A stretch of DNA of 64,000 nt from Marnyiella aurantia (GTDB taxonomy: Bacteria; Bacteroidota; Bacteroidia; Flavobacteriales; Weeksellaceae). The notes beneath the pieces are model-generated. The model had not been told where the DNA came from and ran no database searches. It was given only the letters and a program-made list of their open reading frames with translations. The position numbers were made by a program, and so were the translations under genes. Numbering within the stretch: position 1 is the stretch's first letter; the number at the start of each line of letters is the position of its first letter. Location: positions 620,001 to 684,000 of the forward strand of contig NZ_CP059472.1 in assembly GCF_014041915.1 (NCBI RefSeq), written 5' to 3'. Of this stretch, positions 1 to 64,000 are shown piece after piece.

Positions 1-1
1 T

Positions 2-73
2 TCTGAATTGTTTATTAAAATTATGGAGCAAAAATACGGTTTCCGGGAGGAATGGCAAAGGGGATGGTTGTGA
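2..73 (+). CDS. possible C-terminal tail of a gene starting before the window
   Basis: An open frame enters from the left edge and stops at TGA 71-73. It encodes about 23 residues ending in an Arg/Glu/Trp-rich stretch (EEWQRGWL). The composition looks like real coding sequence, whereas the following 700 bases do not. There is too little to assign a family, and the reading is uncertain because the start lies outside the window. Confidence 0.3.
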   Translation, partial: SELFIKIMEQKYGFREEWQRGWL

Positions 74-811
74 ACGTGTTCGGGATGCGAGGTACGAGGA
101 GCCAAGAAAAAAAGATTTCAGATTTCAAATTCAGACTCGGGACACCAGAAAGATTCAGGGTACTTCCAGAAAAATATTCCGTAAGAATAGTATATGCGCA
201 GGCATGATTGCACGGAAGTGCAGGGCGTACCGTAGGTACGCTATAATTACATAACAATGTAGGGGTGACAAAATTTTTCACCAGACTTACATTACATTCC
301 TTGCGAAGAACGGCCGCAGGGAGCGACGCGGCCAACCCAAAGCAGATTCTGCACGCAGGATTTCAGATCTTAGACTTCTTATGTCAGACCTTAAATCTCA
401 GACTACAGATTTGAGTTTTCAACTTGACGACTTTTACACCTTTGCAAAGCTTTGCGCTCTCCGTGGCCTTCGCGCATCCTCTGTGTCTCTGTGGTTTAAT
501 AGAACCAAAATTTCGGATATCAGATTTCAGACATAAGATTTCAGATATCAGATTTCAGACATCAGACATCAGATATCAGACAAGAGGAAGAGGGTTAGAA
601 AGTTAGAAGGTTATGGGGTTACGCGATTACGCGATTACGAAAGTTCCAAAATATAATTTGTGCTCTATGTGCAAAACTATATGCCTTTGTAATTAATGTG
701 CGTAAAAAGTCCAGCTGAATTCAACATTAGAAATTCAACATTAAAAATCTGTCACCAAGGCAGGGATTAAAGTTCAAGTGGGTTAAGCAGCCGTACTCTT
801 ATTCCTCAATG
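74..811. repeat. intergenic block of dispersed repeats, no gene
   Basis: No credible gene is seen here. The stretch is built from short modules that recur at 22.1-22.3 kb, 23.2-24.3 kb and 36.8-37.2 kb. One is a reverse-strand copy of the AACCACAGAGACACAGAGG module (about 459-496). Others are runs of ATCAGATTTCAGAC-type words (about 510-590) and TTAGAAAGTTAGAAGG / GCGATTACGCGATTACG words (about 595-645). Open frames through it have repeat-driven, low-information translations and are not annotated. Confidence 0.6.
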
Positions 812-1525
812 TTACGGATTTGTAGAGAAAATAGAGCCGCTGGCAATCATCGCGCGGCGGTTCATTTTCAGGATATCGCGTACCCACTCGGCGAAATCTT
901 CCGGCTGCAGCACTTTATCTGGATTACCGTCTGTAAGTCCGCCCTGGATGGACATATCTGAGGCAATGGTACTTGGCGTGAGGGTGATGACACGGATGTT
1001 TTCTTTGCGCCATTCCGCCATCATGGATTGGGAAAGCGATATCACTGCGGCTTTGGATGCGGCATATGCCGACATGTTCGGGCCGCCTTTGAGTCCGGCG
1101 GTTGAAGCTACGTTTACAATGTCGCCCGCACCAGCCTCTTTCATATAAGGATATACGGCTTTTGCCGCGTAATACACTCCGAACAGATTGGTTTTGATCA
1201 CCTGCTCCCAGGTTTCAGTGGACATGTCATTCAGTTTCCCAAAATCGCCTATACCGGCATTATTCACCAAAATATCGATACCACCAAGTTCGCGGGCCAG
1301 GGTTTCGATACCCTCTTTTACCTGCGCTTCGTCATCGACGCTGAACACAGCGTAGGTTGCTTTTACACCCAGAGCCTTCAACTCAGCGGCTACTGTTTTC
1401 AGGTTTTCTTCATTACGGCCGGTCAGGCCTATATTAACGCCTTCATTGGCCAGCGCTGTGGCAACTGCCTTACCCAGTCCTCGTCCGCCACCTGTAATCA
1501 CAGCATTTTTACCTTTTAAATTCAT
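812..1525 (-). CDS. short-chain dehydrogenase/reductase (FabG-like SDR)
   Basis: This 237-residue protein has the full classical SDR layout. The N-terminal cofactor loop GGGRGLGKA is at about residues 12-20, NNAG at about 88-91, the catalytic Ser precedes a YAASK box (Tyr/Lys) near 155-160, and it has the usual length of about 240 residues. Such enzymes use NAD(P)H to reduce or oxidise carbonyls or alcohols, and the nearest well-known relatives are 3-oxoacyl-ACP reductases. It stands alone, not next to fatty-acid synthesis genes, so a role in fatty-acid synthesis is not supported and the substrate is unknown. It is transcribed away from the peptidase gene at 1762 from a shared intergenic region of about 240 bp. 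The family call is firm; the substrate is not. Confidence 0.9.
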   Translation of the reverse strand: MNLKGKNAVITGGGRGLGKAVATALANEGVNIGLTGRNEENLKTVAAELKALGVKATYAVFSVDDEAQVKEGIETLARELGGIDILVNNAGIGDFGKLNDMSTETWEQVIKTNLFGVYYAAKAVYPYMKEAGAGDIVNVASTAGLKGGPNMSAYAASKAAVISLSQSMMAEWRKENIRVITLTPSTIASDMSIQGGLTDGNPDKVLQPEDFAEWVRDILKMNRRAMIASGSIFSTNP

Positions 1526-1739
1526 AATAAAGTATTTTGCACAAATTTACGGATTCAACGCCGGTTAAAAAAAAGTCTCCTCCTGAATCCTGTCAGCGGC
1601 GCGATGTCATTTAATCCTGAAAGACCGATTTCGATAATTCAGCGCACTATGTTGGATATTACTGCCTAAATATTCTGATAATTCTCAAAGCTGTCAGACG
1701 GAACGGTACCGACCGTCCGACTGAGTCAACTGAAATAAA

Positions 1740-1747
1740 TATCTTTG
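1740..1747 (+). promoter_or_regulatory. -7 promoter element (TATCTTTG) of the DPP III gene
   Basis: TATCTTTG matches the Bacteroidota housekeeping -7 consensus TAnnTTTG and lies 14 bases before the ATG at 1762. No clear TTG -33 box is visible at the expected distance. This is inference from sequence only. Confidence 0.45.
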
Positions 1748-1761
1748 TTAAAATAATCAAT

Positions 1762-3801
1762 ATGAACAGAACCAAAATAACGCTGCTCGCACTGGCTGCT
1801 ACGCTGGTATTATCCTGCACGGCACAACAGAATGCCGCCGCTGAAAGCGCACCTCAGGAACAGAGCACCCCAAAGGGACAGAACAGCATTGACCGTTTTG
1901 CAGACATTGAAGTTTTGCGGTACGACGTGCCAAGCTGGAATGATCTGACTTTAAAAGAAAAAGAATACGTGTACTACCTGAGCCAGGCCGGTTACGCAGG
2001 CCGCGATATCATCTGGGACCAGAACTATAAAAACAACCTGACCATCCGCCGGGCCCTGGAAAAGGTTTATCAGAATTACAAGGGCGACAAAACCACACAG
2101 GACTGGCAGAACTTTGAGATTTATCTTAAACGCATCTGGTTCGCGAACGGTATTCACCACCACTACTCCAACGACAAGATGAAGCCGGCATTTTCCCGCG
2201 TCTATCTGGATCAACTTTTAAAAGAGACCAATACTACGCTGAATACAGCCGTGGCTGATGTACTCTTTAATGATAAAGACAGCAAAAAAGTGAACCTGGA
2301 CCTCAGCAAAGGACTATTGGAAGGTTCAGCCGTTAATTTCTACGGTGACGGCATCAGCGCTGATGAAGCAGACCGCTTTTACTCCAATATGAAAAGCAAG
2401 GATCCGCAACGGCCGCTTTCAACAGGACTCAACTCCAAACTCGTTAAAGAAAACGGTAAGCTGACCGAGAAGGTGTGGAAAAGCGGCGGCATGTACGGCG
2501 CGGCCATCGACCAGATCACGGGCTGGCTTGAAAAAGCAAAAGGCGCGGCTGAAAACCAGAAGCAGGCAAATGCATTAGACCTGCTCATTAAATATTACAA
2601 AAGCGGCGACCTTAAAACCTGGGACGATTACAACGTAGCCTGGGTGGATGCCACTGAAGGGAACATTGACTATATCAACGGTTTCATCGAAGTGTACAGC
2701 GACCCCATGGGGCACAAAGGCTCTTATGAAAGCGTGGTACAGATAAAGGATTTCGACATGTCCAAAAAGATGGAAGTCCTTTCAAAGCAGGCGCAGTGGT
2801 TTGAAGACAACTCTCCGCTCATGCCACAACATAAGAAGAAAAATGTGGTAGGCGTCAGCTATAAGACGGTAATTGTAGCCTCGGAATCCGGTGATGCATC
2901 ACCAAGCACGGCCATCGGTGTGAACCTTCCGAATGCGGACTGGATCCGCGCTGAACACGGTTCAAAATCCGTTTCACTCGGAAATATCATCGACGCGTAT
3001 GATAAAGCAGCCGGTTCCGGACGTCTTAAGGAATTCGTGAATGATGACGAAGAACTGCGCCTCGCACAGAAGTATGGCGAACTTTCCAGCAAACTGCACA
3101 CTGCCCTTCACGAGGTAGTGGGCCACGCTTCAGGTCAGCTCAATCCGGGTGTGGGAACGCCTAAAGAGACGCTGAAAAGCTACGCATCAACACTGGAAGA
3201 AGGCCGTGCTGACCTTGTAGGACTCTACTTCCTTTACAATCCAAAACTTCAGGAACTCGGACTCACGGATGACTGGAAAGGCGTGGGCAAAGCTTCTTAT
3301 GACAATTATATCCGCAACGGGCTTATGATGCAACTGGTACGTCTGGAACCGGGAGCTGACATTGAAGAATCGCATATGCGGAACCGCCAGTGGGTGAGCG
3401 CATGGGTTTATGAAAAGGGGAAAAATGACAATGTGATTGAAAAAATTACACGAAACGGCAAGACCTATTTCAATATTACCGACTACGATAAACTGCACGA
3501 TCTGTTCGGCCAGTTGCTGCGTGAGACACAGCGCATTAAATCGGAAGGCGATTACAATGCCGCCCAGAAGCTTGTTGAAAATTACGGTGTTAAAGTAGAT
3601 CAGACCATCCACAAAGAAGTGCTGGCGCGCAACGCGCAGTATAAGGAGGCGCCGTACCGCGGTTTTGTGAATCCTTATATTACACCGGTTAAAAACAGCG
3701 CCGGCAATGTAACTGATTATGTGTTGCAATATCCGGAAACCTTTGCGGAGCAGATGCTGCGCTATTCTAAAGAGTACAGTTTCCTGCCGGACCAGAATTA
3801 A
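1762..3801 (+). CDS. dipeptidyl-peptidase III family (M49) zinc lipoprotein
   Basis: This 679-residue protein has a lipoprotein signal peptide ending in a lipobox (LVLSC, Cys about 19), which suggests membrane anchoring after export. The zinc site is visible as H450-E451-V-V-G-H455, followed by the second motif E479-E480-G-R-A-D. This is the HExxGH form (six-residue motif) that distinguishes the M49 family from ordinary HExxH peptidases. M49 enzymes remove dipeptides from peptide N-termini, and the length fits bacterial members (about 670-700 residues). An anchored dipeptidyl-peptidase would help use external or periplasmic peptides. The gene is monocistronic, with a TATCTTTG promoter box upstream and a strong hairpin terminator downstream. 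Confidence 0.92.
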   Translation: MNRTKITLLALAATLVLSCTAQQNAAAESAPQEQSTPKGQNSIDRFADIEVLRYDVPSWNDLTLKEKEYVYYLSQAGYAGRDIIWDQNYKNNLTIRRALEKVYQNYKGDKTTQDWQNFEIYLKRIWFANGIHHHYSNDKMKPAFSRVYLDQLLKETNTTLNTAVADVLFNDKDSKKVNLDLSKGLLEGSAVNFYGDGISADEADRFYSNMKSKDPQRPLSTGLNSKLVKENGKLTEKVWKSGGMYGAAIDQITGWLEKAKGAAENQKQANALDLLIKYYKSGDLKTWDDYNVAWVDATEGNIDYINGFIEVYSDPMGHKGSYESVVQIKDFDMSKKMEVLSKQAQWFEDNSPLMPQHKKKNVVGVSYKTVIVASESGDASPSTAIGVNLPNADWIRAEHGSKSVSLGNIIDAYDKAAGSGRLKEFVNDDEELRLAQKYGELSSKLHTALHEVVGHASGQLNPGVGTPKETLKSYASTLEEGRADLVGLYFLYNPKLQELGLTDDWKGVGKASYDNYIRNGLMMQLVRLEPGADIEESHMRNRQWVSAWVYEKGKNDNVIEKITRNGKTYFNITDYDKLHDLFGQLLRETQRIKSEGDYNAAQKLVENYGVKVDQTIHKEVLARNAQYKEAPYRGFVNPYITPVKNSAGNVTDYVLQYPETFAEQMLRYSKEYSFLPDQN

Positions 3802-3867
3802 AAATGCGGAGGCTGAGGCCACCTTTTGAAATCCGGGAGTCCGGCAAATTATAACCGCAAACTTACC

Positions 3868-3900
3868 AAACCGTTTCATCCCGTGATGAAGCGGTTTTTT
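3868..3900 (+). terminator. rho-independent terminator after the DPP III gene
   Basis: A stem of AACCG/TTCATC pairing with GATGAA/CGGTT is interrupted by a single T-G mismatch, has a short loop, and is followed directly by a run of six T residues. It lies about 65 bases after the stop. Confidence 0.8.
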
Positions 3901-4015
3901 GCTTCTGAAATGATCTTACCAACTATAAAGGGTGTGGCAACATATTCGAAGGGTACATAATTTGAAGGTTTCTACTCGATTTTATCATCATTTCACCCTT
4001 CTACCTATTCTGCAA

Positions 4016-4543
4016 ATGGCTAAACGCATTCCTAACTCCTATTTTCAAAAACATAGTGCAGTACATCTGGCACAGGCCCTCCTGGGTAAAACCCTGGTCC
4101 GTAAATTTCCGGACGGGCGCGAACTGCGTGCGCAGATCACGGAAACCGAAGCTTATTTCGGCAGCGACGATCTGGCAAGTCATGCCAGCAAAGGCCGGAC
4201 CCCGCGCACGGAATTGATGTTTGGGGAAGGCGGCTTAGTCTATGTTTACCTGATATACGGGCGCTACTGGCTGCTGAACATCGTCACCGGAAAGGCCGGG
4301 CAGCCTGAAGCGGTGCTTATCCGCGGTCTTAGTACTGTAAGCGGACCGGGGCGAATCGGCAATCTGCTGGAACTCGATAAAAGCTTTTATGGCGAAGACC
4401 TGGCCACTTCGGAACGGCTGTGGATCGAAGACACTGTGATGGAAGGGCGTGTGAGCGCAGGTCCCCGTATCGGGGTAGATTATGCCGGTGAGATCTGGAA
4501 GAATATGCCGTGGCGGTTTGTGCTGGAGCCGGGAATTAGCTGA
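4016..4543 (+). CDS. 3-methyladenine DNA glycosylase (AAG/MPG family)
   Basis: This base-excision repair enzyme removes alkylated purines such as 3-methyladenine from DNA. The core signature is present: ETEAYFG with the catalytic Glu region, then DLASHASKGRTPRTELMFG and VYVYLIYGRYWLLN, typical of the Aag fold. The open frame extends to 3932, but the extra 28 residues are unlike the family, so the ATG at 4016 (MAKRIPNSYF) is preferred, giving 175 residues. That is slightly shorter than usual (about 190-200), with a compact C-terminus. It converges with the WG-repeat gene ending at 4549, leaving only five bases between stop codons. The family is confident; the exact start is moderately so. Confidence 0.9.
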   Translation: MAKRIPNSYFQKHSAVHLAQALLGKTLVRKFPDGRELRAQITETEAYFGSDDLASHASKGRTPRTELMFGEGGLVYVYLIYGRYWLLNIVTGKAGQPEAVLIRGLSTVSGPGRIGNLLELDKSFYGEDLATSERLWIEDTVMEGRVSAGPRIGVDYAGEIWKNMPWRFVLEPGIS

Positions 4544-4548
4544 GGTGA

Positions 4549-5463
4549 TTAATATGGCCAGGTGCCTTTGCCCCAAATGAGTTCATGACAGCTTTTGTGG
4601 AAAGCATCAATCCACTCCTCCTCTTTTATAGGTGGATCGAACGGTATTCGGTTACCTTCCATATCGGCTACAAAACTAAGGTAGTCAACGTCTGCAGCAG
4701 GATTTTCAAAGTGATTCAAAGAGATTTTTGCACGCCCGCTGGCGGGATTGAATACCTGTATGGGTGAATCAGATATAAAGGGATAAATCACTTTTCCGTC
4801 CCTGTTGATGATGCCATACTTTATTTTCTGGTAGCGGTGTCCTACATCCTTATAATTTTCAGAACTGTAACTCCCCAGAGAATCTATTTTATCTTTATCA
4901 AAATAAATCTCAAGCGCCTTTCCAACGGAAAAATTACCATCCAGAAGATGAAGATAATCCCATTTAAAATTCATTACCGTATTTTGCCCGTAATCAACCA
5001 CTCCGAAGTACTCGCCTAATCGGACAGCAATGTGATGATCATTAAAGCCAGTAATATAATCATATACGAAAGGCAGTATTTCGTTTTGCTTTAAATCCAT
5101 TAAACCCCATTTCCCGTTTAGGGATGCCGCCAAAACAGGATCACTTTTGTCAAAATCTCCGAACACTGTATCATAAATAAAAGGTATTACCGCATTATTA
5201 TCACGGTCAAAAATACCATATTTCCCATTTTTGATCGCCCTGCAAAGACCGTTTTGGAAGTGCGGATAAAAAGTCAGATCATATTCATCCGGAATAACGA
5301 GATATCCATCGCGGTTGACGAAGCCCCAGCCACTATCGGTACTCACCCAGCCGTAGCCTTCCTCATCAAAATCGGTTACCTTGTCCCATTCTGTGTGATG
5401 TGGCACCTCATCGCCTGGGCTTGAGAAATCATTGACTTCCCAAGGATATATTTTTTTCATCAT
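4549..5463 (-). CDS. WG-repeat protein
   Basis: This 304-residue protein is made of repeated beta-hairpin units with W-G or Y-G followed by a short turn and a hydrophobic strand (for example GYGWV, GWGFVNRDG, GKYGIFDRD, GKWGLMDLK). It fits the WG/KWG repeat family, which in Bacteroidota often forms single-domain proteins of unknown function. No signal peptide is seen. Two Met codons open the frame and either could be the start. The same N-terminal layout and C-terminal ending (about 30 residues ending in a K/ELIW motif) occur in the frameshifted gene at 6906-7792, so the two are paralogs separated by the WYL regulator gene and a small membrane gene. Binding partner and role are unknown. Confidence 0.85.
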   Translation of the reverse strand: MMKKIYPWEVNDFSSPGDEVPHHTEWDKVTDFDEEGYGWVSTDSGWGFVNRDGYLVIPDEYDLTFYPHFQNGLCRAIKNGKYGIFDRDNNAVIPFIYDTVFGDFDKSDPVLAASLNGKWGLMDLKQNEILPFVYDYITGFNDHHIAVRLGEYFGVVDYGQNTVMNFKWDYLHLLDGNFSVGKALEIYFDKDKIDSLGSYSSENYKDVGHRYQKIKYGIINRDGKVIYPFISDSPIQVFNPASGRAKISLNHFENPAADVDYLSFVADMEGNRIPFDPPIKEEEWIDAFHKSCHELIWGKGTWPY

Positions 5464-5519
5464 TTGAATTATCTTTAAAAATGGATTAAACTATAAATCT
5501 TTACTCATCGTGAGGATGA

Positions 5520-6452
5520 TTACTCATAAAACGCAAGCATCTCCTGAATTTCTTTTTTAACCCCGTTACGGAAACCGGCCGGACTGATGACCCGTACGCG
5601 GTTACCATACGACAATACTTCCTGCTTGAAATCGTAAGTAGGATAAATGTTGAGACGGACTCGGAGTTCGGTTTCATCATCCTGAATAATTTCCTGCGAA
5701 TGATGCAGCGGCAATGACTTGATATACTGGCCCTGATGGGCATCGAAACTCAGCACAATTTCCTCCAGTTTATGGTCATTTGGCGAAATAATTCCAAAAA
5801 GATTGCGGTACTCCTCCTTTACATCAAAACCGGTCCTTTGGAAAGTGGTTTTCTTAATCTCAAGACCGGAGATACGGTCCAGTCCATAGGCCTTCACAAT
5901 TCCATTGGGCTGGGCTGAATCATTTTTGTCGGAATCCCGCGCCAAAAGATACCAGCGGTAACGGAATTCCTTAAGCGCATAAGGTTCCAGCACCCTGTCC
6001 TTTCCCTCCGATTCCGAAAAACTCTGATAGCGAAGGCTGATCAGCCGTCGGTTTATAATCGCGTGCACCAGGCCATGAAGGTGCTGCAAACCCCTGGACT
6101 TCCTGTCTTCGAAAAACATAATGTCGCTGCGGTCACGAGTCGCACGGTACGCCTGCACCAGCAAAAGGTTATCGAAGACGCTGTCCTGCGACTGCTCCAA
6201 TTCCTCATCACCGATGAAGTACGCATTGTTCTTTCTGGAATAAGAAATATCAAATCCCATAATCTCGGAGATGGCTTTCTTATCGCGCTCAAAAGTTTTT
6301 TTACTGAACCTGAGTTCCGAACCCAGGTCTTTCGAAGCAAATTGCTTTTCAAGGTACGCCTCAATCTCCTCATAAGAAGCGCCGTTTTCTTTCCTTTCCC
6401 TTAACAGAACTTCAATCAGTTTTAGTCTCAGGATCTGTTCATTCTTTGCCAT
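5520..6452 (-). CDS. WYL-domain transcriptional regulator
   Basis: This 310-residue protein has an N-terminal winged-helix-like region (about residues 1-75, rich in Leu/Glu/Arg). A WYL domain spans about 130-220, with the family pattern INRRLISLRYQSF, then EPYALKEFRYRWYLLARD. A C-terminal domain (about 225-310) is of the WCX type. WYL regulators bind ligands, often nucleotides or nucleic-acid products, and control nearby genes. They are frequent next to defence or DNA-repair loci. The gene lies between two WG-repeat paralogs, and the defence operon starts further away. It starts 56 bases downstream on the minus strand from no obvious partner gene, so its targets cannot be read from this sequence. 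Confidence 0.85.
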   Translation of the reverse strand: MAKNEQILRLKLIEVLLRERKENGASYEEIEAYLEKQFASKDLGSELRFSKKTFERDKKAISEIMGFDISYSRKNNAYFIGDEELEQSQDSVFDNLLLVQAYRATRDRSDIMFFEDRKSRGLQHLHGLVHAIINRRLISLRYQSFSESEGKDRVLEPYALKEFRYRWYLLARDSDKNDSAQPNGIVKAYGLDRISGLEIKKTTFQRTGFDVKEEYRNLFGIISPNDHKLEEIVLSFDAHQGQYIKSLPLHHSQEIIQDDETELRVRLNIYPTYDFKQEVLSYGNRVRVISPAGFRNGVKKEIQEMLAFYE

Positions 6453-6541
6453 AATCTGTGTTTATTAAGCTGTAAATATACAGCAGCAAAACGACATTTT
6501 GAGACGGTTAACTTTTTACTTTTGTCTTTCCTCTTCCGTCG

Positions 6542-6594
6542 CTGTCATCCCGACGGAGGAGGGATCTCTTCCGACACCGTCGGAAGCCTTTTTG
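6542..6594 (+). repeat. intergenic palindromic element with terminator-like hairpin
   Basis: A GTCATCCCGACGGAGGAGG-type word, a common Bacteroidota intergenic repeat type, runs into a perfect hairpin CTTCCGAC / GTCGGAAG with a 3-base loop, followed by CCTTTTTG. It could act as a plus-strand terminator, but no plus-strand gene ends nearby, so a repeat remnant is the better reading. Confidence 0.5.
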
Positions 6595-6623
6595 CCTTTT
6601 GCCTATTGCCTTGTATCTTTTAA

Positions 6624-6800
6624 CTACACAATAGCCGCAACCAGAACTGAAGTAACCAACACTATAAAACCAACCGGAATGGCAATCAGCAGACTCTTAT
6701 AAAAAGTCCTCAATATCTTTTCGCCAATTGAATACTCCAGCGCGCATGTAGGTTCGTCCTCAGGCACCCTTTCAAAGAAATGTGAAATCAGTTTGTTCAT
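6624..6800 (-). CDS. small single-pass membrane protein (hypothetical)
   Basis: The open frame reaches back to 7103, but its upstream part lies opposite the plus-strand WG gene and does not look coding. Starting at the ATG at 6800 gives 58 residues: a charged N-terminal half (SHFFERVPEDEP) and a C-terminal membrane helix rich in Ile/Val/Leu/Ala (about residues 36-58). It occupies the gap between the WYL regulator and the divergent WG gene. No family was recognised. Small proteins of this shape are common but easily mispredicted, so confidence is modest. Confidence 0.45.
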   Translation of the reverse strand: MNKLISHFFERVPEDEPTCALEYSIGEKILRTFYKSLLIAIPVGFIVLVTSVLVAAIV

Positions 6801-6905
6801 TTTGTTTTTATTCAAAGATAAAATCAGGTAACGCCGAAATGCGACCTTTAAAGAATTATATAAAGGCCTTTCTTTGGCCGGCAACTTTGCTATTATTGAT
6901 AAAAA

Positions 6906-7792
6906 ATGTCTGAAATGCAAACCCTTCAACTCCACCAGACTGAGCCTACCCCTATTTATTGCAACGAACACGGCCACAAACCTAACTGTTGGGAAGACCT
7001 TATTTATTTCGATGAATGCGGATACGGATTTGTTTATGTTGATGGCCTGGGAGGCTTCATTAACCCAAATGGAGAAGTTATCATTCCGCTCATTTATGAC
7101 CATTTCGCAGTGTTTACTGACGTATACGCCAGGGTGAGGCAGAACGGAAAATGGGGACTGATAAGCCGCTCCAATAAAACGCTGATCCTTCTGGAGTATG
7201 ACGACTGTAAGTTTCCGGCCGATGGAAAAGTAACCGCCGTAAAAGAAGGCAGGTACGGCATCCTCAGCCTGCGTAATGAAATCCTCCTGCCCTTTGACTA
7301 TAATACATCAGCAACTTCAGCAATAAAGAAATCGCTATTTGCAGGAACGGCAAATACGGAGTCATCAACTGGCAGCAGGAAACAGTGCTGGATTTTGAGT
7401 ATGAATATACTGAGATTGTAGGTGACGGTTATTGCATAGGCGAGGCAGAACCCTTGTTCTATCCTCCCTTTTTTGGTCACGACCAAGCCTTTCCGGCTGA
7501 AATGTTTAAGTTTTGTACACGAGCCCACCAAAAGATTGAATTCCGCCTTATTGTCCGTAACAAAAAGCAGATCCATCCATTTGTTTCCGATGTAAAAATC
7601 TGGAATTATAATCCACAAAACGGCAGGGCAGAAATATCGAGATACTGGAATACAGAAAACCTCAGCGAAGGCGAGCGCCATTTTTTCGCTGATCGTTCCG
7701 GAAAGCGAATTCCTGTTGAGTACGATTTACCGGCTGACAGCGATAGTTCAGAAATCCGCGAACGGATAGATAAGCTGATTTGGGTCCGTTAA
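6906..7792 (+). pseudogene. WG-repeat protein, interrupted by a frameshift
   Basis: Two overlapping frames together encode one WG-repeat protein. The first (6906 to about 7303) carries the N-terminal units (CGYGFVYVDG, GKWGLISRS, GRYGILSLR). From TAC at 7304 the next frame continues without loss (YISNFSNKEIAICRNGKYGV, then a WG-like unit) to the stop at 7792. The switch needs one extra base near 7300-7304 (the codon after DY), so a single-base deletion, or a sequencing error, breaks the gene. The joined product of about 295 residues matches the paralog at 4549-5463 in length, N-terminal order and C-terminal ending (RIPVEYDL..., KLIW). Apart from the shift the reading frame looks well preserved, which implies a recent event. 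Confidence 0.75.
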
Positions 7793-7885
7793 ATTACTTT
7801 GTAAACCAAGGTCAAATTACGACACGTTGAAAGAATCTTAGTTCTATAACACCAGCCCTGCGAACGAATGTAGGTTGTAAAAAGA

Positions 7886-7918
7886 AACCTTGTCAGGGTT
7901 TGAAACCCTGACAAGGTT
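7886..7918. repeat. perfect 33-bp palindrome between converging genes
   Basis: Two 16-base arms (AACCTTGTCAGGGTTT and its exact complement) flank a single central base. It lies between the plus-strand WG gene (stop 7792) and the minus-strand gene ending at 7992. A cruciform or RNA hairpin of this strength could stop transcription from both sides. The sequence type also resembles dispersed palindromes of Bacteroidota genomes. Confidence 0.65.
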
Positions 7919-7991
7919 AAGCCGGCTGGGACAAAAAAAGAAACCCACCGCCCGTTGGCAGATATCATTACAGCGTTCTGTGATTAACCTC

Positions 7992-8306
7992 CTAAATCTT
8001 ACTGTTCAGGGTGTAAGCCAAAAACTTAGCTAACCGGTCTTTTGGGGTTTTCCGAACAAAGTGAATAATGAAAACAGCCAGCTCGCCCAGTTCCTCAGAC
8101 GGCATCTCCTGCGAGTATTTGAGTTTATACAATTTCTGAAGGAAAGATTTAGTCAACGCAGGCGCCTCATCATTTTCTGTCCATATTGCTTCCAGCATAG
8201 CTTCTTCCTGGTTACGGGGGTAAAGATTGCCCTGGTTATTCAGATAGGACTCGAGCGATTCCGGGATATCATGTTGAGTTTGATTTGCCTTAAGTGTTCG
8301 CCTCAT
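7992..8306 (-). CDS. hypothetical protein, 104 residues
   Basis: No family was recognised. The product is soluble, with a basic N-terminus (MRRTLKANQTQ), an acidic middle (residues about 35-50) and a C-terminal helical region with basic residues (FVRKTPKDRLAKF). It begins 14 bases downstream of the stop of the coiled-coil gene 8321-8767, so the two are probably one operon. It converges with the broken WG gene across a strong palindrome. Codon use looks ordinary for the window. The coding call is moderately confident because the frame is intact and the partner arrangement is tight. Confidence 0.6.
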   Translation of the reverse strand: MRRTLKANQTQHDIPESLESYLNNQGNLYPRNQEEAMLEAIWTENDEAPALTKSFLQKLYKLKYSQEMPSEELGELAVFIIHFVRKTPKDRLAKFLAYTLNSKI

Positions 8307-8320
8307 AATTCTTTAAACTT

Positions 8321-8767
8321 TTAACGGACTTCATCTCCATCATAATTAAGTCGGGTGCTGAATTTCTGCTGAATTGCCACCAATTCAAAGTAGTTCTCAC
8401 GGTCTTTTCTTCGGGACAGTTCTTTCATTTCGGAATCAAATAACTCGTTAATTCCGTCCAGTATACGCTGAAAAACATCGCTGTTACAGAAATCCGGTTC
8501 GGTCCTGGGTAAAATAAACTCACTCAGTTCACCGAAGACCGATTCAACATTCAATTCTGCTTCAAGTTCCCGATGCCTGTCTGCCAAATTCTCTATGTCT
8601 GTTCTTAGTCCATCCAACACCAAGGTTACTGATTTCATCAGGTGATAATCCTGATCAGCTTCTGCCTTCTGCCTCCGGCTTTCCAGCTCGTTGAGGGTAA
8701 GAAGTGAATTCAGCAGTGCAGCTCTGGTTTCAAAAAGTTGAGGATTATACATCTTTGTTTTCATCAT
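8321..8767 (-). CDS. hypothetical coiled-coil protein, 148 residues
   Basis: No family was recognised. The protein is almost wholly helical and charged. Heptad-like stretches span about residues 15-75 (LLTLNELESRRQKAEAD, then LRTDIENLADRHRELEAEL), followed by a second amphipathic region near 100-135. There is no signal peptide or membrane segment. It is probably co-transcribed with the 104-residue gene that follows. It starts about 100 bases after the end of the type I restriction operon and could be a late member of that transcript, but the 101-base gap contains no overlap or clear junction, so this is speculation. Confidence 0.6.
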   Translation of the reverse strand: MMKTKMYNPQLFETRAALLNSLLTLNELESRRQKAEADQDYHLMKSVTLVLDGLRTDIENLADRHRELEAELNVESVFGELSEFILPRTEPDFCNSDVFQRILDGINELFDSEMKELSRRKDRENYFELVAIQQKFSTRLNYDGDEVR

Positions 8768-8868
8768 TTGTGAATTGCAAAGATGAAAGAGTTGAGGGAC
8801 AAGGTATGGCGGTTATCAGGGCCAATTGAAAATTCTGCAAGTGGTGGAAAATTACTTTATTTATGTCA

Positions 8869-9564
8869 TTACAATGGCAACTCATTCAGCACCTTTTTCT
8901 GCACCTGCCAGTTTGGATAATACTGATCCATCAACAGCACGAAACGCTTATTGTGATTACGCTCCATCAGATGTACCATTTCGTGAACCACTATGTATTC
9001 AAGGCATTCCAATGGCTTCTTCGCTAGCTCAATGTTAAACCAAAGTCTTCCGGAATCGGTGGCGCAGCTGCCCCACTTTGTTTTCATGGTTCGGATTTTA
9101 AACTCTGGAATATCAATATTCATTTGTCCACTATAAAATGCGGTGAATTCTACAATTTTTTTCCTGAGTTCACGACGGTAAAAGGAATACAGCGTTTTTC
9201 TGTTTAATGCGGCGTTATCAGGATCCGTAGTATACAGAAACAGCTTCTTTCCCTTAATTTCAACCTTATTCCGTGTGGCTGGAATGAGTTTGAGAAGATA
9301 ACGGTTTCCGAAAAAGAAATGACTTTCCTGGGTGATAAAATCGCGCGGCTCCTCCCGCTCCTGGGTCAAAAACTTTTTCTGCTCTTTTTTAATCCAACCG
9401 AGTTTCGTAGCCGCATAAATCTTCACCTTCTCCAGATCATAGATCTCCGGCGATGAGATGGTCACATGACCATAAGGCGGATGCACACTCAGGTGAAGGT
9501 TCTTGATTGGCTTAAATTTCACCTCAATTTCTACGGAACCAATCTGCAGCAGCTCGGTCTTCAT
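8869..9564 (-). CDS. YgjP-type metal-dependent peptidase (SprT/M48-like)
   Basis: This 231-residue protein has the zinc motif H194-E195-M-V-H198, with a further His at 204 (MERNHNKRF), and the upstream KTKWGSC signature (about 162-168). This pattern defines the YgjP/DUF45 metallopeptidase group. These proteins are frequently encoded directly after hsdR, where their role is unproven; turnover of restriction subunits has been imagined. Here the start codon overlaps the hsdR stop by one base (9564), so translation is coupled. It closes the restriction operon. The motif set is complete, so an active hydrolase is likely, but the substrate is unknown. Confidence 0.85.
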   Translation of the reverse strand: MKTELLQIGSVEIEVKFKPIKNLHLSVHPPYGHVTISSPEIYDLEKVKIYAATKLGWIKKEQKKFLTQEREEPRDFITQESHFFFGNRYLLKLIPATRNKVEIKGKKLFLYTTDPDNAALNRKTLYSFYRRELRKKIVEFTAFYSGQMNIDIPEFKIRTMKTKWGSCATDSGRLWFNIELAKKPLECLEYIVVHEMVHLMERNHNKRFVLLMDQYYPNWQVQKKVLNELPL

Positions 9565-12500
9565 CAGTAATCTTCTTTGTGGGCTTCAATGATTTTGTAG
9601 ATTTCCTCCACTTTGTTCACATCCTTAACAACCTCAAAAATGGCTTTTTTTACAAGTTTCTGCTTTGCAAGGTTTTCCCGGAATCCTTCCTGCTTGGCAT
9701 ACTGCACCGCACGGTCGCAGACCAATGCCAGTTCTTCGTTTTCGAGTGTGTGGTATAAGGCCACCTTACCTTTCGTGTCTATGGAAGTTGGTATATCGTC
9801 ATGCTTCCCCTGGTTCACCTGACGGATAAGTTCCGCCATTTCTTTAAGGTATTCCTGATAGGATATGGTTTCCGCTTTCCGGCGCTCAATCAGTTCCTGC
9901 AAAAGCACCGACATCTGGTCGAAGTATTTTGGATCCAGAAGATGCTCCTCTACAATCTTGCTCCGCACATTATTTTCAATGGTCTCTGCCACTGCTTCCC
10001 TGTTTCCTTTTATTCCCAGCGGTAAAGTGTCAATGGCTTTATCCATATTGGTCTCTATCAGATCCAACAGCGAAATATCTTCAAAAGGTGAAATGTTCTC
10101 TGATTCTTCCGCTCTTATATAGGTATCAATCAGAAAACGCATATCAGCCTCGTACGCTTTCAGGTCAATGGTCTCACCACTGGCCTTTCTGATGATCTCG
10201 CGCAGACTCAGGTAATCCTCCATTTTCTGATGGAAGCGTTTAATTTCTGCCTCGCTGAATGAAGTATTCGCGAAATCAGCCTTTAGTCCGGCGTAGGCGC
10301 GGATGTACTCTACAATGGCTTTGTACAGCGCCATCCGTTTATATTCATTGGCTTTCAGGTCATCAGGATTCTCTGTGTTTCCGCAGAAATAATGGATATA
10401 TTCCAGATCACTTTTTGGCGGTGAAACGTTTTCGCAGATGCTTTCCACTGTTTCCAGTGCAGTCATCAGACGGTCGGTAGCGATTTTAAGGCGGTCTTTC
10501 AGCTGCACTTCCACCTCATCTTTGGTAAAGCCTTCGGAATCGAGTTCTGAAGTATAGACATTAATGGCATCGGTCACATTACCAAAAAGTTCCATATAGT
10601 CCACGATATACCCATAATCTTTGTCCTCAGTATCCAGCCGGTTTACGCGGCAGATGGCCTGAAACAGCGTATGGTCCTGCATCTTCTTGTCGATGTAGAT
10701 ATAGGAGCACGGCGGCGCATCAAAACCCGTCAGCAGTTTGGATACTACGATAAGCAGTTTCATGCGGGCAGGTTCTTTTCTGAACTGCTCCTTGCTCTCC
10801 GTTTCATACGTTTCGGTCTTCGACTTATTACCGCTAGGGCTTACGTTTTTTAGCAACTCGGTGTAGGTATTGTAAATGTACTGGCGGTCGGTTTCATTGT
10901 CGGCACCTGTGTCTTCGAGCGAAACATCACTGGCATTCGGATTATAGGAAGTGATGATGGCACAGCGGTTTTTCAATTCCGTATTCAGGAAAAGATTGTA
11001 GTATTTACAGGCTTCATAAATACTTGACGCCACCAGAATAGCATTTCCCATCTGTGATTTAAGGCGGGGTTTTGTGGTGAAGTCCATGAGGATATCCGCT
11101 ACGATTTTCTCCATGCGGCTTTTTGAACTGAGGACGTTCTGCATTGTTCCCCACTTTTTCTTCAGTTCATTTTTCTGGAAGTCGTTCAGTCCTGCAGTTT
11201 TCGCTTCGAACCACTGATCTACTTTGGTTTGCGAAGTCAGGTTCTGTTCGATGGACCGGCCTTCATACATGAGGTCTTTCACCACGCCGTCTTCTACCGC
11301 TTCATTGAATTTGTAAGTATGGATGTATCTGCCGAAGACTTCCATCGTAGTTTTCTTGTCTTGCTTCAATAGCGGTGTTCCCGTAAATCCGATGAAAACC
11401 GCATTGTGCAGCACCGCTTTCATCACCTGATTGAGTTTGCCGCTTTGGGTACGGTGACATTCATCGATGAAGACGAAGATTTCGCCCTGGGTCTGAACCG
11501 GATTCTCCTCCAGTTCTTTGATAAAAGCATCGAAATCGGTTTCGTTCCGGTTTCCGAATTTATGAATAAGGGAGCACACCAGCCGCGGACGCGAGGAGGT
11601 CAGAAAGTGCAGCAGTTCCCTGCCGGATTTGGTCTTGGCCACATCGGTTTCGCCGACGTCTTTGAAGACGCGTTCAATCTGATCATCCAGTTCGGTACGG
11701 TCGGTCAGGATCACGATGCGCGAGTTCGGCACATTCTCCAGAATCCATTTGCCGAGCATCACCATCATAAGCGATTTCCCGGAACCCTGGGTATGCCAGA
11801 TAATTCCACCCTCTTTTCTCTTTACAAAGTCCTGCGAAGCCTTCAGCCCAAAATACTGGTGGGGCCGCGGCAACTTTTTAACGCCTGCATCAAAGACCAC
11901 CCCGTTGTAGATCAGGTCGGTGAGTCTTTCCTTGTCGCAGAGTTTCTTCAGGTATTTGTCCAGTTTGTATCCTTCATTATCGTCTTCATCTTCCTTCCAG
12001 GCGAGATAATATTTTGCCTGTGTTTCAATGGTGCCGTAACGAAGACCCTGGGTATTGTTGCCGGCCATAATGAGCTGCACCGTAGTATAAAACCACTCGT
12101 TGAACAGCAGTTTCTGGTTGGAGATCGACTGGTTCACACTTTCCGCCACATCAGTGGTGCCGCGTTTTAGTTCCAACACCCCGACGGCGATTCCGTTGAT
12201 GTAGAGCACGATATCCGGACGCCGTGTGTGTTCCCCTTTGGTGAGCGTCACTTCTTCCGCGATCCCGAATTCATTTTGCTCCCAGTTAAGCCAGTCGATA
12301 GGAAAGATCGTATCAAACTGCTCACCCAGTTCCGGTCTTGCCTTCACCCCATAGCGCAGCAGAGAATACATGGCCTTGTTGCGGGTGTAGATGTTCCCTG
12401 CGTTGGTCGTTGCCATGTCATACACTTCTTTTACCGCTTTGTCCGTCAGTGTTTCAGCGTAGCCTCTCTTGAGAAGGTTGCGCTCCAGGATTTCTCCCTC

Positions 12501-12614
12501 CACATTGCTGTTGTGTTCACGCTTTTCCCAGTTGCCGTAATAGACATAGCCCAGCTCATCTTTGAAAAGCTTGATAATTCGGTTTTGGGTAATGCGTTCG
12601 ATGGGGTTAATCAT
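9564..12614 (-). CDS. hsdR: type I restriction enzyme, R (endonuclease/translocase) subunit
   Basis: This 1016-residue subunit cuts unmodified DNA after ATP-driven translocation, in complex with HsdM and HsdS. The N-terminal nuclease domain shows the PD-(D/E)xK residues D134 and E148-L-K150. The motor follows with Walker A TQGSGKS (275-281), DECH (384-387), a TGT motif (FTGTP) and late helicase motifs (VVSKLLTGFDAPP, AICRVNR). A helical C-terminal region for assembly spans about 750-1016. All catalytic residues look intact. The start overlaps the end of the upstream DUF262 gene by eight bases, and the stop overlaps the peptidase gene, so it belongs to one long operon. It is separated from hsdS by two DUF262 genes, which is not the simplest R-M-S order. 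Confidence 0.96.
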   Translation of the reverse strand: MINPIERITQNRIIKLFKDELGYVYYGNWEKREHNSNVEGEILERNLLKRGYAETLTDKAVKEVYDMATTNAGNIYTRNKAMYSLLRYGVKARPELGEQFDTIFPIDWLNWEQNEFGIAEEVTLTKGEHTRRPDIVLYINGIAVGVLELKRGTTDVAESVNQSISNQKLLFNEWFYTTVQLIMAGNNTQGLRYGTIETQAKYYLAWKEDEDDNEGYKLDKYLKKLCDKERLTDLIYNGVVFDAGVKKLPRPHQYFGLKASQDFVKRKEGGIIWHTQGSGKSLMMVMLGKWILENVPNSRIVILTDRTELDDQIERVFKDVGETDVAKTKSGRELLHFLTSSRPRLVCSLIHKFGNRNETDFDAFIKELEENPVQTQGEIFVFIDECHRTQSGKLNQVMKAVLHNAVFIGFTGTPLLKQDKKTTMEVFGRYIHTYKFNEAVEDGVVKDLMYEGRSIEQNLTSQTKVDQWFEAKTAGLNDFQKNELKKKWGTMQNVLSSKSRMEKIVADILMDFTTKPRLKSQMGNAILVASSIYEACKYYNLFLNTELKNRCAIITSYNPNASDVSLEDTGADNETDRQYIYNTYTELLKNVSPSGNKSKTETYETESKEQFRKEPARMKLLIVVSKLLTGFDAPPCSYIYIDKKMQDHTLFQAICRVNRLDTEDKDYGYIVDYMELFGNVTDAINVYTSELDSEGFTKDEVEVQLKDRLKIATDRLMTALETVESICENVSPPKSDLEYIHYFCGNTENPDDLKANEYKRMALYKAIVEYIRAYAGLKADFANTSFSEAEIKRFHQKMEDYLSLREIIRKASGETIDLKAYEADMRFLIDTYIRAEESENISPFEDISLLDLIETNMDKAIDTLPLGIKGNREAVAETIENNVRSKIVEEHLLDPKYFDQMSVLLQELIERRKAETISYQEYLKEMAELIRQVNQGKHDDIPTSIDTKGKVALYHTLENEELALVCDRAVQYAKQEGFRENLAKQKLVKKAIFEVVKDVNKVEEIYKIIEAHKEDY

Positions 12615-15084
12615 GGTTCTGTTTTACAATAAAAGTATTCATTTTTTTTATCTGTTGATCCAGTTCAGGGTAAATGTTGCTTAAATCTTCAGGTGGAATT
12701 GTCTTTTCTTCACTGGTATCATCCTCCTTTAAAGTAATTTCAAAGACTTCAAAAACATGTGTTTTATAACCAAATCTTATGCGTAATAATGCTTCGTTGT
12801 GTTTCATTTCAATATAGCATCCCACATCTGAGCGCTGATGCTTGTAATCATTATCGTCGAGGGCAAAAAATTTTCTTAAATATTGATTGAACAAGATAGA
12901 TGTACGCAATTCTCTATGGTTATGATTTATCTGCGATGAACCTAATAGACGTATATAATTTCCTCCCTCGTTGTACTTAATAAGACCTTGTGAACAGTAT
13001 TGTAATTCTTCTGGATATTCCAACAATAATCTTCTCCAGTCATTTACTGAAGATTTCCGTTTCATAATAATATTTTCCAGATTTAGGTCAGACAGATTAT
13101 CATTGATAAAACCCTTCAAAAATTCCGTCCCTTGTTCTATATTTTCATGATTAAAAACTTTACGCCAATTCTCATTCCTTTCACGCGCGTTTCCAAAGGC
13201 ATTACGACATAGTAACCATCGGTCGGTCTCATGTCCTGGTATCCATTTTATTGATTTAGTTAAAAAAGCTCTGCTAATTAGAAACTGCATTTTAAGATTT
13301 TCCTCTGAGAATATTTTAGCCAATGCTTTAAAATATTTTCTAAAGCTTTCCAAATTGGGAACTCCCTCACTGGTACTCATGTCGATAAGAAAAGCAATCT
13401 GCCCATAAAAATATTTATTTTTTTCAGCTTCTACAAAATCGTCTTGCCAGTACACAAAATCAGATGAATTTTTTCTAACTTCCTCCCTCCTTTGAATTTC
13501 AGAAAAAAAGGCAATAAATTTCTCGTGCGTTAGATGATCTCTTGCTATCAAACATTTATCCCCAAAATCCACGATACTTTGAACCGCTTCAAAAAACCTT
13601 GACGGATCATCAATCGTAGAATTATACACGAGATTTCTGATAACACGTATCCAATCCCGGAACCGATCATCGTCATAACTTTCCCCTTTTTCGGATAAGA
13701 TGTTGAAATAGTGTAAAACTGCAAAAACAAAAGTTCTGTCAGTAAGATTAAAACGATCTTTATTATCTGCCGAACTGTAAGTAAATCTATTAACAAGAAT
13801 TTCGGAAAATGATTTAATCTCTTGAAAAAAAGTATCATTCCAGTATTTTAAAATTACAGTTTCAGCCTTGACAAAGTCTTTTGAAAGTAGAAATTTCAAA
13901 ATATTGAAAATGAAATTCAAATACTCATTACTAATCAGTCTATTCTTTAAAAAAAAATCAAACTGCACTGTTTCATTACTATTCAAAACAGAGTAAATTT
14001 CTTTTTTCTTGTCCTCAAGTTTTTTTCTTGCTACTTCTACGTCCTCTTTCGGTGTTTTAAATGGAATTTTTTGTGAAATTACTTTGAATAGAATCATCTG
14101 CTTAAAGAAACTATAGAGAGACGCATCGGTATTTCCTTTATTATGTTTCCAAAAAAGGTCATACCAATCTGTATCTAGTTGTTCTTTCCAGTCTGACACG
14201 GACAACTTTATTGGATTCTTACATGTTTTGTCACGTTGGGAATTACTTTCCTCTACGGTTTCAATCAGCCAGGATTTGAATTTTTCAAAATCGGTTAAAT
14301 CAAGTCCTGATGCATTCATTTTTATATATAGTATGTCATCAAGATCATGTTCTTCAATGTCAAGGTAATCAAAAGTAAGAATGCTTTCAGCTTCAAGATT
14401 TTTAAATATATTGTGAATGCTTTGTTCTAAATTATTGTTACTAATTTCACTTCTGAATTTCTCAAGCATTGATATCATGCTTGCTACTGTAGGATCTTCT
14501 TTCCATTCTTCAAAAAACCACGGCCTGTCTTCAATATATTGTGTGAAATCCTGATTCCAGTTTTCTTTTCTGAAATCGTTTTTGTTGTGGCGCAATGCGT
14601 CCAGAAAATCTCGCGACGTATTTCGTGTTTTATATAAAAAATTCATTAGCCATTCCGCATCATTTCGCACATAGACGTACACAAGGAAATGCAGCAGGAA
14701 CAGTGTCGTCAAACGCTGTTGACCGTCGAAAGGCACAAAAGTATTTCTCTGCTCATCTTTTCTGCGGATTTCCCGGCTTAGTACAAATCCGTTTTGTCCT
14801 GCAAATTGTGAAACGGTCTCCAATAGCATCTCAAGATTTTCACGATTTTTTTCTACAGTATCCGCTTCGTCATCATTCACTTTCTTACCATAAACAAAAC
14901 TCAGTAAAATTTCTGCAGGATTTTCTTTTCGCAGTTCAGAAACAAGAAAAGTTGCAAAGTCTTTTCCTATAGTTTCTGCTTTTTTATTTTTGCTATTTCC
15001 CTGAACGTAATCGCGCTGCAATACCGGAATTTCCACTGTGCATTCGTCCAGTAATTCTTTAAATGTATATTTATTTGCACCCAT
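12607..15084 (-). CDS. DUF262 (ParB/Srx-like) protein without a visible HNH domain
   Basis: This 825-residue protein has the DUF262 core near its N-terminus: VLQRDYVQG (21-29) and the nucleotide-binding loop D120-G-Q-Q-R124-L-T-T. This is the domain of GmrS-type proteins, which use NTP to restrict modified DNA. The remaining 600 residues are mostly helical and charged. No H-I-x-P (DUF1524 HNH) motif is seen, unlike the neighbour at 15071. The C-terminal 150 residues look beta-rich and may be a separate recognition or effector domain. It overlaps its upstream partner by 14 bases and hsdR by eight, showing strong translational coupling. AT content looks higher than that of hsdR/hsdM, hinting at separate acquisition. 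Its role in the restriction operon is inferred only from position. Confidence 0.8.
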   Translation of the reverse strand: MGANKYTFKELLDECTVEIPVLQRDYVQGNSKNKKAETIGKDFATFLVSELRKENPAEILLSFVYGKKVNDDEADTVEKNRENLEMLLETVSQFAGQNGFVLSREIRRKDEQRNTFVPFDGQQRLTTLFLLHFLVYVYVRNDAEWLMNFLYKTRNTSRDFLDALRHNKNDFRKENWNQDFTQYIEDRPWFFEEWKEDPTVASMISMLEKFRSEISNNNLEQSIHNIFKNLEAESILTFDYLDIEEHDLDDILYIKMNASGLDLTDFEKFKSWLIETVEESNSQRDKTCKNPIKLSVSDWKEQLDTDWYDLFWKHNKGNTDASLYSFFKQMILFKVISQKIPFKTPKEDVEVARKKLEDKKKEIYSVLNSNETVQFDFFLKNRLISNEYLNFIFNILKFLLSKDFVKAETVILKYWNDTFFQEIKSFSEILVNRFTYSSADNKDRFNLTDRTFVFAVLHYFNILSEKGESYDDDRFRDWIRVIRNLVYNSTIDDPSRFFEAVQSIVDFGDKCLIARDHLTHEKFIAFFSEIQRREEVRKNSSDFVYWQDDFVEAEKNKYFYGQIAFLIDMSTSEGVPNLESFRKYFKALAKIFSEENLKMQFLISRAFLTKSIKWIPGHETDRWLLCRNAFGNARERNENWRKVFNHENIEQGTEFLKGFINDNLSDLNLENIIMKRKSSVNDWRRLLLEYPEELQYCSQGLIKYNEGGNYIRLLGSSQINHNHRELRTSILFNQYLRKFFALDDNDYKHQRSDVGCYIEMKHNEALLRIRFGYKTHVFEVFEITLKEDDTSEEKTIPPEDLSNIYPELDQQIKKMNTFIVKQNHD

Positions 15085-16891
15085 TTAAAATCATTTTTAC
15101 ATTTTCAGCATAATGCTCCATATCATTCTCACTCCAATACTCGTTTTGGAGTGTGTCTTTGGAAGTATGTCTTTTAAGGAAACAGTTAGTAGTTCCATAA
15201 GGAACATAATTTTTTTCAAGTTCCAGTCTTTTATTTTCTTCGGTTACTTTTACTATTTTTAGCACAGCATCGCGTTTATCGCGGAAAACACCATTCCCTA
15301 TTCTGCTGTTTGTTCCTTTATCTAACAGAGCAAGATTTCCAATTGAATGGACCCTGGTTTCATTTTCTACACTGTCTCGTATTTCCCGTACTTTCTCTCT
15401 AAGTTTTTCTGTATACGATGTGTACTCAAAGAAGTTTTCGAGCAAATTATTGATAATATTAATAATTGGTAATGCTGCGTTTTCATCTAATTCTGTTTTG
15501 TCCTTGTTGGACAGAATTTTGAGAGTATCTTCCAACCAGAATTTTAAATCGTCTAATGATTTAAAATCTTGGGGGTTTTGGGGATGAATGTGTTCTAGGC
15601 TCCACGATTCATTCACATACTTATCAAATGGAAATTTTTGTCCTGGAAAGTCCTTTTCATGTAGCAGAATATTGTACAACATTAAAATATTTCTGCACGC
15701 CACGCGGTTCTTTTTGTAATTAATTGCGTCGGAATTATTTATTTTGATATAATCAAGAACCATTTCATTTAAATAGTTATAAAACTCCGATTTCGGTTTA
15801 TTGTGGTATTCTTTCAAATATGTATTGGCAATTTCATAAAAACTGTTCAACCCTGAATTCACCAAAAAACCAATGCGATGATAGTATTTTTCATGATTGT
15901 ACCATTCTTTTGTTTTCTGAAAAATATCGACTATTTTTTGCCACTCCAACGCCGTCTTCTTCTCAGCATATTTTAGATAAGAAGTGTATATATTCTCGTC
16001 AGGACTTTCGGTAACGATATCAAACAGCAGCCCTATTCTTGTGAGATATTTTTCTTCCGTTCCGCTGGTAATAAAAAACCATAGCGAATCATTATTCAGA
16101 TTTCGTTCAATCAAGTTCCACTGATTGGAAAACTCTGTTTTATTCTGATTTCTTTGTGCTATATTTTCTTTTCCATTCTGAAAATTGAGAACGAAAAGAG
16201 CACGTATTAAGTCTGCTGACGTTAATCTAATTTTTCCGCTGTTCAAATCGCGGAAAAGTTTTTTGGCATTTGAAGTTTCGTTAACTAATACGGGATACCA
16301 AATTACTTTAAGATCATGAAGAAGCTTTGAATGAAATTCATTCAGAAAATCCCTACCAGACTTATGTTTATCGTGCAGCCATTGTGCAGTATTCTGATAG
16401 GCGGAGAAAATATTGTAATTATCAACATTTTTTTGATCCTCTGGCAGTAGATTCCATTGTTTATCAATTTGACTCTCATCAAAAACAAGATCATGTATAT
16501 TAATATTTTTTAGAAATGCGATACATGATATTCTTGTCGCATATTCTATCTGCAATGGCGTCCTTGAAACACCCATTTTTTCAAGTACTTTCAGAATAAT
16601 GAAAACTGTAGTAATGCGCTGCTGTCCGTCAATAACTTCGTACTTTTCATTATTTTGCAAATCCCGCGCAACCATGACTGGCTGTAAACAATATGTTTTA
16701 CCAGCTGGATTTTCTGCAATATCTTTTAATAATTGTAATACATGTATTTTTTGCCATCGGTAACCACGCTGATAATCTGCAATGTAATATATAATACTGG
16801 GACATCGTTTTTCGATATCTGAGAGACTTAGCAATTCCGAAATTTCTAAATTATTTTCTATGGTCATTCCTTTATTTTTATTTTCCCTCAC
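15071..16891 (-). CDS. DUF262-DUF1524 protein (GmrSD-like restriction protein)
   Basis: This 606-residue protein has DUF262 motifs Y40-Q-R-G-Y-R-W46 and D88-G-Q-Q-R92, the DLNSGKIRLTSADLIRALFV segment (about 216-235), and a C-terminal DUF1524 nuclease domain with L433-E-H435-I-H-P438 and IGNLALLD (518-525). This full GmrS-GmrD fusion layout is known in type IV restriction enzymes that cleave modified phage DNA. The frame opens with a GTG at 16891, overlapping the hsdS stop (GTGA); an ATG eight codons later (16867) is also possible. It is AT-rich like its neighbour 12607. It sits inside the type I operon between hsdS and the second DUF262 gene, so the cluster may handle both unmodified and modified invading DNA (inference). 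Confidence 0.88.
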   Translation of the reverse strand: MRENKNKGMTIENNLEISELLSLSDIEKRCPSIIYYIADYQRGYRWQKIHVLQLLKDIAENPAGKTYCLQPVMVARDLQNNEKYEVIDGQQRITTVFIILKVLEKMGVSRTPLQIEYATRISCIAFLKNINIHDLVFDESQIDKQWNLLPEDQKNVDNYNIFSAYQNTAQWLHDKHKSGRDFLNEFHSKLLHDLKVIWYPVLVNETSNAKKLFRDLNSGKIRLTSADLIRALFVLNFQNGKENIAQRNQNKTEFSNQWNLIERNLNNDSLWFFITSGTEEKYLTRIGLLFDIVTESPDENIYTSYLKYAEKKTALEWQKIVDIFQKTKEWYNHEKYYHRIGFLVNSGLNSFYEIANTYLKEYHNKPKSEFYNYLNEMVLDYIKINNSDAINYKKNRVACRNILMLYNILLHEKDFPGQKFPFDKYVNESWSLEHIHPQNPQDFKSLDDLKFWLEDTLKILSNKDKTELDENAALPIINIINNLLENFFEYTSYTEKLREKVREIRDSVENETRVHSIGNLALLDKGTNSRIGNGVFRDKRDAVLKIVKVTEENKRLELEKNYVPYGTTNCFLKRHTSKDTLQNEYWSENDMEHYAENVKMILNGCK

Positions 16892-18045
16892 ACCAACCTC
16901 ACCCTCCCCGTCAGCAGTTCCTGCATCATGCCCTGTTTGATCTGGCGGGCTTTGTGGAGTTGCTGCTCCAGGGCTGCCAGATCGGCATCCATATCCGATA
17001 AAATGGTGGCAATGCGCGTTTGTTCAATAAGGGATGGAAAAGATAAGTCGACATTATTTAACGTTGTGAAATTCAAAGCGGCCATTGTAGACGAACTACT
17101 TATCTCTTCTAGAGTGGGTTTCATGAAATCAAATAAATATTTGAAATATGAATTAACAATTTCCCGTTTTGGAATTAATCTAAAAAGATTATTTGCAATT
17201 ACTCCTTCATAATTAAATCCAACAACACCAGGTGCTCCATACCGCACCATAAATAGGTCGTTAAAATTAAGACGGTGCTCAATTCCAGGATCACTTATGA
17301 ATCTTGCTTCAGTATTGCTTTGCGTGACATCTACAATTCGAATAAATCTAACAAGCCCTTTACTATGGTTTTTAAATTGCTTTTCAACTCCACATTGTAC
17401 ACCTTGTTTTAATTTAAAAACTTCCCCCAACTTCTTCACCTCCCACCCCTCTTTCGGTGTCAGCAGTTCCTGCATGGCGCCCTGTTTGATCATGCGTTTT
17501 TTGGCGATGAGCTGCTCCAGACTTTCAATCCACGCATCGGCATCACTTAAAGCGCCGGCTATGGCCTCCTGCTCGGGAAGGGGCGGACAAACAAATTTGG
17601 TGCTTCGTAGAATATTGTTATACAATCTTTGAATAGTTCCCCCTTCAGTATTATAGCTCACAATATCTAAAACATATTTCAGTAGGTGATTAGATATGAT
17701 GTGTTCTTCATTATCTATCCATACTATATTAGAATCTTGATAATATCGCTCTTCTCCATCATAAACTACGGTTCTTCCTATAGTACCTGCCGCAGAAATT
17801 AGTATATCACCTACTTTTGGATAGCTAAACTTAGTTTTAAATTCTTCAAATAATTTTCGGCTGATAAATGCATCAGGCTCTTTCCCAAAAGTTCCGATTT
17901 TAAAGAAAGGGATTTCTCCGTACTCCACGGTCTGGTGCTGGAAAATTCTCTTGCACATTCTAACAGCTCCAACTTCTCCTAATTCTCTCACCTCCCAATC
18001 CTCCGGAATCAACCCAATCTCCGTCTGCTTCATGCCCTTTACCAT
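16888..18045 (-). CDS. hsdS: type I restriction enzyme, specificity subunit
   Basis: This 385-residue protein has two similar halves. Each has a variable target-recognition domain (about residues 10-150 and 205-340) followed by a conserved helical spacer (LPEQEAIAGALSDADAWIESLEQLI and its second copy ending LLTGRVRLV). Both spacers contain the AL/Q-rich signature that docks HsdM. It chooses the DNA sequence recognised by the whole complex; the site itself cannot be read from sequence. The start (ATG 18045) overlaps the end of hsdM by seven bases; an alternative Met lies four codons inside. The DUF262 gene downstream overlaps its stop by four bases. No broken second copy of hsdS or inverted repeats were found, so there is no evidence of phase-variable specificity. 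Confidence 0.94.
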   Translation of the reverse strand: MVKGMKQTEIGLIPEDWEVRELGEVGAVRMCKRIFQHQTVEYGEIPFFKIGTFGKEPDAFISRKLFEEFKTKFSYPKVGDILISAAGTIGRTVVYDGEERYYQDSNIVWIDNEEHIISNHLLKYVLDIVSYNTEGGTIQRLYNNILRSTKFVCPPLPEQEAIAGALSDADAWIESLEQLIAKKRMIKQGAMQELLTPKEGWEVKKLGEVFKLKQGVQCGVEKQFKNHSKGLVRFIRIVDVTQSNTEARFISDPGIEHRLNFNDLFMVRYGAPGVVGFNYEGVIANNLFRLIPKREIVNSYFKYLFDFMKPTLEEISSSSTMAALNFTTLNNVDLSFPSLIEQTRIATILSDMDADLAALEQQLHKARQIKQGMMQELLTGRVRLV

Positions 18046-20630
18046 ACCCAGCCCATTTTTTGAAGGTGCGCGGTCACTTTTGCGGAGGCTTCCTGTACCT
18101 CAGCTGCCAGCGTGCGCAGCGGTGTGGCATAGCGTTCTGCCAAATCCTTGATGCGCTGCGTCAAATTCTGGCTGATGCCTTCCTGCTCCTGCTGCAACGC
18201 CTGCTGCAGATGCGCCTGCCATTTGCGCGTAATCACAATTTCCTTACTTTCGGCTTCGCTCAATGTAGGATATTTGGCTTCCACGGCTTTTTCAAGCGCG
18301 GCAAGCTGTTCCTTTACCTTTCTCGCGGCATCTTTCGCCACTTTGTCCTGCTCCAGATAATCTTTGAGAACTTCGGTGTCATTGACGGTCCTGGTATACT
18401 CAGCCTGTTCTTCTGCGACCATCGCAAGCGGGGTTTCTTTCCCACTCCGTTCACTGAGCGAAGTCGGAGTGGCTTTTTTACGGCTTTTCAATTCTTTAAG
18501 CAGTTTTGTTACTTCCGCGGCGTTGACTTTTTCGAGGTCGGCAAACAGTCCGTCCTCTGCATTCTGCTCTTCCTCAATTTCAGCCATTCTCGCTTTGGCA
18601 TTTTCCACGGCCTGTTCCAGCGCGGTAATTTCCGCCTGCTCCTCCTGAAAGTACACCGAAATCAACAGCTGCGGACTGATCATGCGGCCCTCAAGTCCGG
18701 CTAGCCCTGCGACTTCCTTATCGGCCTTGGTCTTGCCGTTTTTATCGGGCTTGGCTTTAATCACCAGGCGCTGGTATTCGTTACCCGCCTTCCAGCCGTC
18801 CATCGCTATCGAATACACATCGTCCTGCATCACCTCATTCCAGTACTGCATCAGGTGCTGGTAAAGGTCGTAGGTATCGATCAGGGCATTGTCCTTAAAG
18901 GTTTCAAGCAACTCAGCGCTGGCTCCGTCAATGACTTCTTTGGGATGACTGCCTTCAGCAAGTTCGTTCCAGATTTTCTTTTGTGCCTTCAGCCACTTAT
19001 CAAAGTCCTTTTGCACGGCCGTATTGAAGGCGACAAATTCGGGATGGTCAAAGATGCGCTGCCTAAGCTCCTGAGACGGCACCTGAAGTTCTACAAAACC
19101 TTCGCGCAAAGGCGAAAAGAGGGTTTTGTTGAGGTTCGGAAATACCTGCCAATACGCTTTCAGGACTTCAATATCTGCCAGCGGGATGCCGCCCTGCAGG
19201 TGGGCTTCAATATTCTGAATGTCTTCGGCTTCCTGCGTATCGATATAGCGCGGGATGTTGAGGTTGTAATCATTTTTGGCATCCGCAATCTCTGTCATCG
19301 AGACCATGCGGCTGTATTTGGGTACTTCGGCCTGTTGGATAAATACATCCGTAATCTTGCGGATATCCTGTTCCCGCAGGCGGTTTTTGTTGCCGTCTTT
19401 CACAAAACCTTTGCTCGCATCCACCATAAAGATGCCTTTGCGGTGTGCGGCATGGTCTTTATCGAGCACAATGATGCAGGCGGGAATTCCGGTGCCGTAA
19501 AAGAGGTTGGCGGGCAAACCGACAATGCCTTTTATATAGCCCTTCTTCAGGATATTCTTACGGATCTCGCCTTCGGCATTTCCGCGGAAGAGCACGCCGT
19601 GCGGCAGCACCACCGCGGCCTTTCCTGTCGATTTCAGCGACTGGATGATGTGCAGCAGGAAGGCATAGTCGCCATTTTTTTCCGGCGGTACCCCCAGCGA
19701 AAACCGGTTAAACTCATCGCTGTCGGGATTTACACCGTTGCTCCAGCTTTTCAGCGAGAAAGGCGGATTCGCCACCACATAGTCGAATTGTTTTAAAATC
19801 GTAGCTGAGTTCGTTGTGCCTGATAAAATTGAAACTCCATCTTCTTTTATAGGTTTAGAAGTATCAACCGGAATTGTAGTTGTATAAGCAGGCCGCGACA
19901 AAGTATTATCGGCAATAATAGTTGCCGTTTCCGCACCGTGCAGGATCATGTTCATGTGCGCAAGGTTGGCCGTCGTGGTTTCCTTTTCCTGTCCGTAGAG
20001 GTCGATGTTCTTTCCGGCTTCGTTCATCACCTTCAGCAGTAGCGAGCCCGAGCCGCAGGTCGGGTCATATGCCATGGTCTGGTGGGTGGAATTATTTGGA
20101 GTAATGCCAATAACCTTTGCAAGAACCCGCGAAACCTCCGCCGGCGTGTAAAACTGCCCTTTGGACTTTCCGCTTTCCGTGGCGAAATGCCGCATCAGGT
20201 ATTCATAGGCGTCTCCCAGGATATCGTCTCCTTCCGCTGAGTTGCCTGAAAAGTCCAGACTGGGATCATTGAAGATCCGCACTAGGTTTGACACCGTATC
20301 CACAAGGTCTTTGCCTTTACCGAGTTTCGACTCATCGTTGAAATCGGGGAATTCATTAAGCTTGTTGGCTTCCTTGATCGGGTTCAGGACCTGCTTATTG
20401 ATCTTGTCGCCGATTTCTGGATTGCCGATCAGGGCGACCATGTCATCAAACGAGGCACCTTCGGGAACCGTAATCGCTCCAAAGGGATCGTTTTTATATT
20501 TATCGGAAATGTACTTCACGAAAAGCATCGTAAGTACATAATCTTTGTATTGAGAGGCGTCCATACCGCCGCGGAGTTCATCACAGGAAGCCCACAGGGA
20601 ACTGTATAATTCGGATTTTTTAATGGCCAT
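18039..20630 (-). CDS. hsdM: type I DNA N6-adenine methyltransferase subunit (long form)
   Basis: This 863-residue protein has the HsdM N-terminal helical domain (about 1-130). The methylase core follows, with the AdoMet motif D189-PTCGSG (189-195) and the catalytic N288-P-P-F291. It methylates adenine within the HsdS target and so protects host DNA. It is much longer than compact HsdM proteins (about 500 residues). Residues from about 500 onward form an added helical/coiled-coil region with an all-alpha end (VQEASAKVTAHLQKMGW). Near residues 715-730 a palindromic DNA element encodes an in-frame TPTSLSERSG linker. The ATG overlaps the stop of the upstream membrane/coiled-coil gene (TAATG), so the unknown gene and hsdM are translationally coupled. 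Confidence 0.95.
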   Translation of the reverse strand: MAIKKSELYSSLWASCDELRGGMDASQYKDYVLTMLFVKYISDKYKNDPFGAITVPEGASFDDMVALIGNPEIGDKINKQVLNPIKEANKLNEFPDFNDESKLGKGKDLVDTVSNLVRIFNDPSLDFSGNSAEGDDILGDAYEYLMRHFATESGKSKGQFYTPAEVSRVLAKVIGITPNNSTHQTMAYDPTCGSGSLLLKVMNEAGKNIDLYGQEKETTTANLAHMNMILHGAETATIIADNTLSRPAYTTTIPVDTSKPIKEDGVSILSGTTNSATILKQFDYVVANPPFSLKSWSNGVNPDSDEFNRFSLGVPPEKNGDYAFLLHIIQSLKSTGKAAVVLPHGVLFRGNAEGEIRKNILKKGYIKGIVGLPANLFYGTGIPACIIVLDKDHAAHRKGIFMVDASKGFVKDGNKNRLREQDIRKITDVFIQQAEVPKYSRMVSMTEIADAKNDYNLNIPRYIDTQEAEDIQNIEAHLQGGIPLADIEVLKAYWQVFPNLNKTLFSPLREGFVELQVPSQELRQRIFDHPEFVAFNTAVQKDFDKWLKAQKKIWNELAEGSHPKEVIDGASAELLETFKDNALIDTYDLYQHLMQYWNEVMQDDVYSIAMDGWKAGNEYQRLVIKAKPDKNGKTKADKEVAGLAGLEGRMISPQLLISVYFQEEQAEITALEQAVENAKARMAEIEEEQNAEDGLFADLEKVNAAEVTKLLKELKSRKKATPTSLSERSGKETPLAMVAEEQAEYTRTVNDTEVLKDYLEQDKVAKDAARKVKEQLAALEKAVEAKYPTLSEAESKEIVITRKWQAHLQQALQQEQEGISQNLTQRIKDLAERYATPLRTLAAEVQEASAKVTAHLQKMGWVW
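18442..18472. repeat. palindromic element inside hsdM, in frame
   Basis: Inverted arms CCACTCCG (18442-18449) and CGGAGTGG (18465-18472) enclose TTCACTGAGCGAAGT, a word typical of dispersed intergenic repeats in many bacteria. Here it lies within the hsdM frame, encoding a polar linker between two helical segments, and it is followed by a run of T on the plus strand. Confidence 0.6.
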
Positions 20631-21682
20631 TAAAGGGTGTTGATTTTATCTGTTTTGTTTTTTATCTGTTTAATCTTTTCGTTATACGACTGAATTTCAT
20701 TTTGTTTTAAAGTCGTTTTATCTCGGAGATTATTCTTTTCACGTTCAACATTAGAAATCTGCCCATGCAGACTGGCGAGTTTATTATTAACCAACTGCAG
20801 TTCCTGCTCCTTGCGTCTTATTTCATATTCTAGATTTCGGGCATTGGTTTTTTGGATGCCCACAGACTTATGTATCTCATTAATCGCATCAGTTTTTCTG
20901 GTAATTTCTTCCTGTATTGATGCAATTTGCTTTATTTCCAGCTCTATATGGTGCTTCACCTCCGCAGATTCTTCATTAAAAGTTTTTTCGAGTACGATTC
21001 TGGAAGCGGCTATATATTTAAAAGCTAAAGTAGCACGGTCATAATCTCCCTTTGCGAGATTTACCATTTCTTTCCAGGACGCCCGGAAAATCTCTTCGGC
21101 TTCTTCCCAACTCTTCACATGTCTGAAACTCCGGTAAAGCATTACTCCCATCACTAAGAAGCCCAAAGGACCAATAACAAACGAAATTGCTGACGACATG
21201 CCTGTATATACTGCAAATGGAAGGGTAATCCCCAAGACGGAGCTGATTGCTCCAACCGTAGAAGAAGCAAGTATATAAATTCCAAACCCGGAAAGCTGTG
21301 CGGCGCCTAAAGCAGATATACCTCCCAATGTCGCAATTTGGTTCCGGTCCAATCCAGCTTTTTCCATTTCGACAGCCATCTGCTCTTTTTCAACATCAGA
21401 TAGTTTTTGATATTCGGTTTTAAAAAGATTCAGATAAAGATTTTTTTCTAATTCAGGAATGTTTTTATGAGCGATAAATGACAAATTATTTTTCACAGCA
21501 ATTTTTTCCATAAAACTGCGGTAATTAATAGGATCCTGCCATAATCCTTTTGCCGGGAGCAATATTTTCGAAAGCTTTTTAAGAATTTCTTCGGAATTGG
21601 TATCTTTTAGACCTAATATTTTTTGCAAAGGGGTTTTTTGTGCCACCGTCATTTCCTGTAGGAGATTTTCGATATATTTCAT
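20630..21682 (-). CDS. membrane-hairpin and coiled-coil protein leading the restriction operon (YaaW-like core)
   Basis: This 350-residue protein has three parts. An N-terminal helical region spans about 1-115. A Gly/Ala/Ser-rich hydrophobic region follows (about 118-182), with two likely membrane-inserting helices (LGGISALGAAQLSGFGIYIL, then IGPLGFLVMGVML). A long coiled coil runs from about 240 to 350. The pattern of helix, glycine-rich segment and KLSDVEKEQM before it resembles the YaaW/DUF3944 family, but that assignment is tentative. Its stop overlaps the hsdM start by one base, and a 90-residue gene lies 14 bases upstream. It is therefore an integral operon member, not a passenger. It might anchor or sense for the restriction complex at the membrane; nothing in the sequence proves this. 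Confidence 0.7.
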   Translation of the reverse strand: MKYIENLLQEMTVAQKTPLQKILGLKDTNSEEILKKLSKILLPAKGLWQDPINYRSFMEKIAVKNNLSFIAHKNIPELEKNLYLNLFKTEYQKLSDVEKEQMAVEMEKAGLDRNQIATLGGISALGAAQLSGFGIYILASSTVGAISSVLGITLPFAVYTGMSSAISFVIGPLGFLVMGVMLYRSFRHVKSWEEAEEIFRASWKEMVNLAKGDYDRATLAFKYIAASRIVLEKTFNEESAEVKHHIELEIKQIASIQEEITRKTDAINEIHKSVGIQKTNARNLEYEIRRKEQELQLVNNKLASLHGQISNVEREKNNLRDKTTLKQNEIQSYNEKIKQIKNKTDKINTL

Positions 21683-21696
21683 AAGGATTTACAGAT

Positions 21697-21969
21697 TTAG
21701 GAATTTTCAATCAGATACTCTTTCCACGCCACCACCACTTCGTCATAATAAGCATTCATGGAGTCGGTACTGCTGTAGGGCATCGTAGAAACCGGAGTTT
21801 CAGAAACCAGAATTATTTCTTCCGTTTCTGTAAAGGGATTAATCCCGAACTCGGCGCGGGTTTTCAATTCAAAGATGATGGTTACGGTGTCGTAATCTTT
21901 TTTGATGGCTTTGATCTGAGACAGATCAATGGTATAGCTGCCGCTGAAATAAAGTTCCGGTTTCATCAT
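21697..21969 (-). CDS. hypothetical protein, 90 residues, first gene of the restriction operon
   Basis: No family was recognised. The protein is small and acidic, with a predicted beta-rich N-terminal half (ELYFSGSYTIDLSQIKAI, VTIIFELKTRAEF) and a C-terminal helix ending in WKEYLIENS. It has no signal peptide or membrane segment. The frame opens with two Met codons, and the second may be used. The 14-base gap to the next gene and the chain of overlaps after it make this the promoter-proximal gene of the eight-gene restriction operon. Upstream lies repeat-rich DNA, so an operon boundary here is likely. It could be a regulator or antitoxin-like partner, but no DNA-binding motif is visible. Confidence 0.65.
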   Translation of the reverse strand: MMKPELYFSGSYTIDLSQIKAIKKDYDTVTIIFELKTRAEFGINPFTETEEIILVSETPVSTMPYSSTDSMNAYYDEVVVAWKEYLIENS

Positions 21970-22123
21970 TGTTATTTTGTGTTTTTAACAAATCTAATTA
22001 AAATCAGCCAGCTGGAAAACAGTAAGGAGTAAAGATTGTATTATCTGCACCGTCAGCGGACTTTCCGTGGCGTTTATATACAAATGTAGGCAGGTACAAA
22101 GACAAAGGATGACGGTTAATATT

Positions 22124-22271
22124 GTGAATTTGAAATTTTGAATTTTGAATTTTGGATTTTAGCTGACAGCTTAACCACTGATACACAGAGGATGCATAAA
22201 GGGCACGGAGATTTTGAATATGGAATTTGAATTATGGGTTTTGGATTTTGAATTATGGATTTTGATTAAGT
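22124..22271 (+). repeat. dispersed intergenic repeat block
   Basis: Runs of TTTTGAATTTTGGATTTT-type words surround one copy of the AACCAC...CACGGAG module (22173-22210). No gene is seen from 21970 to 22271. The pseudogene that follows starts inside this repeat type, so the repeat borders a truncation point. Confidence 0.65.
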
Positions 22272-22550
22272 TTTGTGGAATGCATCGTGTCCGGGGGTGC
22301 AAAAGGTGCCGATACCTTGGCTGAGCGGTATGCTAAAGACATTGGGCGTCCCATGGTGGTGTACCGTCCGGATTATAAAATGTTTGGTCGTGCCGCACCT
22401 TGTGTAAGAAATTCGGAGATCATTGAAAATTCAGATATTGTATATGCTGTTTAGGACGGACGTTCGCACGGCACCCGGGATGCACTTAACAAAGCGGAAA
22501 AACTGGGCAAAATTATTTATACTTTTAAATACAATCAGGTTGAGCAATAA
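22272..22550 (+). pseudogene. SLOG/YspA-type (DUF2493-like) protein, truncated with a nonsense codon
   Basis: The frame encodes VSGGAKGADTLAERYAKDIG, then RPDYKMFGRAAPCVRNSEII, then a TAG at 22452-22454 within the AV*DGRSHGT motif where relatives have Trp (TGG to TAG). It continues to a proper stop at 22548-22550. These are the GG-x-GAD nucleotide loop, the RN motif and the W-DG-S-GT motif of the SLOG superfamily branch that includes YspA. The N-terminal strand and start codon are missing, and AT-rich repeat DNA takes their place. SLOG proteins bind nucleotide-derived ligands, some in defence signalling. A hairpin terminator still follows, so this was once a normal gene. The identification is by motif and is fairly confident. 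Confidence 0.7.
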
Positions 22551-22556
22551 AGAAAA

Positions 22557-22581
22557 GGAATGCCGGGTCCATTCCCTTTTT
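22557..22581 (+). terminator. terminator of the SLOG pseudogene
   Basis: GGAATG and CATTCC pair around a seven-base loop, followed by CTTTTT. It is seven bases after the pseudogene stop, as expected for a functional remnant. Confidence 0.6.
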
Positions 22582-22644
22582 AGATTCCAAAAGCGAATTT
22601 TAAAAGGTTTAAGCGGGCGCTTCATGATAAATCTGGAACTTACT

Positions 22645-23166
22645 TTACTTGCTGAGGTAGTTTTTTATCACCGGCAAATACTCCTGAAACTTTTGAAGTC
22701 TGTGCCCGTCCTTTACCTCATGCAGTACAAATTGATTATTGGTCTGGTTAAAAATGCCGGTTTGGTTAATTACCTCATCTTCACGTGAGGCGATAATCAG
22801 GGCATTTTGCGGTTTGGTTATTTTTATAAGTTGATCCTCAAATGCTTTTGGAAACGGGATATCCCGTAAACGCGCAGTAATATCGAGGAGCGGACTAAGG
22901 AGGATAAGCTGATCCGCAGGCACCTTGCGCAACTCCCGCAGCTGATAAGCCAGGTTAGCACCAGTGGAATCGCCAATGATGGCGAGCTGACTGATGTTCT
23001 CACATTTTTTCAAAGCCAGCCTTAGCAGGTATTTAATATCGGATTCCACCATCCATTCCAAACAGTGGTAAGTATATTCTTGGCCAAAATAATTTTTTAA
23101 GTCCAGGAACTTGCGTGAATTATGGTCCGATCCATAGCCGTGGATGTATAAAAGTGTTTTCTTCAT
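22645..23166 (-). CDS. alpha/beta hydrolase (YqiA/RBBP9-like)
   Basis: This 173-residue protein is a minimal alpha/beta hydrolase with the oxyanion segment YIHGYGSD near residue 8. The nucleophile elbow is G-D-S67-T-G, with acid D130 (ASRED) and base H155 (KDGHRL), giving a full catalytic triad. Such small esterases are common and have weakly known substrates. The YqiA/RBBP9-type family fits the size and the HGYGS start. It stands alone between two repeat-rich intergenic regions and converges with the SLOG pseudogene upstream of it on the map. No signal peptide is seen, so it is cytoplasmic. Substrate unknown. Confidence 0.85.
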   Translation of the reverse strand: MKKTLLYIHGYGSDHNSRKFLDLKNYFGQEYTYHCLEWMVESDIKYLLRLALKKCENISQLAIIGDSTGANLAYQLRELRKVPADQLILLSPLLDITARLRDIPFPKAFEDQLIKITKPQNALIIASREDEVINQTGIFNQTNNQFVLHEVKDGHRLQKFQEYLPVIKNYLSK

Positions 23167-23192
23167 ACTGCTTGTTATATCTTAATCATTGA

Positions 23193-24286
23193 TTAAACTA
23201 TCATTTTGACAAAAATACATGTGCATGCCGACAGGATGTGACGTTTAAAAATGGTGTAGCATCGCCGCCGTCGCAACATCACAATATTAAGAAAACGCAA
23301 CTGCCGATTTATTGTCCAATTATGCCCTTTTCTGTTTAACCACAGAGATACAGAGGATGCACAGCGAGCACGGAGATTTTGAATGTTGGATTTTGAATTA
23401 TGGATTTTAAATCTGTGGACCGTCAACTTTATAACATCCTAACCTTCAAACTTTCTAATCTTTTAACAACGCAAATTACGGTGGTACCTAATATCCAATT
23501 TCTAAGGTCTGAAATCTGAAATCTGATGTCTAAAATCTGGGTTCTTGGATCTTGGATCTATAAACCACAGAGACACAGAGGATGTACAGCGAGCACGGAG
23601 ATTTAAATTTTGGATGTTGAATTTTAGATTTTGAATTACCGCCAGGAAATTTAACTGCAGAGAGCATAAAGGTTCAAAAAGGCGTAAAATCGTCAAGCCG
23701 TTAAGTTGCAAAACGGAAGTCTGAAATCTTGACTCTTGGCTCTATATAACTACCTAGTAAACAATGGGTTGAAAAGGGCGCAAAATCGTTAAGTCGTTAA
23801 GTCATATAACGCAAGTCTGAAATCTTGGTTCTTGGTTCTTTGCTCTTAATTCTACTAAACCACAGAGACACAGAGGATGTACAGCGAGCACGGAGTGGTG
23901 AATTTTGGATTTTGAATTTTGGATTTTAAATCTGTGGACCGTCAACTTTATAACATCCTAACCTTCAAACTTTCTAATCTTTCAACAACGCAAATTACGG
24001 CGGTACCTAATATCCAATTTCTAAGGTCTGAAATCTGAAATCTGATGTCTAAAATCTGGGTTCTTGGTTCTTGGTTCGATCTAACCACAGCGACACAGAG
24101 GATCTACAGGGAGCACGGAGGTGGTGAATTTTGGATTAAGGATTTTGAGTTATGGATTTTGGATTTTGGATCTGTGCATAAACGTTCTAACCTTCCAACT
24201 TTCTAATAACCCAACCTTACGGCGGTAAAATAATGTGCGATGTCTGATATCTGATATCTCATATCTCAAGTCTGACATCTCATTTC
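23193..24286. repeat. 1.1-kb intergenic repeat array without genes
   Basis: No gene is seen. Four copies of the AACCACAGAGACACAGAGG module lie at about 23338, 23563, 23858 and 24083. They are interleaved with GAAATCTGAAATCTGATG words, GGTTCTTGGTTCTTGG words and CTAACCTTCAAACTTTC words. One 148-base unit is present twice (23401-23548 and 23920-24067), 519 bases apart, with only two differences seen by eye, so a recent duplication is likely. Open frames here are repeat artefacts. Confidence 0.75.
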
Positions 24287-24934
24287 TTACTGATTATACA
24301 TCCTGAGAATCTCAACAAGTTCAGGTATGGACTTTATCTGAAGTTTCTCGAAGAGCCGGTTTTTATAGGTGCTGATGGTGGATGAATGAAGGTTCAGCTG
24401 ATTGGAAATTTCTTTGAGCGGAAGCCCTTCGGCGAGTTTGTTGGCAATTTGGAGTTCACGGTCAGAGAGTATTTCGACAGGGGAAGTTTTGGTGTTGCCA
24501 CTCACAGATTCAAAAAACATGGCTTCCTTTACGGCTTCACTGGCATAGCGGCCGGTGGTGAGCATTGAGTTTAAAGCCGTCTCAATGGCTGCGCCAGGAC
24601 TTTGCTTGCTCAGATAACCACCAGCACCCATCTTCAGATAGCGCAAAGCGTATAATTCTTCGTCCTGGGAGGAGAATATGAGAATCTTCAGCTTGGGCTG
24701 CTTAATTTTTATGAAATCTATGGCTTCCTGAACAGTACCGTTAGGCATATTAACATCCATAATGGCCAGGTCCTGCTGTTGGTCCGAAATGACTCTGTAC
24801 ATCGATTTAAAATCCTCCACCTCGGTAATTACAGCCTCAGGCAGGAGACGTTTAAGCGTCTGTATTAAACCCATACGAACAATACCGTGATCATCTGCTA
24901 CTATAATGCGTACATTTTCTTTTAACTCCTTCAT
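24287..24934 (-). CDS. LuxR-family response regulator
   Basis: This 215-residue regulator has an N-terminal receiver domain with an acidic pocket (VADDHG) and phospho-acceptor Asp in LAIMDVNMP. The switch residues run through IFSSQDEE to the conserved Lys in YLSK. A C-terminal LuxR/GerE helix-turn-helix follows (LSDRELQIANKLAEG ... STISTYKNRLFEKL). It would bind DNA when phosphorylated. Its start overlaps the stop of the histidine kinase at 24931 by four bases (ATGA), so the two are a matched pair. The hybrid kinase gene lies just upstream in the same direction. The pilus-like cluster starts next, so pilus control is a reasonable but untested idea. Confidence 0.93.
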   Translation of the reverse strand: MKELKENVRIIVADDHGIVRMGLIQTLKRLLPEAVITEVEDFKSMYRVISDQQQDLAIMDVNMPNGTVQEAIDFIKIKQPKLKILIFSSQDEELYALRYLKMGAGGYLSKQSPGAAIETALNSMLTTGRYASEAVKEAMFFESVSGNTKTSPVEILSDRELQIANKLAEGLPLKEISNQLNLHSSTISTYKNRLFEKLQIKSIPELVEILRMYNQ

Positions 24935-25665
24935 TCATTCATTTTTGGTAAAAAAAGGGATACAGTGGTGCCTTTATCTGCAGACGAAATGATTTCAATG
25001 CTTCCCTGCATCAAGGATATGAAATTTTTAACAATTTTCAAACTCAACCCCACGCCTGTCTCGCCCGCGGTTCCCTGGAATACGGGATTATCATAAGTGT
25101 AAATGTTTGCTAAAAACTTTTCGTCCATTCCCGTTCCGGAGTCGGTCACAGAAAGTATCACCTGAGCTTCTTCTGTAATTACATTTAAGTAAATATCCTG
25201 GCCGGGCATTGAATATTTCACCGCGTTATTTAGAATCTTGTCCAGCACAAATTCAATCAGAATTCGGTCTGTCTCAATAAATGCACTGGTGTCGCCCTGA
25301 AAACGGAAACTGAGGTTTTTTTCTTTTAAACCGCCAGCGTATTTTTCTTCAAGATGCTGAAAGAGTCCGATCACGGCGATTTTCTCAGGTTTTATTTTAA
25401 AATCACCGTACTGTGTTTTCAGCCAGGCGGTGCTGTCCTGAACGGTTTGCAGGTTTTTCTGCGCATCGCTCTTTACCTGGGGCAACATCTTAAAAAAATC
25501 TTCTTTAGTAATGGTTTCCTGTTCCAGCGCTGCGGTGAGCCACAGAAAATTACCGAACATTGACCTGGAGTCATGCGACAAAATGGAAATCAGTCCGTTC
25601 TTAAAACTGATCTCATTTTTCAGGTTTTCGATCTTGGAATGCAGGTCGTTGATAGTGTCATTCAT
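24931..25665 (-). CDS. cytosolic histidine kinase partner of the LuxR regulator
   Basis: The 244-residue product from the ATG at 25665 (MNDTINDLHSK) has a short coiled-coil start. The phosphoacceptor region is ISILSHDSRSMFGNF. The ATPase domain shows an N-box (NNAVKYSM), a G1 box (VTDSGTGMD) and a G2 box (GETGVGLSL). There is no membrane segment or sensor domain. It phosphorylates the overlapping LuxR-type regulator. The frame is open ten codons further back, but those codons overlap a TATTTTTG promoter-like word, so the inner Met is preferred. The H-box is unusual: an Asp follows the His, without the usual Glu/Arg-Thr-Pro pattern. This is typical of HisKA_3-like or divergent groups. Confidence 0.88.
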   Translation of the reverse strand: MNDTINDLHSKIENLKNEISFKNGLISILSHDSRSMFGNFLWLTAALEQETITKEDFFKMLPQVKSDAQKNLQTVQDSTAWLKTQYGDFKIKPEKIAVIGLFQHLEEKYAGGLKEKNLSFRFQGDTSAFIETDRILIEFVLDKILNNAVKYSMPGQDIYLNVITEEAQVILSVTDSGTGMDEKFLANIYTYDNPVFQGTAGETGVGLSLKIVKNFISLMQGSIEIISSADKGTTVSLFLPKMNE

Positions 25666-25713
25666 AAATAAGGCAGGAATGCAAAAATACTTCAATATTA
25701 TTTAAAGCTTCAT

Positions 25714-28461
25714 TTATGCGTTGCCCTTATCCATTTCTTTGCCAAACCATTTTCTGATCATATCCGAAAGGCTTTGTTTTAACAAAGGTTTGGTTAAGAA
25801 ATCTGACATTCCGGCTTGCAAACACCTTTCTTTTTCGCCCGGAAGACCGCCGGCCGTGAGTGCAATAATTGGGATTTCAACATCTCTTTCCAGCAGTCTG
25901 ATCTTTTTGGTGGCTTCCAAACCGTTGAGATTGGGCATCTGGATGTCCATTAAAATAAGGTCCGCGTTCTCTTTCCCGTAAAGTTCAACTGCTTCCACCC
26001 CATCTTTGGCTTCGATGATCAAAGCCTGCGGAAGAATATCCTTTAAATAGGTCTTGGTGAGCAGCATATTAATTGTATTATCCTCGGCAATCAGGATTTT
26101 TACTTCGTTCTTCAGGACTTCAGTTTCGACAATCTTGACCTGCTCCGGTTTTTTCTTTTCAGAATTCTTTAAGCCCGCTAAAACCTGATACATCTGCTTC
26201 ATGCGAATCGGTTTGACAAGCCTGTTTTCTATCTCCAGCTCGTCGCACGCCTCCTGTAAATTACCATCATCGGACGAACTGTACAAGACAATATACGGTG
26301 CTGCGTGGGTAGCTTCCGGCATAATTTCTTTCATTTTCCTGATGGTTTCCACACCATCCATGACCGGCATATGATAATCCATAATAATTACATCGAATTC
26401 GGACTTGTCCATGATTAAAAGCAAGGCTTTAAGGCCGCTGTCGCATTCCGTTACTTCGATATTTTTACGTTCCAGCATCCTTTTCAGGATTTTGCGGTTG
26501 TTTTCGTTATCGTCTACCACCAGCACACGCTTGATATCAGTTAAGCTAAGATCATATTCCTCCTGCTCGGTATCAAAATCAATATCGAAGAAAAAATCGC
26601 TGCCCTTTCCCTGCTCGCTTTCCAGCTGTAAAATACTACCGGCCAGTTCCAAAATCTGGTTAGAGATCGTTAGTCCCAGACCTGTACCGCCATATCTTTT
26701 GGTAATAGAACCGTCTTCCTGCGAAAAGGCGTTGAAGATTTCCGCCTGTTTTTCGCGGTTGATTCCGATACCGGTATCGCGGACTCCAAACCGAAACCGT
26801 TTCTTTCCACCGTCCAAATCATCTAAAACCCGAACATATAAAACAATCTCTCCTTCTTCGGTGAATTTTAATGCATTGCTCAGGAGGTTTACGAACACCT
26901 GTTTCAGGCGCAACTCATCCGTCCAGATATATCTGGGGATGGCATCGTCTATATCAATAAGCATTTCCAGCTGCTTTTTGGTATTGCTGTACGCAACCAT
27001 ATTGAAGGATTCTGAAACCAGTTCTTCAATCTCCACTTTATCAAGGTTGAGCTTAAGTTTTTGATTTTCCAATTTTGAGAAGTCTAAAATATCATTGATG
27101 ATGCTGTACAACGACACGCCGGACTGGTTGATAATGTCGAGATACTGCCTCTGTGTATCGTCCAGTTTGGTTTCCAGAAGGAGTTCTGTAAAGCCGATAA
27201 TTCCATTTAAAGGCGTTCTGATCTCATGACTCATGTTGGCCACGAACTCCGATTTCAGCACATACGCTTTTTCGGCAAACTCTTTTGCGGCAACAATTTC
27301 ATTTTCCATTTTTTTTCTTTCAGTGATATCCACTGCATTAGCAATTACCTGTACTTTACCATCCACATCTTCGTCTATCGCACTCATAAAGTGCCAAACT
27401 GCTTTTTCTCCGTTTTTCTTACGGATGGTCATTTCACCTATTGCCTGACCTGAAGTTTTGATCTGGCTCAGATACGCTTTTACATTTTGATGTTTTTCCG
27501 GGATGATGAGATCGTAAAGATTAAGGTGCTTCAACTCTTCTCGTAAATAACCAGAAGCCTTAAGGCCGGCTTCATTTACATCCAAAAGATAACCTTCGTC
27601 ATCATGTATACTGATTATTCCCTGGTTTTTTTCAAAAGGATCACGGTATTTCTGTTCATTTCTTTCGAGTAATTTTTGTTTGGTGGTAAATTCTGTAACG
27701 TCCCTTCCGATGGTGTACACCAATCCGGACTGCAGTTCAGGAGTACAGGTCCATTCTATCCATCTCACCGCTCCGGATTTGATGATGTATCTGTTGGTGA
27801 AGTTCACTAAAGAATCACCCTGTGCCAATGTATTTATTACTTGTAAAGTATTTTTCCTGTCTTCCGGATGAACAAATTCGATAAAACCTCTGCTCATAAA
27901 CTGTTCGTCGCTCCATCCAAGCATTTTCGAAAAGGCCGGATTTAATTTCACGAATTTTCCGTCCAACGAAAAAACGCCCAACAAATCGTTCGAGGTTTCG
28001 AAAAGTGCATCATAACTGTTCAGCTGCTGTTCCTGTTCTTTATAAAAAAACCATTTTGAGGCCTGCCTTACAACCTTTTCAATGATCTGCTGAACTTCGT
28101 CATCAAAGTCTTGCACCTGGTTGGCAAATAAATTCAGATGTCCGGTCATCTTGCCATCAAGACCCGAAACGGGATAACTTCTACGGAATTTAAGATCCGC
28201 ATGTTCAGGCAGATAAACAGAATCGTCATCATTCATTTCAAAATGAGGATTGACGGGATAAATTCTGGTAACAGACGCCTCGGTAGAAGCAAGAATATAA
28301 ACCTGCTCTTCTATGGTAATACTCAAACTGCAATGCTCCATGTTGGTCATTTTAGCGGCCGAAAAAACCAAAAACTCAAAAACATCGGCATATTTTTTCT
28401 CGAACGTATGTAATTTATCAGTCGCGGATTGGTCCGGATTAGTAGAATTGAGGTTGTCCAT
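25714..28461 (-). CDS. hybrid histidine kinase, GAF-PAS-PAS-HK-REC-REC
   Basis: This 915-residue protein has, in order, a GAF-like region (about 20-140), PAS (about 150-260), PAS (about 275-385), HisKA with H412 (FVANMSHEIRTPLNG), an ATPase domain with a G1 box (RDTGIGI) and a G2 box (YGGTGLGL), and two receiver domains. The receivers show VLVVDDNENN with Asp in IIMDYHMP and ILIAEDNTIN with Asp in ILMDIQMP. No transmembrane helix is seen, so it senses inside the cell, possibly through ligand or redox state at GAF/PAS. The downstream kinase starts 48 bases after its stop, so the three signalling genes probably share a transcript. Two terminal receivers usually mean a phosphorelay to a separate partner. 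Confidence 0.93.
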   Translation of the reverse strand: MDNLNSTNPDQSATDKLHTFEKKYADVFEFLVFSAAKMTNMEHCSLSITIEEQVYILASTEASVTRIYPVNPHFEMNDDDSVYLPEHADLKFRRSYPVSGLDGKMTGHLNLFANQVQDFDDEVQQIIEKVVRQASKWFFYKEQEQQLNSYDALFETSNDLLGVFSLDGKFVKLNPAFSKMLGWSDEQFMSRGFIEFVHPEDRKNTLQVINTLAQGDSLVNFTNRYIIKSGAVRWIEWTCTPELQSGLVYTIGRDVTEFTTKQKLLERNEQKYRDPFEKNQGIISIHDDEGYLLDVNEAGLKASGYLREELKHLNLYDLIIPEKHQNVKAYLSQIKTSGQAIGEMTIRKKNGEKAVWHFMSAIDEDVDGKVQVIANAVDITERKKMENEIVAAKEFAEKAYVLKSEFVANMSHEIRTPLNGIIGFTELLLETKLDDTQRQYLDIINQSGVSLYSIINDILDFSKLENQKLKLNLDKVEIEELVSESFNMVAYSNTKKQLEMLIDIDDAIPRYIWTDELRLKQVFVNLLSNALKFTEEGEIVLYVRVLDDLDGGKKRFRFGVRDTGIGINREKQAEIFNAFSQEDGSITKRYGGTGLGLTISNQILELAGSILQLESEQGKGSDFFFDIDFDTEQEEYDLSLTDIKRVLVVDDNENNRKILKRMLERKNIEVTECDSGLKALLLIMDKSEFDVIIMDYHMPVMDGVETIRKMKEIMPEATHAAPYIVLYSSSDDGNLQEACDELEIENRLVKPIRMKQMYQVLAGLKNSEKKKPEQVKIVETEVLKNEVKILIAEDNTINMLLTKTYLKDILPQALIIEAKDGVEAVELYGKENADLILMDIQMPNLNGLEATKKIRLLERDVEIPIIALTAGGLPGEKERCLQAGMSDFLTKPLLKQSLSDMIRKWFGKEMDKGNA

Positions 28462-28489
28462 AAGGAGAAGATATTGTTAGGAAGTGTAC

Positions 28490-29920
28490 TTAAATTGCTG
28501 TAAAACTGTAGTAGACATTGACAGAGTAAGTGCTGCTTTCCTTCCCGACCAAAGTTTGAGCACCTGCGGGTGGAATGGTGTATCTAACATTGAGTTCGCG
28601 GTCCAATACCGGGGTTCCGTTCGTCAGTATTTTTTGCGGGGTTTTGGATAGGGGCACGTTTGCAGAACTTCCCTCCAGCCCAATCTGTAAAATATTGGAG
28701 TTAATGGCGGTCTGAACGCCGCCTTTTTTAAAGTAATTTTCGTCTGACTTTACGTAGAGTTCGAAACTCTCATTGTTGGACAATTTGATTTGTTTTTGAA
28801 TCGTCTGCGACTGCCCATTGGCGTAATGGGCAGCGGTATTAAAGTTGAAATTTACATTTTGTCCGGAACTTGGGATGGTGATCTCAGACCGTGGAAGCAC
28901 CTTTAACTGAACGGCGGTATTTTGCAGGCTGTTTATTGAGTTATCTGTACTTCTGGCACTAAAGTTCAGTTCAAAAGTATACGTTCCGGCTTCAAAAAAG
29001 TGGGTTTTAAGATCTTCTGCAGAAACATAAAGTTCCGGAATGAAACTGTTTCTGTTTCCGGGTATTACATTGAAATTAGCCGCCGAAAAATTCTGAAAAG
29101 TGGACGATAAAGCTTTGGTTGTAAGTGCTGAGCCATTGCTGCCCAATTTAATAGTGGCTATATTTCTGGTTCCCTGGGTTCCTTTGGAGGAAACGAACTG
29201 TATATTGTTTGCAGCAGCTTTCGCCCATAAATTAAAATCAACCGTATGCCCGATTTCGGCATTACCTAAATTTCCCAAAACCCGCGTGCCTGTAATCCGG
29301 TAGTCATTCAGAGAAGATATTTCAATATACTTTGTGGGAGAGGCTGTTAGCCATCGGACGGAGGCCGGAATAACTAAAACAGTTCTGAAATTACGCGGTG
29401 TAAAATCATAATTCTGAGTAATATTCATGGAGTAATTACCCGCCTGAAATGCGTTCGCAGCAAACTGAGCTGCAGGAATCTTGAACGTGAAATTAATATT
29501 TCCGCGGTTAAATCCGCCGCCAAGTACCGATGACGGCGGCTCAAACCATCTTACCGCCCCTGTACTAAAGGACTGAAACCCCGGTAAATAACCCAAATAT
29601 CCAGTAGATGGCATTTGACCGCCCATACTTTCCAGCTGCCAAAGAAGAACAGTATTGGGTAAGGTCAATGAGGAAGATGACTGAATAAAATTTGCACCTG
29701 ACGTAGAGGTAAATGTAGGACTTACCGGACCTAATCCAAAAAAAGCATAATCCCAGTTTGTTCTGCTTGTGTTCATTACAGTTGTGGGCAATGAAGTAAA
29801 TTCAGACCTGTTAAAAATATTATCCTCAGGAATTGATAGGTACACATCCTGCGCTTTCGTCACTGTTGACCCGCAGCAGATGGTAAAGATCACTATTATA
29901 AAACCCCTGATTGCTTTCAT
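28490..29920 (-). CDS. secreted two-domain protein, putative pilus tip subunit
   Basis: This 476-residue protein has a signal peptide (MKAIRGFIIVIFTICCGST, cut near residue 23). The N-terminal half (about 25-335) is beta-rich and Ser/Asn-rich and looks like a binding domain. The C-terminal 140 residues repeat the pilin pattern found in the four small subunits: a strand FNFNTAAHYANG (pilins: FNYATAADYN), then LSNNESFELYVKSDENYF, then YTIPPAGAQ before G-K and an ending ...VYYSFTAI (pilins: YTIPAA, ...YTATAL). A lectin-plus-pilin layout is how chaperone-usher tip adhesins are built. It is the last gene of the chaperone-usher operon, 10 bases after the barrel gene. The ligand is unknown. Confidence 0.75.
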   Translation of the reverse strand: MKAIRGFIIVIFTICCGSTVTKAQDVYLSIPEDNIFNRSEFTSLPTTVMNTSRTNWDYAFFGLGPVSPTFTSTSGANFIQSSSSLTLPNTVLLWQLESMGGQMPSTGYLGYLPGFQSFSTGAVRWFEPPSSVLGGGFNRGNINFTFKIPAAQFAANAFQAGNYSMNITQNYDFTPRNFRTVLVIPASVRWLTASPTKYIEISSLNDYRITGTRVLGNLGNAEIGHTVDFNLWAKAAANNIQFVSSKGTQGTRNIATIKLGSNGSALTTKALSSTFQNFSAANFNVIPGNRNSFIPELYVSAEDLKTHFFEAGTYTFELNFSARSTDNSINSLQNTAVQLKVLPRSEITIPSSGQNVNFNFNTAAHYANGQSQTIQKQIKLSNNESFELYVKSDENYFKKGGVQTAINSNILQIGLEGSSANVPLSKTPQKILTNGTPVLDRELNVRYTIPPAGAQTLVGKESSTYSVNVYYSFTAI

Positions 29921-29930
29921 ATCTCTAAAA

Positions 29931-32738
29931 TTAAAACTTTTTCACCTTTATGGTGGTGTCTTTCTTCTTATATTCAAAAACCACGGTATCTGTAAAACCT
30001 TCTTTGGTTACCTGAACAGTTTGTACAGGCTGCGTGTAGCTGTATTTGTCATTTTCGATATAAACTTCGTATTTTCCGTCTTTCAGGAAGAATTCAAACT
30101 CATTATTCTGGTTTACAACAGAGGTATGTACCGTGCCGTCCTCACTTTTCGCATACACCACGATACCTGTTACATCAGTCTCCAAAACATCGTAAGCCTG
30201 CCTAATCTCTGTCAGTTTACCAGTCAGCCTGATGTTTTTCACCAAACCTACTTTACGGTTAATATTGCTGCTTACCATCATTACAGGATCCATCATAAGG
30301 CGGGCACCGGCGCTCTCGTTTACCTTAAGTATGTAAGTGCCTTGGGGCACATTCTGGAACACCACTTTTCCGTTTTTATCTGTCATTGCCACAAAACTGT
30401 CCAGTTTCACAATTTCACCGGCAAGTACCGGTTCGCCTGCTTCCAGAAGCCCGTTATAGTTTTTATCCTCAAACAACTGGACAGTTACTTTATGATTTCC
30501 AGGAGCGGTGGCTGAGGCAAAATATTTTTTGATTCCAACACGGTACTGGTAATAACTGCCGCTGCTTCCAAAAGCCGCATTGGATTTATAACCCGAAAAA
30601 TTAAAATAACCTGTAGACGACCAAGAAGGTGAAATTTTATATTCCAGATTTCCGGTTACATTGCTGTTCAGGTTTTTATAAAGTTCAGAATAAGAGGTGC
30701 CGGCCGAAAATGATCCAATAAGATCATTACCAAGCATCTGAAAATTATAGGAGGCATATACGTTGTAATTGGCAAAATTACGGTCCACATCGTAAAAGGA
30801 ATTCAGATCAAAGACATTGGTGGCGTTCCACTGCGCGGTTCCGTTCAATGAAAAGGATTTATACCTGTACGATAACGTCGTTTTAAGACTGTTGAACCAA
30901 TCGGGATTTTCGTTCTCTTTCGAGTAGGAATATTCTGCGGTCAGATTTAATCCGTGCGCACCTAATGCAGTACCGATATTTGTTTCCAAACGGTAAGAAA
31001 AGAGCTCCTGCGAATTGTAAAAATTGGCTGTTTTCTGTCTTTCGACCTTAGGAGCTATCAGGAAATTCCAATCCTTAAGAGAAACCTGGTAACCTGTTCC
31101 TAAAGCTTCGGTACTGTTGAAGTAATAGCGGACATTTTCGGCATTTCCGGCTTGAACAGGTGCACTCTGAAAGCTCAGAAATTCCGGGTCCACCTGCGAG
31201 TTCTGATATTGTACAAAGGCGCGCTGCGAGTCTGTAACCCGGAGACCAACACGCTGGTTTGAGAAAAATGACCCACGCTTAAGGCCTGCATAACTTTTTG
31301 TGGCAAATGAATTATCCGACTGAATATCCCATTTTCCCAGTGTGCCACTGTAATTAAATCCCATGGAAGCACCGGCATTTTCGTCTTTGTTGGTTAGGCC
31401 TTTTTCGTGGCTTAAGCCCGCCTCCACCCGTACACTTTGTTTTTCAGTAATTAAAAAAGAGGAAACCGCATTGGCTACCTGTGTGTCTACACCAAAGCGC
31501 GGATCATGGTCGAATATATAGGAAGCTTTACCATTGAATGTTTTACCGTTTCCAAAACTATACTTTGCACCTGCCATTTTAGAGCCTTCTGCCTGCTGGA
31601 AGTAATTACCATAAAGGTTAAAGTTATTCTCCACAGCCAAAATCTCCACCTGACCGGTTGTTCCGAGCCTGGTTGAAATTTTGCCACCGCGGCCATAAAC
31701 GGCATAATCGTAATCGTTGCCATTAATGTTTCCCACACGCAGAACCGTATTTTTTCTCTCAACTTCCAGCCAGGTATCATAGAGGTTATAACGTCCTTCT
31801 TCAAGAAAATAATCTGCCCCCAGATTCAGCCGTGCGCTCATATTTGGAGCTACCGCAAACGCTGTGTTTCCGCGTAGCTGAAGATAATTGAAACCTGAAC
31901 TGTTTTCGTTGTAACCCACTTCGGCAAAATTACTTCCGCTCACGGTTTCGTTTCCGCGTGCAATCTGTCTGTTGTTTGACAAAATTACAAGATGAACAGT
32001 ATTGCTGCCCACGATTTCATTATCGGCAAGATCGGTTGCTACCGCATTAATGTTGAATTCCGGGAAAAGTGTATTCTGTTTTCTTACCGCGATTCTGATT
32101 TCAACCATCTGCTTTTCAAGACCTTCCAGAGATAACGTTTGCTGTGCAGGTATCATCTCCAGGCCATCGGGAATGGATTGCAGATCGATTTTAACGGTCC
32201 GTTTACTGTAACCCTGATTTTCCACATATAGCCGAATGGAAGAGTGTGGCTCGGCAGGATTGATGAAATTCTCGTAAGAAGCCGTGTAAACCGCGATGTT
32301 TTTGTTTTCGTCTTTTTTAACAAAGAAAGAAGCACTCTCAGTTTGGGCGTACGTTGAAGCAGTATAAGAAATATTGAACCTGATCTCATTGGATCTCAGT
32401 TTCATGAATTCCAGATTGGCAATGAGTTTTACCGGCAGACGTTTGGACTGACCGGCACCCAGAGTAAAATCACTTTTAGGATATAACAGCAAACCCGGAT
32501 ATTTTTCCTGAGGCATTATATTCTGAATGGTAATCTCTTCAGAACTGTTATTCTGAATAACCAGAAAATTGGTAAAAGTGGAACCTTTCTCCACTGTTAC
32601 GGTCTCATTTTCAAAATGAATTTCCACCACCTTCTTTTCCTGCGCAAAGGCGAAAGAAAAGTTCAGAAGAACAAAGGCCAAGAAAAAGGCTGCTCTTCTA
32701 AGGACCGAAGCTGGTATCTCATTTTGTGGTCTCAACAC
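29931..32738 (-). CDS. usher-like outer-membrane barrel with beta domains at both ends
   Basis: This 935-residue protein has an N-terminal signal (about residues 1-33). Two Ig-like beta domains follow (about 35-250). A long region of alternating beta strands with many aromatic-ending strands (about 265-745) reads as a large outer-membrane barrel. C-terminal beta domains close it, one SdrB/carboxypeptidase-regulatory-like (FEDKNYNGLLEAGEP, then GKVVFQNVPQGTYIL) and a final related domain. The plan (periplasmic domain, barrel, periplasmic domains) parallels an usher, though the sequence is not a classical FimD type. It lies six bases after the chaperone gene and before the tip gene, exactly where an usher would be. 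The function is inferred from position and layout. Confidence 0.7.
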   Translation of the reverse strand: MLRPQNEIPASVLRRAAFFLAFVLLNFSFAFAQEKKVVEIHFENETVTVEKGSTFTNFLVIQNNSSEEITIQNIMPQEKYPGLLLYPKSDFTLGAGQSKRLPVKLIANLEFMKLRSNEIRFNISYTASTYAQTESASFFVKKDENKNIAVYTASYENFINPAEPHSSIRLYVENQGYSKRTVKIDLQSIPDGLEMIPAQQTLSLEGLEKQMVEIRIAVRKQNTLFPEFNINAVATDLADNEIVGSNTVHLVILSNNRQIARGNETVSGSNFAEVGYNENSSGFNYLQLRGNTAFAVAPNMSARLNLGADYFLEEGRYNLYDTWLEVERKNTVLRVGNINGNDYDYAVYGRGGKISTRLGTTGQVEILAVENNFNLYGNYFQQAEGSKMAGAKYSFGNGKTFNGKASYIFDHDPRFGVDTQVANAVSSFLITEKQSVRVEAGLSHEKGLTNKDENAGASMGFNYSGTLGKWDIQSDNSFATKSYAGLKRGSFFSNQRVGLRVTDSQRAFVQYQNSQVDPEFLSFQSAPVQAGNAENVRYYFNSTEALGTGYQVSLKDWNFLIAPKVERQKTANFYNSQELFSYRLETNIGTALGAHGLNLTAEYSYSKENENPDWFNSLKTTLSYRYKSFSLNGTAQWNATNVFDLNSFYDVDRNFANYNVYASYNFQMLGNDLIGSFSAGTSYSELYKNLNSNVTGNLEYKISPSWSSTGYFNFSGYKSNAAFGSSGSYYQYRVGIKKYFASATAPGNHKVTVQLFEDKNYNGLLEAGEPVLAGEIVKLDSFVAMTDKNGKVVFQNVPQGTYILKVNESAGARLMMDPVMMVSSNINRKVGLVKNIRLTGKLTEIRQAYDVLETDVTGIVVYAKSEDGTVHTSVVNQNNEFEFFLKDGKYEVYIENDKYSYTQPVQTVQVTKEGFTDTVVFEYKKKDTTIKVKKF

Positions 32739-32744
32739 GTGATT

Positions 32745-33545
32745 TTAGAATTTAAAGTTTTTTTCGCCTACACGTAAATCATTGGAGCCTGCCATTTTAA
32801 TGATGGCTACGCCCAGGAAGTTTCCTGAAATATTCTCTGGCAAAGAAAACTTAACCAGCTGATTGGTATTTGGCAGCATGGAGATTGAAATGGCAGGTAG
32901 TTTTATTTCCTTACCGGTGTCAGTGTCGGTCAGTTCAAATTCCACCGTGGCATCGTTAATTGTGTTTCCGTCATTCTGAATGCTTACGGCTACCTTTCTG
33001 CCTGCTGAATTATCAGTACTAACCTCTGCAATATTGGTAATATCCAGACTTTTTACGCTGTTTCCCGGTGGCGTATAAAAGATATGAAGTCCCACTTCAA
33101 ATAAGGTAATGATACCAATTCCGTTCTGAACACGTGCCTGATCGGCCTGCTGAGGAAGCTGAGTAAAAAATAACATGCTGTTGGTAACCGACTTTGGCGC
33201 GTTAGCCGGAATCTGCATGGTTACAGTAATCTCCTTTTTGGCTCCCGCGGGAACTGTTACGGAGTTCTCGAGTGTGGAAACCCAGGCAGCATTTGAAATT
33301 TTTGAACTGCCTGCCTCAAGATAAACTTTATTGCCGTCTTCTTCCCTAACCCAATCTTTATAATTGAGGTTAAAAACATAGTCCTTATCCGAACTGTTGT
33401 GAAGCGTAACCGTTTGTGTTACTTTTTCCCCGGGATTACCTGTGAAAAACAGACGCGTAGGCGACATAGAGATACTCTGTGCCAAAAGTGACGAGGTACC
33501 TGCGAGGATAAGGAAGAAAGTGAAAAGGTGAATAAACTTGCGCAT
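32745..33545 (-). CDS. PapD-like periplasmic chaperone
   Basis: This 266-residue protein, from the ATG at 33545 (MRKFIHLFTFF), has a signal peptide ending near LLAQS. Two beta-sandwich domains follow. The first begins SISMSPTRLFFTG and continues TQTVTLHNSSDKDYVFNLNYKDW, which is the start and strand pattern of pilus chaperones (cf. PapD-type N-domains). Conserved elements also include VTMQIPANAP and a second domain with VSIQNDGNTINDATVEF. It would cap pilin subunits in the periplasm. The frame opens ten codons earlier, but the inner Met fits the signal peptide. It is preceded by a promoter/operator module that is also found before three pilin genes, and followed by the usher-like gene. Confidence 0.75.
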   Translation of the reverse strand: MRKFIHLFTFFLILAGTSSLLAQSISMSPTRLFFTGNPGEKVTQTVTLHNSSDKDYVFNLNYKDWVREEDGNKVYLEAGSSKISNAAWVSTLENSVTVPAGAKKEITVTMQIPANAPKSVTNSMLFFTQLPQQADQARVQNGIGIITLFEVGLHIFYTPPGNSVKSLDITNIAEVSTDNSAGRKVAVSIQNDGNTINDATVEFELTDTDTGKEIKLPAISISMLPNTNQLVKFSLPENISGNFLGVAIIKMAGSNDLRVGEKNFKF

Positions 33546-33614
33546 GATAATTTTGTTAAAATAAAGAATTGCCAAAACTACTGAAACCTAAATAAAAGTC
33601 CTCTTTGAACACTG

Positions 33615-33683
33615 CAAATTTACAGCGGTCAACAAAGTTTGTTTGTAGTGCAAATTGGAAGTGATTGTAGTAAAATAACTACA
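33615..33683 (-). promoter_or_regulatory. promoter/operator module before the chaperone-usher operon
   Basis: Read on the minus strand, TGTAGT-(6)-ACTACA (33666-33683) is followed by 16 bases, another ACTACA (33644-33649), then 21 bases, then the -7 box TAAATTTG (33615-33622). This spacing is identical in the other three modules. The palindrome plus a direct half-site 22 bases away looks like an activator site reaching the -35 region. Confidence 0.65.
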
Positions 33684-33691
33684 CGACTTTT

Positions 33692-33727
33692 AAAAAGAAA
33701 AACCCTCAGCACCTAACATGCTGAGGG
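33692..33727 (-). terminator. terminator of pilin A
   Basis: CCCTCAGCA pairs perfectly with TGCTGAGGG around a seven-base loop, with a T-rich run after it on the minus strand. It begins 20 bases after the pilin A stop. Confidence 0.85.
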
Positions 33728-33747
33728 CTTGTGTCAGTTGACTTTAA

Positions 33748-34299
33748 TTACAAAGCAGTGGCAGTATAAGTAACAGTTTGCGTATAAGTTCCGGCCGGTT
33801 TACCCAGGATCTTGGCAGATGATGACTGCGCTGCAGGAATCGTATAATCCAGGTTCAGTGTTAAGGCACTTCCAAGTGGAGCATTTGTAACTAAATTCTG
33901 GTCTGATGAAGACAAAACTACAGCACTTTTTGTTCCGCCCATGGTTCCGGCATTGCTGGCAGCTTTAATTGTTAAAACATCTACTGGGATGATGTTGGTT
34001 GCAGTGGTGCCGTGAACGAAATTCGCGCCACCGGCTTTTACTTTCACATTAAAGGGCTTAGTTGAAGTTATTTTCAAAGCGTTTGCCTGAGGAACTGTTT
34101 TCTCTGAATTGTAATCCGCAGCAGTAGCATAATTAAATGCAACCACACCCGTAATTGCAGTACTTCCCGCGTCGATAGAGATCACATCACTTAGGGTAAT
34201 ATTTACAGTTGTAGTAGCGGTAGAATTCTGCGCCTGAACATTAGTTCCTAATACGATGGCTCCGAAAGTTAAGGCTGCAATTGCGAATTGATTTTTCAT
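33748..34299 (-). CDS. secreted pilin-like subunit A
   Basis: This 183-residue protein has a signal peptide ending VQAQN (cut after about residue 23), leaving a Cys-free beta-rich mature chain of about 160 residues. Shared family motifs are DVISIDAGSTAI, FNYATAADYNS, PFNVKVKAGGANF, VLTIKAASN, PLGSALTLNLDYTIPAA and a final YTQTVTYTATAL. The repeated, similarly sized neighbours and the adjacent chaperone and usher-like genes make a major or minor pilus subunit the best reading. The strong Thr/Ala content and lack of Cys match CS1/alpha-type fimbrial subunits better than type 1 pilins. It lies on the unit closest to the chaperone and has its own promoter module (34356-34424) and terminator. Confidence 0.75.
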   Translation of the reverse strand: MKNQFAIAALTFGAIVLGTNVQAQNSTATTTVNITLSDVISIDAGSTAITGVVAFNYATAADYNSEKTVPQANALKITSTKPFNVKVKAGGANFVHGTTATNIIPVDVLTIKAASNAGTMGGTKSAVVLSSSDQNLVTNAPLGSALTLNLDYTIPAAQSSSAKILGKPAGTYTQTVTYTATAL

Positions 34300-34355
34300 G
34301 ATATTTTTAATTTTTATTTGTTACTGTTTGTTTAGTTGTCCTCTTTTGAACACTG

Positions 34356-34424
34356 CAAATTTACAGCGGCTTTAAAAGTTTCTTTGTAGTGCAAATTGGA
34401 AGTTGATGTAGTAAAATAACTACA
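34356..34424 (-). promoter_or_regulatory. promoter/operator module before pilin A
   Basis: TGTAGT-(6)-ACTACA at 34407-34424, half-site at 34385-34390, TAAATTTG at 34356-34363, with the same 16- and 21-base spacers as the other modules. It is 741 bases from the chaperone module and 743 from the next. Confidence 0.65.
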
Positions 34425-34442
34425 TGGCTTATTTATCCAATT

Positions 34443-34471
34443 AAAAACCCTCAACATTTGCATGCTGAGGG
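34443..34471 (-). terminator. terminator of pilin B
   Basis: CCCTCAACAT pairs with ATGCTGAGGG with one mismatch, with a run of A on the plus strand (T on the transcript). It lies 25 bases after the pilin B stop. Confidence 0.75.
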
Positions 34472-34496
34472 CGTAAAATGCTGTTGATTAGTGTGC

Positions 34497-35042
34497 TTAC
34501 TTAGCGGTCGCAGTATAAATTACTGTTTGTGTATAAGTTCCCGCGGGTTTTCCCAGAATGTCAGCTGAAGACGATTTCGCTGCAGGAATGGTATAATCCA
34601 GGTTCAACGTTAATGCGCTTCCAAGTGGAGCATCTGCCACTAAAGTCTGGTCGGCTGTAGATAAGTTAACATCAGATTTTGTTCCACCCATTGAACCGGG
34701 AGCTGCAGCGGCTTTGATTGTCAAAACATTAACCGGAATTTTATTGGTTCCATTTAGAAAATCTGCACCACCTGCTTTTACTTTTACATCAAATGCCTTC
34801 GTTGAAGTTACTTTCAAAGCGTTCGCCTGAGCCACAGTTTGTACGGTGTTATAATCCGCTGCGGTAGCATAGTTAAAGGCAATTGCACCATCAATTGCAG
34901 TACTTCCTGCGTCGATAGAGATAACATCGCCCAGGGTAATTTTTGCGGTTGTAGTAGCATTATGGTTTTGAGCCTGAACAGTGTTGGTTCCTAATACGAT
35001 TGCTCCGAATGTTAAGACTGCGATTGCAAATGAATTTTTCAT
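34497..35042 (-). CDS. secreted pilin-like subunit B
   Basis: This 181-residue protein has the same design as A: a signal peptide ending VQAQN and a mature chain with DVISIDAGSTAIDG, FNYATAADYNT, AFDVKVKAGGADF, LGSALTLNLDYTIPAAKSS and a YTATAK ending. A and B are the two most alike in the central part, with differences concentrated in loops and near residues 105-130. The final Lys replaces the usual Leu; whether this affects donor-strand-like assembly is unknown. It is preceded by a full promoter module (35099-35167) and followed by its own terminator, so it is transcribed alone. No sign of frame loss. Confidence 0.75.
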   Translation of the reverse strand: MKNSFAIAVLTFGAIVLGTNTVQAQNHNATTTAKITLGDVISIDAGSTAIDGAIAFNYATAADYNTVQTVAQANALKVTSTKAFDVKVKAGGADFLNGTNKIPVNVLTIKAAAAPGSMGGTKSDVNLSTADQTLVADAPLGSALTLNLDYTIPAAKSSSADILGKPAGTYTQTVIYTATAK

Positions 35043-35098
35043 AATATTTTTAATTTTGATTTTGTTACTGTTTGTTTAGTTGTTCTCTCTTGATACTG

Positions 35099-35167
35099 CA
35101 AATTTACAGCGGCGATCAAAGCTTCTTTGTAGTGGAAATTGGAAGTTGATGTAGTAAAATAACTACA
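35099..35167 (-). promoter_or_regulatory. promoter/operator module before pilin B
   Basis: Palindrome at 35150-35167, half-site at 35128-35133, TAAATTTG at 35099-35106. Spacers match the other copies. Confidence 0.65.
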
Positions 35168-35191
35168 GATTCGGTACTCGCTTAAAAAATA

Positions 35192-35221
35192 AGCCCTCTA
35201 CATTATAAAGTATCAAGGGCT
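35192..35221 (-). terminator. weak terminator of pilin C
   Basis: AGCCCT pairs with AGGGCT, with two further mismatched pairs inward. It is weaker than the hairpins of A, B and D but in the same position, followed by a T-rich stretch on the transcript strand. Confidence 0.55.
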
Positions 35222-35242
35222 CATATAAATATTGGTGCTTAA

Positions 35243-35785
35243 TTATAATGCTGTGGCGGTATAAATAACTTTCTGAGTGTATACACCTGCAGGTTTACCT
35301 AAGATATCAGAAGATGAAGATTTCGCCGCAGGAATGGTGTAATCTATGTTCAACGTTCTGGCGCTTCCAAGTGGCGCATTTACAATTAACGGCTGATTAG
35401 TTGTAGATAACACTACAGTGTTTTGTGTTCCTGCCATGTTTCCTCCAGTTGCAGCTTTAATCGTTAAAACATTTACCGGAATTAGGTTGACTCCATTCTG
35501 GAAATTCGCACCCTCCGCTTTTACATTTACAGTGAAGTTCTTTGTTGACGTTACTTTAATCGCGTTATCCTGAGTAACTGTTTGAGCTGAATTATAATCT
35601 GCCGCTGTAGCATAATTAAAAGCCACTGTTCCACCAATCGCACTACTTCCCGCGTCGATAGAAATTACATCACCTAGTGTAATTGTAGCTGTTGTAGTGG
35701 CGGTCGTGTTTTGAGCCTGAACAGTGTTAGTTCCTAATACAATTACTCCAAAGGTTAAGGCTGCGATTGCGAATGATTTTTTCAT
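35243..35785 (-). CDS. secreted pilin-like subunit C
   Basis: This 180-residue protein, from the ATG at 35785 (MKKSFAIAALTFG), has a signal peptide ending VQAQN. The frame extends upstream to 35926, but those residues overlap the promoter module and are not coding. Motifs match A and B (DVISIDAGSSAIG, FNYATAADYNS, VNVKAEGANF, LGSARTLNIDYTIPAA, QKVIYTATAL). The mature chain is about 157 residues and has no Cys. Its operator module is at 35840-35908. It lies between B and the more divergent D, and is close to both in length. Role as for A. Confidence 0.75.
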   Translation of the reverse strand: MKKSFAIAALTFGVIVLGTNTVQAQNTTATTTATITLGDVISIDAGSSAIGGTVAFNYATAADYNSAQTVTQDNAIKVTSTKNFTVNVKAEGANFQNGVNLIPVNVLTIKAATGGNMAGTQNTVVLSTTNQPLIVNAPLGSARTLNIDYTIPAAKSSSSDILGKPAGVYTQKVIYTATAL

Positions 35786-35839
35786 GATATTTTTAATTTG
35801 ATTTGTTACTGTTTGTTTAGTTGTTCTCTTTTGATACTG

Positions 35840-35908
35840 CAAATTTACAGCGGCGATCAAAGCTTCTTTGTAGTGGAAATTGGAAGTTGGTGTAGTAAAA
35901 TAACTACA
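35840..35908 (-). promoter_or_regulatory. promoter/operator module before pilin C
   Basis: Palindrome at 35891-35908, half-site at 35869-35874, TAAATTTG at 35840-35847. It is 741 bases from the pilin B module. The sequence between the elements is also conserved (GGAAATTGGAAGTTG words on the plus strand). Confidence 0.65.
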
Positions 35909-35937
35909 CAGATTATCGCAAAGCAATTAAAAACAAA

Positions 35938-35966
35938 AGCCCTCAACACTTCAAGTGCTGAGGGCT
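35938..35966 (-). terminator. terminator of pilin D
   Basis: AGCCCTCAACAC pairs with GTGCTGAGGGCT with one mismatch around five bases, followed by a T-run on the minus strand. Confidence 0.85.
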
Positions 35967-35986
35967 GTATAAACTTTGTTTTCTGC

Positions 35987-36529
35987 TTATAATGCTGTGG
36001 CGGTATAAATAACCTTTTGGACGTAAGTTCCCTTAGGCTTTCCAAGGAGGACCTTTGAGGCTTTTTCGGCTGAAATAGAATAGGCAATATTTAAAGACTG
36101 TCTGTATCCCAAAGCCGCATTACTCACCAATACCTGGTCAGCAGTTGACAATGTAACCTCATTCATAGTTCCCATTAAGGTTCCACCTGATACTGCCTTT
36201 ACCTTTAGAACATCAACCGGGATAGCGTTTGAGCCACTTACAAAATTGGCGCCCTCAGATTTTACCTTAACGTCGAAGTTTTTGGATGAAATGATAACCA
36301 AACTGTTGGGAACAGTCACATTCTGGGCAGAATTATAATCTGCCGTATTCGCATAATTGAAATTAACACTTCCTTCTGAAGCGGCAGTTCCCACATCCAT
36401 TGAAATAACGTCAGCTAAATTAATGCTGACTGCCGCGGTAACCGACTCAGAATTTTGCGCCTGTACGTGATTTGTACCTAATGCGACCTTTATCAGAACC
36501 AGCGAAGCAAAAAGGAATTGTTTTTTCAT
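35987..36529 (-). CDS. secreted pilin-like subunit D (divergent copy)
   Basis: This 180-residue protein, from the ATG at 36529 (MKKQFLFASLVLIK), has the shared VQAQN signal end, then a more divergent mature chain: DVISMDVGTAAS, FNYANTADYNS, NFDVKVKSEGANF, RQSLNIAYSISAE, QKVIYTATAL. It keeps the C-terminal pilin motif but differs at roughly half the positions from A-C. Its promoter (36591-36621) is a plain housekeeping-type one and lacks the TGTAGT operator, so it may be expressed on different cues. It is the outermost unit of the array. It could be a minor, initiator or alternative subunit. Confidence 0.75.
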   Translation of the reverse strand: MKKQFLFASLVLIKVALGTNHVQAQNSESVTAAVSINLADVISMDVGTAASEGSVNFNYANTADYNSAQNVTVPNSLVIISSKNFDVKVKSEGANFVSGSNAIPVDVLKVKAVSGGTLMGTMNEVTLSTADQVLVSNAALGYRQSLNIAYSISAEKASKVLLGKPKGTYVQKVIYTATAL

Positions 36530-36590
36530 GCAGGGAGTATTAAAATAAGGCGTCATTCCGATTAATATATCCTTAGGATGTTCATTAAAT

Positions 36591-36621
36591 CAAATCTAAT
36601 AACATTATCTGTATTCACAAA
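36591..36621 (-). promoter_or_regulatory. consensus promoter before pilin D
   Basis: Reading on the minus strand, TTTG, then 19 bases, then TAGATTTG match the Bacteroidota -33/-7 consensus. It is about 60 bases before the ATG at 36529. The TGTAGT/ACTACA operator present in front of the other units is absent. Confidence 0.65.
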
Positions 36622-36764
36622 GCATTTATGGATGAAATTTGCTGTAAATATTTACGGTATAAATGCACTTTCTTGCAGTTTTAGTAATAAATTTATGAAG
36701 GCATCGGGTCAACTAATTTAAAAGTTATACGTAAACAGTTAGCAGGATGTAGTAGAACGTTCTT

Positions 36765-37215
36765 TATTATGAATTGTGGATTTTGGATTTTGAATTACCG
36801 GGTAGACTTTCTAACCATCTAACCACAGAGATACAGCGAAAGCACGAAGAGCACTGCGGTTTTGAATTATGGATGTTGGATTTTGAATTTTGAGTTCAGG
36901 CCAGACGTTTTTAACACGGAGAGCGTAAAGGGTTGCAATGGCGTATAATCGTCAAACCGCAAAAAAGCAAGTCGGAAATCTGAGGTCTGAAATCTTGGTT
37001 CTATAAACCACAGAGACACAGAGAAAGCACGAAGAGCACGGCGGTTTTGAGTTATGGATGTTGAATTTTGAATTCAGGCGAGACGTTTTTAACATGGAGA
37101 GCGGACAGAGTTGCAAAGGAGTATCATCGTCAAGTCGCAAACGCAGCTCGGAAATCTTGGCTCTTGGTTCTTGGTTCTATAAAACACAAAGGCGCAACGA
37201 ATTGCACAATTCTCA
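36765..37215. repeat. dispersed intergenic repeat block
   Basis: No gene is seen. Two copies of the AACCACAGAGA...CACG module (36821-36858 and 37006-37043), TTTGAATTATGGATG words, ACGGAGAGCGTAAAGGG words and TCGTCAAACCGC words are present. This is the same family as the blocks at 74-811 and 22.1-24.3 kb. From 36530 to 36764 only the pilin D promoter and AT-rich DNA are seen. Confidence 0.65.
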
Positions 37216-37286
37216 CATAAATTATCTCCAGCGATCTTAAGCACAAAAGAAACACTCACAGTTGCCTGTAAGTGCCGTAGTTATTG

Positions 37287-37360
37287 TGGAGGATATCGGG
37301 ATCGAACCGACCACCTTTAGACTGCCAGTCTAACGCTCTAGCCAGATGAGCTAATCCCCC
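37287..37360 (-). tRNA. tRNA-Ala (anticodon GGC)
   Basis: A 74-base cloverleaf starts GGGGGAT and ends ATCCTCC plus A73. It has the G3-U70 pair that marks alanine tRNAs, a D-arm GCTC...GAGC, an anticodon stem TTAGA/TCTAA with loop CTGGCAG (anticodon GGC), and a T-arm with GGTTCGATC. CCA is not encoded. Confidence 0.95.
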
Positions 37361-37398
37361 GTTTTGGTTCTGCAATAATACTTATTTTTTTTAAATAT

Positions 37399-37779
37399 CT
37401 AAACTAAATCCAGCGAAATACTGTTATGAGACGCATTTTTTATGGCCTTGCCGTTCTCCAGCACAATCATTTGCGGGCTTTGGTGCTCAATATCAAAGAG
37501 TTCGGAAATCCTGTTGGACAAATTACGGAAGGCCAGCAAATCGAGAAAATAATACTCGGCGTCCTTATCAGACGATTTCACTTCCCTTTCAAAATTTTTC
37601 AAAACGGTCTGGCTGATGAAGCATCTGGTGGAATGTTTGAACAGCACCACCTTTTTCTCATGCGATTTCTTTACAGCATCTTCCAGCATCTGTTCGGAAG
37701 TCAGGATTTTCCAAAAAGCCCGGTCTTTTTCTTCCCCTTGACTGTCATTCCCTCCGAATAGTCTGTTTAGTAAACTCAT
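37399..37779 (-). CDS. ytxJ: bacillithiol-linked redox protein, YtxJ-like
   Basis: This 126-residue thioredoxin-fold protein has VVLFKHSTRCFIS: a single redox Cys (residue about 53) where monothiol bacilliredoxin-like YtxJ proteins carry it. Later motifs YYFLDLLAFRNLSN and HQSPQMIVLENG (cis-Pro position) fit the family. It probably reverses protein bacillithiolation. The start overlaps the DUF1569 stop by four bases, and a yfiT-like transferase gene lies upstream, forming a three-gene bacillithiol operon. Symbol by family resemblance. Confidence 0.88.
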   Translation of the reverse strand: MSLLNRLFGGNDSQGEEKDRAFWKILTSEQMLEDAVKKSHEKKVVLFKHSTRCFISQTVLKNFEREVKSSDKDAEYYFLDLLAFRNLSNRISELFDIEHQSPQMIVLENGKAIKNASHNSISLDLV

Positions 37780-38234
37780 AATCCAAATTGTTTTAAGTGA
37801 TGATGTAAATGTTTGTACTCCAGAAAACCCCAGTCTTTTGGTTGCATCTTGCCGAATAATGGGTGTAAATCCGGAAGTTTTTCAGCATCTGCAAATTCGC
37901 AGTACTGATCCAGAGTATGCAAAAGTTCTACCATTTCGCTTTCGAAATTTGCACATTCGTAAGCACGCAACTCAGCAAAAGTAGGCATATTGCGGGGAAT
38001 ACCGTTGTTGAAAAGTTTCATTTCATTTTTAGTCACTATCCCAATGAAGCGTATGATGCGCGGCGGTGCCGGAACCGTAACTTTCCCCAGTGGAATCTCA
38101 AGCACAAGGCGGCAGTGCTTCAGCATTTGCGTGGCATTCATACGCCCCCATGTGGGAGAAGCATCTTCTGCCAGGCAGGAAAGACGCTGCTTAAGTTCGT
38201 CCTGGTCACAGAGGCGGTGCAGACTGTTCAGCAT
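37776..38234 (-). CDS. DUF1569 protein in the bacillithiol operon
   Basis: This 152-residue protein has the DUF1569 start (LHRLCDQDELKQRLSCLAED, then WGRMNATQMLKHC, with His/Cys positions) and ends with HPLFGKMQPKDWGFLEYKHLHHHLKQFGL, whose His cluster suits a metal site. DUF1569 belongs to the DinB-like four-helix superfamily, as does the upstream bacillithiol transferase. It is flanked and coupled on both sides (one-base TAATG overlap with the yfiT-like gene, four bases with ytxJ). A role in bacillithiol transfer is inferred from this context only. Confidence 0.8.
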   Translation of the reverse strand: MLNSLHRLCDQDELKQRLSCLAEDASPTWGRMNATQMLKHCRLVLEIPLGKVTVPAPPRIIRFIGIVTKNEMKLFNNGIPRNMPTFAELRAYECANFESEMVELLHTLDQYCEFADAEKLPDLHPLFGKMQPKDWGFLEYKHLHHHLKQFGL

Positions 38235-38770
38235 TACCAGCCCTTCTCTTTTTTCAGATTTTCAATATGGGCAAGATGATGGCTGCAGTGCCAGGCGTAG
38301 AAAGCCAGACTCTCACGAAGTGTTATTTTTTTCTGTTGCTCAGGGTGCACGAAGGTGCGTTCCAGTTCGCGGTTGGTTAAAGCTTTCAACTCATATACCC
38401 ATCGCTGGTGCAAGCCTTTCAGGATCCGCAATGCCGGTTTAATGTCTATCGTAAAACTGTCCTGTAGTTCGGCCCACCTGGCTTCATTATATGGTTTAAT
38501 AACGGGGTTATCCTCGGTAAGTGCAAGTTTAAACCGAATATAACTGTTCATATGGCTGTCGGCCATATGATTCACCAACTGCCGGACCGTCCATCCACCC
38601 GGGCGGTAGGGCGTATCCAGCATATCGTCTGTCCAGGACTCTACGATATTCTTCAGGCGGCCGGGAAAATCCTTGAGGACACGGATGTAATCGTCTACAT
38701 CGGCATCACTGATCTCTCCTGCGGGTTCATATTTTCCCAATGGGAATCTGTATTCTTCCATATTATTCAT
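38234..38770 (-). CDS. YfiT/BstA-type bacillithiol S-transferase (DinB superfamily)
   Basis: This 178-residue protein has the family signature YRFPLGKYEPAGEIS, then the metal-binding His in RQLVNHMADSHMNSY (about 67-81) and the C-terminal HCSHHLAHIENL (about 160-171). These His residues coordinate a divalent metal. BstA-like enzymes transfer bacillithiol to electrophiles and toxins. It is the first gene of the operon with DUF1569 and YtxJ-like genes, and its stop overlaps the DUF1569 start. Two possible start Mets lie three codons apart, and either gives the same protein core. Organisms without bacillithiol would not need this operon, so the context predicts bacillithiol use. Confidence 0.88.
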   Translation of the reverse strand: MNNMEEYRFPLGKYEPAGEISDADVDDYIRVLKDFPGRLKNIVESWTDDMLDTPYRPGGWTVRQLVNHMADSHMNSYIRFKLALTEDNPVIKPYNEARWAELQDSFTIDIKPALRILKGLHQRWVYELKALTNRELERTFVHPEQQKKITLRESLAFYAWHCSHHLAHIENLKKEKGW

Positions 38771-38894
38771 AAGCTGGACGTTTTGGCATCTGTAAACGCT
38801 TTGGCTGAACTTTTGCGATTACCGCCGTAAATTTAACAAGAGCAGCGCCAGTTGCTGCTTACAAGATAAGCGAATTAATTTATACTTTAACCGA

Positions 38895-39500
38895 ATGAAA
38901 AAAGCCCTGATAATAGTAGATGTACAGAATGATTTTTGCGAAGGCGGTGCGCTGGCCGTACCGGGTGCCGGGCAGATCGTCCCTTACATAAATCTTTTAC
39001 TGAAAGATAACCAATATGACCAGGTGGTCCTTAGTCAGGACTGGCATCCTGCTGACCATAAAAGTTTTGCCTCCACAAATAACCGGAAAGTTGGTGAAAA
39101 AATCAACCTGAACGGAATCCCTCAGTTTATGTGGCCCGACCATTGTGTGCAGGGCACAGCAGGCGCAGAGTTTCACCCGGATCTTGACCAGTCTAAAGTG
39201 ACACACATCATTCAAAAAGGAAAAAATGCAGAATTCGACAGTTACAGTGCCTTTCAGGATAATAACCATTTTATGAAAACCGGTTTGGAGGATTTCCTGA
39301 AATACCACGATATTCAACTTGTTGAAATTGCTGGTTTGGCTCTGGACTATTGCGTGAAGGCCACCTGTCTTGATGCCGTACAGGCCGGCTTTATTACCTG
39401 CCTTCATTTTCACGGCACGAAAGCGGTGAATGTAAAGCCTGAAAACGGCCGCGACGCCATTTATGAAATGCTTGAAAATTCCGTAACAGTACTGGGATAA
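38895..39500 (+). CDS. pncA: nicotinamidase/pyrazinamidase
   Basis: This 201-residue protein converts nicotinamide to nicotinic acid for NAD salvage. The catalytic triad is complete: D9 (DVQNDF), K108 (IIQKGK) and C153 (LALDYCVKATCLDA). The metal ligands are D49-W-H51 and H55. The length (about 200) is normal. It is transcribed away from the bacillithiol operon. No signal peptide is seen, so it acts in the cytoplasm. Confidence 0.95.
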   Translation: MKKALIIVDVQNDFCEGGALAVPGAGQIVPYINLLLKDNQYDQVVLSQDWHPADHKSFASTNNRKVGEKINLNGIPQFMWPDHCVQGTAGAEFHPDLDQSKVTHIIQKGKNAEFDSYSAFQDNNHFMKTGLEDFLKYHDIQLVEIAGLALDYCVKATCLDAVQAGFITCLHFHGTKAVNVKPENGRDAIYEMLENSVTVLG

Positions 39501-39557
39501 GCACCTGTTAATCAGACACAGATCCCTATCTAAAAAATTTAACGAAAAAGGGCTGCA

Positions 39558-40127
39558 TTATCCTGTGCTATGATTGCTGACCGGTTCATAGTACAGGATT
39601 ACCGAGCCGTTACCGAGTATTTTTGCCTTGAGTAATTTCAGCAGCGTTCTCCGGCTGACACTATCAAAAAGGCGCGCGCCGCTGGCCGCTATAACAGGAT
39701 GAATGCAAAACTGACATTCATCAATCAGGTTCAGGTTCAAAAGCTGAATGATCAGACTGGGGCTGCCCACCAGAATATCCTTGTTAGCCACCTTCTTCAG
39801 TGCTTTTACCTCATCTTCCAGACTTCGTGTTGCCACCTGTGCTGTTTCCCACATATCCGAACAATTTCTGAGTGTGCGCGAAAACACCACTTTTGGAATA
39901 TGATGAATGGCCTGAGCGAAACTGTTCATTGAAGAATCATCCCCAGGTTTTTCAAGTATTTCCCGCCAGTATTCCATAAGTTCGTACGTCGTGCGGCCGT
40001 ACAGTATTACACCGCACTCATTAAGCAAAGCGGTATAATGCTGATGCAGCTCCGAGTCCGGAATTCCGGCTGTATGGTCGCTGACTCCGTCCAGGGTCAG
40101 GTTAATGACTGCTATTGTTTTTCTCAT
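39558..40127 (-). CDS. RibD-C/dihydrofolate-reductase-like protein
   Basis: This 189-residue protein, from the ATG at 40127 (MRKTIAVINLTLDGV), has the RibD C-terminal fold pattern: NLTLDGVSDHT, then VILYGRTTYELMEYW, KVVFSRTL, and DILVGSPSLIIQLLNL. It probably binds NADPH. Relatives are widespread small reductases of unknown substrate. The frame opens 18 codons earlier, but that part is atypical. It converges with pncA (57 bases apart). No neighbour suggests a pathway. Confidence 0.85.
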   Translation of the reverse strand: MRKTIAVINLTLDGVSDHTAGIPDSELHQHYTALLNECGVILYGRTTYELMEYWREILEKPGDDSSMNSFAQAIHHIPKVVFSRTLRNCSDMWETAQVATRSLEDEVKALKKVANKDILVGSPSLIIQLLNLNLIDECQFCIHPVIAASGARLFDSVSRRTLLKLLKAKILGNGSVILYYEPVSNHSTG

Positions 40128-40289
40128 GGCAGATTGGATTGGTTTCCGAAAGCAATTGAGAATGGTTAACCGCCCCGACAAACTACTGAAACTGAACTTT
40201 ACCGCAAATTCAAAGTGGATAAAATGTCAGAAAAGAAAAAGGACAATCGTTACGCGTTTAAAACTCAATGTTAGCTGACCATATGCAAC

Positions 40290-40724
40290 CTATTGAGGTT
40301 TCACGTACTCAATCTGTCTTTCCAGTCCTGCTGCTTTTCCCTGCTCCTTTGTAATTTTCTGCTGTAGCTTTTCCAGTTTCCGGTCACTTTTCAGCAGTTC
40401 ATTTACGGCTTTTTCCGCTTTTTTCAATGACTTACGGGTACTCGCGGCACGGTCTGCTACCGATTCCGCATCTTTACCTACGCTGAAACGGTCTGTTTTG
40501 GTCTCTGCTTTTTCACTCAGTTCACGGGCTTCCTTTCTCAGGTTTTCGTTCTTTACGCGCTCCTTTTCATACTCCATCTTCAGCTCGTTTATCCTGGTGT
40601 TCACTTCCAGTATACTCTGACGGGCCTCGTACTTCTGCATTTCGGGGGTGGTGTTGCTGCTGCAGGACTGTACCAACGTAGCTGCTGCGTATAGTGCGGA
40701 GAAAGCAATCAATTTAATTTTCAT
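40290..40724 (-). CDS. putative lipoprotein with coiled coil
   Basis: This 144-residue protein has a lipoprotein signal with lipobox VQSC (Cys about 21), followed by a continuous charged coiled coil (about 45-140, many Lys/Glu heptads: LKKAEKAVNELLKSDRKLEKLQQK). No enzyme motif. Anchored coiled-coil lipoproteins can act as periplasmic spacers or scaffolds. No family was recognised. Gaps of about 160-230 bases on both sides show no linkage to neighbours. Confidence 0.7.
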   Translation of the reverse strand: MKIKLIAFSALYAAATLVQSCSSNTTPEMQKYEARQSILEVNTRINELKMEYEKERVKNENLRKEARELSEKAETKTDRFSVGKDAESVADRAASTRKSLKKAEKAVNELLKSDRKLEKLQQKITKEQGKAAGLERQIEYVKPQ

Positions 40725-40952
40725 CTTTAGTATTTAATGGGGTAAAGTTAGCATATTCCGGATTAGTCTGCTGATACAGAATAACAAAACACAGTGTATG
40801 ACTAAAAAACCCTTTTCAACTCACCCTCCGGGTTCCATTGTCCCTCTCCTCTGAAAATTATGGGCCGGTAAGCTGCCGCTACGACAAATTTCCGTCACCA
40901 AATGTAACAGGACAGTACCTTCGGTTGTCTAATTGAGGGCAAACTATAGCCA

Positions 40953-43112
40953 ATGAAAAAAAAATTATTTGCCGCCATCCTGCTTTGCGGGATCCTGGCT
41001 TCGGCCCAGGAGACTGTTGCCGACACTGTACAAACCAAAAGTATAGAAGAGGTAGTAGTTATTGCACGAAAACCTACCATTGAAAGCAAAGCGGACCGCA
41101 CGGTATTTAATGTAGCCAACAGTTCCATCCTTACCGGGAACAGTACCTGGGATGTTTTGCGGATGACACCGCTTGTGAACATTGACAATAATGACAATGT
41201 TCAGGCTGAGGGAAATGCAGTAACCGTTTACATCAATGACAGAAAATCGGTTTTTACAGGCAAGGAACTTAAGGAATACCTGAAGACCATTGCCGCAGAT
41301 AATCTGATGAAGATTGAAGTGATCACTACCCCATCTGCCAAATATGAAACCGGCGGTGCAGTAATCAATATTGTGCTGAAAAGGAGCGAGAATGAAGGCA
41401 TAAAGGGCAGCGTTTCACTAGGGAATTCGCAGAGTTTTAAGAATTCGCAGTCTTCCAATGCCAATCTTAATTACCACCGGAAAGGATTTACACAGTCCCT
41501 CAGCGGAAGTTTCAATAACACCAACAGTGTAAACGAATCTTTTAACGAAAACTTTATCTATGCTGATAACTCGCTTACCAGAATCAGTGCAGAAAACAAC
41601 AGCCACGGAAAATCGCCATCAGCCACGTCCACGACTGAGTTAGAACTGGATGAAAAGAACAACGTTGGACTTGTGGCGCAGTATTACGGATCCAAAAACA
41701 GCTATGATGCTGTGGCTGACGGTCAGTATTTCCTGAACGATGTACTTCAGAATTCATACACCAACAACATAAATGCAAACGGCAGCAGCCTTTTTGCGGG
41801 CAGCAATCTCTTCTACAAGTACTACGATAAAGTGAAAAACAGGATTTTGGATATTAATACCGGCATCAACTATTCCGGTAATGAAAGTACCAGAATACAG
41901 AGCACGCTTTGGGATCCGGCCGGTTATGAAGGAATAAAAACAGTTTCCGAAAACCTGAACCGTGAATATTATGTGAAACTGGATTACTCACAGCCGGTTG
42001 ATAAGGATGGCAATCTGCTTGAATTTGGCGGGAAAATGAATTTTCGGAACAATGTGATGCCATTTGACTATTTTAATCAGCAAAGCAGTGCCTGGATACC
42101 GGATAATACCAGGACGAATACCTTTCGCTACGAAGAAAACCTGAACTCGCTTTATGCCAACTTCAGCAAGACGTTCTTCAAAAAACTTGAAACCAGGATA
42201 GGATTACGCTATGAGCATATTAACTTCACTGTTAAACAGGATGTTGGCGCTGTAGAAAGGACCGATTCCTATGGCGCCCTGTTGCCGGACCTGCTCGTCA
42301 AATACTCCTTTAACGAAAACTATAATCTTACTGCTACCTACAAGCACAGTTTATGGCGTCCCTGGTTTACAGAGTTCAATCCCTTTCTGATGCCTTCAGA
42401 CAACGGCATTTACCAGCGCGGAAATATGGAACTGGAGCCTAACCCCAACGACCGTTTCGGGCTGAAGCTGGGTCTTTACAAGAAATATTTCCTTTCGGCA
42501 AACTTCAATTCTACCAACCAGGATTATTGGACCTCGTACACAGTGGAAGACGGAAAGACAATCATGATGCCGGCTACATTTTACGGTCGGGTGAACAACT
42601 ATTCCCTTTATGCCAATACCAATCAGAACTTCCTGAAAAACAAACTGAATGTAAATTTCAACCTGGGACTTACCTATGTGGACAACAGTGATTTCAGGCA
42701 GCGTAATAACTTTGTGGGTCTGCAGGATTACATTACCAATTTTAGCGGCTCAACCAATTTTTCGTATACCAATCTTTTCAGCAAAAATATCAACATCAAC
42801 GGATGGATGGGTCTGCACTCCCAGAACTGGGGTAACTCCATGGGCAATAAAATGAACTTCTTCCACAGCTTTGGAGCCACCAAACTATTTCCTGCCACAC
42901 AGATGGAAGCCGGTATCCGGTTCAATAATATCTTCCGCCGGCCCGGAAATGATTTCATCACGTATTCCCCCATCGGTACATTCCGAAGTGTAAATAAATG
43001 GGATTGGTATGGTGCGCACCTTACTTTTGTTAAAAGGTTCGGTAACCAGAAGGTTAAGGAAAGCAGCAAAACGAATGTGGAAAAGGAAAGTGGCGGAGGT
43101 AAAGGCCAGTAA
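40953..43112 (+). CDS. TonB-dependent-receptor-like outer-membrane protein
   Basis: This 719-residue protein has a signal peptide (about 1-18, ending ASA). A plug-like domain (about 30-145) has EVVVIARKP, LRMTPLVNIDN, VYINDRKS and IEVITTPSAKYETGGAVINIVLK. A long beta-barrel follows (to about 700) with the Bacteroidota barrel pattern. It lacks an N-terminal carboxypeptidase-type domain and the STN domain, so it belongs to the outer-membrane beta-barrel group (OMP_b-brl_3-like). It probably imports or senses a ligand. It is followed by unrelated genes and has no SusD partner, so the substrate cannot be inferred. Confidence 0.88.
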   Translation: MKKKLFAAILLCGILASAQETVADTVQTKSIEEVVVIARKPTIESKADRTVFNVANSSILTGNSTWDVLRMTPLVNIDNNDNVQAEGNAVTVYINDRKSVFTGKELKEYLKTIAADNLMKIEVITTPSAKYETGGAVINIVLKRSENEGIKGSVSLGNSQSFKNSQSSNANLNYHRKGFTQSLSGSFNNTNSVNESFNENFIYADNSLTRISAENNSHGKSPSATSTTELELDEKNNVGLVAQYYGSKNSYDAVADGQYFLNDVLQNSYTNNINANGSSLFAGSNLFYKYYDKVKNRILDINTGINYSGNESTRIQSTLWDPAGYEGIKTVSENLNREYYVKLDYSQPVDKDGNLLEFGGKMNFRNNVMPFDYFNQQSSAWIPDNTRTNTFRYEENLNSLYANFSKTFFKKLETRIGLRYEHINFTVKQDVGAVERTDSYGALLPDLLVKYSFNENYNLTATYKHSLWRPWFTEFNPFLMPSDNGIYQRGNMELEPNPNDRFGLKLGLYKKYFLSANFNSTNQDYWTSYTVEDGKTIMMPATFYGRVNNYSLYANTNQNFLKNKLNVNFNLGLTYVDNSDFRQRNNFVGLQDYITNFSGSTNFSYTNLFSKNININGWMGLHSQNWGNSMGNKMNFFHSFGATKLFPATQMEAGIRFNNIFRRPGNDFITYSPIGTFRSVNKWDWYGAHLTFVKRFGNQKVKESSKTNVEKESGGGKGQ

Positions 43113-43261
43113 GAATTTTTGCTGAGACGACTTACGACTGTTACTTTTGTAAATATGGCTATTAACTTAAAGGAAATATGCAGGTCATGCCCTATGCATT
43201 CTGTTGCATCTAAAAAGTGCAGCTCGCCGGTCATCCCGCGGAAGGTTATTAAGGTTTACCT

Positions 43262-44059
43262 TTGCATGTTAAAATTGCTGACGTGCTGGAAACAGAAATC
43301 CTGATTTACCTTTGCCTCGCGGCCTTTGCTGCAGGCTTTATTGACGCTGTAGTTGGCGGCGGCGGACTGATACAGACGCCGCTGGCTCTGGCCTTTTTAC
43401 CAAATATCCCGGTAGCAACGGTGATAGGTTCGCTGAAGGTTCCGGCCTTCAGCGGGACAGCTCTGGCAACATCGCAATACCTCCGAAAAGTGAAAATAGA
43501 CTGGAAACTTCTTATTTTCATGGCGCTGCTGGCTTTTATTTCAGCCTTTCTGGGATCGCAGCTTCTAACTGTAGTCAGCAATGAGTTTATGAAACCGGTA
43601 TTACTCTTCGTGCTGATAGTCCTGGCCATTTACACCATCTTTAAAAAGGATTTCGGCAATGCTAAAGAGAAGAAGATGCCTTACCACACGGCCATCATCA
43701 ACGGCTGCATCGCGAGTATTGCGGTGGGTTTCTACGACGGATTCATAGGTCCGGCTACGGGCACTTTTTTCATCCTGGCGTTCGTGACCCTGCTGGGAAT
43801 GGATTTCCTGAAAGCCAATGCCAACGCAAAACTCATTAACCTGGCTACCAATGCCGGCTCCATCTGCCTCTTCCTTATAAAAGGTAAAATCATTTGGGCC
43901 ATTGCCCTGCCCATGGCAGTCTGTAATGCTGCAGGAGGGCTGGTAGGTGCGCAGCTGGCCATCAGGAAAGGCAACTGGTTTATCCGTTATCTCTTTATTT
44001 TCATCCTGATCCTGTCCATCGGAAGGTTTGGGTATGAGGTGCTGGTGGTGGATTTTTAG
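43262..44059 (+). CDS. TSUP-family membrane permease (TauE/SafE type)
   Basis: This 265-residue protein has about eight hydrophobic segments and the duplicated TSUP motif GGGGLIQTPL (about 30-39), repeated as FYDGFIGPATGTFF (about 160-173). The family exports or imports small anions such as sulfite or sulfonates. The frame opens with TTG at 43262; GTG at 43283 is also possible. An ATG at 43266 lies in another frame. A TACCTTTG promoter box overlaps the start, so a later start is plausible. Confidence 0.85.
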   Translation: MHVKIADVLETEILIYLCLAAFAAGFIDAVVGGGGLIQTPLALAFLPNIPVATVIGSLKVPAFSGTALATSQYLRKVKIDWKLLIFMALLAFISAFLGSQLLTVVSNEFMKPVLLFVLIVLAIYTIFKKDFGNAKEKKMPYHTAIINGCIASIAVGFYDGFIGPATGTFFILAFVTLLGMDFLKANANAKLINLATNAGSICLFLIKGKIIWAIALPMAVCNAAGGLVGAQLAIRKGNWFIRYLFIFILILSIGRFGYEVLVVDF

Positions 44060-44187
44060 GTTAGTTAATGGGTTTAAGTTGTTCAAATGGTTTAAAAAGT
44101 TCAAATACATGGGAATTTGAAATCGTAAGAAGATTGAAACTGTTGAAGGTCTGATCGTAAAAGTGATGTTCCGCTGACTGTTCGGCA

Positions 44188-44214
44188 TAAAAAAACGCCT
44201 TCAAAGAAGACGTT
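44188..44214 (-). terminator. terminator of the DUF4920-peroxidase operon
   Basis: AACGCCTTC pairs with GAAGACGTT (one mismatch) around AAA, with an A-run on the plus strand (T-run on the transcript). It lies 25 bases after the DUF4920 stop. Confidence 0.75.
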
Positions 44215-44239
44215 TCTGATTCCGTTGAATTTAAAAAGA

Positions 44240-44728
44240 TTAATCCACGACTTTAATGCCGCGTGCAAGCACACGGATTTCAGTTTGTGGTTCTGTAATC
44301 TTGGCGATATCTTCTTTACTGGTTCCCGAATCTTCAGCATAATGCTGCAGTTCCTTAACAGAAGTTGTTTTCTTTTCAGCATTTGCATGTAAAAGAACCG
44401 TTTTCCCTACCATTGACTGAGGCAGAAAGAAAGCATAATCCTTCATTTTTACAAAAAAGCGCGTGTCATTATCTACAAGTGTTAACCAGCAGCCCTTTTT
44501 CTCGCACACTTCGCTCACCTTAGCCTGAATAATGATATCATCGAGCTTATCGGACTTTTCCAGAGCTTTCTTTATCCTGCCGGTGCTGTACACATCGAAT
44601 GTCTGCTCTTCAGTGACCCCAGATCCGTACTGCTGACCTTTTACGGCTTCGGGAATATTCAGTTTCTGCTGCGCGCTGGCGACAACTCCCATTACGGCGA
44701 CCATTGTGGCCAATAATAACTTTTTCAT
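44240..44728 (-). CDS. DUF4920 periplasmic protein
   Basis: This 162-residue protein has a signal peptide (MKKLLLATMVAVMGVVASA). The mature chain has the DUF4920 order: YGSGVTEEQ, IIIQAKVSEVCEKKGCWLTL, FFVKMKDYAFFLP, KTVLLHANAE. Two Cys in VCEKKGCW may bind metal or form a disulfide. It starts 15 bases after the di-haem peroxidase gene, so both share a transcript and probably one periplasmic redox process. Function otherwise unknown. Confidence 0.85.
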   Translation of the reverse strand: MKKLLLATMVAVMGVVASAQQKLNIPEAVKGQQYGSGVTEEQTFDVYSTGRIKKALEKSDKLDDIIIQAKVSEVCEKKGCWLTLVDNDTRFFVKMKDYAFFLPQSMVGKTVLLHANAEKKTTSVKELQHYAEDSGTSKEDIAKITEPQTEIRVLARGIKVVD

Positions 44729-44743
44729 GAATTTAAATTTAAA

Positions 44744-45874
44744 TTATTTGGTGGGGAGGACCGGAGCCCTCATTTTATACTTATAACTGTGAAGCGAATT
44801 TAAGAAGTTTTCAATATCTACAAAATCTTCTTCAGAAAGATTTAAAGTAGTGAGCATCCCGGATTTTTTCGGAAACAGCGGATCCTGCTTATTGCCCTTT
44901 TCATCAGGCATTCCGGCATTATACATGTTCAGGACACCGCGGATATTCGGAAACAGTCCGTTGTGCATATACGGTGCCGTTTGGCTTATCTCTCTTAGTG
45001 TGGGTGTCTTAAATTTCCCCACATCTTCCCTCTTCTTCGTAATTTCATAAAGACCGAGGTCCTGATATTCCCTTGCGAAGTAAGTAAGACCCAGGTTATG
45101 GAATTTCTGATCGGAAAAATAAGGAGTATTATGACAGTTGATGCAGTTGGCCTTGGTACGGAACAGGTGCAGTCCGCGAACTTCGGAATCAGAAAGCGCA
45201 TTCTTCTGTCCGCTTACAAACTTATCAAAACGGCTGGGCGGACTCACCAGCGAGCGCTCAAAAGTGGCAATTGCCTTTACAATCCGGTCTTCATTGACCT
45301 TACTATCTCCAAAAGCTGCCTTGAAGAGGTCTTTATACCCTTCGATTTTCGCAATCCTGCGTACTGCCAGCCGGCTGTGCATATTCATTTCCACCGGATT
45401 TTCAATCGGAATTTTGGCCTGTGCTTCCAGGTCTTTTGCACGTCCATCCCAGAAAAGTTGGGTAGCATAGACAATATTGAGCACTGTGGGTGCATTACGT
45501 GTTCCGGTTTGCTTATCGTGGCCGAAAGAGACACGCCGGCCGTCGGCCCACATCATTTCAGGATCGTGGCAATTGGTGCAGGAAATCTGCCCTGATCCGG
45601 AAAGGCGCGGATCAAAAAAAAGCATCTTGCCCAGTTCTTCCTTTTCCTTGGAGTAGGGATTATCTTTTGGGAATACAGGTTGGGGAAGCGGACCGATATC
45701 CTGAAACCCTTCAATAGCTTCATCAAAAAGATGCGCCTGCGGCCAGCGGGTGGGATCACCACTCCCGTACAGTTCCCGAAGATCGATAGCTGAGTAGGTA
45801 CGTTCTATCTTTTCTGTTCCGGAAAAAGAGTAAAGTATGCCCAATACGGCCAAAATAACAAGAAAGTATTTCAT
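44744..45874 (-). CDS. di-haem cytochrome c peroxidase
   Basis: The 376-residue product from the ATG at 45874 (MKYFLVILAVLGI) has an N-terminal signal/anchor. Two haem c sites are seen: CTNCHDPE (about 96-99) and CINCHNTP (about 240). Later regions follow the bacterial CCP fold (PTLREISQTAPYMHNG, Met ligand). It reduces peroxide with electrons from small cytochromes in the periplasm. A GAGG ribosome site lies six bases before the ATG; the four upstream codons would need a TTG start. It forms an operon with DUF4920. Confidence 0.92.
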   Translation of the reverse strand: MKYFLVILAVLGILYSFSGTEKIERTYSAIDLRELYGSGDPTRWPQAHLFDEAIEGFQDIGPLPQPVFPKDNPYSKEKEELGKMLFFDPRLSGSGQISCTNCHDPEMMWADGRRVSFGHDKQTGTRNAPTVLNIVYATQLFWDGRAKDLEAQAKIPIENPVEMNMHSRLAVRRIAKIEGYKDLFKAAFGDSKVNEDRIVKAIATFERSLVSPPSRFDKFVSGQKNALSDSEVRGLHLFRTKANCINCHNTPYFSDQKFHNLGLTYFAREYQDLGLYEITKKREDVGKFKTPTLREISQTAPYMHNGLFPNIRGVLNMYNAGMPDEKGNKQDPLFPKKSGMLTTLNLSEEDFVDIENFLNSLHSYKYKMRAPVLPTK

Positions 45875-46096
45875 ATCTATCCTCAAAAAAACCAGCCCAA
45901 AGCGATGGTATTTGTACTGTAGTTTATCCGGTCCTGTAACTGGAGTGCAAAGTTAGAAAATTTCCTGATAGCATTTCTATACCGAAATAGGTGGGTTTGT
46001 TAAGCATATAGTATTCATATTTTCAATTAAAATCAGCAGATTTTCAACTGTTCTGATGGCATAATTTCTGTTGACTTTCAGCCTAAAACAAACATA

Positions 46097-46909
46097 ATGG
46101 AAAGACAAAAAACCTACACCCTTATTACCGGCGGAAGTACCGGTATCGGGCTGGAACTGGCGAAATGTTTTGCCAAAGACGGCCACAATCTGATTATTGC
46201 AGCGCGGCATGAAGACGAACTTTCAAAGGCCGCCGCGGAATTGCGGGATATTGGCAATATTGACGTCATCACCATTTCGAAAGACCTTTTTGATATGGAG
46301 CAGGCTAAACAGCTCCATGAGGAAATTACTGCCCGAAACCTGGTGGTAGACACATTAGTTAACAATGCCGGGCATGGTTGGTATGGAGAATTTAAAGACA
46401 CCGAGTTGGAAATGGAGCTGTCCATCATCCATCTTAACATATGCAGCCTTGTTATTCTTACAAAACTTTTCCTTAAAGACATGATTACAGCCGGAAGCGG
46501 AAAAATACTGAACACTTCTTCAATAGCCTCTAAATATCCGGGCGCATGGCAATCTGTATATCACGGTACTAAAGCTTTCGTACAGTCATTCACCGAAGCC
46601 CTGCGGTCAGAAGTTAAAGACCATGGCATTGTAGTAACCGCTCTCCTGCCAGGGCCTACTGACACAGATTTCTTCAGAAAAGCGCAGATGCTTGATTCCA
46701 AAATTGTGAAAGAAGGGAAACTGGCGGATCCTGCGGATGTAGCCAAAGCGGGTTATGATGCTTTGATGGCAGATGATGACATGGTTATCGCGGGCTTAAA
46801 AAATAAACTCCAGGCTGCTTCCGCAGCTATTACTCCTGATTCCAAACTAGCTGAGAAAAGTTATAAAGATCAGGCTCCAGCGGATGGCGAGGAACCTGCA
46901 AAGCAGTAG
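46097..46909 (+). CDS. SDR-family short-chain dehydrogenase
   Basis: This 270-residue protein has TLITGGSTGIGLELA (cofactor loop), NNAGHG, SSIASKYPGAW and catalytic Y-x-x-x-K in VYHGTKAFVQSF. The C-terminal part beyond about residue 250 is polar (SYKDQAPADGEEPAKQ). This fits the DltE/classical SDR group. NAD(P)-dependent oxidoreductase activity is likely, substrate unknown. It stands alone between the divergent peroxidase operon and the cyanophycin genes, followed by a hairpin. Confidence 0.9.
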   Translation: MERQKTYTLITGGSTGIGLELAKCFAKDGHNLIIAARHEDELSKAAAELRDIGNIDVITISKDLFDMEQAKQLHEEITARNLVVDTLVNNAGHGWYGEFKDTELEMELSIIHLNICSLVILTKLFLKDMITAGSGKILNTSSIASKYPGAWQSVYHGTKAFVQSFTEALRSEVKDHGIVVTALLPGPTDTDFFRKAQMLDSKIVKEGKLADPADVAKAGYDALMADDDMVIAGLKNKLQAASAAITPDSKLAEKSYKDQAPADGEEPAKQ

Positions 46910-46929
46910 ATTACATATTTACAAGGAAA

Positions 46930-46960
46930 TTCAGGGTGTTGCACCCTGAATTTCATCTTT
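46930..46960 (+). terminator. terminator of the SDR gene
   Basis: TTCAGGGTG pairs perfectly with CACCCTGAA around TTG, followed by TTTCATCTTT. It lies 20 bases after the stop. Confidence 0.7.
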
Positions 46961-47021
46961 AAAATAATTACAAACAGGTAAACTGTTCCTCAGCATCGAA
47001 ATCAATAAAGATTTTACACAA

Positions 47022-47858
47022 TTATACCTCCGCCTCCGGCGGACTTTTTATGTCTAGCTGCATCGTCTTTAAATTAAAAATATCATGCTGACTCATCAGG
47101 TGCAGGGTCATATTCTCTATAGAAAGAGGAGCGCCGGTAACTACTTCTAACAGATTGCTTTTGGAGATCGTGCGGCCATCAAGGAGGATCGCCATTCCCG
47201 GACCTATAGCTTCCATCTTGTCTCGGTGAATAAGCAGGGCTGTATTTTCCTCCAGGCCAACCCCGAGTATGTTGGGGTTACTAACGACAACTTCAAAGAG
47301 CCGGGCAATGCGGCCCCTTTCTATGAAATGAGTATCAAAAACAATATTATTAATCAGGCGCAGACCCGTGGTCGCAATGACCTCGCCTTTGTACGCCGCT
47401 TCTGTACTTCCACCTTCAATTATCATAATTTCCGAAGCGGCCGCGGCACCCGCAGAAGTCCCGGCATATAAAAAATCGGAATCTTCAAGTTTTTCAATAA
47501 GGAGGGCGTAAAATGCAGTACCTCCAATTGTGGAAGTCAGCGCTAGTTGAGATCCACCGGTAGCAAACACCGCATCCGCGTCCTTCAGACGTTTCAGTAT
47601 TTTGGGATTCTCGGCGTCAGTGCGTGACTCCATGACTAAAACACCACAATTTTCTGCGCCAAGTTTAGCGAAGGCTTTTAAATAGTCCCGGCCCATTTCT
47701 TCCGGAATAGATGATGCTGAGGTAATGATTTCTATACGTGAACGTTTTTTAAGACGTGATTCTGAAATGAAACGTTCCAGAATTGTTGTGTCTGAAAACC
47801 GGTCTCTGCTGCTTTTCTGATTTTCGGCACCTCCTATTGCCAATACTTTTCCTTTCAT
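47022..47858 (-). CDS. cphB: cyanophycinase
   Basis: This 278-residue peptidase of family S51 has the catalytic Ser in AGTSAGAAAASE (S135), the FATGGSQLAL loop (about 98-106) and the IGGAENQ start. It cleaves the storage polymer cyanophycin to beta-Asp-Arg dipeptides. It is encoded 38 bases after the cyanophycin synthetase gene and in the same direction, so both form one metabolic operon. The start Met fits the family exactly. Confidence 0.93.
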   Translation of the reverse strand: MKGKVLAIGGAENQKSSRDRFSDTTILERFISESRLKKRSRIEIITSASSIPEEMGRDYLKAFAKLGAENCGVLVMESRTDAENPKILKRLKDADAVFATGGSQLALTSTIGGTAFYALLIEKLEDSDFLYAGTSAGAAAASEIMIIEGGSTEAAYKGEVIATTGLRLINNIVFDTHFIERGRIARLFEVVVSNPNILGVGLEENTALLIHRDKMEAIGPGMAILLDGRTISKSNLLEVVTGAPLSIENMTLHLMSQHDIFNLKTMQLDIKSPPEAEV

Positions 47859-47896
47859 ATTTATACTGGTTAAATAACATACACTATAAACAGTGC

Positions 47897-50158
47897 TTAT
47901 CTGTCCGTTACCGATTTGCTTATTACTTCAATAACCTCCTTATAATTGTCGCTGAGCGCCACAATATAATCGCCCTCCTGTGCTGTTGCCAGAGCATACC
48001 TTATGGCTTCTTTTTCGTCTGGAATAAGGTCAACTGTCACCCCCGTGTCTGCCTGCCTGATTCCCTGAACCATCAGCAGGTTCATTTCGTTTAAAGACCT
48101 TCCGCGCAGATCATTGTCCTGACGGACAATAATATGGTCAAAGCACCTGGCCGCGATTTCTGCCAGCTCCAGGATGTCACAGTCCCTACGGTCGCCTACC
48201 CCTGCAATAATGCCTACTTTCCGGCGTCCGGTAATGTGGCTGAGATAATGCTGTACTTCCTTCATACCGTGAGGATTGTGAGCATAATCCACGAGGACAG
48301 AACAAGTACCGACCTGAAACAAATTCATCCGGCCAGGTGTCTGATCCGGCCCTGGCAGGAATGTTTTGAGCGCCATCCTAATATGACCAACACTAAAACC
48401 ATAGCAAAATGCAGCGGCCACAGCGGCCAGTACGTTTGCAGTCATACACCGGGCAGTTCCGCACATGGTAAGGGGAATTTCTTTTACAGTGGCGATAATG
48501 GTGGACCGACGATTATGATGGACAACAACTTTTTCCTGCTCAACGGTTACTGCCCAACCACCGTCCTTAATATGTTGCCGGATAACTGCGTTCCTGCTGT
48601 CCAGAGCGAAGTACGCAATATTGCAGTCCAAGGTTCCGGCCACCCGGACACAGTGCTCATCTTCGGCATTAAGTATTGCCCAGCCGGACTTTTTTACACT
48701 CCGCAGCAGAGCAGCCTTCACTTCAGCGAGTTCTTCCAGTGTATTAATATTCCTAAGACCGAGATGATCTGCGGCGATATTGGTCAGAATGGCTACATCG
48801 CAATAGTCAAAGGCAAGACCGGAACGCAGCATTCCCCCACGCGCGGTTTCCAACACTGCGAAATCTACAAGGGGGTCTGCAAGAATTATGGAAGCACTTG
48901 ATGGACCTGAGCAGTCGCCGCTCACAATCTTATGCCCGGAAATATAAATACCATCGGTAGTTGTATAGCCCGGCGAATGTCCTGCAGATTGAACTATATG
49001 CGCCAGAAGTCTGGTGGTAGTGGTTTTACCGTTTGTACCCGTGACCGCGAAAATGGGTATACGTATTTCGGATCCCGGAGGGTACAGCATATCTACCACT
49101 GCTGCCGCAACATTACGTGGCTGACCAACAGAGGGCTTCAGATGCATACGGAAGCCAGGCGCAGCATTTACTTCAATTACAGCGCCCCCGTTATGTGACA
49201 GCGGTGCTTTAAGATCGGGAGCGATTATATCGATTCCGCATACATCGAGGCCAATCAGGGCCGCGATACGTTCTGCAATAAAACGGTTCTCCGAATGCAC
49301 TTCATCGGTCACATCAGCGGCAATGCCGCCTGTACTGAGGTTGGCCGTTGATTTCAGATAAACAGTCTCCCCGGCGGGCACGACTGTATCCTCATTATAT
49401 CCTATTTGCTGCAGAATTTTCACAGTATCGCAGTCGAAGATGATTTTAGTCAATTTGGCTTCGTGTCCGTCTCCCCGTTCCGGCTGGCTGTTCACCTTGG
49501 TAATAAGCTGATGGACCGTAGAAGTCCCGTCGCCTCTAATGTGCGCTGGAATTCGTCGGGCTGCTGCCACTAATTTACCGTTCACGACCAGCAAACGGTG
49601 ATCATGTCCCGATATACAGCGCTCCACAATAACCTCAGAACCAAATTTCTGCGCATACAAAAATGCTTCATCTGCCCTTACTTCATCACTAATTTGAACA
49701 GAAACTCCTTTTCCATGGTTGGCTTTCATTGGTTTAATTACCAGAGGGAAACCTAAACAGGTTAAAGCTTTGCGCAGATCATCCGGACTGCTGCAAACCT
49801 GCCCTTCGGGCACCGGTATTCCAGCGCTTTGGAGTATCTTTTTGGTTTCATACTTACTGTCAGCCAGCTCTACTGCCACACATGAGCTTTGACCGGTAAT
49901 TGTGGCGCGGATAATCTGTTGATTCTTTCCGTAACCAAACAGGATTTTTGAACAGTCATTCATCCGCCGCCAAGGTATTCCACGACTTTCCGCTTCTTTT
50001 ATTATACTTAGCGTACTGGGCCCCAACCGTGCCGTAGACCGAAGTTTTGCTAATGTACTGCCAGATAAGCTGCAGTACTTCGAACCGTTCAACTGCAGAG
50101 GATTTTGGGGTATATCCTCACCTTTTTTAGTCTGTATGGTATTAGATGTTTGATTCAT
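47897..50158 (-). CDS. cphA: cyanophycin synthetase lacking most of the N-domain
   Basis: This 753-residue enzyme polymerises Asp and Arg into cyanophycin. The ATP-grasp part (about 60-360) shows GPSTLSIIKEAESRGIPW, KPMKANHGKGVSV and IEVNAAPGFRMH. The Mur-ligase-like part (about 365-750) has the P-loop GTNGKTT (374-380). Common enzymes have about 870 residues, with a 160-residue N-terminal domain; here only about 45 residues precede the ATP-grasp start. Upstream bases do not encode the missing domain in any frame. It is followed by cyanophycinase. Confidence 0.93.
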   Translation of the reverse strand: MNQTSNTIQTKKGEDIPQNPLQLNGSKYCSLSGSTLAKLRSTARLGPSTLSIIKEAESRGIPWRRMNDCSKILFGYGKNQQIIRATITGQSSCVAVELADSKYETKKILQSAGIPVPEGQVCSSPDDLRKALTCLGFPLVIKPMKANHGKGVSVQISDEVRADEAFLYAQKFGSEVIVERCISGHDHRLLVVNGKLVAAARRIPAHIRGDGTSTVHQLITKVNSQPERGDGHEAKLTKIIFDCDTVKILQQIGYNEDTVVPAGETVYLKSTANLSTGGIAADVTDEVHSENRFIAERIAALIGLDVCGIDIIAPDLKAPLSHNGGAVIEVNAAPGFRMHLKPSVGQPRNVAAAVVDMLYPPGSEIRIPIFAVTGTNGKTTTTRLLAHIVQSAGHSPGYTTTDGIYISGHKIVSGDCSGPSSASIILADPLVDFAVLETARGGMLRSGLAFDYCDVAILTNIAADHLGLRNINTLEELAEVKAALLRSVKKSGWAILNAEDEHCVRVAGTLDCNIAYFALDSRNAVIRQHIKDGGWAVTVEQEKVVVHHNRRSTIIATVKEIPLTMCGTARCMTANVLAAVAAAFCYGFSVGHIRMALKTFLPGPDQTPGRMNLFQVGTCSVLVDYAHNPHGMKEVQHYLSHITGRRKVGIIAGVGDRRDCDILELAEIAARCFDHIIVRQDNDLRGRSLNEMNLLMVQGIRQADTGVTVDLIPDEKEAIRYALATAQEGDYIVALSDNYKEVIEVISKSVTDR

Positions 50159-50400
50159 GTTATAAAAAATAATTTATACATACATCTGCTGCTGAAAAAC
50201 CCTGCACATTTGTAACTGGTATACGCATAAAACCAAATTACCGGGTAAAGACAAAGATCTCCGTTAACCGAAAAAGATCTATCGTAAACCCCTATGTTCT
50301 GGCTAACGGTCATCAAACAAAGTGCCAGCTCAAGGTTAAAAATATGCTCCTGGCCCACTTATGCAAATAAAATAATTAGTGAGGGATTAGAAGTCTTCCG

Positions 50401-50408
50401 TATTTTTG
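50401..50408 (+). promoter_or_regulatory. -7 box (TATTTTTG) abutting the exonuclease III start
   Basis: TATTTTTG ends five bases before the ATG at 50414. If used, the transcript would have almost no leader. Confidence 0.4.
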
Positions 50409-50413
50409 CAGAC

Positions 50414-51187
50414 ATGAAAATCATCTCTTACAACGTGAACGGTATCCGCGCAGCTTTTACCAAAGATTTCCTGGGTTGGCTGAAAGTTGCGGATCCTGAT
50501 ATCATCTGCATACAGGAAAGCAAAGCGGGTAATGACCAAATAGATATTGAAAGTTTGGAAAAGCTGGGTTATCACAGTTACTGGCACTGTGCGCAGCGCA
50601 AAGGATATTCCGGAGTTGGCATTGCTTCGAAAATAAAACCGAAGCACGTAGAGTATGGTTGTGGAATCGAGCATTATGATAATGAAGGTCGGATTATCCG
50701 GACAGATTTTGAGGAGTTCTCCGTCATTTCAGTCTATGTACCCTCTGCCTCCAACGCGGACCGGTTAGGTTTTAAGCTTGAATTTTGTGATGATTTCCTG
50801 GACTATATTAAGGAACTCAGGAAAACAATCCCAAACCTAATCATTAGCGGAGATTTCAACATCTGCCACAAAGAGATAGACATCCACAACCCTGCCGGTC
50901 TTAAAAATGTGTCCGGATTTCTTCCTATAGAGCGTGAATGGCTATCGAGATTTATTGATGAATGTGAACTTATTGACAGTTTCCGGTTCTTCAATGACCA
51001 GCCTGATAATTATTCCTGGTGGAGCTACAGGCAGAATTCACGCGAGCGCAATAAGGGATGGCGTCTCGATTATAATTTCGTGACGTACAGCATGAAGGAA
51101 AGGCTGAGCCGCGCAGTAATACTAAAAGAGGTAAAGCATTCCGACCATTGTCCGGTCATGGTTGAATTAAATGCGGCGCAGAATTAA
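50414..51187 (+). CDS. xth: exodeoxyribonuclease III
   Basis: This 257-residue protein, from the ATG at 50414 (MKIISYNVNGIRAA), is an AP endonuclease/3'-5' exonuclease of base-excision repair. Family motifs: NVNGIRAA, IICIQESKA (metal-binding Glu), GDFNICHKEIDIHNP, WRLDYNF and SDHCPVMVEL (catalytic Asp/His). The frame extends 40 codons upstream with no family match, so the inner Met is chosen. It diverges from cphA. Confidence 0.93.
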   Translation: MKIISYNVNGIRAAFTKDFLGWLKVADPDIICIQESKAGNDQIDIESLEKLGYHSYWHCAQRKGYSGVGIASKIKPKHVEYGCGIEHYDNEGRIIRTDFEEFSVISVYVPSASNADRLGFKLEFCDDFLDYIKELRKTIPNLIISGDFNICHKEIDIHNPAGLKNVSGFLPIEREWLSRFIDECELIDSFRFFNDQPDNYSWWSYRQNSRERNKGWRLDYNFVTYSMKERLSRAVILKEVKHSDHCPVMVELNAAQN

Positions 51188-51276
51188 ATTTGCAGAATGC
51201 CGGTGAGGAGGTTGAAAATAAATAAAATATCCCGATTGCCGCGTTTCAGGATATTGAAAATTTTTGCGTTGTAATC

Positions 51277-51424
51277 ATGTCACCCCTTCGGGGTTTTGCG
51301 CAGGTCTATAATAATGTCACCCCTTCGGGGTTTGAACCGATCCGATATTGATGACGTTAGAATAATGTCACCCCTTGGGGGTTTTGCCGGTCTATAATAA
51401 TGTCACCCCTTCGGGGTTTTGCCG
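51277..51424. repeat. four-copy palindromic repeat array (CCCCTTCGGGG)
   Basis: ATGTCACCCCTTCGGGGTTT occurs at about 51277, 51314 and 51400, with a one-base variant at 51365 (CCCCTTGGGGG). Copies are 37-50 bases apart with related spacers (GGTCTATAATA). Each makes a hairpin with a TTCG-type loop and T-tail. It lies between xth and the cupin gene. Confidence 0.8.
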
Positions 51425-51456
51425 GTCCTGCGGAACTCCAGCACCCGATTACTAAA

Positions 51457-51819
51457 TCACTCCATTTCACGGTTGACCAAATCCATTGAAAAGGCCGGAA
51501 GACAGATGGCTAAGTATTCACACTCTTCATCAAACGGATTGCTGTAGCGGATGCGCGCGCCCTTTTCTATTCTGATGCTTTGGCCAGCCTCCAGGACCAG
51601 GATTTCACCGTCAATTTCGAACTGCTTCTTTCCTTTAATGATGTAGGTAAATTCATCAAAACCGGGAGTCTGGTGTGGCTCACTCCAATGCGGTGGTGCT
51701 ACCATATGTGCAATGGAGATTTCCGGGTTGTCGGTGGAATTACCCCAGATCTCTTGAATTAGTTTTCCGTCAATGGTTGGTACTACGACCGGAGATTTCT
51801 GGATTTTATATTTCTTCAT
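51457..51819 (-). CDS. cupin-domain protein
   Basis: The 120-residue protein from the ATG at 51819 (MKKYKIQKSPVVV) has a cupin beta-barrel with motif 1 HQTPGFDEFTYIIKGKKQFEIDG (His and Glu ligands) and motif 2 VLEAGQSIRIEKGARIRYSNP. Such small cupins bind metals and serve as isomerases, dioxygenases or sensors. The frame extends upstream by 21 codons without family character. No neighbour suggests the substrate. Confidence 0.85.
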   Translation of the reverse strand: MKKYKIQKSPVVVPTIDGKLIQEIWGNSTDNPEISIAHMVAPPHWSEPHQTPGFDEFTYIIKGKKQFEIDGEILVLEAGQSIRIEKGARIRYSNPFDEECEYLAICLPAFSMDLVNREME

Positions 51820-51863
51820 CGTGAATGAAAGCCGGTTACTTTTTGCCTGCCATTTCAAATTTA

Positions 51864-51897
51864 ACAAAAAAATCCTTCTCAATTATGAAAAGGATCT
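51864..51897 (-). terminator. terminator of the scoB gene
   Basis: ATCCTTCTC and GAAAAGGAT pair with one mismatch around AATTAT, with an A-run on the plus strand (T-run on the transcript). It begins 20 bases after the stop at 51918. Confidence 0.65.
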
Positions 51898-51917
51898 TCT
51901 GTATGATCAGTTTAGCT

Positions 51918-52571
51918 TTAGAACTGCATTTCCGGAATATCACCTTCAATGATCAGATCTGCTTCGGTTGCTTTTACAATATCTTCCACACTTACACCCG
52001 GAGCACGCTCCAGCAGTTTGAATCCGTTGGGCGTAATGTCCAGTACTGCCAGTTCGGTCACTACTTTCTTTACGCAACCTACCCCTGTTAAAGGCAGGGT
52101 ACATTTTTTCAGAATTTTACTTTCACCGGCTTTATTCACATGCATCATGGCCACGATAATATTTTCCGCTGAGGCTACAAGGTCCATCGCACCGCCCATG
52201 CCCTTCACCATCTTACCCGGAATTTTCCAGTTGGCAATATCGCCGTTTTCAGCAACTTCCATGGCTCCCAGTATGGTAAGATCTACTTTCTGGCTGCGTA
52301 TCATGCCGAAACTGAAAGCGGAATCAAAGAAAGAGGCTCCCGGGAGGGTCGTAATCGTCTGCTTTCCGGCATTGATGAGGTCTGCATCTTCCTCGCCCTC
52401 AAAGGGAAAAGGCCCCATACCCAGAACACCGTTTTCACTTTGGAACTCCACAGAAATATTCTCAGGCACATAATTGGCCACCAGTGTTGGAATCCCTATT
52501 CCCAGGTTTACGTAATAACCGTCCTTAACTTCTTTCGATATTCTCTGTGCGATTTGTTCTTTTGTGAGCAT
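51918..52571 (-). CDS. scoB: 3-oxoacid CoA-transferase, subunit B
   Basis: This 217-residue subunit B has VNLGIGIPTLVANYVP (CoA loop), the catalytic-Glu motif SENGVLGMGPFP and the MGGAMDLVASA segment. With subunit A (54901) it moves CoA between succinyl-CoA and acetoacetate for ketone/butanoate metabolism. The usual neighbour scoA lies 2.3 kb downstream on the map, separated by an ABC exporter gene on the other strand, so the pair is not a tight operon. Confidence 0.92.
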   Translation of the reverse strand: MLTKEQIAQRISKEVKDGYYVNLGIGIPTLVANYVPENISVEFQSENGVLGMGPFPFEGEEDADLINAGKQTITTLPGASFFDSAFSFGMIRSQKVDLTILGAMEVAENGDIANWKIPGKMVKGMGGAMDLVASAENIIVAMMHVNKAGESKILKKCTLPLTGVGCVKKVVTELAVLDITPNGFKLLERAPGVSVEDIVKATEADLIIEGDIPEMQF

Positions 52572-52664
52572 GCTTCTACTTTTTCAGGGCAATTTACTCA
52601 ATTTGGAAATAATACGGAAATCCCCGCAGATTTAGTTGGTAGTATGTTAAAGCGGATTTATAAG

Positions 52665-52672
52665 TATTTTTG
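52665..52672 (+). promoter_or_regulatory. -7 box (TATTTTTG) before the ABC exporter
   Basis: TATTTTTG lies 19 bases before the ATG at 52692. No good TTG box is seen at the standard distance. Confidence 0.4.
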
Positions 52673-52691
52673 CACATACTTTTATTCCTGA

Positions 52692-54476
52692 ATGAAAACC
52701 CTCTTCCATTACCTTAAACCACATAAATGGCTGATTGCGCTGTCGCTACTGCTAACAACTATAAATCAGGTATTTTCGCTGTTCGCACCAGCCATCACCG
52801 GTAATATCCTGGATGAACTTGTAACCCATCCGCATACTTTCGATGCCGAAGGCACACTTCCACGGACACTGAACGAGTATCTGTACGGCAGTGCGGTGTA
52901 TAACGGAGTATTTTACTTCCTGGGACTACTTATAGGTACAGCCATGGTTAGCCGGATAGCGAAGGCGCTGCAGGACTATACAGTTAGTGTGATCACCCAG
53001 AAATACGGTGCCAAGATTTTTACTGACGGACTGCAGCATTCCATGGCGCTGCCCTATCAGGAATTTGAAGACCAGCGGAGCGGTGAGACCCTGTCCATCC
53101 TGACCAAAGTTCGGGAGGACACGGTGAAGTTCATCACCAGTTTCATCAATGTGTTTTTCGGAATACTGGTAAGCATCATCTTCGTATCCATTTACGCCAT
53201 CCAGCTGCACTGGTCCATCATGCCGGTATACACTGTTGGGATATTCCTGATTGCCTTCGTTACAAATTTGCTCAGCAAAAGAATCAAGAACATCCAGAAA
53301 ACAATCGTGGGCGAAACAACCAGCCTGGCGGGCAGCACCACCGAAAGTCTGCGGAACATTGAAATCGTAAAAAGTCTGGGTTTAACAGGACAGGAAGTTA
53401 AGCGGCTGAACAGCAACACCTATAAGATTCTGGGTCTGGAACTTAAAAAGGTAAAGCGTATCCGTTCGTTAAGTTTCATACAGGGAACTATGGTTAATTT
53501 CCTGCAGCAAATGATCACCTTCACATTGCTGTTCCTTATTTTCCGGGACATTGTGACACCCGGACAGTACCTGTCACTAATGTTTTACGGCTTCTTTATT
53601 TTCGGGCCGATGCAGGAAATCGGAAACATCATTATTTCTTACCGCGAGGCCCAGGCCTCACTGAACAATTTCGACAGGCTGATGGAGAAACCCGCCGAGG
53701 AAAAACCATTACAACCGGAACACATTGGCGCAATTGAGGATCTGGAATTCCAGAAAGTTGCTTTCCAGCATAAGACCGCACACTATAAAGCGCTTAACGG
53801 AATTTCTTTTCGGGTGCAAAGCGGCGAAACCATTGCATTTGTGGGTCCCAGTGGTTCGGGAAAGAGCACACTGGTAAAACTCCTTGTCGGACTGTACCGG
53901 CCGAAAGAAGGAAACATACTTTACAACCGGAAAGACGGCAAAGCCTTTGACTTTGATGAGCTGCGGAATCAGATTGGTTTCGTAACCCAGGATACACAGC
54001 TTTTTGCAGGCACCATCCGCGAAAACTTATTGTTTGTAAATCCCGAAGCTACAGAGGAAGATCTGAACATGGCATTGAAGAAGGCAAGCTGTACCGGACT
54101 TCTGCAGCGTGCAGAAAACGGGATTGAAACCGTAATTGGCGAAGGCGGATTAAAACTTAGTGGCGGCGAAAAGCAACGTATTGCCATTGCAAGAGCACTT
54201 TTACGCAAACCACACCTTCTTATTTTTGATGAAGCTACTTCTGCCCTGGACAGCATTACCGAAGAGGAAATTACAGCGACCATCAGGGATATTTCGCGCG
54301 AAAAAGACCAGATTACCGTACTTATTGCCCACCGTTTGAGCACCATTATGCATGCAGACCGCATTTATGTTCTGGAACGCGGCAATGTAATTGAAACCGG
54401 TTCGCACCTGGACCTTATTTCCGAGAAAGGTCTGTATTATGCGATGTGGAGACAGCAGATTGGTGAAAGAAAGTAG
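52692..54476 (+). CDS. ABC exporter, permease-ATPase fusion
   Basis: This 594-residue half-transporter has about six membrane helices in residues 15-310. The ATPase domain shows Walker A GPSGSGKSTLV (about 380), a Q-loop (FVTQDTQLFAGT), signature LSGGEKQRIAIARAL, Walker B LLIFDEATSALD and an H-loop (AHRLSTI). It probably exports lipids, drugs or peptides as a homodimer. It lies between the two CoA-transferase genes on the opposite strand; the reason is not evident. Confidence 0.94.
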   Translation: MKTLFHYLKPHKWLIALSLLLTTINQVFSLFAPAITGNILDELVTHPHTFDAEGTLPRTLNEYLYGSAVYNGVFYFLGLLIGTAMVSRIAKALQDYTVSVITQKYGAKIFTDGLQHSMALPYQEFEDQRSGETLSILTKVREDTVKFITSFINVFFGILVSIIFVSIYAIQLHWSIMPVYTVGIFLIAFVTNLLSKRIKNIQKTIVGETTSLAGSTTESLRNIEIVKSLGLTGQEVKRLNSNTYKILGLELKKVKRIRSLSFIQGTMVNFLQQMITFTLLFLIFRDIVTPGQYLSLMFYGFFIFGPMQEIGNIIISYREAQASLNNFDRLMEKPAEEKPLQPEHIGAIEDLEFQKVAFQHKTAHYKALNGISFRVQSGETIAFVGPSGSGKSTLVKLLVGLYRPKEGNILYNRKDGKAFDFDELRNQIGFVTQDTQLFAGTIRENLLFVNPEATEEDLNMALKKASCTGLLQRAENGIETVIGEGGLKLSGGEKQRIAIARALLRKPHLLIFDEATSALDSITEEEITATIRDISREKDQITVLIAHRLSTIMHADRIYVLERGNVIETGSHLDLISEKGLYYAMWRQQIGERK

Positions 54477-54594
54477 GACACCGGTTAAAAGACTGTGTTA
54501 GCTAATGCAGTAAAGTAATTCAATTATATACAAAAAAATAGAAAATGCGAAATAGCTCTAGCTTTGAAAACTTTACAATATCTTTATTAAAAAG

Positions 54595-54803
54595 ATGCCG
54601 GCCATGAAAGCAAAGTAAAATAGAGTTATACCGATCTGGATGATCCTTGGAGGATTGATTGTGCTGTACAGATACCTGCGGAATTGGGATGCGTCCCAGG
54701 ATAATACATACTACATCATATACTGGGCGTTACCATCTATATTAGCATTGCTGCTTATGCACTGCTAAAATCAATCACGACCCCTGATAATCCTAAAGAA
54801 TAA
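54595..54803 (+). pseudogene. possible decayed small membrane protein
   Basis: From ATG 54595/54604 the frame reads MKAK, then a stop (TAA at 54616), then RVIPIWMILGGLIVLYRYLR. A frame switch near 54700 leads to a second hydrophobic stretch (ILGVTIYISIAAYALL) and a stop at 54801-54803. Two membrane helices joined by a broken frame suggest a decayed gene. The evidence is weak and no family is recognised. Confidence 0.3.
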
Positions 54804-54849
54804 GGTCTCTGTGCATTATGACTGATCGGATGAGGACTAATAGCTCCCA

Positions 54850-54875
54850 TAAAAAAAAACGGGCGAAAGCCCGTT
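54850..54875 (-). terminator. terminator of the scoA gene
   Basis: AACGGGC pairs perfectly with GCCCGTT around a GAAA loop, with an A-run of nine on the plus strand (T-run on the transcript). Confidence 0.88.
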
Positions 54876-54900
54876 CCCTTGTATTGTAGTATAAATCAAT

Positions 54901-55605
54901 TTACGCTTCGCGCTTTCTAACTGTTCTCTGTTCTATTCTTTTCTCAAATTTTTCGCCCTGAAAAATGCGCTGAACCATAATTCCGGGAATATGGATTTCA
55001 TTGGGATCCAGTTGTCCGGGTTCTACCAACTCCTCCACTTCAGCGATCGTTACCTTGCCGGCACCTGCCATAGGTGCGTTGAAGTTACGGGCCGATCCCT
55101 TGAATATCAGGTTACCCGCATGATCACCTTTCCAGGCCTTTACGATTGAAAAATCAGCTTCGAACGCGTGCTCCAGAATATGCATCTTGCCGTGGAATTC
55201 TTTAGTCTCCTTGCCTTCGGCCACCTCTGTTCCGTAACCGGCAGGAGTGTAAAATGCGGGGATGCCAGCCTGGGCTGCACGACTTCTTTCGGCCAGTGTT
55301 CCCTGCGGAACAAGTTCAACTTCCAGTTCACCGGAAAGCATCTGACGTTCGAACTCAGCATTCTCGCCAACATAGGAAGAAATCATTTTCTTAATCTGCC
55401 TTTTCTGCAGCAAAAGTCCTAACCCAAAATCATCAACTCCGGCATTATTGGATATACAGGTCAAATCGGTGATATTGCTCTCCACCAATGCACTGATGGT
55501 ATTTTCCGGGATTCCGCAAAGACCAAATCCACCCAGCATCAGGGTCATTCCGTCTTTAATACCTTCTATGGCTTCCTGCGCGTTCTTTACTCTTTTATCG
55601 ATCAT
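54901..55605 (-). CDS. scoA: 3-oxoacid CoA-transferase, subunit A
   Basis: The 234-residue protein from the ATG at 55605 ([13 protein letters not shown]) has [18 protein letters not shown], then [16 protein letters not shown], and the [18 protein letters not shown] segment of subunit A. The frame extends 28 codons upstream without family match. Subunit B (51918) is on the same strand but separated by the exporter gene. A strong terminator follows. Confidence 0.92.
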
Positions 55606-55782
55606 ATTAAGGTCTGATTTTTCTGCCAATAAAATTAAGGATTTTTTCGGAATTTTACCGGCCTTGCAACCGCTGTTTGGAAAATTCAATCAGGAAGAAG
55701 TCAGCTGAAGTCTCCAATATCAGGTTAGAAACTGCAAAAAGTTATAAATCAGGATGGATTTACGTATTTTATTGTATAACTT

Positions 55783-55814
55783 TTTGTCCGGGAGCAGAAA
55801 TTATTCTATTTTTG
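55783..55814 (+). promoter_or_regulatory. consensus promoter of rplS
   Basis: TTTG, 20 bases, TATTTTTG: a full Bacteroidota -33/-7 promoter. It leaves a leader of about 65 bases before the rplS ATG. Confidence 0.7.
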
Positions 55815-55886
55815 CAGCCTGTTAACCAACCTCTGACGAAGGACGTGAATGTTGCTTAGCTTGACAAAAATTTTTTATTTATAAAA

Positions 55887-56240
55887 ATGGATTTATTAAA
55901 GTACGTACAGGAGAAGTACATTGCTAAAAAAGAATTCCCGGAATTCAAAGCTGGTGACACCATCACCGTTTATTACGAAATTAAGGAAGGTGCTAAAACA
56001 AGAACTCAGTTCTTTAAAGGTACCGTAATCCAGTTAAGAGGAACTGGTGCTACAAAGACTTTCACCATCAGAAAAATGAGCGGTGATGTAGGTGTAGAAA
56101 GAGTATTCCCAATCAATCTTCCAGCACTTCAGAAAATTGAAATTGACAGAAAAGGTAAAGTTAGAAGAGCAAGAATCTATTACTTCCGCGACCTTAGAGG
56201 TAAAAAAGCGAGAATTAAGGACGCTTCTTACAAGAAATAA
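55887..56240 (+). CDS. rplS: 50S ribosomal protein L19
   Basis: The 117-residue protein contains the L19 core: FKAGDTITVYYEIKEG, TFTIRKMSGDVGVERVFP, KVRRARIYYFRDLRGKKARI. It sits at the subunit interface of the 50S ribosome. It is monocistronic with its own promoter and terminator, without the rimM/trmD neighbours found in many bacteria. Confidence 0.97.
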   Translation: MDLLKYVQEKYIAKKEFPEFKAGDTITVYYEIKEGAKTRTQFFKGTVIQLRGTGATKTFTIRKMSGDVGVERVFPINLPALQKIEIDRKGKVRRARIYYFRDLRGKKARIKDASYKK

Positions 56241-56260
56241 TTCAGACTGTTATAATAAGA

Positions 56261-56288
56261 AAACCACCGGAATTTCCGGTGGTTTTTT
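56261..56288 (+). terminator. terminator of rplS
   Basis: AAACCACCGGAA and TTCCGGTGGTTT form a near loopless long stem, followed by TTTTCG. It starts 20 bases after the stop. Confidence 0.9.
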
Positions 56289-56478
56289 CGTTTTACTATA
56301 TTCTCAGAAATTAATTGTAACAGGTATAAATTACCGCAAACAGATAAATGTCATTTAAGGTATTTCTAGCCGGAGCCTGAGGATTGGATATATTTGTGTA
56401 AACCATAACATATTTATTAACTGGTATGCCAATGTAAGGTGTATTCCAGTGCTACATTAATAAAACCATGAAATTTTT

Positions 56479-58275
56479 ATGACAGACATTAAACATGCCC
56501 ACACTTTTCACATCCCCGTAATGGGTCTGGCCTTCACTATCGACAGCCCACTGCGCGTTGCCCAGTACGGGATTGATTCTGTAATCTCCATTATGGATGA
56601 TGACCTGATTGAAAAAATGAACGCTTTCTATTCAGGCAAATTTAAACGTCCCTATCAGGAAGTTACACAGAAGATGGAGGATTTCCGTGCAAAGCGCATC
56701 ACGAATTATCTGAATATGATGGATTCTGTGATCACTGAAAAATTTGAAAGCTATAAGCAGGAGCTTACCGAGAAACAGAGTAAACTGGAGGAGTTTATGT
56801 CCATCTTACCTTCCACTTCCGGTTTAAAACAGAAACTGCAGCAGGCGGTAACCGCGGGAAAACAGAACATCAGCGAAATAAGGTCGGTCCTGGACGAGTA
56901 TTTCAGTCCGGGCAGCATCGATGTAAATATCATGACAAAGGTGGACAAGGACAACTTCAGCGGCAAGGAACAGCTACCTGTTATTTACAACGATGCCCAT
57001 GCCGCGCTGCGCGGATTTGCCGCGAGTACAACGAAGTCATCGGTGGTATTTTCCGCAGGAATGAATCCGCGTCTTTACAGTTATATCGAAGCTTTTGACG
57101 ATTTCTATCCGGATGAGAACGGCGCCTTTAACAAGAAAATAATCCTGAAGGTAAGTGATTTCCGTTCGGCTACCGTACAGGCTAATCTTCTGGCTAAAAA
57201 AGGCATCTGGATTTCGGAATTCAGAATAGAATCCGGTCTTAACTGTGGCGGACATGCGTTTGCGACAGAAGGACATCTGATGGGTCCCATTCTGGCAGAA
57301 TTCAGGAGCCGCCGTACTGAACTTGAACATACTGCCTACGACCTGCTTGTGAAGGCGCTGGAAGCGAAAGGTAAAGTTATTCCGTCAGAAATTCCAAAGG
57401 TGAAATATACCGTTCAGGGAGGCGTAGGTACTGCAGAAGAACATCAGTTCCTGCTGGAACACTACCAAATGGATTCTGTGGGCTGGGGATCACCCTTCCT
57501 GTTGGTGCCGGAAGCCACATCTGTAGATCCGGAAACCAGAGAACTCCTTGCAAAAGCCAAAGAAGAAGATCTGTACCTAAGCAACATCTCACCTTTGGGC
57601 GTGCCGTTTAATACGCTGCGCGGAACCAGCAACGAAATACTTAAAAGCAAACGTGCAGACTCCGGTAAGGCCGGAAGTTCCTGCCCCAAAAAATATCTGG
57701 CACTCAGCAAGGAATATGAGGCTGAAGGAATCTGCACTGCCTCCCGTAAATATCAGGACAGAAAAATAGAGGAACTGAATGAGCGTAAAACCGAACTTTC
57801 GCCAGAAAATTACAACAATGCTTTCGGAACAATTACCGAAAAATCCTGTCTGTGTGTAGGCCTGGCTAACTCATCCTATATTGAACTTGGTCTGCCGGTG
57901 AAAGGTCAGGCACAGGGAGTTGTAGTTTGTCCGGGACCCAATATTGCTTATTTCTCCAAAACCTATTCGCTGAAAGAGATGATCCAGCATATTTATGGTG
58001 AAAAATCCGCTGAAAACCATTCGGAACGTCCTAATGTTATGCTTAAAGAACTGAATCTTTATATTGAAAACCTGTCCGCACAGCTGCAAACCGGCGGGGA
58101 AATGACAGCACAGCAAATCAAGAAATGGGAAGCTTTTAAATCCAATCTTCTGCTTGGAATCTCGTACTATAAAGATCTTTTTGCTGAATCAAAATTTTTC
58201 AGCAAGGACAGACCGCTGATTCAGGCGCAACTCTCTTCATGTGAATCTGTACTGCTGAAGATGCAGGCTTCTTAA
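56479..58275 (+). CDS. conserved protein of unknown function, TIM-barrel-like
   Basis: No family was recognised with confidence. The 598-residue chain begins HIPVMGLAFTIDSPLRVAQYG, which resembles the first strand of flavin TIM-barrel enzymes. Later come EFRIESGLNCGGHAFATEGH, VQGGVGTAEEHQFLLEHYQ and DSVGWGSPFLLVPEAT, as expected in a barrel C-terminal half. Cys residues cluster at SSCPKKY, EGICTA and KSCLCVGL, so an Fe-S site is conceivable. A coiled-coil insert (about 60-130) separates the first strand from the rest. No signal peptide is seen. The gene is monocistronic with a strong terminator. Confidence 0.75.
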   Translation: MTDIKHAHTFHIPVMGLAFTIDSPLRVAQYGIDSVISIMDDDLIEKMNAFYSGKFKRPYQEVTQKMEDFRAKRITNYLNMMDSVITEKFESYKQELTEKQSKLEEFMSILPSTSGLKQKLQQAVTAGKQNISEIRSVLDEYFSPGSIDVNIMTKVDKDNFSGKEQLPVIYNDAHAALRGFAASTTKSSVVFSAGMNPRLYSYIEAFDDFYPDENGAFNKKIILKVSDFRSATVQANLLAKKGIWISEFRIESGLNCGGHAFATEGHLMGPILAEFRSRRTELEHTAYDLLVKALEAKGKVIPSEIPKVKYTVQGGVGTAEEHQFLLEHYQMDSVGWGSPFLLVPEATSVDPETRELLAKAKEEDLYLSNISPLGVPFNTLRGTSNEILKSKRADSGKAGSSCPKKYLALSKEYEAEGICTASRKYQDRKIEELNERKTELSPENYNNAFGTITEKSCLCVGLANSSYIELGLPVKGQAQGVVVCPGPNIAYFSKTYSLKEMIQHIYGEKSAENHSERPNVMLKELNLYIENLSAQLQTGGEMTAQQIKKWEAFKSNLLLGISYYKDLFAESKFFSKDRPLIQAQLSSCESVLLKMQAS

Positions 58276-58296
58276 AACCAATATTTATAAAAGTTT

Positions 58297-58330
58297 CGGC
58301 GGGATCAATGATGGTCCCGCCGATTTTTTT
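58297..58330 (+). terminator. terminator after the unknown 598-residue gene
   Basis: CGGCGGGATC pairs with GGTCCCGCCG (inner pairs mismatched) around a short loop, with an eight-base T-run right after. Confidence 0.9.
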
Positions 58331-58344
58331 TGACCTCGGTCGTA

Positions 58345-60894
58345 CTACTTCTTTGCCACTACGAGTTTCAAAACCTTATCCCCGCCGGTGCCTTTAATCT
58401 TTATGAAGTATACCCCATTCAGCAGGTGACTGGAGGAGAATTGCTGCTTCACATTCACCACAAGTTTTTCCTGTGAACTTACCAGTCTGCCGGATGAATC
58501 ATAAACTTCAATACTCATCTTCCCAAGCATACTTATCGGGAAGTTGATGTAATATCGGTTATCAGCTGGATTCGGATAAAGAGTGAATCCGCTATCCGGC
58601 ACGTGGCCGGTCTTACATTCATCAGGTATGGTAAAATCTTCAGTCTGGTCATTTATACTGCCTTTACTGCCTGCCGATGCATCTAATCCCACACCGCGTT
58701 TGGCAAATGTTTCCCAGATCATACAGCGGTTTGCGCCACCGGTGCTGGCTATATCGGCAGCAATTATGGCATCACGACCAGACGGAAAAGTCGGATTACA
58801 TTCCTGAAGCTTAACTCCGTCCACTACCGTTTGAAGGACTCGTGTACTTCCGCTGGCTGAACTGGTCATCACATCGGCAGCATAGCCATACTTTTCAGCA
58901 TATTTCCAGTGAAGGTCCCATAAAATGGTGGCCCAAACGAATCCAATAGAATGGACATCCGGCGTCATTACCCCATCTTCCAGGAACTCCATACCGTTTG
59001 TTCTGGCGTATGTATAATTATTGATCCCGAAATCCGGTGAGTAAAACTGCGGACGGATGCCAATTCCGGCGGCGTTCTGTCCCCCGGCATAAGTGGCAAC
59101 TGACCTTGGTACCGAAGCGGTTGCATTGGGTTGGTTGGTAAGCATGAGAGCAAAGAAATCGGACCACCCCTCGCCCATCTGCTCGCTGGAAATCTCTTTG
59201 TTCAGGCAGGAGTATCCATTTCCCGTGAGACGGTTGGTGATTCCGTGAGCATACTCGTGGATAATGATTCCGTTGTCAAAAGCCGCATCAGCATACTGAT
59301 CCGTAGCCGAATCATGCTTAAGCGTGACATTAACAGGTGTTCCGCTGGAAAGTGTGGATTTAATAAATTCACCTTCAGGATTTTCAATCAGAACCGACGG
59401 AATACTGATTGTGGCGTCTGCTCCGCCCATATTACCAAAATTTGTTGCTCCCGGATTGTTGTAGATAATCGCTCCTACAGCTCCCGCTTCCTGAATATTC
59501 TTCACCTTAACAGTAAAATTGCAGTTTCCCCGCTCGGCAAGGCCTATTTTGCCTACCATGGATGTAGGCATTAGTGGCGTACATGCATCAATAACAGGCG
59601 AAAGAACAACATCACCAGTAATGCCTGCCGGCGTTAACTGAGGACCGAATTCTGCTACCCTGGTGTTGGGCTGCCTCGGAACTGCACTTGCAGGACTGTT
59701 GTAGAAAAGCCGCTGCACAAATGAAGGCGTCCAGAGGAACATCTGCATTCGCGGATTGGTACCGTCGGGCGGAGTAAAGAAGTTGGAGTTATTGAGATCC
59801 GAACTGTCCTGAGCTTCAGCCAGTACAGCATCATTCCCAACACCACCTTTGCCAAAATTATTGGTTTGAAAATTACGCGCACTCTCAGTGAATCCCAATC
59901 TGTAAAAGATATCATGGGTTTTGTTCGCCGTATAAAAAACATTGGTGATGGCCGCGGAAAGGCTGTTTTGTGCCGGCTGGCCGGTGGCAAAAGGAAAATC
60001 GAAAATTCTCCCCGACCCGCCATCCGGAGAGAAACCGGGACTGTTACTGCCGGCAACATCATCATAAGCATAGATATTATTACCACGGGTTGTGGTATAG
60101 TGGCCGCTACCGTCTGAATGCCAACCTTCGGGCGAAGCATCCGCAAACCAGGGATTCGATACAATTGAGCGCGAGCCGAAATTGGGACTTTCAACCGGTA
60201 AGGCAAACACATTATAGGAGGCATTGTCCGGCGAAGCGGCAGAGAACTTAGCTGTATTGTGCGCATCAATCCCTGCCGGTGCAGCGGGTTTAGATTTTCC
60301 ATCGTGATTAAATGTACAGGATAAAGTCAGGTTCTGCTTATGCAGAATACTTCCCGTAGCAGCATCAACAAGAATATCCCAATACGTACTGCTGCCGGCT
60401 TCATGAAAATGAAACTCATAACATAAAATGAGAGTTCCATCCTTACTGAAGTATACCCGGCGGTGCTTCGCAACGTTTCCGGTATCAGAATCATTAAAAT
60501 CCGCTACCTGATACAATTCCGGATTTTGAATATTCAGCTGACTAAAAGCTGAATGCAATAGCGTTTGGGGATCTTTCAGATTTATATTCTGCTTCAGAAC
60601 AGTGTATGACTGCGCCAGATTATCAGAGAAATAGGTAACCTTACCCTCTTTCACCAGTGCAGTAGCGACATTGTTGTAGACAGGGATCTCATTAACTGTT
60701 TGCTGCATTTTAATTACCGTACCCTTCATGGACCTGGAATAATCTTCCTGCTGAATAACAAAGTCCGGAATCCGGCCGGTACTGCGTGCCGAAGGATCTT
60801 TCCAGAGAAAATCTCCTATTATTCTCCGGTGATCCTGAGCCTGCAGAAAACCAAAAGTAAGCAGAAGTGAAGCCGAAAGTATACGTTTTTTCAT
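58345..60894 (-). CDS. secreted M36 (fungalysin-like) metallopeptidase with T9SS sorting domain
   Basis: This 849-residue protein has a signal peptide (MKKRILSASLLLTFGFLQA), a propeptide (about 20-190) and a peptidase domain with zinc motif H546-E547-Y-A-H550, followed by EQMGEGWSDFFAL (third ligand). An inserted PA-like segment has ERGNCNFTVKVKNIQEAGAVG. The last 80 residues form a type A T9SS C-terminal domain (FTLYPNPADNRYYINF ... LNGVYFIKIKG). It would be exported to the cell surface or medium and degrade protein. Confidence 0.93.
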   Translation of the reverse strand: MKKRILSASLLLTFGFLQAQDHRRIIGDFLWKDPSARSTGRIPDFVIQQEDYSRSMKGTVIKMQQTVNEIPVYNNVATALVKEGKVTYFSDNLAQSYTVLKQNINLKDPQTLLHSAFSQLNIQNPELYQVADFNDSDTGNVAKHRRVYFSKDGTLILCYEFHFHEAGSSTYWDILVDAATGSILHKQNLTLSCTFNHDGKSKPAAPAGIDAHNTAKFSAASPDNASYNVFALPVESPNFGSRSIVSNPWFADASPEGWHSDGSGHYTTTRGNNIYAYDDVAGSNSPGFSPDGGSGRIFDFPFATGQPAQNSLSAAITNVFYTANKTHDIFYRLGFTESARNFQTNNFGKGGVGNDAVLAEAQDSSDLNNSNFFTPPDGTNPRMQMFLWTPSFVQRLFYNSPASAVPRQPNTRVAEFGPQLTPAGITGDVVLSPVIDACTPLMPTSMVGKIGLAERGNCNFTVKVKNIQEAGAVGAIIYNNPGATNFGNMGGADATISIPSVLIENPEGEFIKSTLSSGTPVNVTLKHDSATDQYADAAFDNGIIIHEYAHGITNRLTGNGYSCLNKEISSEQMGEGWSDFFALMLTNQPNATASVPRSVATYAGGQNAAGIGIRPQFYSPDFGINNYTYARTNGMEFLEDGVMTPDVHSIGFVWATILWDLHWKYAEKYGYAADVMTSSASGSTRVLQTVVDGVKLQECNPTFPSGRDAIIAADIASTGGANRCMIWETFAKRGVGLDASAGSKGSINDQTEDFTIPDECKTGHVPDSGFTLYPNPADNRYYINFPISMLGKMSIEVYDSSGRLVSSQEKLVVNVKQQFSSSHLLNGVYFIKIKGTGGDKVLKLVVAKK

Positions 60895-60950
60895 AGTCGC
60901 GAAATAATACCGAATTTACAATATTTAGCGATACTCACACTTACAGTCAT

Positions 60951-60977
60951 AAAAAAACCACCCCTTACGAGGTGGTT
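60951..60977 (-). terminator. terminator of rpsA
   Basis: AACCACC and GGTGGTT pair with a short loop. The plus-strand A-run gives a T-run on the transcript, 22 bases after the stop. Confidence 0.85.
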
Positions 60978-60999
60978 AAGTATATAAAGTCTGAAAAGC

Positions 61000-62784
61000 T
61001 TATTCGCCGCCTTCCATTCTCTTTTTAAGTTCAGCCAGAGCGTCGATATCTCCAAGAGTAGCTCTCTCTTCGTTACCTGTAGAAGTTACCTGTGGTCTGG
61101 AGTTAGACTCACGTGTATTTCTCTTCTCTTCGTCTCTGAAAATTCCTGTGTGGGAAACTACAACTCTCTTGAATTCTTTGTTGAATTCAATTACTTTGAA
61201 CTGAGCCTCTTCACCTTTCTTGATTTTAGAACCGTCTTCTTTTTCAAGAAGTCTGGACGGACAGAAAGCTTCAACTTCTGCATCTTCAAACTGAACCTGA
61301 GCTCCTTTGTCGAATACATCTGTGGTTTTTCCTGAATGTACAGTTCCTTCAGCATACTTGGTTTCAAACTTATCCCAAGGATTTTCCTGAAGCTGCTTGT
61401 GTCCTAAAGAAAGTCTTCTGGAAGCAGTGTCAAGTTCAAGAACGATAACGTCCAGCTTGTCTCCTACTGCGCAGAACTCAGATGGATGTTTGATTTTCTT
61501 AGTCCAGGAAAGATCGGAGATATAGATCAAACCGTCAATTCCTTCTTCCAATTCAACAAAAACACCAAAGTTTGTAAAGTTTCTAACGGTACCTACATGC
61601 TGGGAACCAACAGGGTATTTAGATTCGATATTTTCCCAAGGATCTTTGTTAAGCTGCTTGATACCAAGAGATATCTTTCTGTCGCTTCTGTCCAGTGTAA
61701 GAACTTCTGCTTCAACCTCGTCACCAACTTTTACGAAATCACCGGCGCTTCTCAGGTGAGTAGACCATGACATTTCGGAAACGTGGATCAGACCTTCAAC
61801 ACCCGGAGCGATTTCTACGAATGCACCATAGTCTGCAAGGACAACAACTTTACCTTTTACTTTATCTCCAACTTTCATGTCGGCAGAAAGCGCATCCCAT
61901 GGGTGAGCTTCAAGCTGCTTCATACCAAGCTGAATTCTTGTTTTCTCATCATCGAAATCAAGGATAACCACCTTAACCGTTGCACCGTCTTCAAGAATTT
62001 CTGACGGATGGTTAACACGGCTCCATGAAAGGTCAGTGATGTGGATAAGTCCATCAACACCACCAAGGTCCACAAACACACCGTAAGAAGTGATGTTCTT
62101 AACAGTTCCTTCCAGAACCTGACCTTTTTCAAGCTGAGCGATAATTTCTTTTTTCTGACCTTCAAGATCCGCTTCAATAAGCGCTTTGTGAGATACAACA
62201 ACGTTCTTGAACTCCGGGTTAATCTTAACCACTTTGAATTCCATTGTTTTACCTACGAACTGATCGTAATCCTTAATAGGCTTAACATCAATCTGAGATC
62301 CTGGTAAGAAGGCTTCGATACCGTGAATATCCACGATCATACCACCTTTTGTTCTTGATTTTACGTAACCGTTTACGATTTCGCCGGTTTCGTGAAGCTC
62401 GTTCACTCTGTCCCAAGCCTTAAGTGTTCTGGCTTTTTTGTGAGATAACTGAAGCTGTCCGCTTTTGTCCTCTCTTCTGTCTACCATTACTTCAACTTCG
62501 TCACCTACTTTCAGGCCGCTGTTGTAACGGAATTCGTTAAGCGAAATCACCCCTTCTGACTTAAAGTTGATGTCAACGATCGCCTCTTTGTCAGTCAGTC
62601 TAACTACTTTACCTGTCAATACATCATTGTCTGCAAGGCTGGTAAGAGATCCGTTGTAGATTTCTTCAAGATCGCTCTTTTCCTTTCTTGCATCTGCATC
62701 AAGTCCGGACTCGAAAGAATCCCAGTCAAACTGCTCAGGTGTTACGTTTTGGTTCATAAGAACCGCGTCTTTATTTTCAGACAT
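61000..62784 (-). CDS. rpsA: 30S ribosomal protein S1
   Basis: The 594-residue protein from the ATG at 62784 (MSENKDAVLMNQN) has six S1 repeats. The central ones show the strong motif GVFVDLGGVDGLIHITDLSW, then GAFVEIAPGVEGLIHVSEMSW and GVFVELEEGIDGLIYISDLSW. It binds mRNA and helps start translation, which matters in Bacteroidota where Shine-Dalgarno use is weak. The frame opens ten codons earlier but this is not conserved. Confidence 0.96.
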   Translation of the reverse strand: MSENKDAVLMNQNVTPEQFDWDSFESGLDADARKEKSDLEEIYNGSLTSLADNDVLTGKVVRLTDKEAIVDINFKSEGVISLNEFRYNSGLKVGDEVEVMVDRREDKSGQLQLSHKKARTLKAWDRVNELHETGEIVNGYVKSRTKGGMIVDIHGIEAFLPGSQIDVKPIKDYDQFVGKTMEFKVVKINPEFKNVVVSHKALIEADLEGQKKEIIAQLEKGQVLEGTVKNITSYGVFVDLGGVDGLIHITDLSWSRVNHPSEILEDGATVKVVILDFDDEKTRIQLGMKQLEAHPWDALSADMKVGDKVKGKVVVLADYGAFVEIAPGVEGLIHVSEMSWSTHLRSAGDFVKVGDEVEAEVLTLDRSDRKISLGIKQLNKDPWENIESKYPVGSQHVGTVRNFTNFGVFVELEEGIDGLIYISDLSWTKKIKHPSEFCAVGDKLDVIVLELDTASRRLSLGHKQLQENPWDKFETKYAEGTVHSGKTTDVFDKGAQVQFEDAEVEAFCPSRLLEKEDGSKIKKGEEAQFKVIEFNKEFKRVVVSHTGIFRDEEKRNTRESNSRPQVTSTGNEERATLGDIDALAELKKRMEGGE

Positions 62785-63016
62785 AATAAAAAATTTGTAT
62801 CCCTTCTCTTTCAACCATTGGCTTAATGTGCATGATGAAAAATACGGAAGATGTTAGTTGTTACTGTTTTAACTTTGCCAAAAGTCCGCACAAAAAGTTT
62901 TGCAAAAGTACAAAAATAAGCAGGATCTGCAATAACTTATTCTTTAATATGCGCTAAAATAAACGGTACACAAAAAGGAGTGTCTACAGGTGTACAGTTT
63001 ACCGAAAGGATTGGAT

Positions 63017-63024
63017 TATCTTTG
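63017..63024 (+). promoter_or_regulatory. -7 box (TATCTTTG) abutting the helicase start
   Basis: TATCTTTG ends four bases before the ATG at 63029, the same tight arrangement as at xth. No -33 box is evident. Confidence 0.4.
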
Positions 63025-63028
63025 CGAC

Positions 63029-64000
63029 ATGGATTTACAACCTATTTATACAAAACTCCAGATTTCTGACATGAACCAGATGCAGAAATCAACCTATACT
63101 GCGACCGAAAACGGCAACGACGTCATCCTGTTATCGCCCACCGGTTCCGGGAAAACCCTGGCTTTTCTTTTACCAATTTTAAGAGACCTGAACCCTTCCA
63201 AATCCGGCATTCAGGCGCTGATATTGGTTCCGGCCCGCGAACTTGCCCTGCAGATTGAGCAGGTGTTCAAATCCATAGGAAGCGATCATAAAGTCACCGT
63301 TTGCTATGGCGGACACGACAAAAAGATCGAAGTAAACAATCTTACCCAGGCACCGGCTGTCCTAATCGGGACCCCCGGCAGGATAACTTATCATATCCGA
63401 AATAACAATTTTGATCCTTCAACAATAAAAACAGTTGTACTGGACGAGTTCGACAAGTCTCTGGAACTCGGCTTCCAGGAAGATATGGAATACATTGTTC
63501 AGTCTATGTCTAATCTGTCACAACGAATACTGACTTCCGCCACAGCTATGGAGCAGATACCGTCTTTCACAGGTCTCAGTAAACCTAAGCAGATTAATTT
63601 CCTGAAGGTACACGAATCCAAACCTAATGTTCAGCTCCGAAAGGTGATGACCACCTCCGAGGAAAAACTGGATACCTTATTCCAGCTGATCTGTAAAATC
63701 GGAAATAAAAGAACCCTGATTTTCTGTAACCACCGGGATGCAGTAGACAGGATCTCGGAGCTTCTGCGTGAAAAAGGAATTTCGCGCGAGACCTTTCATG
63801 GCGGAATGGAACAGGACGAGCGTGAACGTGCGCTTCTGAAATTCCGTAATGACTCGGCCAGAATTCTGATTACGACTGACCTGGCTGCACGCGGCCTGGA
63901 TATTCCGGAGGTTGAATCTATTGTGCATTATCAGTTACCTCCCAAAGAAGACGCTTTTGTACACCGTAACGGCCGTACCGCACGGATGAATGCCAAGGGT
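63029..64000 (+). CDS. DEAD-box RNA helicase, cut by window end
   Basis: The open frame from the ATG at 63029 has no stop before 64000 (324 codons seen). Motifs in order: Q-motif-like NQMQKSTY, motif I SPTGSGKT, Ia PARELALQ, TPGR, motif II DEFD (DEAD in most members), motif III SAT, then IV-VI: LIFCNH, TTDLAARGLDIPEV and HRNGRTAR. It unwinds RNA in ribosome assembly or decay. The DEFD variant of motif II is notable. Confidence 0.94.
   Translation, partial: MDLQPIYTKLQISDMNQMQKSTYTATENGNDVILLSPTGSGKTLAFLLPILRDLNPSKSGIQALILVPARELALQIEQVFKSIGSDHKVTVCYGGHDKKIEVNNLTQAPAVLIGTPGRITYHIRNNNFDPSTIKTVVLDEFDKSLELGFQEDMEYIVQSMSNLSQRILTSATAMEQIPSFTGLSKPKQINFLKVHESKPNVQLRKVMTTSEEKLDTLFQLICKIGNKRTLIFCNHRDAVDRISELLREKGISRETFHGGMEQDERERALLKFRNDSARILITTDLAARGLDIPEVESIVHYQLPPKEDAFVHRNGRTARMNAKG

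Follow-up and report, generated by a model that had tools for sequence, protein, structure and literature searches.

A two-box promoter module before pilin genes and a pilus assembly operon in Marnyiella aurantia, with a candidate NarL/FixJ activator

Main finding

In the Chryseobacterium-like host Marnyiella aurantia, the window (the whole stretch of 64,000 nucleotides that was analysed) has four copies of the module TGTAGT-N6-ACTACA-N16-ACTACA-N21-TAAATTTG, all on the minus strand. The copies precede three pilus-subunit genes (pilins A, B, and C) and a pilus assembly operon that begins with a chaperone gene (Table 1). We consider it likely, on comparative sequence evidence, that the NarL/FixJ response regulator encoded at 24287-24934 activates the four sigmaA promoters through two-box operators, with feedback on its own gene. 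The sequence of the module, its conservation and spacing, the gene order, and the co-occurrence with the regulator were observed directly.

Table 1. Coordinates in the window of the modules, promoter elements, terminators, and genes of the pilus locus
Feature	Position	Strand	Remarks
Module 1	33644..33683	-	Pattern match; before the chaperone-usher-adhesin-kinase-regulator operon
-7 element TAAATTTG of module 1	33615..33622	-	21 bp past the module; TAnnTTTG is the flavobacterial sigmaA -7 box (PMC9723704)
Module 2	34385..34424	-	Pattern match; upstream of pilin A
-7 element TAAATTTG of pilin A	34356..34363	-	21 bp past module 2
Module 3	35128..35167	-	Pattern match; upstream of pilin B
-7 element TAAATTTG of pilin B	35099..35106	-	21 bp past module 3
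Module 4	35869..35908	-	Pattern match; upstream of pilin C
-7 element TAAATTTG of pilin C	35840..35847	-	21 bp past module 4
Pilin D canonical promoter TTTG-N19-TAGATTTG	36591..36621	-	Conserved in pilD orthologues
Pilin A	33748..34299	-	Predicted fimbrial-subunit fold
Pilin B	34497..35042	-	Preceded by module 3
Pilin C	35243..35785	-	Start at MKKSF; the listed ORF begins further upstream
Pilin D	35987..36529	-	First gene of the array; no module
Terminator hairpin 3' of pilin A	33700..33730	-	Hairpin search
Terminator hairpin 3' of pilin B	34447..34472	-	Hairpin search
Terminator hairpin 3' of pilin D	35938..35966	-	Hairpin search
Periplasmic chaperone-like protein	32745..33545	-	First gene of the module 1 operon
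Outer-membrane usher-like beta-barrel protein	29931..32738	-	Low-confidence model; best PDB match FimD, PapC among the top
Probable two-domain tip adhesin	28490..29920	-	Residues 356-476 align to pilins
Hybrid histidine kinase	25714..28461	-	Best NCBIfam match BarA, below cut-off
Cytosolic histidine kinase (254 aa)	24931..25695	-	Best NCBIfam match FimS of Porphyromonas, below cut-off
NarL/FixJ response regulator	24287..24934	-	Phospho-acceptor D60; candidate activator of modules 1-4

The module in the host genome

The copies lie at intervals of 741, 743, and 741 bp, and in all four TAAATTTG follows the module at exactly 21 bp, as an earlier note on this DNA had described. That note called the copies identical, which holds for the half-sites but not for the spacers, which differ slightly. 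Its remark that pilin D lacks the module was borne out when the upstream regions were compared. The fixed spacing is real, but it reflects a tandem duplication of a promoter-pilin-terminator cassette. Since the spacing of about 742 bp has this origin, identity within the window proves little.

Dinucleotide shuffling of the window gave an expectation of 0.01 modules, also with three mismatches tolerated, against the four exact matches observed. The genome-wide search that the note had proposed found the exact palindrome TGTAGT-N6-ACTACA nowhere outside the four copies in the 2.6 Mb scanned, and the exact pair ACTACA-N16-ACTACA was likewise confined to the four module sites. Palindrome matches with one mismatch showed no excess over a reversed-pattern control in the same 2.6 Mb.

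Genes of the pilus locus

Six genes stand in a row with gaps of at most 28 bp, those for the chaperone, the usher, the adhesin, the hybrid kinase, the small kinase, and the regulator; transcription of the regulator gene should therefore also start from module 1. At E 0.001, the locus proteins matched none of the Pfam and NCBIfam models for ushers, chaperones, or pilins, and PDB sequence searches with the pilin profile, the usher profile, and the chaperone gave no meaningful match. At the structural level, the predicted model of pilin A shows the incomplete immunoglobulin fold of fimbrial subunits, with Z scores of 8.7 to FimA and 6.9 to CsuA/B, and most of its top PDB matches were fimbrial subunits. 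Judged by the predicted structures, the locus product is probably a pilus of the chaperone-usher type, from a divergent Bacteroidota branch.

When the locus (24287-36529) was compared with its counterpart in another genus (L064, genome G109), the chaperone, usher, and adhesin DNA was 95-99% identical and the flanking regulator, kinase, and pilin genes 81-87%, so the locus is a mosaic. Neither the usher nor the module was found in the three same-genus genomes searched. Such mosaicism points to DNA having recently passed between genera by transfer or recombination.

Promoter architecture

The -7 box of flavobacterial sigmaA promoters is TAnnTTTG, mapped at -12 to -5 in Flavobacterium psychrophilum (PMC9723704), and the module promoters carry it. 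They have no TTTG at the -33 place, where ACTACA adjoins instead. Between the two ACTACA copies we found a further conserved element, CTTMCA, in flavobacterial modules (15 sequence clusters); it was not present in the Chitinophaga module. Because CTTMCA is conserved, the module is most plausibly a pair of 18-bp boxes, TGTAGT-N6-ACTACA and CTTMCA-N6-ACTACA. They are 22 bp apart, with centres near -64.5 and -42.5 if TAnnTTTG is taken as -12 to -5. The earlier note had missed CTTMCA and had likened the half-sites, 22 bp apart, to those of a dimeric or direct-repeat-binding activator; the spacing stands, but the layout is one of two tandem boxes and not only of a direct repeat.

The module promoters without a -33 TTTG, set against the ordinary promoter of pilin D, indicate that the former need an activator, and their layout would be that of an activator-dependent sigmaA promoter. 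It is quite improbable that the module is a repressor site which keeps the locus off until it is derepressed. Palindromic operators are often bound by repressors and one half-site does adjoin the -33 position, but it is the module promoters that lack the -33 TTTG and the module-free pilD that has one, and the position of the sites, near -42.5 and -64.5 and ahead of the -7 box, is in keeping with activation. Moreover, the candidate protein is a NarL-type response regulator.

Other kinds of element were rejected. Against an RNA element, the predicted transcript begins downstream of the module, and an Rfam search nearby gave only a tRNA. Separate GC-rich hairpins stand after most pilins, which speaks against the palindrome as a terminator, and repeats just 6 bp long and 6 bp apart do not make an invertible promoter.

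Conservation across relatives

We compared 161 distinct upstream regions of related pilins, counting mismatches over 18 positions. The module was present in 117 (0-2 mismatches) and the other 44 had at least 5, with none between. Many of these loci had been fetched with the module pattern itself, and the same two-way split appeared in 56 regions fetched by usher homology instead (window counted in). TAnnTTTG stood exactly 21 bp past the last ACTACA in 115 of the 117 module-bearing regions.

A pattern scan of 148 family genomes found the module in 17, mostly at matching pilus loci. With the last gap left free from 4 to 34, it was exactly 16 in 44 of 47 matches across these 148 genomes. In modules before distant pilins (Bizionia, Aequorivita, Psychroflexus, Flavobacterium, and divergent Weeksellaceae), the half-sites were 100% identical and the other positions 35-51%. 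Beyond the family, a GTDB genome scan gave at least 114 modules in the loci examined, at least 83 of them directly upstream of a related pilin; multi-copy repeat matches outside Bacteroidota (L123, L130, L138, L139, L172) and a repeat in L177 were set aside.

This footprint bears on whether the four copies have no role in regulation and owe their likeness to recent tandem duplication or gene conversion alone. Across genera, half-sites and spacing are kept despite diverged spacers, and the module also precedes an unrelated lipoprotein gene. Although tandem duplication did produce the units of about 742 bp, whose flanks are similar, we give this explanation next to no probability, and the cross-genus footprint rules out recent duplication as the sole cause.

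The usher-locus modules of three genomes (L066, L068, and L072 in G090, G020, and G115) have a variant of the distal half-site in common, TGTGGC. The recognition helix of their regulators is nearly unchanged.

The candidate regulator

The protein encoded at 24287-24934 has the two NarL/FixJ domains by Pfam, a receiver (62.1 bits, cut-off 30.2) and a GerE/LuxR HTH (52.7 bits, cut-off 23.5), and its phospho-acceptor D60 and K110 were identified. The best-scoring family was the UvrY/SirA/GacA equivalog NF007018, whose cut-off was not reached (111.9 vs 280 bits). An orthologue (at least 54%) was found in 16 of the 17 module genomes and in none of the 131 module-free family genomes, with a Fisher p of 1.6e-20 that ignores shared descent and linkage. 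As regulator and pili form one locus, part of this co-occurrence is simple linkage. Three genomes (G090, G115, and G020) keep the regulator at the locus, with neither adjacent kinase detected.

Modules away from pilins give a second line of evidence. Among the matches listed, 11 of 15 non-pilin modules of other lineages had a NarL-type regulator gene 68-206 bp away, where chance would give about 2% or less; pilin-preceding, locus-edge, repeat, and pilin-less-cassette cases are excluded from the 15. Some of the 11 are sister species, and the independent cases are therefore nearer nine. A further module adjoins such a gene in L234. The module-adjacent regulators have a common recognition-helix pattern close to T-[VI]-S-T-[YV]-[KR], which is UvrY-like.

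The module could also be a genuine operator read by another regulator, such as a paralogous NarL-type protein encoded elsewhere in the genome. We regard this as unlikely: orthologue and module go together in 16 of the 17 genomes, and the non-pilin modules adjoin a NarL-type regulator of their own. The genome of the window encodes only five NarL-type regulators, the next closest to the candidate at 34% identity. Paralogues at 30-38% identity do have similar recognition helices, so cross-recognition may occur, and one genome (G097) has the module before an orphan pilin with no orthologous regulator and with paralogues at 30-34% only. However, such paralogues are also found in module-free genomes (G053, G071, and G147).

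The earlier note had proposed one dedicated regulator for the locus. Confinement to the locus, the footprint, and the co-occurrence lend good comparative support to a single regulator, but dedication to pili holds for this genome only, since in other species the box precedes some non-pilin surface and secretion genes.

Modules in other contexts

In L089 (9801) and L090 (6449), the module stands before the gene of a 556-aa repeat-containing lipoprotein, and L090 carries another copy of the regulator gene, 75% identical, about 700 bp away. Boxes with N15 and N23 spacing precede type VI secretion TssD- or baseplate-like genes in L249 (4508) and L250 (4390). Another N15-spaced box precedes a 374-aa surface protein in L248 (4219), with a different UvrY-like regulator gene 1.7 kb off. 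In sequences from uncultured Bacteroidetes and Chitinophagaceae (L115, 1141, and L119, 7690), a regulator gene adjoins the palindrome and a GldL-like gliding/type IX secretion gene. The box before lipoprotein and type VI genes means that either the regulon is wider in these lineages or paralogous regulators share the box.

Single pilin cassettes also occur away from the usher locus in Chryseobacterium (L081 at 3542-17300, L083, L087, L116, L125, L137). These stray cassettes consist of an upstream terminator, the module, a pilin, and a conserved 3' element (CATATTAATATTTTGTG...), and are interleaved with unrelated genes. In L088 (9862) and L151 (3184), a full module and promoter are followed by no ORF and then by the 3' element of pilin cassettes, and these are probably cassettes that lost their pilin. 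A short regulated RNA was rejected for both, because the DNA that follows corresponds to the 3' flank of pilin cassettes.

Proposed mechanism and meaning

In the mechanism that we favour, a phosphorylated dimer of the NarL/FixJ regulator would bind the palindrome TGTAGT-N6-ACTACA near -64.5. A second dimer would bind CTTMCA-N6-ACTACA near -42.5, two helical turns downstream and beside the usual -33 place, and both dimers together would bring RNA polymerase to the -7 box TAnnTTTG, from which the transcription start is predicted. The chaperone, usher, adhesin, two kinases, and regulator would be transcribed as one operon behind module 1; with its gene in this operon, the regulator is expected to promote its own synthesis in a positive feedback loop. 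The genes of pilins A, B, and C would be separate promoter-pilin-terminator cassettes turned on together with the operon, and pilin D would run from its own ordinary promoter. Binding, phosphorylation, activation, and feedback are the steps that we infer.

The literature searched yielded no assignment of a regulator to its binding site of this kind for Bacteroidota, and searches on this motif in Bacteroidetes and on usher pili in Chryseobacterium gave nothing relevant. The proposed assignment is specific: it predicts a regulon that is small, complete, and under positive feedback, and it would account for the joint expression of several pilin copies, pilin D apart. Besides, the module sequence can be scanned for in any relative.

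Comparison with known systems

The locus resembles chaperone-usher pili in that the pilin model is close to the FimA and CsuA/B folds and the adhesin has a pilin-like C-terminus; for the usher-like protein, a low-confidence model gave FimD as its best match. The locus differs in that its proteins match no Pfam/NCBIfam pilus model, the usher included.

FimA and Mfa1 of Porphyromonas belong to a different, lipoprotein-derived pilus type. FimS/FimR is nevertheless a case of two-component control of fimbriae in Bacteroidota, and the 254-aa kinase of our locus is closest to FimS, although its match to the FimS equivalog NF053520 is far below the cut-off (100.7 vs 600 bits). FimR of Porphyromonas gingivalis binds the mfa1 promoter and activates mfa1 directly (PMC1974823). 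A FimR site resembling the module was not found in the literature searched.

At the ogt promoter of E. coli, NarL activates from two sites, at -44.5 and -77.5 (PMC7419079). Thus, two NarL-family sites upstream of one promoter are an established activator layout. The module promoters share with ogt a pair of upstream sites for a (putative) NarL-family activator, one of them near -44.5, whereas the ogt sites are 33 bp apart instead of 22 bp and differ in sequence. Moreover, ogt has a sigma70 -10 promoter, unlike the module promoters.

The GacA box is TGTAAG-N6-CTTACA (PMC8523701). The palindrome of the module is alike in its 18 bp, its TGTA...TACA ends, and its 6-bp spacer, and the locus encodes a NarL/FixJ regulator with a similar recognition helix and a hybrid kinase closest to BarA of the BarA/UvrY (GacS/GacA) system, though well below the cut-off. 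It is different in the inner two bases (GT/AC vs AG/CT), so TGTAGT-N6-ACTACA falls outside the GacA box definition while sharing its geometry and outer four bases; the module would work like a GacA-type box, yet it is not one by the tested definition. The module also consists of two tandem boxes beside the promoter, and its targets are pilin genes, not CsrA-binding small RNAs. This suggests that a GacA-box-like operator is used directly at fimbrial promoters. More tentatively, and with somewhat less than even confidence, we propose that TGTAGT-N6-ACTACA may be the box of a GacA/UvrY-like regulator branch of Bacteroidota, perhaps of other phyla too, that directly activates promoters of pili, adhesin, lipoprotein, and type VI secretion genes and does not act via small RNAs.
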